A program made the translations under genes and the position numbers. The notes below the pieces were generated by a model. It was not told the origin of the DNA. It worked only from the letters and a program-made list of their open reading frames with translations, and did not search any database. DNA of 16,285 nucleotides from Bordetella parapertussis (GTDB lineage: Bacteria > Pseudomonadota > Gammaproteobacteria > Burkholderiales > Burkholderiaceae_B), in the NCBI GenBank assembly GCA_943331855.1, contig CALQNE010000046.1:1-16285 (forward strand). The letters run 5' to 3'. Of this stretch, positions 1 to 16,285 are shown one piece after another (position 1 is the stretch's first letter; the number at the start of each line of letters is the position of its first letter).

Positions 1-283
1 CCCCATAGGCATCGCGCACCACCGAGAAGTCCATGGCAGTAATCGTGTTGAGGGCGGTCTCACGTGGAAATAGCTTTAGGCAAGCTTCTTTAGCCGCGAA
101 GCGCGCAGCAAGACTCGCAAGGCGAGCGGCACCCTCACCCGCGTCAAGCAGTTCTTGCACTGAAAAAAGCTTTTCGAGATCGCCTGGCAGTGCCTCAACC
201 AGTCGGGCAATGCGCGCAATTTCAACTGTATCAACCGCGCAGCCGTCGGGCAAAGTATCTTCGCGAACAGACGACGCCGTCAC
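1..283 (-). CDS. Holo-[acyl-carrier-protein] synthase / 4'-phosphopantetheinyl transferase, partial (C-terminus outside the window)
   Basis: This gene would transfer the 4'-phosphopantetheine arm of CoA to the serine of an acyl carrier protein. Ninety-four residues are visible before the left edge cuts the gene. The first AcpS signature, AVDTVEIARI, lies at residues 16-25, with D18 as the expected metal ligand. The second, ARFAAKEACLK, lies at 60-70, with E66 as the second ligand. The spacing fits the AcpS family, which is usually about 120-130 residues. I placed the start at a GTG 1 base after the stop of the upstream KAS-like gene. No Shine-Dalgarno sequence is evident there, so translation probably depends on coupling. 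Its place at the end of the synthase operon suggests that it activates the operon's own acyl carrier protein at 3750-4178; that is inference. The family call is fairly firm. Whether this is the only or a second AcpS of the genome cannot be seen. Confidence 0.83.
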   Translation of the reverse strand, partial: MTASSVREDTLPDGCAVDTVEIARIARLVEALPGDLEKLFSVQELLDAGEGAARLASLAARFAAKEACLKLFPRETALNTITAMDFSVVRDAYG

Positions 284-284
284 G

Positions 285-1556
285 CTATTGAATCGCGCGT
301 AACAACAATGCGCCGTTTGTGCCCGCAAAACCGCGACATAACACCAACACCACATCGCTGCGCGGTGCACGGGTTTGCTGAGAGACATTTAGACCCGCAC
401 ACGAATCCGCCAACTGTTCAAGATTTGCAATCCCGGGGACCACTTTGCGCCGACAAGCTTCAAGACCTACGGCCACGTCTACCAACCCCGAGGCGGCAAA
501 TAAGTGGCCGAACGACCATTTAAACCCGGTGACCGGTGGCATATCAGTACCAAAGACGCTTAGCAAGGCTGCGGTTTCTGATGCATCAGATTCTTGTGTC
601 CCGTTGCCGTGCGCCACAATCATGCCCACGTCGGCTGGTTTGAGTTGCGCATCGGCCAAGGCCAAGTCAATCGCACGCCTTAAGCCATCACCATCAGCGC
701 GAATACAAAACAAACCCTCGCCCTCAGAAGCATCACCGCCGCCTAGATACTCTCCGAGCACGGTCGCGCCTCGCGCCTGCGCAGATGCCTCAGTTTCAAG
801 TACCAACGCAGCAGCACCCTCACCTAGCAAACATCCGTCATGTCGCCGATCAAAGGGTCGTAAGGTCTCTTTGCTAATTAACCCGACGCGCTCAAGGTAC
901 AACAACGTTTGTGGCTCGATGGGCGCATCATGCCCGACCGCTACAACACGCTGGGCATCGCCCTCTCGAAGCGCCCAGGCGCTTTCAATCACCGACAAAA
1001 TACCGCTAGAAGTATGGTTGGTGATGCACCCGTTTGGGCCCTTGAGCTGATGACGAATACTAATATGGCACAACACGTTATTCGGCAACGATTTCAGCAG
1101 CCACATCGGATTGACCATGTTCGACAGCTCGCGACCGAAACCATTGAGATCGTTTTTAGTTTCGGCCATCAAGGGAAAAAAGTCGTAATTCACTTCAAAC
1201 GCGCCCCCGCCCGAGCCCACATAACAACCGGTTTGATCGGCGTACTGCGCCGCAGTCGTTTCATCGAGGGCCTCGCGCCAAGCGGGCAGACCCGCTTGCT
1301 CGATGGCTTGACCACCTGCGTAAATACCAAAGACGTCAGAACGACGTACAAGCTTGAGCAGTTTACGGTCGCCGAGTAACTTACCACCGTTGTAATCAGG
1401 CACTTCAGCCGCGAGGTGGCCCTGATAATGCTCAGCATTAAAACTTGTGATCGGAACCAGGTTCGAGCGCCCTGCTAATAAGGTGTCAACAATGCTACCG
1501 GGATCGGTCCCTGATCCGCAGATAGCACCATTTCCTGTAATGACGATTCGACTCAT
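285..1556 (-). CDS. Beta-ketoacyl synthase-like protein lacking the catalytic cysteine (chain-length-factor or decarboxylase-like)
   Basis: This is a 423-residue thiolase-fold condensing-enzyme homologue of normal FabF length. The N-terminal strand RIVITGNGAICGSG is typical of KAS II proteins. The motif around the nucleophile reads GPNGCITNHTSSG (173-185). Aligned without gaps to the usual GPxxxxxTACxSG, it puts Thr182 (codon ACT) where the catalytic Cys should be. The other active-site residues remain: H316 in AHGNGT, K346, and H351 in FGH. The C-terminal GFAGTN loop is also present. Cys-less KAS proteins serve as chain-length factors paired with an active KAS, or as malonyl-ACP decarboxylases. 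The neighbouring gene 5 bases upstream encodes an intact KAS, so a heterodimer is plausible. The start is the ATG at 1556, with AGGA about 11 bases upstream; a longer reading frame up to 1619 overlaps the upstream gene and has no family similarity there. Confidence 0.88.
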   Translation of the reverse strand: MSRIVITGNGAICGSGTDPGSIVDTLLAGRSNLVPITSFNAEHYQGHLAAEVPDYNGGKLLGDRKLLKLVRRSDVFGIYAGGQAIEQAGLPAWREALDETTAAQYADQTGCYVGSGGGAFEVNYDFFPLMAETKNDLNGFGRELSNMVNPMWLLKSLPNNVLCHISIRHQLKGPNGCITNHTSSGILSVIESAWALREGDAQRVVAVGHDAPIEPQTLLYLERVGLISKETLRPFDRRHDGCLLGEGAAALVLETEASAQARGATVLGEYLGGGDASEGEGLFCIRADGDGLRRAIDLALADAQLKPADVGMIVAHGNGTQESDASETAALLSVFGTDMPPVTGFKWSFGHLFAASGLVDVAVGLEACRRKVVPGIANLEQLADSCAGLNVSQQTRAPRSDVVLVLCRGFAGTNGALLLRAIQ

Positions 1557-1561
1557 GTTGA

Positions 1562-2875
1562 TCACCGTCCTGAAGCGACAAGTGCCGCTGTTTCTTCGGG
1601 ATGTCGAAAGGCCAGGCAACTGTTGCTACCCCCGAACCCGAGTGAGTTTGAAATTGCCATGCCAATGCGTTGTGCACGCGGTACGTCGCGAACAATATTG
1701 ACGTCGCAATCGGGATCGAGTTGTTGCAAGTTTGCGTTGGGCGGCATCAAACCATCGCGAATGGCCAACGCGCACAGCCCCGCTTCGACCGCGCCCGCCG
1801 CTGCGATGAGATGGCCCGTCACACTCTTCGTTGAACTGACGCCAACACTTTGGACACGCCCTGCAAAGACAGCGTTGACTGCGGCACATTCACTGCGATC
1901 ATTCATCGGCGTCGAGGTGCCGTGAGCATTCAAATAGTCAATATCGGCAATGTCAGCACCTGCATCAGCAATGGCCCGACGCATTGACTGAATCGGGCCA
2001 TCGCCCGAGGGATGAGAATCTGTGATGCGATAGGACGAGAGTGAATTGCCATCACCTGCCAACTCAGCGTAAATCGTAGCGCCACGCTGTACGGCAGAGT
2101 TCCATTCTTCGAGCACTAAAAATCCAGCGCCTTCGCCCAACAAAAACCCGTTGCGAGTTAGATCAAACGGTCGACTGGCACGTTCAGGTTGATCGTTATC
2201 AGGCGAGACCGCCGACAGCAAACAAAAGCCCGACAGCCCAACCGGCGAGATCATGGAGTCAAAGCCACCTGTCAGTACGCGGTCGGCTAAGCCGCGACGA
2301 ATCAAGCGCATGGCGGTGCCGATGGCCTGCCCCCCTGAGGCGCACGCGGTATGTACCGTCGACGCATAACCGCGGATACCAAAACGGCGCAACAACAAAG
2401 AAATGCCCGCAGTAGACAAGCTACGGCTAAACGCCATCACATCATTGGCGATCGGCTCATTGAGCAAGGCACTGGCAACAAATTCACCGTCGGGCGCTGC
2501 AGAGCTTTGCACGGCCGCGATCTCTTGATGTGCCACAGTCATCATGCCAGCACCCACGACACAACCCCAGCGGGCTGCATCTTGTGCGGTAGGGCGCACA
2601 CCCGCGTCAGCGATTGCCTGATCAGCTGCGCCTATGGCAAACCGATGCGCACGACTGGCGTACTTCAGCAACTTACGATCATCAATGGGCGGCAAGTCAT
2701 CAAAGCCCTTTACCTCAGCTGCGATGCGCGTTGAGAAGCCTGAGGCATCAAAAATCGTAATCGGACCCGCACAACTGCGCGCCGATTTAATTCGGGCCCA
2801 GGTTGAAGCTGTGTCAAGACCGGCCGGGGTTACCAGTCCGATTCCTGTGATCGCAACGCGACGTCGTGTGGTCAT
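1562..2875 (-). CDS. Beta-ketoacyl-[acyl-carrier-protein] synthase, KAS I/II family (FabF-like)
   Basis: This 437-residue enzyme should catalyse decarboxylative Claisen condensation of an acyl chain with malonyl-ACP, the chain-extending step. The complete catalytic set is visible: the nucleophile C178 in HTACASG, H318 in NAHGTSTPMND, K350 in SSTKS, and H355 in VTGH. The C-terminal GFGGSN loop (413-418) is canonical. The N-terminus RRVAITGIGLVTPAG is typical of FabF. Its ATG overlaps the stop of the dehydratase gene by 4 bases (ATGA), and its own stop lies 5 bases before the Cys-less KAS gene, so the three are probably translated in a coupled manner. The intact neighbour suggests that this is the active half of a KAS pair. 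It is clearly a KAS, but housekeeping fabF is usually found beside acpP, fabG and fabD, which differs from this context. Confidence 0.93.
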   Translation of the reverse strand: MTTRRRVAITGIGLVTPAGLDTASTWARIKSARSCAGPITIFDASGFSTRIAAEVKGFDDLPPIDDRKLLKYASRAHRFAIGAADQAIADAGVRPTAQDAARWGCVVGAGMMTVAHQEIAAVQSSAAPDGEFVASALLNEPIANDVMAFSRSLSTAGISLLLRRFGIRGYASTVHTACASGGQAIGTAMRLIRRGLADRVLTGGFDSMISPVGLSGFCLLSAVSPDNDQPERASRPFDLTRNGFLLGEGAGFLVLEEWNSAVQRGATIYAELAGDGNSLSSYRITDSHPSGDGPIQSMRRAIADAGADIADIDYLNAHGTSTPMNDRSECAAVNAVFAGRVQSVGVSSTKSVTGHLIAAAGAVEAGLCALAIRDGLMPPNANLQQLDPDCDVNIVRDVPRAQRIGMAISNSLGFGGSNSCLAFRHPEETAALVASGR

Positions 2876-3750
2876 GCAATTTCTCCGGGTGCAAAAAACA
2901 TCTTCGCACCAGCGATGGTTTTACCCTCAGCCTGCGCAGTCACCTTGACCAGGTAGGGCTCGAGATCTTCAGAACTCGGTGCAACCAGCTGAGCCGATAG
3001 CACCACCGTTGCGCCAGGCGCCGTAAATGCACGCACTTTGACATTAGTAATACGCGTCAACCGCTGCGTCACGTTGCCAGCGGCTAGGGCGACTGCACGC
3101 ATCGCTAACTGTAACTGAGCATCTAGCATCAAGGTTGCCGGAAAAACGGGACGCCGCGGAAAATGATCTTCAAAGAAAGCGGCCTGGGCCGGCACCGCCA
3201 ATTGCGCTTGAAAATGCTCGACCGTCGACTCAGGTAAGTCAGTCAGGGCGGGCCGTGGCACACCGGCAAAGGCCCCAGGGACACGTCCGGAAGTGCTAAG
3301 TTGAGCGAAATCAGCAGCCAATGCAGCCGGATCATCAAAATCGTGAATGTCGAGCATTGAACCGACTGTATCAGCCAACTCAAGCACCAATTGCCCCCTT
3401 ACAAGAGCATGACCGCGATACACAATTGACTCGGCGTCACACGACTCAATGTCCACAATCAATTCGAGCATGTCGCCTGGTCGAGGCATTGAAAAAATCT
3501 TGGTATCGCCCGCCAGTGCCGCGACCGGGCGATGGCTAAATCCCACGGTTGACATGGCGACCCAAGCTGCCAGTTGGCCTAAGGCCTCGGCTACCAAACT
3601 GGTCGGAAAGTGGTCAATACTTGCCGGGATCGTGTAGACGCCGCATACCCGCGTCACACCTTCAATTTGGGTAATTCGGTCGACAAAGGAAAAAGCAGCA
3701 AAGCGACCAGTTGGCGCGGCCGCAGTGGCCCGCGCCATACTCACGACCAT
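2872..3750 (-). CDS. Double-hotdog 3-hydroxyacyl-ACP dehydratase (FabA/FabZ-like tandem)
   Basis: This 292-residue protein appears to be a tandem of two hotdog folds and would dehydrate 3-hydroxyacyl-ACP to enoyl-ACP. The C-terminal half contains DHFPRRPVFPATLMLD (195-210). His196 and Asp210 are 14 residues apart, exactly as in FabA-type enzymes, where these residues are the catalytic pair. The N-terminal half contains IDHFPTSLVAEALGQLAAW (45-63). Aligned on EALGQ, this keeps the acidic residue (E55), but the position of the catalytic His is Ile41, so this half is probably structural. FabA and FabZ are normally single-domain proteins of about 150-170 residues that dimerise; the fusion makes the dimer internal. 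The start ATG overlaps the ACP stop by one base (TGATG). Whether it also isomerises the double bond like FabA cannot be told from the sequence. Confidence 0.85.
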   Translation of the reverse strand: MVVSMARATAAAPTGRFAAFSFVDRITQIEGVTRVCGVYTIPASIDHFPTSLVAEALGQLAAWVAMSTVGFSHRPVAALAGDTKIFSMPRPGDMLELIVDIESCDAESIVYRGHALVRGQLVLELADTVGSMLDIHDFDDPAALAADFAQLSTSGRVPGAFAGVPRPALTDLPESTVEHFQAQLAVPAQAAFFEDHFPRRPVFPATLMLDAQLQLAMRAVALAAGNVTQRLTRITNVKVRAFTAPGATVVLSAQLVAPSSEDLEPYLVKVTAQAEGKTIAGAKMFFAPGEIA

Positions 3751-4178
3751 CAGCCAGCGGCTTGTGAAGCGCGCTGAGCACGAATCACGAGCTTGCAGAA
3801 GGTTTCGGGCGTGTACAACCGCGCGATGTGATCTACACGCATCGGTAACTTAAAGCGCGACTCGTCAATTTCAGACAAGTATTCGCGTAACCGAGCCACG
3901 CCTTTATCGGTCAAAACACCGCCTTGTTCGAATTCGGTCACAGGCATCTCGCCACGCACATCTTCGATGATTTTGCCGCGCGGCACTTTAATTTTGAAGG
4001 CACGCTCAAGACGGAACACCATGTCGAGAAAATCGATGGATTCGGCATCAAGGCCCTCGATCAGAGAAACGTCGAGTTTGATGTCATCTACATCGCAGCC
4101 GAGAGCATCGGCCATCGTTTTTTGAACGGTGGGGAACACCACCATAATTTCTTCTTTCGAGATGACTGCTTCAGCCAT
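3750..4178 (-). CDS. Acyl carrier protein with C-terminal extension
   Basis: This would carry the growing acyl chain on phosphopantetheine for the surrounding enzymes. The carrier domain spans roughly residues 8-90. The attachment site is Ser47 in LDAESIDFLDM; the usual DSL is ESI here, as in several specialised carriers. Helix III follows as FRLERAFKIKVP. The protein has 142 residues, whereas standard ACPs have about 80. The last 55-60 residues (SEIDESRF...RASQAAG) form a basic, mostly alpha-helical-looking tail of unknown role. The run SIDFLDMVF resembles the AcpXL-type carriers that handle very-long-chain hydroxy fatty acids in rhizobia; this is from memory and was not searched. The start ATG at 4178 has a good ribosome site (GGAG 8 bases upstream) and follows a 102-base gap, so translation of this operon segment is well initiated here. 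Confidence 0.9.
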   Translation of the reverse strand: MAEAVISKEEIMVVFPTVQKTMADALGCDVDDIKLDVSLIEGLDAESIDFLDMVFRLERAFKIKVPRGKIIEDVRGEMPVTEFEQGGVLTDKGVARLREYLSEIDESRFKLPMRVDHIARLYTPETFCKLVIRAQRASQAAG

Positions 4179-4280
4179 AATTAACTCCGAGTATGAGGTA
4201 AGCGCGCATCATTTTAACCCAAGTGTAGGGAAATCCCGCCTAGGCCAGCCACCACCAACCACGGTTTTCAAGCAAAAAAC

Positions 4281-5039
4281 TCAGGCCATCTTAAACCCGC
4301 CGTCCACATAAAGAATCTGGCCCGTGACGTAAGTCGCCATATCTGACACTAAAAATGCGACTGCATTGGCCACTTCTTGAGCCTGACCATAGCGTTTGAG
4401 CAGGATTTTGGTCTTAACTTCGTCATCGGCCAAGTCACGCACCTGTTGCGACATCTCAGTTTCGATGACCCCTGGCGCCACCGCATTGACCAGAATTTTA
4501 CGGGGTGCAAGCTCAACGGCCAGCGCGCGCGTCAAGGCGTCGATCGCGCCTTTGCTTGCTGCGTAATTGGCCTGCCCGCGACCAGCCTTGTTGCCAGCCA
4601 CAGAAGAAAGGTTAACGATTCGGCCCGCACGCTGCGACATCATGAACGGAATCACCGGGCGCGTCACGTTAAAAACGCCACCAACATTCGTGTCAAGCAC
4701 CCCCGAGATTTCGTCATCCTCCATTGCCGCCATCAAGTTGTCGCGCACGATGCCAGCATTGTTAATAAGAATATCGATACGCTCACAACGATCGGCGACC
4801 GCATTGACGGCCTCGATACAAGCCGCAGAGTCACTCACATCAACCTGCAAAGCCGTCGCCTTGCCACCTGCCGCGGTCACACTCGCAACCACCTCTTGGG
4901 CTGCAGCAGCGTTGCCACGGTAGAAAAAATTGACGTCGACCCCCTGCGCTGCAAGCAACTCAACAATCGCACGCCCAATCCCGCGCGAACCTCCGGTCAC
5001 AATTGCGACCTTGCCTGTCAAACCAGATTCAAAGCTCAT
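4281..5039 (-). CDS. fabG: 3-oxoacyl-[acyl-carrier-protein] reductase (FabG-type SDR)
   Basis: This 252-residue short-chain dehydrogenase would reduce 3-oxoacyl-ACP to 3-hydroxyacyl-ACP with NADPH. The cofactor motif TGGSRGIG is at 15-22, NNAG at 93-96, and the catalytic tetrad is N118, S146, Y159 and K163, with the Y-x3-K spacing of ketoreductases (YAASK). The ending ILYVDGGFKMA is typical of FabG, and length agrees with the family. I chose the ATG at 5039 rather than an in-frame TTG at 5048: the ATG has AGG 9 bases upstream, while the TTG lies against that site and overlaps the preceding gene. It follows the enoyl reductase stop by 5 bases. A housekeeping fabG probably exists elsewhere, so this copy may be dedicated to the module. 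SDR substrate calls are never certain, but the context supports the ACP-linked role. Confidence 0.88.
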   Translation of the reverse strand: MSFESGLTGKVAIVTGGSRGIGRAIVELLAAQGVDVNFFYRGNAAAAQEVVASVTAAGGKATALQVDVSDSAACIEAVNAVADRCERIDILINNAGIVRDNLMAAMEDDEISGVLDTNVGGVFNVTRPVIPFMMSQRAGRIVNLSSVAGNKAGRGQANYAASKGAIDALTRALAVELAPRKILVNAVAPGVIETEMSQQVRDLADDEVKTKILLKRYGQAQEVANAVAFLVSDMATYVTGQILYVDGGFKMA

Positions 5040-5044
5040 TGTGT

Positions 5045-5800
5045 TCAACCTGAAATTGAAAAACCACCATCGACCACTAAGGTATGACCATTAATCCAGG
5101 CAGCCTCAGGCAAACAAAGTAAGTAAACCGCATCAGCGACGTTCGTCGGCAACAAGCTAGGACCAATTGGCGTGCGCGCGGCGAACTCTGACAACACCTG
5201 GTCACGGTTCGGGAAATGACTCAGTGCATCGGTATCGACCACACCAGCCGACACTGTGTTGACACGAATCCCTTTTGGACCAAGCTCTTGCGCCAGGGTG
5301 CGCACCAACGCCTCGAGCGCCGCTTTTGAGGCGCCTATAAAACCATAATGCGGCATGGCGCGCTGGGCGCCCAAACTTGACATCGCAACAATGCGACCCC
5401 CGTTCTTCATTAAGGGTAAGGCCTGCTGCGCCAATAAGTTGACTGCGAACGCGTTGGTTTCAAGACACCAGCGAAAGTGCTTCAGACTCATCTCCATCGC
5501 GGGCTTCAATACCCCCGAGGCGGCATTGCTGATCACAATATCCAACTGACCAAATTCTTTCGTAATGGTTTCAAACATCTCGAGCACGCTATCGGGTACG
5601 CCAACACTGGCCTGCACCGCAATCGCCCGACGCCCCATGCCACGCACTTCGGCACAGACCGCTTCGGCCTCATCAAAACTGTTGTAGTAGTTGGCGACAA
5701 TGTCGCAACCGGCCGAGGCCAGTTTTAACGCACAGGCACGACCGATGCCGCGCGCTGCGCCGGTCACCAGGGCAACTTTACCAAGCAGGGGTTGACTCAT
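5045..5800 (-). CDS. fabL: Enoyl-[acyl-carrier-protein] reductase, FabL type (SDR)
   Basis: This 251-residue SDR most likely reduces the enoyl-ACP double bond and so completes the elongation cycle. It has TGAARGIG at 13-20. The active-site spacing is Y152-x6-K159 (YGFIGASK), the pattern of enoyl reductases FabI and FabL, rather than the Y-x3-K of ketoreductases such as the next gene. Several stretches closely match Bacillus subtilis FabL as I remember it: SNAASGVLKPAMEM (91-104), SSLGAQR (141-147), ASKAALEALVR (157-167), VDTDALSHFPNRD (188-200) and the terminal VVDGGFS. FabL is an NADPH-dependent enoyl reductase. The start ATG at 5800 has GGAG 13 bases upstream, slightly distant. An in-frame TTG at 5851 would add 17 residues of no family likeness. 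This is the first gene of the synthase operon and is divergent from mmsA. Confidence 0.85.
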   Translation of the reverse strand: MSQPLLGKVALVTGAARGIGRACALKLASAGCDIVANYYNSFDEAEAVCAEVRGMGRRAIAVQASVGVPDSVLEMFETITKEFGQLDIVISNAASGVLKPAMEMSLKHFRWCLETNAFAVNLLAQQALPLMKNGGRIVAMSSLGAQRAMPHYGFIGASKAALEALVRTLAQELGPKGIRVNTVSAGVVDTDALSHFPNRDQVLSEFAARTPIGPSLLPTNVADAVYLLCLPEAAWINGHTLVVDGGFSISG

Positions 5801-6010
5801 AGTATTGGGAAGACTCCGATCATTCGAACATAAGCCAGCATAAAGGTGCAAAGTTTAACCAAGATCGCCTGAGGCAACCAATTAGCGAACCTGCCACCAT
5901 CCATCTTACAATGGCGCCAAGCTTGTCTTTTTTGCATTATCGGCAATTTGTGCCTCATTCAACCTCTGTTTCGTGCCCCCGCGGCCCCGATGCTTAAAAA
6001 AGGATCTTGT
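5801..6010. promoter_or_regulatory. Divergent intergenic region between the synthase operon and mmsA
   Basis: This 210-base gap separates two divergently transcribed operons, so it must hold the promoters of both, unless expression comes from outside. I found no convincing -35/-10 pair on either strand. The mmsA ribosome site (AAGGA at 5999-6003) and the fabL GGAG lie at the two ends. A small inverted repeat, GCCT-G-AGGC, occurs at 5867-5875. Nothing here looks coding. Confidence 0.4.
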
Positions 6011-7534
6011 ATGTCTACGCAGCCACCCATGCCCGCCATCCCCAGTGTCGTCTCGCATTGGATTCACAACCAAGCGATTGTCAATGCAGGCGCACGCTCG
6101 CAAGACGTCTTTAATCCCGCAACGGGTCAGGTCGCGCGCAAGGTCGAGCTCGCCAGCCTAGAGACCGTGCAGGCGGCTGTCGACAGCGCTAAAAAGGCGT
6201 TTCCCGGTTGGGCGGATACCCCACCGATTCGTCGTGCCCGCATCATGAATAATTTTTTAGCGTTACTCAATGAACGCAAAGATGAACTCGCTTCAATCAT
6301 CACGCAAGAACACGGCAAAGTATTTACAGATGCCCAAGGTGAGGTCATGCGCGGCATCGACATCGTTGAATTCGCCTGCGGAATGCCGCAATTGTTGAAA
6401 GGCGACTTTACCGACCAAGTCTCAACCGGTATCGACAACTGGACGCTGCGCCAACCGTTAGGTGTTGTGGCCGGAATCACACCCTTTAATTTCCCGTGCA
6501 TGGTCCCGTGCTGGATGTTTCCCGTTGCGATTGCCGCGGGCAACTGTTTTATTTTAAAACCCAGCGAACGCGATCCCTCTGCGTCCATTTACATGGCTCA
6601 ACTCTTTAAAGAAGCCGGTTTACCTGAGGGCGTCTTTAACGTTGTGCAAGGCGATAAAGTCGCTGTCGATGGGCTACTCGAACACCCCGACGTCAAAGCG
6701 ATCAGCTTTGTCGGCTCAACCCCTATCGCACAATATATCTATCAACGCGGTGCCGATTTAGGCAAGCGCGTGCAAGCCTTAGGCGGTGCTAAAAATCATA
6801 TGGTCGTGATGCCCGATGCAGATATCGACCAAGCTGTTGATGGCCTGATCGGTGCGGCCTACGGCTCAGCCGGAGAACGCTGCATGGCCATTTCAGTGGC
6901 TGTTCTGGTAGGCGATATTGCAGACAAAGTCGTACCTTTACTGGCTGCCCGTGCAAAAACACTCAAAATCAAAAATGGACTTGAGCTTGATGCTGAAATG
7001 GGTCCGATTGTCACCCGCCAAGCACTTGAGCGCATCGAAGGCTACATCGAAGTGGGCGTCAAAGAAGGTGCCAAACTGGTCGTGGATGGTCGCGGACTAA
7101 AAGTACCCGGTCACGAGCAAGGCTTCTTTACGGGCGGTAGCTTGTTCGATCACGTGACGCCTGAAATGCGTATCTATAAAGAAGAAATCTTCGGACCCGT
7201 CTTGTCTTGCGTGCGCGTCAAAGACTTTGGTCAAGCGGTTGATCTCATTAATGCTCACGAATTTGGCAACGGCGTTTCTTGTTACACACGCGACGGTAAC
7301 GTGGCACGCGAATTTAGCCGTCGCATCCAGGTCGGCATGGTCGGAATCAATGTACCAATTCCTGTGCCAATGGCTTGGCATGGCTTTGGTGGCTGGAAGA
7401 AAAGTCTGTTTGGTGACATGCATGCCTACGGAGAAGAAGGTGTGCGCTTTTACACCAAACAAAAATCAATCATGCAGCGCTGGCCCGAGACCATCGGTAA
7501 AGGCGCTGAGTTCGTGATGCCCACAGCGAAGTAA
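6011..7534 (+). CDS. mmsA: CoA-acylating methylmalonate-semialdehyde dehydrogenase
   Basis: This 507-residue aldehyde dehydrogenase would oxidise methylmalonate semialdehyde (or malonate semialdehyde) with NAD+ and CoA to propionyl-CoA (or acetyl-CoA) and CO2, in valine, myo-inositol or beta-alanine catabolism in the cytoplasm. The catalytic Cys291 lies in [13 protein letters not shown], and the oxyanion Asn160 in ITPFNFP. The general-base Glu of ordinary aldehyde dehydrogenases is absent: the segment reads [10 protein letters not shown] (254-263) with Ala256 in its place. This absence marks the acylating MmsA/IolA branch. EEIFGP (391-396) and the closing [10 protein letters not shown] (460-469) are also typical, as is the length. 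I chose the ATG at 6011, with AGGA 7 bases upstream; a longer frame from 5948 adds residues without family similarity. queC follows after 7 bases and is probably co-transcribed. No other valine or inositol gene is in the window. Confidence 0.94.
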
Positions 7535-7541
7535 TGCACCA

Positions 7542-8234
7542 ATGTCTAAAAAAGCAGTGTGCTTGTTAAGTGGTGGTTTAGATTCAACCACGGTCGTAGC
7601 GATGGCTCAGAACGAAGGCTTTGAAGTCTACGCACTGAGTTTTCGCTATGGCCAGCGACATTCAATTGAGCTTGAGCGGGCAAGTGCCTTTGCCAAGCAG
7701 CGTGGTGTTGCCAGCCACGCTATTTTGGATATTGATCTGCGCAGCTTTGGTGGCTCGGCATTGACGGCCGATATCGCGGTGCCGAAAGGTCATTCGGTTG
7801 AAGATATCAGCGCCGGGATCCCAATCACGTATGTTCCGGCACGCAACACGATATTTTTAAGTTTTGCGCTCGGTTGGGCTGAGGTCTTGGGTGCCCAAGA
7901 TATTTTTGTCGGTGTCAATGCAATGGATTACAGCGGCTACCCCGATTGCCGCCCTGAATTCATTGCCGCGTTTGAGCACTTGGGCAATCTGGCCACTAAA
8001 GCCGGCGTTGAAGGCCAGCAACGACTCAACATTCGTGCGCCACTCATCAACATGACCAAAGCCGACATTATTCGAAAAGGTTTAGAACTTGGCGTCGATT
8101 TTTCAGAAACAACCAGCTGTTATGACCCGGCCCCCAACGGAGCGCCCTGCAAGCATTGTGACTCGTGCTTATTACGTGCCAAAGGGTTTGCTGAGGTCGG
8201 GCTCAGTGACCCGCTAGACGCTAAATTCGCGTAG
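7542..8234 (+). CDS. queC: 7-cyano-7-deazaguanine synthase
   Basis: QueC converts 7-carboxy-7-deazaguanine to preQ0 using ATP and ammonia, a step towards queuosine in tRNA. The 230-residue protein starts with the PP-loop ATP-binding motif [10 protein letters not shown] (8-17), followed by [10 protein letters not shown] (31-40). The central [18 protein letters not shown] (124-141) is a hallmark of the family. Four zinc-binding cysteines are present near the C-terminus: C193, C203, C206 and C209. The length is normal. The gene starts 7 bases after mmsA with only a weak ribosome site, consistent with coupling to it. There is no obvious functional link with mmsA, and queD/queE/queF are not in the window. 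It ends 24 bases before the convergent dctM gene with no visible terminator. Confidence 0.97.
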
Positions 8235-8258
8235 TCGCGGGCCCCAAAAAGCGCGTCA

Positions 8259-9527
8259 CTATTGAAGCGCTAGCGCGAAGCCTGGCACGTAGGTCACTAG
8301 CATCAACACAATTAGCATGACACCCACAAACGGCAGCATCACGCGTGATACGTCGGTGAGCTTCAAACCGCTAATCGCCATCCCCACAAAAAGACAATAG
8401 CCGATCGGCGGGGCCGCCATACCGATCGCAACATTGGTCACAATAATCGCACCGAAGTGAATGGGGCTGATCGCAAAACTGTTTGCAATCGCAATGAGTA
8501 GCGGCCCAAACACAACCATGATCGCGATTTCATCCATCACCGCGGCCACCAGAAAAAACACCAAATTCAATACCAACAGCATGATCCATTTTTCTTGGAT
8601 GTTTGCGGCGAGCCAAGTTGCGGCCTTGGGCGCAAGTTGTTCTTGGGCAACCAAAATACCGAAGCCGGCCGAGAACACAATAATCGACATGACAATGGCC
8701 GTCACTTTAGTGGAACGCCAGACAATGTCAGGCAGTTCGCGCCATTTCAAACGCTTTTCAACAACCGTCCCGATGAACAGGGCATACACACAGCTCACGA
8801 CCGCCGCTTCAGTCGGTGTAAAAACGCCGCCGTAAATGCCACCTAAAACAATGGCGGGTGCAAGCAGAGCCCAAATGCCATCGCGCAGAGCCGCGCGTAT
8901 TTCTGCCATCGACGCGCGTGGCTGTGTGGGGATCTTGTGTTTTTTGGCATGCCACCAGCAAACTACCATCAACCCCGCGGCCATCAACAAGCCAGGCAAA
9001 ATACCGGCACTAAACAACCGCGAAATTGACTGTTCTGCAATCACGCCCCAGATCACGAACGCAATTGAGGGCGGTATCAGGGGCGCCAAAATACCCGCAC
9101 TGACAGCCACAGCGGTCGCAAAAGGTTTGCTATAACCGCGCTCGGCCATGGCCGGGATCATGATGGCACCAATCGCCGCGGTAGTCGCCGGAGCCGAGCC
9201 AGAAATTGCTGCGAAAATCGCTGCGGCTAACACTGTGACTAACCCTAAGCCACCCGTCAGATGTCGCACAAAGACATCGGCGACTTTAATCAAACGTTGC
9301 GATAACCCGCCGGCCGACATCAGCTCGCCCGCCAACATAAAGAATGGGATGGCCAGCAGAGAAAAAGACTGCGTGCCAGCCACAACGGTTTGCGGCAACA
9401 GCATCGGCTCGATGCCAGACACCACTAACGAAAGCGCGACGACAATACCAATCGCGAAGGCAAAAGGCACGCCCAACAACATCAAAACGCCAAATCCTGC
9501 CGACAACAACCAAGCGGTGCTACTCAT
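8259..9527 (-). CDS. dctM: TRAP transporter large permease subunit (DctM family)
   Basis: This is the large membrane subunit that performs sodium-coupled transport of a substrate delivered by the periplasmic DctP protein. It has 422 residues and about 11-12 hydrophobic segments across its length. Typical DctM motifs are visible: FFMLAGELMSAGGLSQRLI (62-80), SGSAPATTAAIG (109-120), APLIPPSIAFVIWG (148-161) and GGVFTPTEAA near the middle. The start ATG lies inside the end of dctQ, overlapping by 8 bases, with GGAG 7 bases upstream; the two permease subunits are thus tightly coupled. Length is normal for non-fused DctM. The substrate cannot be read from this subunit. The gene converges with queC. 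Confidence 0.95.
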   Translation of the reverse strand: MSSTAWLLSAGFGVLMLLGVPFAFAIGIVVALSLVVSGIEPMLLPQTVVAGTQSFSLLAIPFFMLAGELMSAGGLSQRLIKVADVFVRHLTGGLGLVTVLAAAIFAAISGSAPATTAAIGAIMIPAMAERGYSKPFATAVAVSAGILAPLIPPSIAFVIWGVIAEQSISRLFSAGILPGLLMAAGLMVVCWWHAKKHKIPTQPRASMAEIRAALRDGIWALLAPAIVLGGIYGGVFTPTEAAVVSCVYALFIGTVVEKRLKWRELPDIVWRSTKVTAIVMSIIVFSAGFGILVAQEQLAPKAATWLAANIQEKWIMLLVLNLVFFLVAAVMDEIAIMVVFGPLLIAIANSFAISPIHFGAIIVTNVAIGMAAPPIGYCLFVGMAISGLKLTDVSRVMLPFVGVMLIVLMLVTYVPGFALALQ

Positions 9528-9996
9528 TTAAAGACTCCGCCCAAGGCAGTAAACGTTCAAAAGAAAACAATGCGATCAACACCCCAAAGGCGGGTGCTGC
9601 GGCATACAACAACTCAATCGGAAAACCAATTGCCGCCGACGTTGCGCCGCGCGTCTCAATCACGTAATTCCAGCCGGCGTACGCGATGAAGAGGCCTAAG
9701 GCACACATCATCAATGACACCAAAGCATCGACCATGCCGTGCAGCGACTTAGGCAGTAAGCCAACCAGCAAATCCATGCGCGCGTGCGTCAGACGCCGGA
9801 TACCGCTGACGGTAGAAATGACTACCACCCAGGCAAAACCAAGCAAAGAAAGCTCTTCGCTCCAGGACAAGGCCTTACCAAACACGTAACGCAAGAAGAC
9901 TTGTGCGCTGAGTGTTAACAGCATCAGCAGCACAATCGCAACTGCCAGCATCTTCAAAACACTTTCAAGTTTGTCAAACCAATGACGCATACTCAT
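9520..9996 (-). CDS. dctQ: TRAP transporter small permease subunit (DctQ family)
   Basis: DctQ is the small inner-membrane partner of DctM. The 158-residue product has four hydrophobic segments (about 14-34, 48-66, 87-108 and 127-147), as the family requires. The family-typical QVFLRYVFGKALSWSEEL (32-49), with its Arg and paired Glu, is clear. There are two candidate starts, the ATG codons at 9996 and 9990. A GGA lies only 2 bases from the first but 8 from the second, so the shorter 156-residue product may be the main one. The gene overlaps dctM by 8 bases and is separated from dctP by a terminator-like hairpin. Confidence 0.92.
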   Translation of the reverse strand: MSMRHWFDKLESVLKMLAVAIVLLMLLTLSAQVFLRYVFGKALSWSEELSLLGFAWVVVISTVSGIRRLTHARMDLLVGLLPKSLHGMVDALVSLMMCALGLFIAYAGWNYVIETRGATSAAIGFPIELLYAAAPAFGVLIALFSFERLLPWAESLNE

Positions 9997-10017
9997 TTTC
10001 CAATTTAATACGGCTAT

Positions 10018-10048
10018 AAAAAAAGGCGCTCGAAGGAGCGCCTTTTTT
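10018..10048 (-). terminator. Rho-independent terminator/attenuator between dctP and dctQ
   Basis: A perfect 7-bp stem (GGCGCTC / GAGCGCC, 10025-10031 with 10036-10042) encloses a GAAG tetraloop on the plus strand. It is flanked by 7 A on one side and 6 T on the other, so the minus-strand transcript ends in a run of U. It begins 8 bases after the dctP stop and lies before dctQ. No promoter is obvious in the short space to dctQ, so read-through probably feeds dctQM and the hairpin should lower their expression relative to dctP. Confidence 0.9.
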
Positions 10049-10055
10049 GACGGTT

Positions 10056-11054
10056 TTACTTCACTGCATCGAGTGCCTGATTGATCATCGCATCGCCCAC
10101 AGCTGCGCGCGACTTGTCGTAGATCGACTGAACAGACTTCCGGAAAGGTGCGACATCCGCGACTTTGTTAATGATCATTCCTTTTTGCGCCAAACCATCT
10201 AACAAAGCCTTCTCATTGACTAAAGCCGCAGCACGTTGCTCTGCTGTTGCAGTTTTACCCGCGTCGATCACTGCAGTCTTTTGTTCAGGCGTCAACTTAT
10301 CCATCGTGCGCTTTGAAATTAAGAGCGCGATCATTGAGTAGGTGTGATTGGTCATCGACAAAAACTTGGTGACTTCGTACATTTTTGAACTATCAATCAC
10401 GGCCACCGGGATTTCAAGACCATCAATCGTGCCTTGCTGAACGGCGGTAAACACTTCGCCCCAAGCCATCGGCACCGCAGCACCACCTAACGAGGTGAAC
10501 ATATCAATGTACATCGGGTTTTGCATGACGCGATATTTAACTCCAGTCACGTCTGCGGGGATACCAACTGGCTTCTTGTTGTTAATCATCTGGCGAAAGC
10601 CACCTTCCATGTAACCAAGCACCAGCATATTTTTCTTGGCCAACAATCCAGATAACTCGTTACCAAGTTTGCCGTCTAGTGCCTTGCGAGCTTGATCTTC
10701 ACTGGAGTACAAGAAAGGTAAATCATTCACTTGAAAAGCGGGCTCAATTTGAGCAATGACAGCATTGGTCATGATCGTCATGTCGACCGTACCAAACCGC
10801 ACCGCCTCCATCACTTGCTTCTCTTCGCCGAGTTGCCGATTTGGATACAACTGCACTTCGATCGAACCTTTTGAATTAGCCTCAACCGCTTTTTTGAACG
10901 CTTTAGCGCCTACGGTATAGGGATCGGTTGGACTATCAGCCGTGGTCCAGCCAAATTTCAAAATAGTTTTCTGAGCGAACGCTTGCGTGGGAGTTCCCAA
11001 CGCAAAAGTGGCGGCAACCAGGGCCGAAAGTGCGAATAAGTGACGACGTTTCAT
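10056..11054 (-). CDS. dctP: TRAP transporter substrate-binding protein (DctP family)
   Basis: This periplasmic protein binds the substrate and delivers it to DctQM. The 332-residue product starts with a clear signal peptide: MKRR, a hydrophobic stretch to about residue 22, and a likely cleavage after AFA (residue 27). The mature domain shows DctP hallmarks: YPNRQLGEEKQVMEAVRFGT (70-89), FRQM (153-156), KYRVMQNPMYIDMFTSLGG (173-191) and the conserved GEVFTAVQQGTIDG (199-212). R175 corresponds to the arginine that commonly pairs with a substrate carboxylate, so an organic acid is expected. The ribosome site GGAG lies 5 bases upstream of the ATG. The gene follows the amidohydrolase by 21 bases, so the hydrolase and the importer probably share a transcript. 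Confidence 0.95.
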   Translation of the reverse strand: MKRRHLFALSALVAATFALGTPTQAFAQKTILKFGWTTADSPTDPYTVGAKAFKKAVEANSKGSIEVQLYPNRQLGEEKQVMEAVRFGTVDMTIMTNAVIAQIEPAFQVNDLPFLYSSEDQARKALDGKLGNELSGLLAKKNMLVLGYMEGGFRQMINNKKPVGIPADVTGVKYRVMQNPMYIDMFTSLGGAAVPMAWGEVFTAVQQGTIDGLEIPVAVIDSSKMYEVTKFLSMTNHTYSMIALLISKRTMDKLTPEQKTAVIDAGKTATAEQRAAALVNEKALLDGLAQKGMIINKVADVAPFRKSVQSIYDKSRAAVGDAMINQALDAVK

Positions 11055-11075
11055 AAGGTCTCCAGGATGAAAGGA

Positions 11076-11954
11076 TTAGGCTTTTTGAACAAAGGGGGCA
11101 AAGTCATACAAGACTTCGGGGTTTTTGACGAGAATTTGTTGGCGCAAGCTAGCGTCAGGCAACCACTTAAATACCGCATCAGCGATGTCACCATCATTGG
11201 GCATTGGCGCCGGGATATTCGGATGAGGCCAGTCTGTTCCCCACACCAGGCGATCGGTTCGTGTGGCGAGCAAGGCATCTACAAACGGCTGAATCGCTGC
11301 CCACTTAACCGCAGGGTCAACCACGCGATACGCACCCGATAACTTCACCCACGCCACGCCTTCTTTGACGAGCGCACACATATTCTTAAATCCCGCATCG
11401 TCCACATCGGGCTTTGATGGATGGCCGAAATGATCAAAGACAACAGGCACACCCAATTTAGCGGCCCAGGCCGGGATCTCTGGCTGCGCCGCGACATCGA
11501 CTAAAAACTGAATATGCCAGCCAAAGGGTTTCAAGCGTTTCGCAAGACTTTCAGCGTCACTTAATTGACCACCGCCAGCAAACAAAATATTCAGACGCGT
11601 CCCGCGGGTACCCGCCTGGTGCAGTTTTTCAATTTCTTTGTCAGAGACATCCAGCGGCAAGACACCAACCGCACGCAAGCGATCAGGATGCGCACGCAGC
11701 GTGTCATAAAGCGTGGCATGATCGTGACCATAGACCGAAGGGTGAACGAGCACCGCACGGTCTGCGCCAATGGCATTATTCATCGCTTCAAACGCAGCCC
11801 AGGGAGCCAAGCTTGGCGTATACGAGCGATTTGCCGTGTAGGGATATTGGGCAGCATCTTCAAAAACATGAAAATGGCAATCCACGGTCCCCGCAGGCAA
11901 CTTTTGTTTAGGTGCAACCCTAGGATCAAAGGGTAAGTAGGTATCAGTCTGCAT
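11076..11954 (-). CDS. Amidohydrolase family protein, LigI-like (2-pyrone-4,6-dicarboxylate lactonase relatives)
   Basis: This 292-residue TIM-barrel hydrolase belongs to the amidohydrolase-2 group that contains LigI and sugar lactonases. The first metal/substrate motif is VDCHFHVF (24-31), with H27 and H29. VFDHFGHP (172-179) supplies H175 and H178, and VWGTDWPHP (237-245) supplies the catalytic-type D241. Length and motif order match LigI (about 290 residues), which opens the pyrone lactone in protocatechuate 4,5-cleavage. No signal peptide is present, so it acts in the cytoplasm. It is the first gene of the unit with dctPQM, which suggests that it acts on the imported compound or an early product of it. 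The substrate is not fixed by sequence; other lactones are equally possible. The start ATG at 11954 has a poor ribosome site. Confidence 0.83.
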   Translation of the reverse strand: MQTDTYLPFDPRVAPKQKLPAGTVDCHFHVFEDAAQYPYTANRSYTPSLAPWAAFEAMNNAIGADRAVLVHPSVYGHDHATLYDTLRAHPDRLRAVGVLPLDVSDKEIEKLHQAGTRGTRLNILFAGGGQLSDAESLAKRLKPFGWHIQFLVDVAAQPEIPAWAAKLGVPVVFDHFGHPSKPDVDDAGFKNMCALVKEGVAWVKLSGAYRVVDPAVKWAAIQPFVDALLATRTDRLVWGTDWPHPNIPAPMPNDGDIADAVFKWLPDASLRQQILVKNPEVLYDFAPFVQKA

Positions 11955-12122
11955 AACGCTTGTTTTGTCTGGGTGCGAGCAGGGCTATCGATGCGCCGAG
12001 CCCCATCTCTTGATTCGGGACGATATCACAGTGGTACCGTGTGTTGCTAGGTATTCGTCAGGTAGGCTCAGCCTAGGCACACTTGAACCCCTTGCATGCA
12101 CCCAACACACTAGAGAAAACCC
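11955..12122 (-). promoter_or_regulatory. Upstream region of the amidohydrolase-dctPQM unit with a 13-base palindrome
   Basis: This 168-base gap lies between ugpC and the amidohydrolase. It probably holds the promoter of the latter. A perfect inverted repeat, TAGGCT-C-AGCCTA, sits at 12063-12075, about 110 bases upstream of the start. It lacks a U-run, so an operator fits better than a terminator, but no regulator gene is nearby to support this. I found no convincing -35/-10 pair and no clear terminator after ugpC. Confidence 0.35.
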
Positions 12123-13127
12123 TTAGATGCGCAGGCCTGTAAGGGCATCGAACAGATGGATACGATCTGCGCGCGGTTTGGCATAGATCGTTTCTCCTAC
12201 TTTGGGTGCTTGTTGCTCTTCTTGAATACGCACGATCAGCGCTTCGTCTTGCAAGCGGCAATACAACAACCGCTCGGCACCCAAGAGTTCAATGCCTTCT
12301 ACTATTAACGGCCAGCCTTCATTGCCCACCTCAAGGTGTTCGGGCCTGATCCCCAGGATCGTATCAAGACCCGCCCCAGGTGCGTGCTTAAGCAAGTTCA
12401 TTGGCGGCGAGCCGATAAAGCTGGCAACAAACGTACTTGCGGGCGTGTTGTAAACCTCTGCTGGCGTACCGAACTGTTCCATCACGCCACCGTTCATGAC
12501 CAGCATGCGCTGCGCCAAGGTCATCGCCTCGACTTGATCGTGCGTGACAAACAAGGATGTGATGCCCAATTCTCGGTGCAACTTTTGAATTTCAAGTCGC
12601 GTCTGTGCTCGCAACTTTGCATCAAGGTTAGAGAGGGGTTCGTCAAACAAAAAAACTTGGGGCTGGCGCACGATTGCCCGACCCATCGCGACACGTTGAC
12701 GTTGCCCGCCCGACAGTGCACGAGGCTTACGCTCTAGGTACGGTCTAAGCTCAAGAATATCTGCCGCCTTTTCTACACGCGCTCTGATCTCATCCTTTGG
12801 CACGCGCGCGATTTTGAGGCCATACGCCATATTGTCAAAGACCGTCATGTGCGGATAGAGCGCATAGTTTTGAAACACCATCGCGATGTCGCGCTCAGCG
12901 GGCTCAAGATCATTGACCACACGCGTACCGATTGAGATTGTGCCGGACGTAATCTCTTCAAGCCCTGCCACCATGCGCAGCAGCGTTGACTTGCCACAGC
13001 CCGAAGGGCCAACGATCACGACAAACTCGCCGTCTGCGATCTCAGCCGAAACGTCATGAATTACCTGTACCGCAGCCTTGCCGGCGCCGTAGCGTTTCAC
13101 AATATGTTTTAACGAAATTGCAGCCAT
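12123..13127 (-). CDS. ugpC: sn-glycerol-3-phosphate ABC transporter ATP-binding protein
   Basis: UgpC is the ATPase of the Ugp importer and works as a dimer on the cytoplasmic face of UgpA-UgpE. All ABC motifs are present in the 334-residue protein: Walker [10 protein letters not shown] (40-48), Q-loop Q86 ([11 protein letters not shown]), signature [10 protein letters not shown] (138-147), Walker B VFLFDEP (158-164), D-loop SNLDA and H-loop H196. The C-terminal part, from about 235, is the MalK/UgpC-type regulatory domain ([16 protein letters not shown]), slightly shorter than in E. coli (about 356 residues in total). GGA lies 7 bases before the ATG. It is the last gene of the operon; ugpQ, which follows ugpC in E. 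coli, is absent here. Confidence 0.93.
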
Positions 13128-13151
13128 TTCAGTATCCGCTCGAGGTCATGC

Positions 13152-14006
13152 TCATTTTTCGGAATCTACCAAACCTTTCACAAACCACTTTTGCATCAAC
13201 ACGACCACCAGGGCCGGTGGCAACATCGCCAACATGGCTGTAGCCATCACGACGTTCCACTCAGTGTAGGCATCACCCGAAATCAACCGCCTGATCCCCA
13301 TCACCACTGGATACATACTCTCGTTGGTCGTTACCAATAATGGCCACAGATATTGATTCCAGCCATAAATAAATTGGATGACAAACAGCGCGGCAATACT
13401 GGTCCGAGACAGAGGCAGCAAGACGTCCCAAAAAAAACGCATAGGACTAGCGCCATCCATTCGCGCAGCCTCAACGAGTTCATCGGGCACAGTTAAAAAG
13501 AACTGTCTGAATAAAAATGTGGCTGTGGCCGAAGCAATCAAGGGGATGGTCAACCCCGCATACGAGTTCAACATCCCAAGATTAGATACAACTTCGTACG
13601 TCGGTCCGATCCGCACTTCAACCGGCAGCATCAGGGTGATAAAGATCATCCAAAACACTAGGCCCCGAAATGGAAATCTGAAATAGACAATGGCAAAGGC
13701 CGAGAGCATTGAAATTACGATTTTGCCAACGCTAATCAGCAGAGCTGTCACCAGACTCACCCACATCATTGGCCACGCCGGCGCGATGCGTCCACCCGAC
13801 TCAGTTTCGCCACCAAACAGGGCAAGGCGATACGTTTGAAGCATATTGTCGCCGGGCACCAAAGACATTGGGATTGCTTGGGTAATTTGTGCCGTCGTCT
13901 GGGTTGACGCCACAATAGTCACATAAACCGGAAACGCCACAATCAACACACCGAGTAGCAACACAAGATGTGACAGTATCGTCAGTACGGGGCGTCTTTC
14001 AATCAC
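13152..14006 (-). CDS. ugpE: sn-glycerol-3-phosphate ABC transporter permease
   Basis: This 284-residue inner-membrane subunit pairs with UgpA to form the translocation path. It has six hydrophobic segments and the ATPase-docking EAA loop [20 protein letters not shown] (176-195). Features of UgpE include [10 protein letters not shown] near the N-terminus, [15 protein letters not shown] (126-140) and [11 protein letters not shown]. The start is a GTG at 14006, the only reasonable start in this frame, and it encodes MIERRPV. An AGG lies 10 bases upstream. It follows ugpA after 15 bases. Confidence 0.94.
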
Positions 14007-14021
14007 GACGGGGCGACCTGA

Positions 14022-14906
14022 TCAGGCATATTGCACCTTGCGCTCTATCAAGCGAAACTGCACTACGGTCAGACACACCACAATCACCATCAAAATCACA
14101 GACTGTGCGGCCGAGCTGCCCATGTCCATTGCTTTAAAGCCGTCGTAATACACCTTGTAGACCAAGATTGAGGTGGCTTTACCCGGACCACCATGTGTTG
14201 TGGCATCAATAATGGCAAACGTATCAAAGAAGGCGTACACCACGTTAATCACCAGCAAAAAAAACGTCGTGGGTGACAACAGCGGGAACACAATCGTGCG
14301 AAAGCGGTGCCAGGGTGTCGCCCCATCAATGGCTGCCGCTTCAAGCAACGATTTAGGAATCGACTGCAACCCTGCCAAGAAAAATAAAAAGTTGTATGAA
14401 ATTTGCTTCCAGACTGCAGCCACCACAATCAGGGTCATTGCATCCCGACTATCAAGCAGATGATTCCAGTTCAAACCTAACCAACGCAACGCAAAGGCGA
14501 TCACCCCCATGGGTGAGGCAAACATAAATACCCACAAGACCCCCGCCACAGCAGGCGCAACCGCATAGGGCCAAATCAGTAGCGTTTTGTAGATATTCGC
14601 GGCGCGCCAAACGCGATCAGCCATGACCGCGAGCAGCAGCGCCACGGTCAAGCCACAAACAGCGACCAATACCGAAAACAATGCAGTAGTTTGAAATGAT
14701 TCAAGGTAGAGCGGGTCGTTAAATAAACGCGAAAAGTTCTGCATACCCACGAATTCGCGCGACATACCAAAGGCATCTTCTTCGAGCACACTTTGATAGA
14801 GCGCCTGGCCTGCAGGCCAAAAGAAAAAAACCAGTACGATCACCAACTGAGGTGCAATCAGCACCCAAGGCAACCACTGCGATTTAAAGCGAACTTTTTT
14901 TTCCAT
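14022..14906 (-). CDS. ugpA: sn-glycerol-3-phosphate ABC transporter permease
   Basis: This is the first permease subunit of the Ugp importer, 294 residues with six hydrophobic segments. The EAA docking loop is [16 protein letters not shown] (187-202). Further family marks are the N-terminal [20 protein letters not shown] (11-30), [15 protein letters not shown] (111-125) and [20 protein letters not shown] in the last third. The ATG at 14906 has AGGG almost adjacent, so initiation may be weak or assisted. It is separated from ugpB by an 80-base gap with a terminator-like hairpin. Confidence 0.94.
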
Positions 14907-14936
14907 ACCCTAAAGAATCGCAAGACCGAGCGCAGT

Positions 14937-14969
14937 AAAAAGCGACGAGGCCACCTAGGACCTCATCGC
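14937..14969 (-). terminator. Terminator-like hairpin between ugpB and ugpA
   Basis: On the minus strand GCGATGAGGTC and GGCCTCGTCGC can pair over 11 positions (14942-14969) around a 6-base CTAGGT loop, with two G-U wobbles. Five U follow directly (14941-14937). It starts 17 bases after the ugpB stop and ends 30 bases before the ugpA start. The operon continues beyond it, so it is best read as an attenuator that limits expression of the membrane and ATPase genes. Confidence 0.75.
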
Positions 14970-14986
14970 ACTCACTTTGTTAACGC

Positions 14987-16285
14987 TTAACGGTTGGCTT
15001 TTTCAAAACGCTCAAGCAACTCGTTGCCACGCTTGACGATCGTATCGAGCGCGTCTTTGGTGGTTTTTTTACCCGCCCACACTTGTTCGAGCTCTTCATC
15101 AATCACAGTTCTAATCTGCACGAAATTACCTAAACGGATTCCACGTGAATTATCTGTGGTCTTACGAATCATTTGCGTAACCGAAATATCGGTACCTGGG
15201 TTCGCTTTATAGAAACCAGATTTTTCAGTGAGTTCAAATGAGGCAATGGTCAGCGGCAAATAGCCTGTACGCTGATGACTTTTGGCAGCTTCTTCTGGAC
15301 GCGACAAAAACTCAAAAAACTGCGCAACCCCTTTGTACTCGTCGGCTTTACGTCCCGCCATGACCCACAAGCTCGCGCCACCGATGACAGTATTTTGAGG
15401 GGCGCCGCTGACGTCAGAGTAGTACGGCAAGGTTGAGGTTCCAAAGGCAAATTTGGCGTTACGCTTGACGTTGCCATATAACGCGGAAGATCCGGTTGTC
15501 ATCGCACACTCACCGGCAACAAACACTGGGTCAGCCGCGTTAGCACGACCTTTGTATACAAACAAGCCCTCTTTTGCCATGTCGGCCAAGTTCTGGATAT
15601 GACGTGTCTGCAGCGGGCCATTGACCATCAGGCGTGCGTCGTTACCCTTCATGCCATTGCCTTGCGTCGCAAATTCTGTGTTGTGCCAGGCGCTGAAACT
15701 TTCGAGCTGAGTCCAGCTGATCCAACTGGTTGTGTAGGGACACTTGTGACCAGACTCTTTGAGCTTTTTGGCTGCAGCGATGACTTCGGGCCAAGTCACG
15801 GGTGGCTTTTCTGGATCAAGACCCGCCGCTTTGAAGGCGTCTTTGTTGTACCAAAAAACAGTTGTTGAACTATTGAATGGAAAACTCAGCATCTGGCCAT
15901 TAGGCGCTGTGTAATAACCGGCTACCGCGGGCACATACGCCGCAGGGTCAAATTTCACACCGGCCTTACTCATCACTTCACCAACCGGCACGATCGCACC
16001 CTTGCTGGCCATCATCGTGGCAGTCCCAACCTCAAACACTTGCAGTATGTGAGGCGCGTTGCCGGCACGAAAGGCAGCCACGGCTGCAGTCATCGCTTCG
16101 TCATAGGTGCCTTTAAAAACCGGCACCACTTTGTAATTTTTTTGGCTGTCGTTGAAGTCTTTGGCCAAATCATTGACCCATTCGCCCAGTGCGCCACTCA
16201 TGGCATGCCACCACTGGATTTCAGTTTGCGCCTGGGCCGGACTTAAGACTGAGGCACCCATTGCCAACGCGGACAAAGCAGCAGC
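14987..16285 (-). CDS. ugpB: sn-glycerol-3-phosphate-binding periplasmic protein, partial (N-terminus outside the window)
   Basis: UgpB is the periplasmic binding protein that presents glycerol-3-phosphate or glycerophosphodiesters to the Ugp permease. 432 residues are visible; the reading frame runs open to the right edge (AAALSALAMG...), so only the start of the signal peptide is missing. A cleavage site is likely after SPAQA, giving a mature protein that begins QTEIQWWHAMSG. Close resemblance to E. coli UgpB is seen throughout: GNAPHILQVFEVGTATMMAS, FPFNSST, YNKDAFKAAGLDPE, GECAMTTGSSA, VIGGASLWVM, KTGYLP-like RTGYLP, and RLGNFVQIRTVIDEELE near the end. The TTG codon at 16276 is internal and not the real start. 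It is the first known gene of ugpBAEC. Confidence 0.95.
   Translation of the reverse strand, partial: AAALSALAMGASVLSPAQAQTEIQWWHAMSGALGEWVNDLAKDFNDSQKNYKVVPVFKGTYDEAMTAAVAAFRAGNAPHILQVFEVGTATMMASKGAIVPVGEVMSKAGVKFDPAAYVPAVAGYYTAPNGQMLSFPFNSSTTVFWYNKDAFKAAGLDPEKPPVTWPEVIAAAKKLKESGHKCPYTTSWISWTQLESFSAWHNTEFATQGNGMKGNDARLMVNGPLQTRHIQNLADMAKEGLFVYKGRANAADPVFVAGECAMTTGSSALYGNVKRNAKFAFGTSTLPYYSDVSGAPQNTVIGGASLWVMAGRKADEYKGVAQFFEFLSRPEEAAKSHQRTGYLPLTIASFELTEKSGFYKANPGTDISVTQMIRKTTDNSRGIRLGNFVQIRTVIDEELEQVWAGKKTTKDALDTIVKRGNELLERFEKANR

What the first reader, a model, noticed from the sequence alone, without database searches (positions are those of the whole stretch)
1..5800. Dedicated type II synthase module with a full elongation cycle and its own carrier-activating enzyme
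Seven same-strand genes cover enoyl reductase, ketoreductase, ACP, dehydratase, active KAS, Cys-less KAS and AcpS. The order ACP-dehydratase-KAS-KAS recalls the rhizobial very-long-chain cluster (acpXL-fabZXL-fabF2XL-fabF1XL), but the reductases, the double-hotdog dehydratase and AcpS make it different. The lack of malonyl transferase, KAS III and acyltransferase suggests that it elongates primers made by the housekeeping system. The product could be a very-long-chain, polyunsaturated or polyene-like acyl group; this is open.
Basis: partly seen in the sequence, partly recalled or inferred. Interest (0 to 1): 0.75.

Follow-up and report, generated by a model that had tools for sequence, protein, structure and literature searches.

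The report
Dedicated fatty-acid synthase with fused acyltransferase
A bacterium related to lake and stream species carries a compact, rare gene set that seems to build a special fatty acid on its own carrier and then, probably through an unusual two-in-one enzyme, attach it to a lipid of the cell envelope; it resembles the rhizobial pathway for very long lipid A fatty acids but is a separate family.

Summary
In detail: seven same-strand genes encode a FabL-type enoyl reductase, ketoreductase, carrier protein, double-hotdog dehydratase, active ketosynthase, Cys-less ketosynthase and an AcpS-like protein. In relatives gene 7 is AcpS fused to a lipid-A-type (LpxL/HtrB, PF03279) acyltransferase: 61 of the 62 loci that hold the whole gene; L062 has only the transferase half. 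So the module does seem to have its own transferase. Gene order is the same in 56 of 80 loci; 23 of the other 24 are cut by contig ends and L076 is a real exception. Hosts are Alcaligenaceae, other Betaproteobacteria, Verrucomicrobia, NC10 and two Synechococcus, whose copies nest among betaproteobacterial ones. It is rare (5 of 398 other genomes sampled in the order). Another ketosynthase exists in 9 of 9 host genomes, so it is not the housekeeping synthase. It works most like the rhizobial acpXL-lpxXL locus, but fails the four curated cut-offs tested. Best reading: a nearly self-contained synthase making a saturated long or very long acyl chain and handing it to an envelope lipid, perhaps lipid A. 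Product and acceptor are untested. No description found in ten paper searches.

The parts
5045..5800 (-). Enoyl-ACP reductase, FabL type (likely start ATG 5800; ORF open to 5851)
   Evidence: NF005975 336.7 bits over cut-off 328; PDB 3OIC E 1.7e-63 with Y-x6-K aligned; Tyr and Lys in 72 of 72 aligned rows
4281..5048 (-). 3-ketoacyl-ACP reductase, FabG-type SDR (ATG 5039 also possible)
   Evidence: TIGR01830 264.7 bits, below its cut-off 297.75; NF009466 240.7 over 222; catalytic Tyr and Lys in 75 of 75 rows
3750..4178 (-). Dedicated acyl carrier protein, 142 aa with conserved C-terminal part
   Evidence: PF00550; Ser in 76 of 76 rows; alignment A5 of 15 rows; model mean pLDDT 86
2872..3750 (-). 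3-hydroxyacyl-ACP dehydratase, two fused hotdog domains
   Evidence: PF07977 on the C-half, PF22818 precomputed for most listed relatives; Glu55 of the N-half and His196 of the C-half each 76 of 76 rows; model mean pLDDT 88, double-hotdog matches
1562..2875 (-). Active beta-ketoacyl-ACP synthase (FabF type)
   Evidence: TIGR03150 417 bits, below cut-off 493.75; NF005589 400.7 over 387; Cys, His, Lys, His in 72 of 72 rows
285..1556 (-). Cys-less ketosynthase, chain-length-factor-like or decarboxylating subunit (ATG 1556; GTG 1565 possible)
   Evidence: PF00109 and PF02801; Cys position His 57 or Gln 12, two His and Lys in 69 of 69 rows; one clade of 40 rows, support 99
2..283 (-). Gene 7, N-terminal AcpS part only; the gene runs out of the window on the left. 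In relatives fused to an LpxL-type acyltransferase
   Evidence: 94 aa 89% identical to fused proteins P0330 and P0335; PF01648 plus PF03279 in L001 and L074 and in the 120 homologues listed of 3067

Best explanation
The seven genes form one operon for making and delivering a special fatty acyl chain. The AcpS half of gene 7 puts the phosphopantetheine arm on the dedicated carrier protein. A ketosynthase pair (active subunit plus Cys-less partner) extends the chain. The FabG-type reductase, the double-hotdog dehydratase and the FabL-type reductase saturate it each round. The acyltransferase half of gene 7 then moves the chain from this carrier to an envelope glycolipid, most likely a lipid A or lipid-A-like acceptor. 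The product is probably a saturated long or very long chain. Shown here by sequence: enzyme kinds, catalytic residues, fusion (in relatives), linkage and co-inheritance. Inferred: the fusion in the window's own gene 7, operon transcription, activity, pairing of the two ketosynthases, chain length, saturation, acceptor.
For: Same seven-gene order and strand in 56 of 80 loci; 23 of the other 24 end at contig ends. Catalytic residues kept: active KAS 72 of 72, dehydratase 76 of 76, KR 75 of 75, ER 72 of 72, ACP Ser 76 of 76; AcpS Asp/Lys/Glu in 60 of 61 (one gap), LpxL His in 61 of 61, HX4E acid in 59 of 61. Fusion PF01648+PF03279 in two relatives scanned, in 61 of the 62 loci that hold the whole gene and in the 120 homologues listed. 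PDB relatives of gene 7 of L017 are AcpS for the N-half, and PatA and lipid A acyltransferase for the C-half. KAS and Cys-less KAS are each one clade, 100 and 99. Another KAS in 9 of 9 host genomes. LpxB in 18 of 18. The rhizobial locus of the same plan makes very-long-chain lipid A acids (passages of PMC11901934).
Against: No chemistry links the cluster to any lipid. Whole-cell fatty acids of three Zwartia species list nothing longer than C18 (passages of PMC10535154), though that method may not report very long or LPS-bound chains. L062 has the acyltransferase half without the AcpS half, and L076 has no ER, KR or ACP upstream. Both Synechococcus copies lack the acid of HX4E (T and A), so transfer may differ there. 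In Synechococcus CS-1331, the NC10 genome (G015) and G016 the fused gene is the only PF03279 hit, so no usual late lipid A acyltransferase was seen beside it; G015 and G016 are MAGs and may be incomplete. In 16 loci a condensation-type acyltransferase, hydrolase-like gene(s) and a methyltransferase sit upstream, which hints at an acceptor other than lipid A.
Confidence: 0.6

Rival explanations
1. Same module, but the acceptor is not lipid A: the acyltransferase half esterifies another envelope glycolipid or phospholipid, and in the extended clusters a condensation-type (PapA-like) acyltransferase, hydrolase-like lipoproteins and a methyltransferase finish a surface lipid.
For: PatA, a phosphatidylinositol-mannoside acyltransferase, is a better PDB sequence match (E 6.4e-8) than lipid A acyltransferase (1e-4). 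18 of 80 loci have upstream condensation, hydrolase-like or methyltransferase genes, 16 of them all three kinds. Two of 14 genomes tested because their loci lack it carry the condensation gene on another contig. Some hosts show no other PF03279 gene.
Against: The window's relatives (7 of 7 Alcaligenaceae-type genomes) and both Synechococcus lack the condensation gene. PF03279 and the best NCBIfam models are named for lipid A, though no NCBIfam cut-off for an acyltransferase is reached. LpxB is in 18 of 18 hosts.
Confidence: 0.35
2. The Cys-less ketosynthase is a malonyl-ACP decarboxylase (KSQ-like) that makes the acetyl primer, so the module runs from malonyl-ACP alone and does not elongate housekeeping acyl chains.
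For: Cys replaced by His or Gln while both His and the Lys stay in 69 of 69 rows. Cys to Gln defines KSQ domains (passages of PMC8792006); that KSQ decarboxylates is recalled. No KAS III among the seven genes.
Against: A Cys-less partner also exists in the rhizobial-type loci (Cys replaced by Glu, read by eye in 8 of 8; first His lost in the 3 read in full), where housekeeping primers are the recalled source. I know of no tested precedent for His at this position.
Confidence: 0.3
3. It is an aryl polyene or other pigment cluster.
For: Ketosynthase pair, separate reductase, hotdog dehydratases and an acyltransferase also occur in aryl polyene clusters.
Against: FabL-type reductase present; full-size Cys-less subunit against the half-size ApeC; no aryl-activating synthetase, thioesterase, RND or Lol-type exporter among the seven genes; the E. 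coli aryl polyene cluster has no PPTase.
Confidence: 0.05
4. It is simply the housekeeping fatty acid synthase.
For: All core elongation enzyme types are present.
Against: Another ketosynthase in 9 of 9 host genomes; patchy occurrence, 5 of 398 other genomes in the order. FabG, FabI and AcpP elsewhere were not searched. The window's own genome is not held.
Confidence: 0.02

Closest known systems
Rhizobial very-long-chain lipid A locus acpXL-fabZXL-fabF2XL-fabF1XL-adhXL-lpxXL
   Same: Own ACP, dehydratase, a pair of ketosynthases of which one lacks the Cys, and an LpxL-family acyltransferase, on one strand (passages; loci L087-L095)
   Different: Here ER and KR are in the operon, the dehydratase is a double hotdog, the KAS order is active then Cys-less (the reverse of L087-L094), the Cys becomes His or Gln rather than Glu, and AcpS is fused to the transferase. 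The four XL family cut-offs tested fail and the KAS trees separate
Aryl polyene (APE) clusters
   Same: KS plus Cys-less partner, KR, hotdog dehydratases, own ACP, an acyltransferase proposed for envelope attachment (passages)
   Different: Among the seven genes no aryl starter enzyme and no exporter; an ER; full-size Cys-less subunit; an AcpS fused to the transferase
Housekeeping type II FAS (FabF, FabG, FabZ, FabL/FabI, AcpP, AcpS)
   Same: Chemistry of each step (inferred)
   Different: Extra copy, separate KAS clade, long ACP, fused enzymes, rare
Type II PKS KS-CLF pairs
   Same: Active KS followed by a Cys-less homologue
   Different: The Cys-less subunit keeps both His and Lys (69 of 69); that classical CLFs do not is recalled. 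Full reduction set; LpxL-type transferase and no cyclase among the seven genes

Membership tests
Rhizobial acpXL-lpxXL locus | Carrier protein in AcpXL family (NF005079/PRK06508, cut-off 83 bits) | tested here: not met
   34.9 bits; a rhizobial-type ACP (L091) scores 185.2. That PRK06508 is AcpXL is recalled and fits its place in genome G1331 beside genes of PRK06519, PRK06501 and PRK06553
Rhizobial acpXL-lpxXL locus | Active KAS in NF005076/PRK06501 (cut-off 629) | tested here: not met
   304.9 bits; L095 protein 758.7
Rhizobial acpXL-lpxXL locus | Cys-less KAS in NF005084/PRK06519 (cut-off 320) | tested here: not met
   59.4 bits; L095 protein 618.5
Rhizobial acpXL-lpxXL locus | Acyltransferase in NF005120/PRK06553 (cut-off 273) | tested here: not met
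   103.6 and 85.1 bits for gene 7 of two relatives (L001, L058); L095 protein 467.4. The window's own acyltransferase half is not visible
Rhizobial acpXL-lpxXL locus | ACP, dehydratase, KAS pair with one Cys-less member and an LpxL-family transferase in one same-strand locus | tested here: met
   the KAS order is swapped and the transferase part is seen only in relatives
Rhizobial acpXL-lpxXL locus | Product is a very-long-chain acid on lipid A | not testable with these tools
   Needs lipid chemistry
Aryl polyene cluster | Half-size Cys-less ApeC partner | tested here: not met
   Cys-less subunit is 423 aa with both KAS Pfam halves; ApeC size from passages of PMC8358021
Aryl polyene cluster | Aryl-activating acyl-ACP synthetase and exporter genes | tested here: inconclusive
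   None among the seven genes nor in the rest of the window; genes left of the window are unknown and flanks of relatives were only partly annotated
AcpS (PF01648) | Catalytic Asp and Glu of the AcpS motifs (motifs recalled) | tested here: met
   Asp, Lys, Glu in 60 of 61 aligned copies, one gap; PDB AcpS matches. The window fragment alone scores 23.6, under the gathering score 25; two relatives score 26.5 and 34.3
LpxL/HtrB-type acyltransferase (PF03279) | Pfam gathering score and HX4(D/E) motif (motif recalled) | tested here: met
   115.5 and 139.7 bits over 22.3 in two relatives; His 61 of 61, acid 59 of 61; not visible in the window itself
FabL enoyl reductase | NF005975 cut-off 328 and Y-x6-K | tested here: met
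   336.7 bits; alignment to 3OIC
Housekeeping FAS II | Only KAS of the genome | tested here: not met
   Another KAS in 9 of 9 host genomes of relatives; the window's own genome is not held

The most novel reading that the evidence does not exclude
A self-sufficient, horizontally spread pathway for an undescribed class of envelope lipid, built around a bifunctional enzyme that both activates the dedicated carrier protein (AcpS half) and unloads it onto the lipid acceptor (LpxL half), with a His- or Gln-type Cys-less ketosynthase that primes by decarboxylation, shared by Betaproteobacteria, Verrucomicrobia, NC10 and some Synechococcus.
Probability: 0.3. Interest if true: 0.75.

Novelty: new variant of a known kind. 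Interest (0 to 1): 0.6.

Why it matters
Dedicated synthases that load special acids onto lipid A are, as far as I recall, known mainly from rhizobia and their kin. This looks like a second, independent assembly of that plan in other phyla, with the carrier-activating enzyme welded to the acyltransferase. It gives a concrete gene set whose removal in cultured species (such as Zwartia) would show directly what lipid these bacteria make. It also gives a natural test of how a Cys-less ketosynthase partner sets priming or chain length.

Tried and rejected
Polyene or polyunsaturated product: disfavoured for lack of aryl starter and exporter genes among the seven and presence of a FabL-type reductase. 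Housekeeping synthase: rejected. Direct membership in the rhizobial XL families: tested and not met.

Special lipid A genes in the Synechococcus hosts: both have a Kdo-transferase, LpxK, LpxB and ABC-exporter locus, which looked like a link. The control removed it: LpxK is in 5 of 6 other cyanobacterial genomes of 1.8-2.8 Mb, which were chosen by size from the listed genomes without the dehydratase.

Conserved neighbours: many families from the all-against-all ORF comparison were antisense frames of the core and were dropped. An aldehyde dehydrogenase and a queC-like gene recur in 29 and 28 loci, window included, all among L001-L034; I take them for shared background. Plasmid search with the dehydratase: only two weak partial Streptomyces matches. 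Promoter and terminator scan of 5700-6100 found none.

Rows dropped: a hit under 38% identity was not counted as a core gene, except for the dehydratase. For residue counts I left out hits covering 80% or less of the query, and also rows under 38% identity, which were other SDRs or the wrong ketosynthase (ER: L035, L062, L076; KR: L076; Cys-less KAS: L061). The first count still held those rows and read 72 of 75 for the ER Tyr. The tree used 39 of 80 loci picked by me plus the window, 3 of 8 rhizobial-type loci and 10 other KAS.

Literature: ten searches gave no title or abstract describing this cluster or an AcpS-LpxL fusion; only open-licence papers are held, and a 2023 type II PKS catalogue (passages of PMC10132072) reports KS-CLF pairs in Beta- and Cyanobacteria that may include it unnamed.
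Full report
What is in the window. On the - strand from 5800 to the left edge lie seven genes: FabL-type enoyl reductase (5045-5800), FabG-type ketoreductase (4281-5048), a 142-aa carrier protein (3750-4178), a 292-aa dehydratase (2872-3750), an active FabF-type ketosynthase (1562-2875), a Cys-less ketosynthase (285-1556) and the first 94 residues of an AcpS-like protein (283 to 2, cut by the edge). Family assignments are, start codons.

Gene 7 is a fusion in relatives. The dehydratase alignment A1 was scanned against genome contigs: 118 pattern matches, 99 confirmed, the best 80 kept. All 80 loci were compared with the window genes. Gene 7 is seen in 64 of them. In 61 the match covers over 80% of the fused L001 protein, so both halves; in L011 and L035 it is cut by the contig end; L062 has the acyltransferase half alone, with no AcpS half between it and the Cys-less KAS. 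The fusion is AcpS followed by a PF03279 lipid-A-type acyltransferase, shown by Pfam in L001 and L074 and by alignment of 11 diverse copies. A profile search with these fused proteins gave 3067 matches; the best 120 are listed and carry both Pfam domains (ranking favours fused proteins). The window's 94 residues are 89% identical to two of them. That the window's own gene goes on into the acyltransferase is therefore inference by homology.

Conservation and linkage. 56 of 80 loci have all seven genes in the same order and strand. In 23 of the other 24 the missing genes fall beyond the end of the held contig; L076 alone has sequence upstream but no ER, KR or ACP there. Catalytic residues, window included, misassigned rows left out: active KAS Cys-His-Lys-His 72 of 72; dehydratase Glu55 and His196 76 of 76; KR Tyr and Lys 75 of 75; ER Tyr and Lys 72 of 72; ACP Ser 76 of 76. 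Gene 7: AcpS Asp/Lys/Glu 60 of 61 with one gap; acyltransferase His 61 of 61, HX4E acid 59 of 61, the two others being the Synechococcus copies. The dehydratase is a double hotdog with the two acid-base residues in different halves, which I read as one split active site; no geometry was measured. The Cys-less enzyme has His (57) or Gln (12) at the Cys position among 69 rows, and keeps both His and the Lys in all 69.

Who has it. Record titles name Alcaligenaceae (three Zwartia species, Jezberella, many MAGs), other Betaproteobacteria, some Gammaproteobacteria MAGs, Verrucomicrobia, one NC10 MAG and two Synechococcus. In sampled genomes it is rare: 6 of 399 in the order of Zwartia hollandica with that genome itself included, 8 of 151 in its family, again including it and four genomes already known from my loci, 1 of 288 in Verrucomicrobiota, 1 of 292 in Cyanobacteria and 1 of 398 in Pseudomonadota, each the centre genome only. 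In a quick tree of 95 rows, cluster KAS (39 rows, support 100) and Cys-less KAS (40 rows, 99) are each one clade, apart from rhizobial-type and other KAS. Synechococcus rows sit beside betaproteobacterial L040 (KAS, 95) or L040 and L045 (Cys-less, 84). This fits horizontal transfer of the block. The tree is quick, without mixture model, and warns of long branches.

Not housekeeping. 9 of 9 host genomes tested have at least one other KAS. 8 of 9 have another AcpS/PPTase; in Synechococcus GFB01 only the fused one was found. Other FabG, FabI and AcpP were not searched. LpxB is in 18 of 18 hosts. PF03279: 18 of 18 have a match, but in Synechococcus CS-1331, the NC10 genome and G016 the single hit is the fused gene.

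Comparison with the rhizobial very-long-chain locus. Passages of PMC11901934 give acpXL-fabZXL-fabF2XL-fabF1XL-adhXL-lpxXL and its role in very-long-chain lipid A acids. I fetched rhizobial-type loci with NF005084 (34 of 398 genomes over cut-off; 8 loci taken). By BLAST with the window proteins, 8 of 8 show the ACP, a Cys-less KAS and an active KAS, and 5 of 8 a single-hotdog-size dehydratase; in L095 an LpxL-family gene follows. The Cys position reads Glu by eye in 8 of 8, and the first active-site His is gone in the 3 sequences read in full. Four proteins of that genome pass the XL family cut-offs; the window's ACP and both KAS, and gene 7 of relatives, fail them. Identity to the window is about 36-42% for the active KAS and 24-30% for the Cys-less one. 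So it works like that locus but is not a member.

Extended clusters. In 18 of 80 loci genes for a condensation-domain (PF00668) acyltransferase, alpha/beta-hydrolase-like proteins or an ICMT/PEMT-type methyltransferase lie upstream of the ER on the same strand; 16 have all three kinds, in one order in the proteobacterial and another in the verrucomicrobial records. The hydrolase call rests on a GHSxGG motif and a sub-threshold Pfam hit. The window's group lacks them: 0 of 7 Alcaligenaceae-type genomes (G001, G002, G003, G004, G007, G008, G018) had the condensation gene.

Mechanism. Best supported: the AcpS half activates the carrier; the KAS pair elongates; KR, DH and ER saturate; the LpxL half transfers the chain to an envelope glycolipid. 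Open: primer source (housekeeping acyl chains, or acetyl made by the Cys-less subunit), chain length, acceptor. FAME data for Zwartia (passages of PMC10535154) show nothing beyond C18, and unidentified lipids; this neither proves nor excludes the reading.

Verdict. New variant of a known kind. No description of it was found in ten paper searches.

Noticed in passing
window 5948-16285: Rest of the window looks ordinary: methylmalonate-semialdehyde dehydrogenase, queC, TRAP transporter genes (a 158-aa one without a strong match), an amidohydrolase-like gene (best model below cut-off), and ugpC, ugpE, ugpA, ugpB glycerol-3-phosphate ABC transporter genes.
   Followed up: partly
L081 3719-9026 and L084 6218-12147: Two Synechococcus hosts carry a Kdo-transferase, LpxK, LpxB, ABC-exporter locus; LpxK is also in 5 of 6 other small cyanobacterial genomes tested. 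In L084 LpxK and a piece of LpxB are partly duplicated.
   Followed up: partly
L083 6506-11040: An Akkermansiaceae genome has a second LpxB beside two LpxL-like genes and a cytochrome P450, on another contig than the cluster.
   Followed up: no
upstream of the enoyl reductase in L032, L033, L038, L040, L045, L048, L050, L056, L060, L063, L064, L068, L070, L071, L078, L079: Condensation-domain acyltransferase, hydrolase-like protein(s) and a methyltransferase linked to the module, in two different orders.
   Followed up: partly
L058 13459-14655 and L065 13430-14629: Both Synechococcus fused enzymes have T or A in place of the acid of the HX4E motif.
   Followed up: no
L062 4791-5681: Gene 7 has only the acyltransferase half; the AcpS half is absent.
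   Followed up: no
L076 7900-10000: The only locus with room upstream that lacks ER, KR and ACP; a scaffold error was not excluded.
   Followed up: no
G001:C23:499472-499825: Zwartia hollandica has another ketosynthase domain inside a 2530-aa open frame, perhaps a type I polyketide synthase.
   Followed up: no
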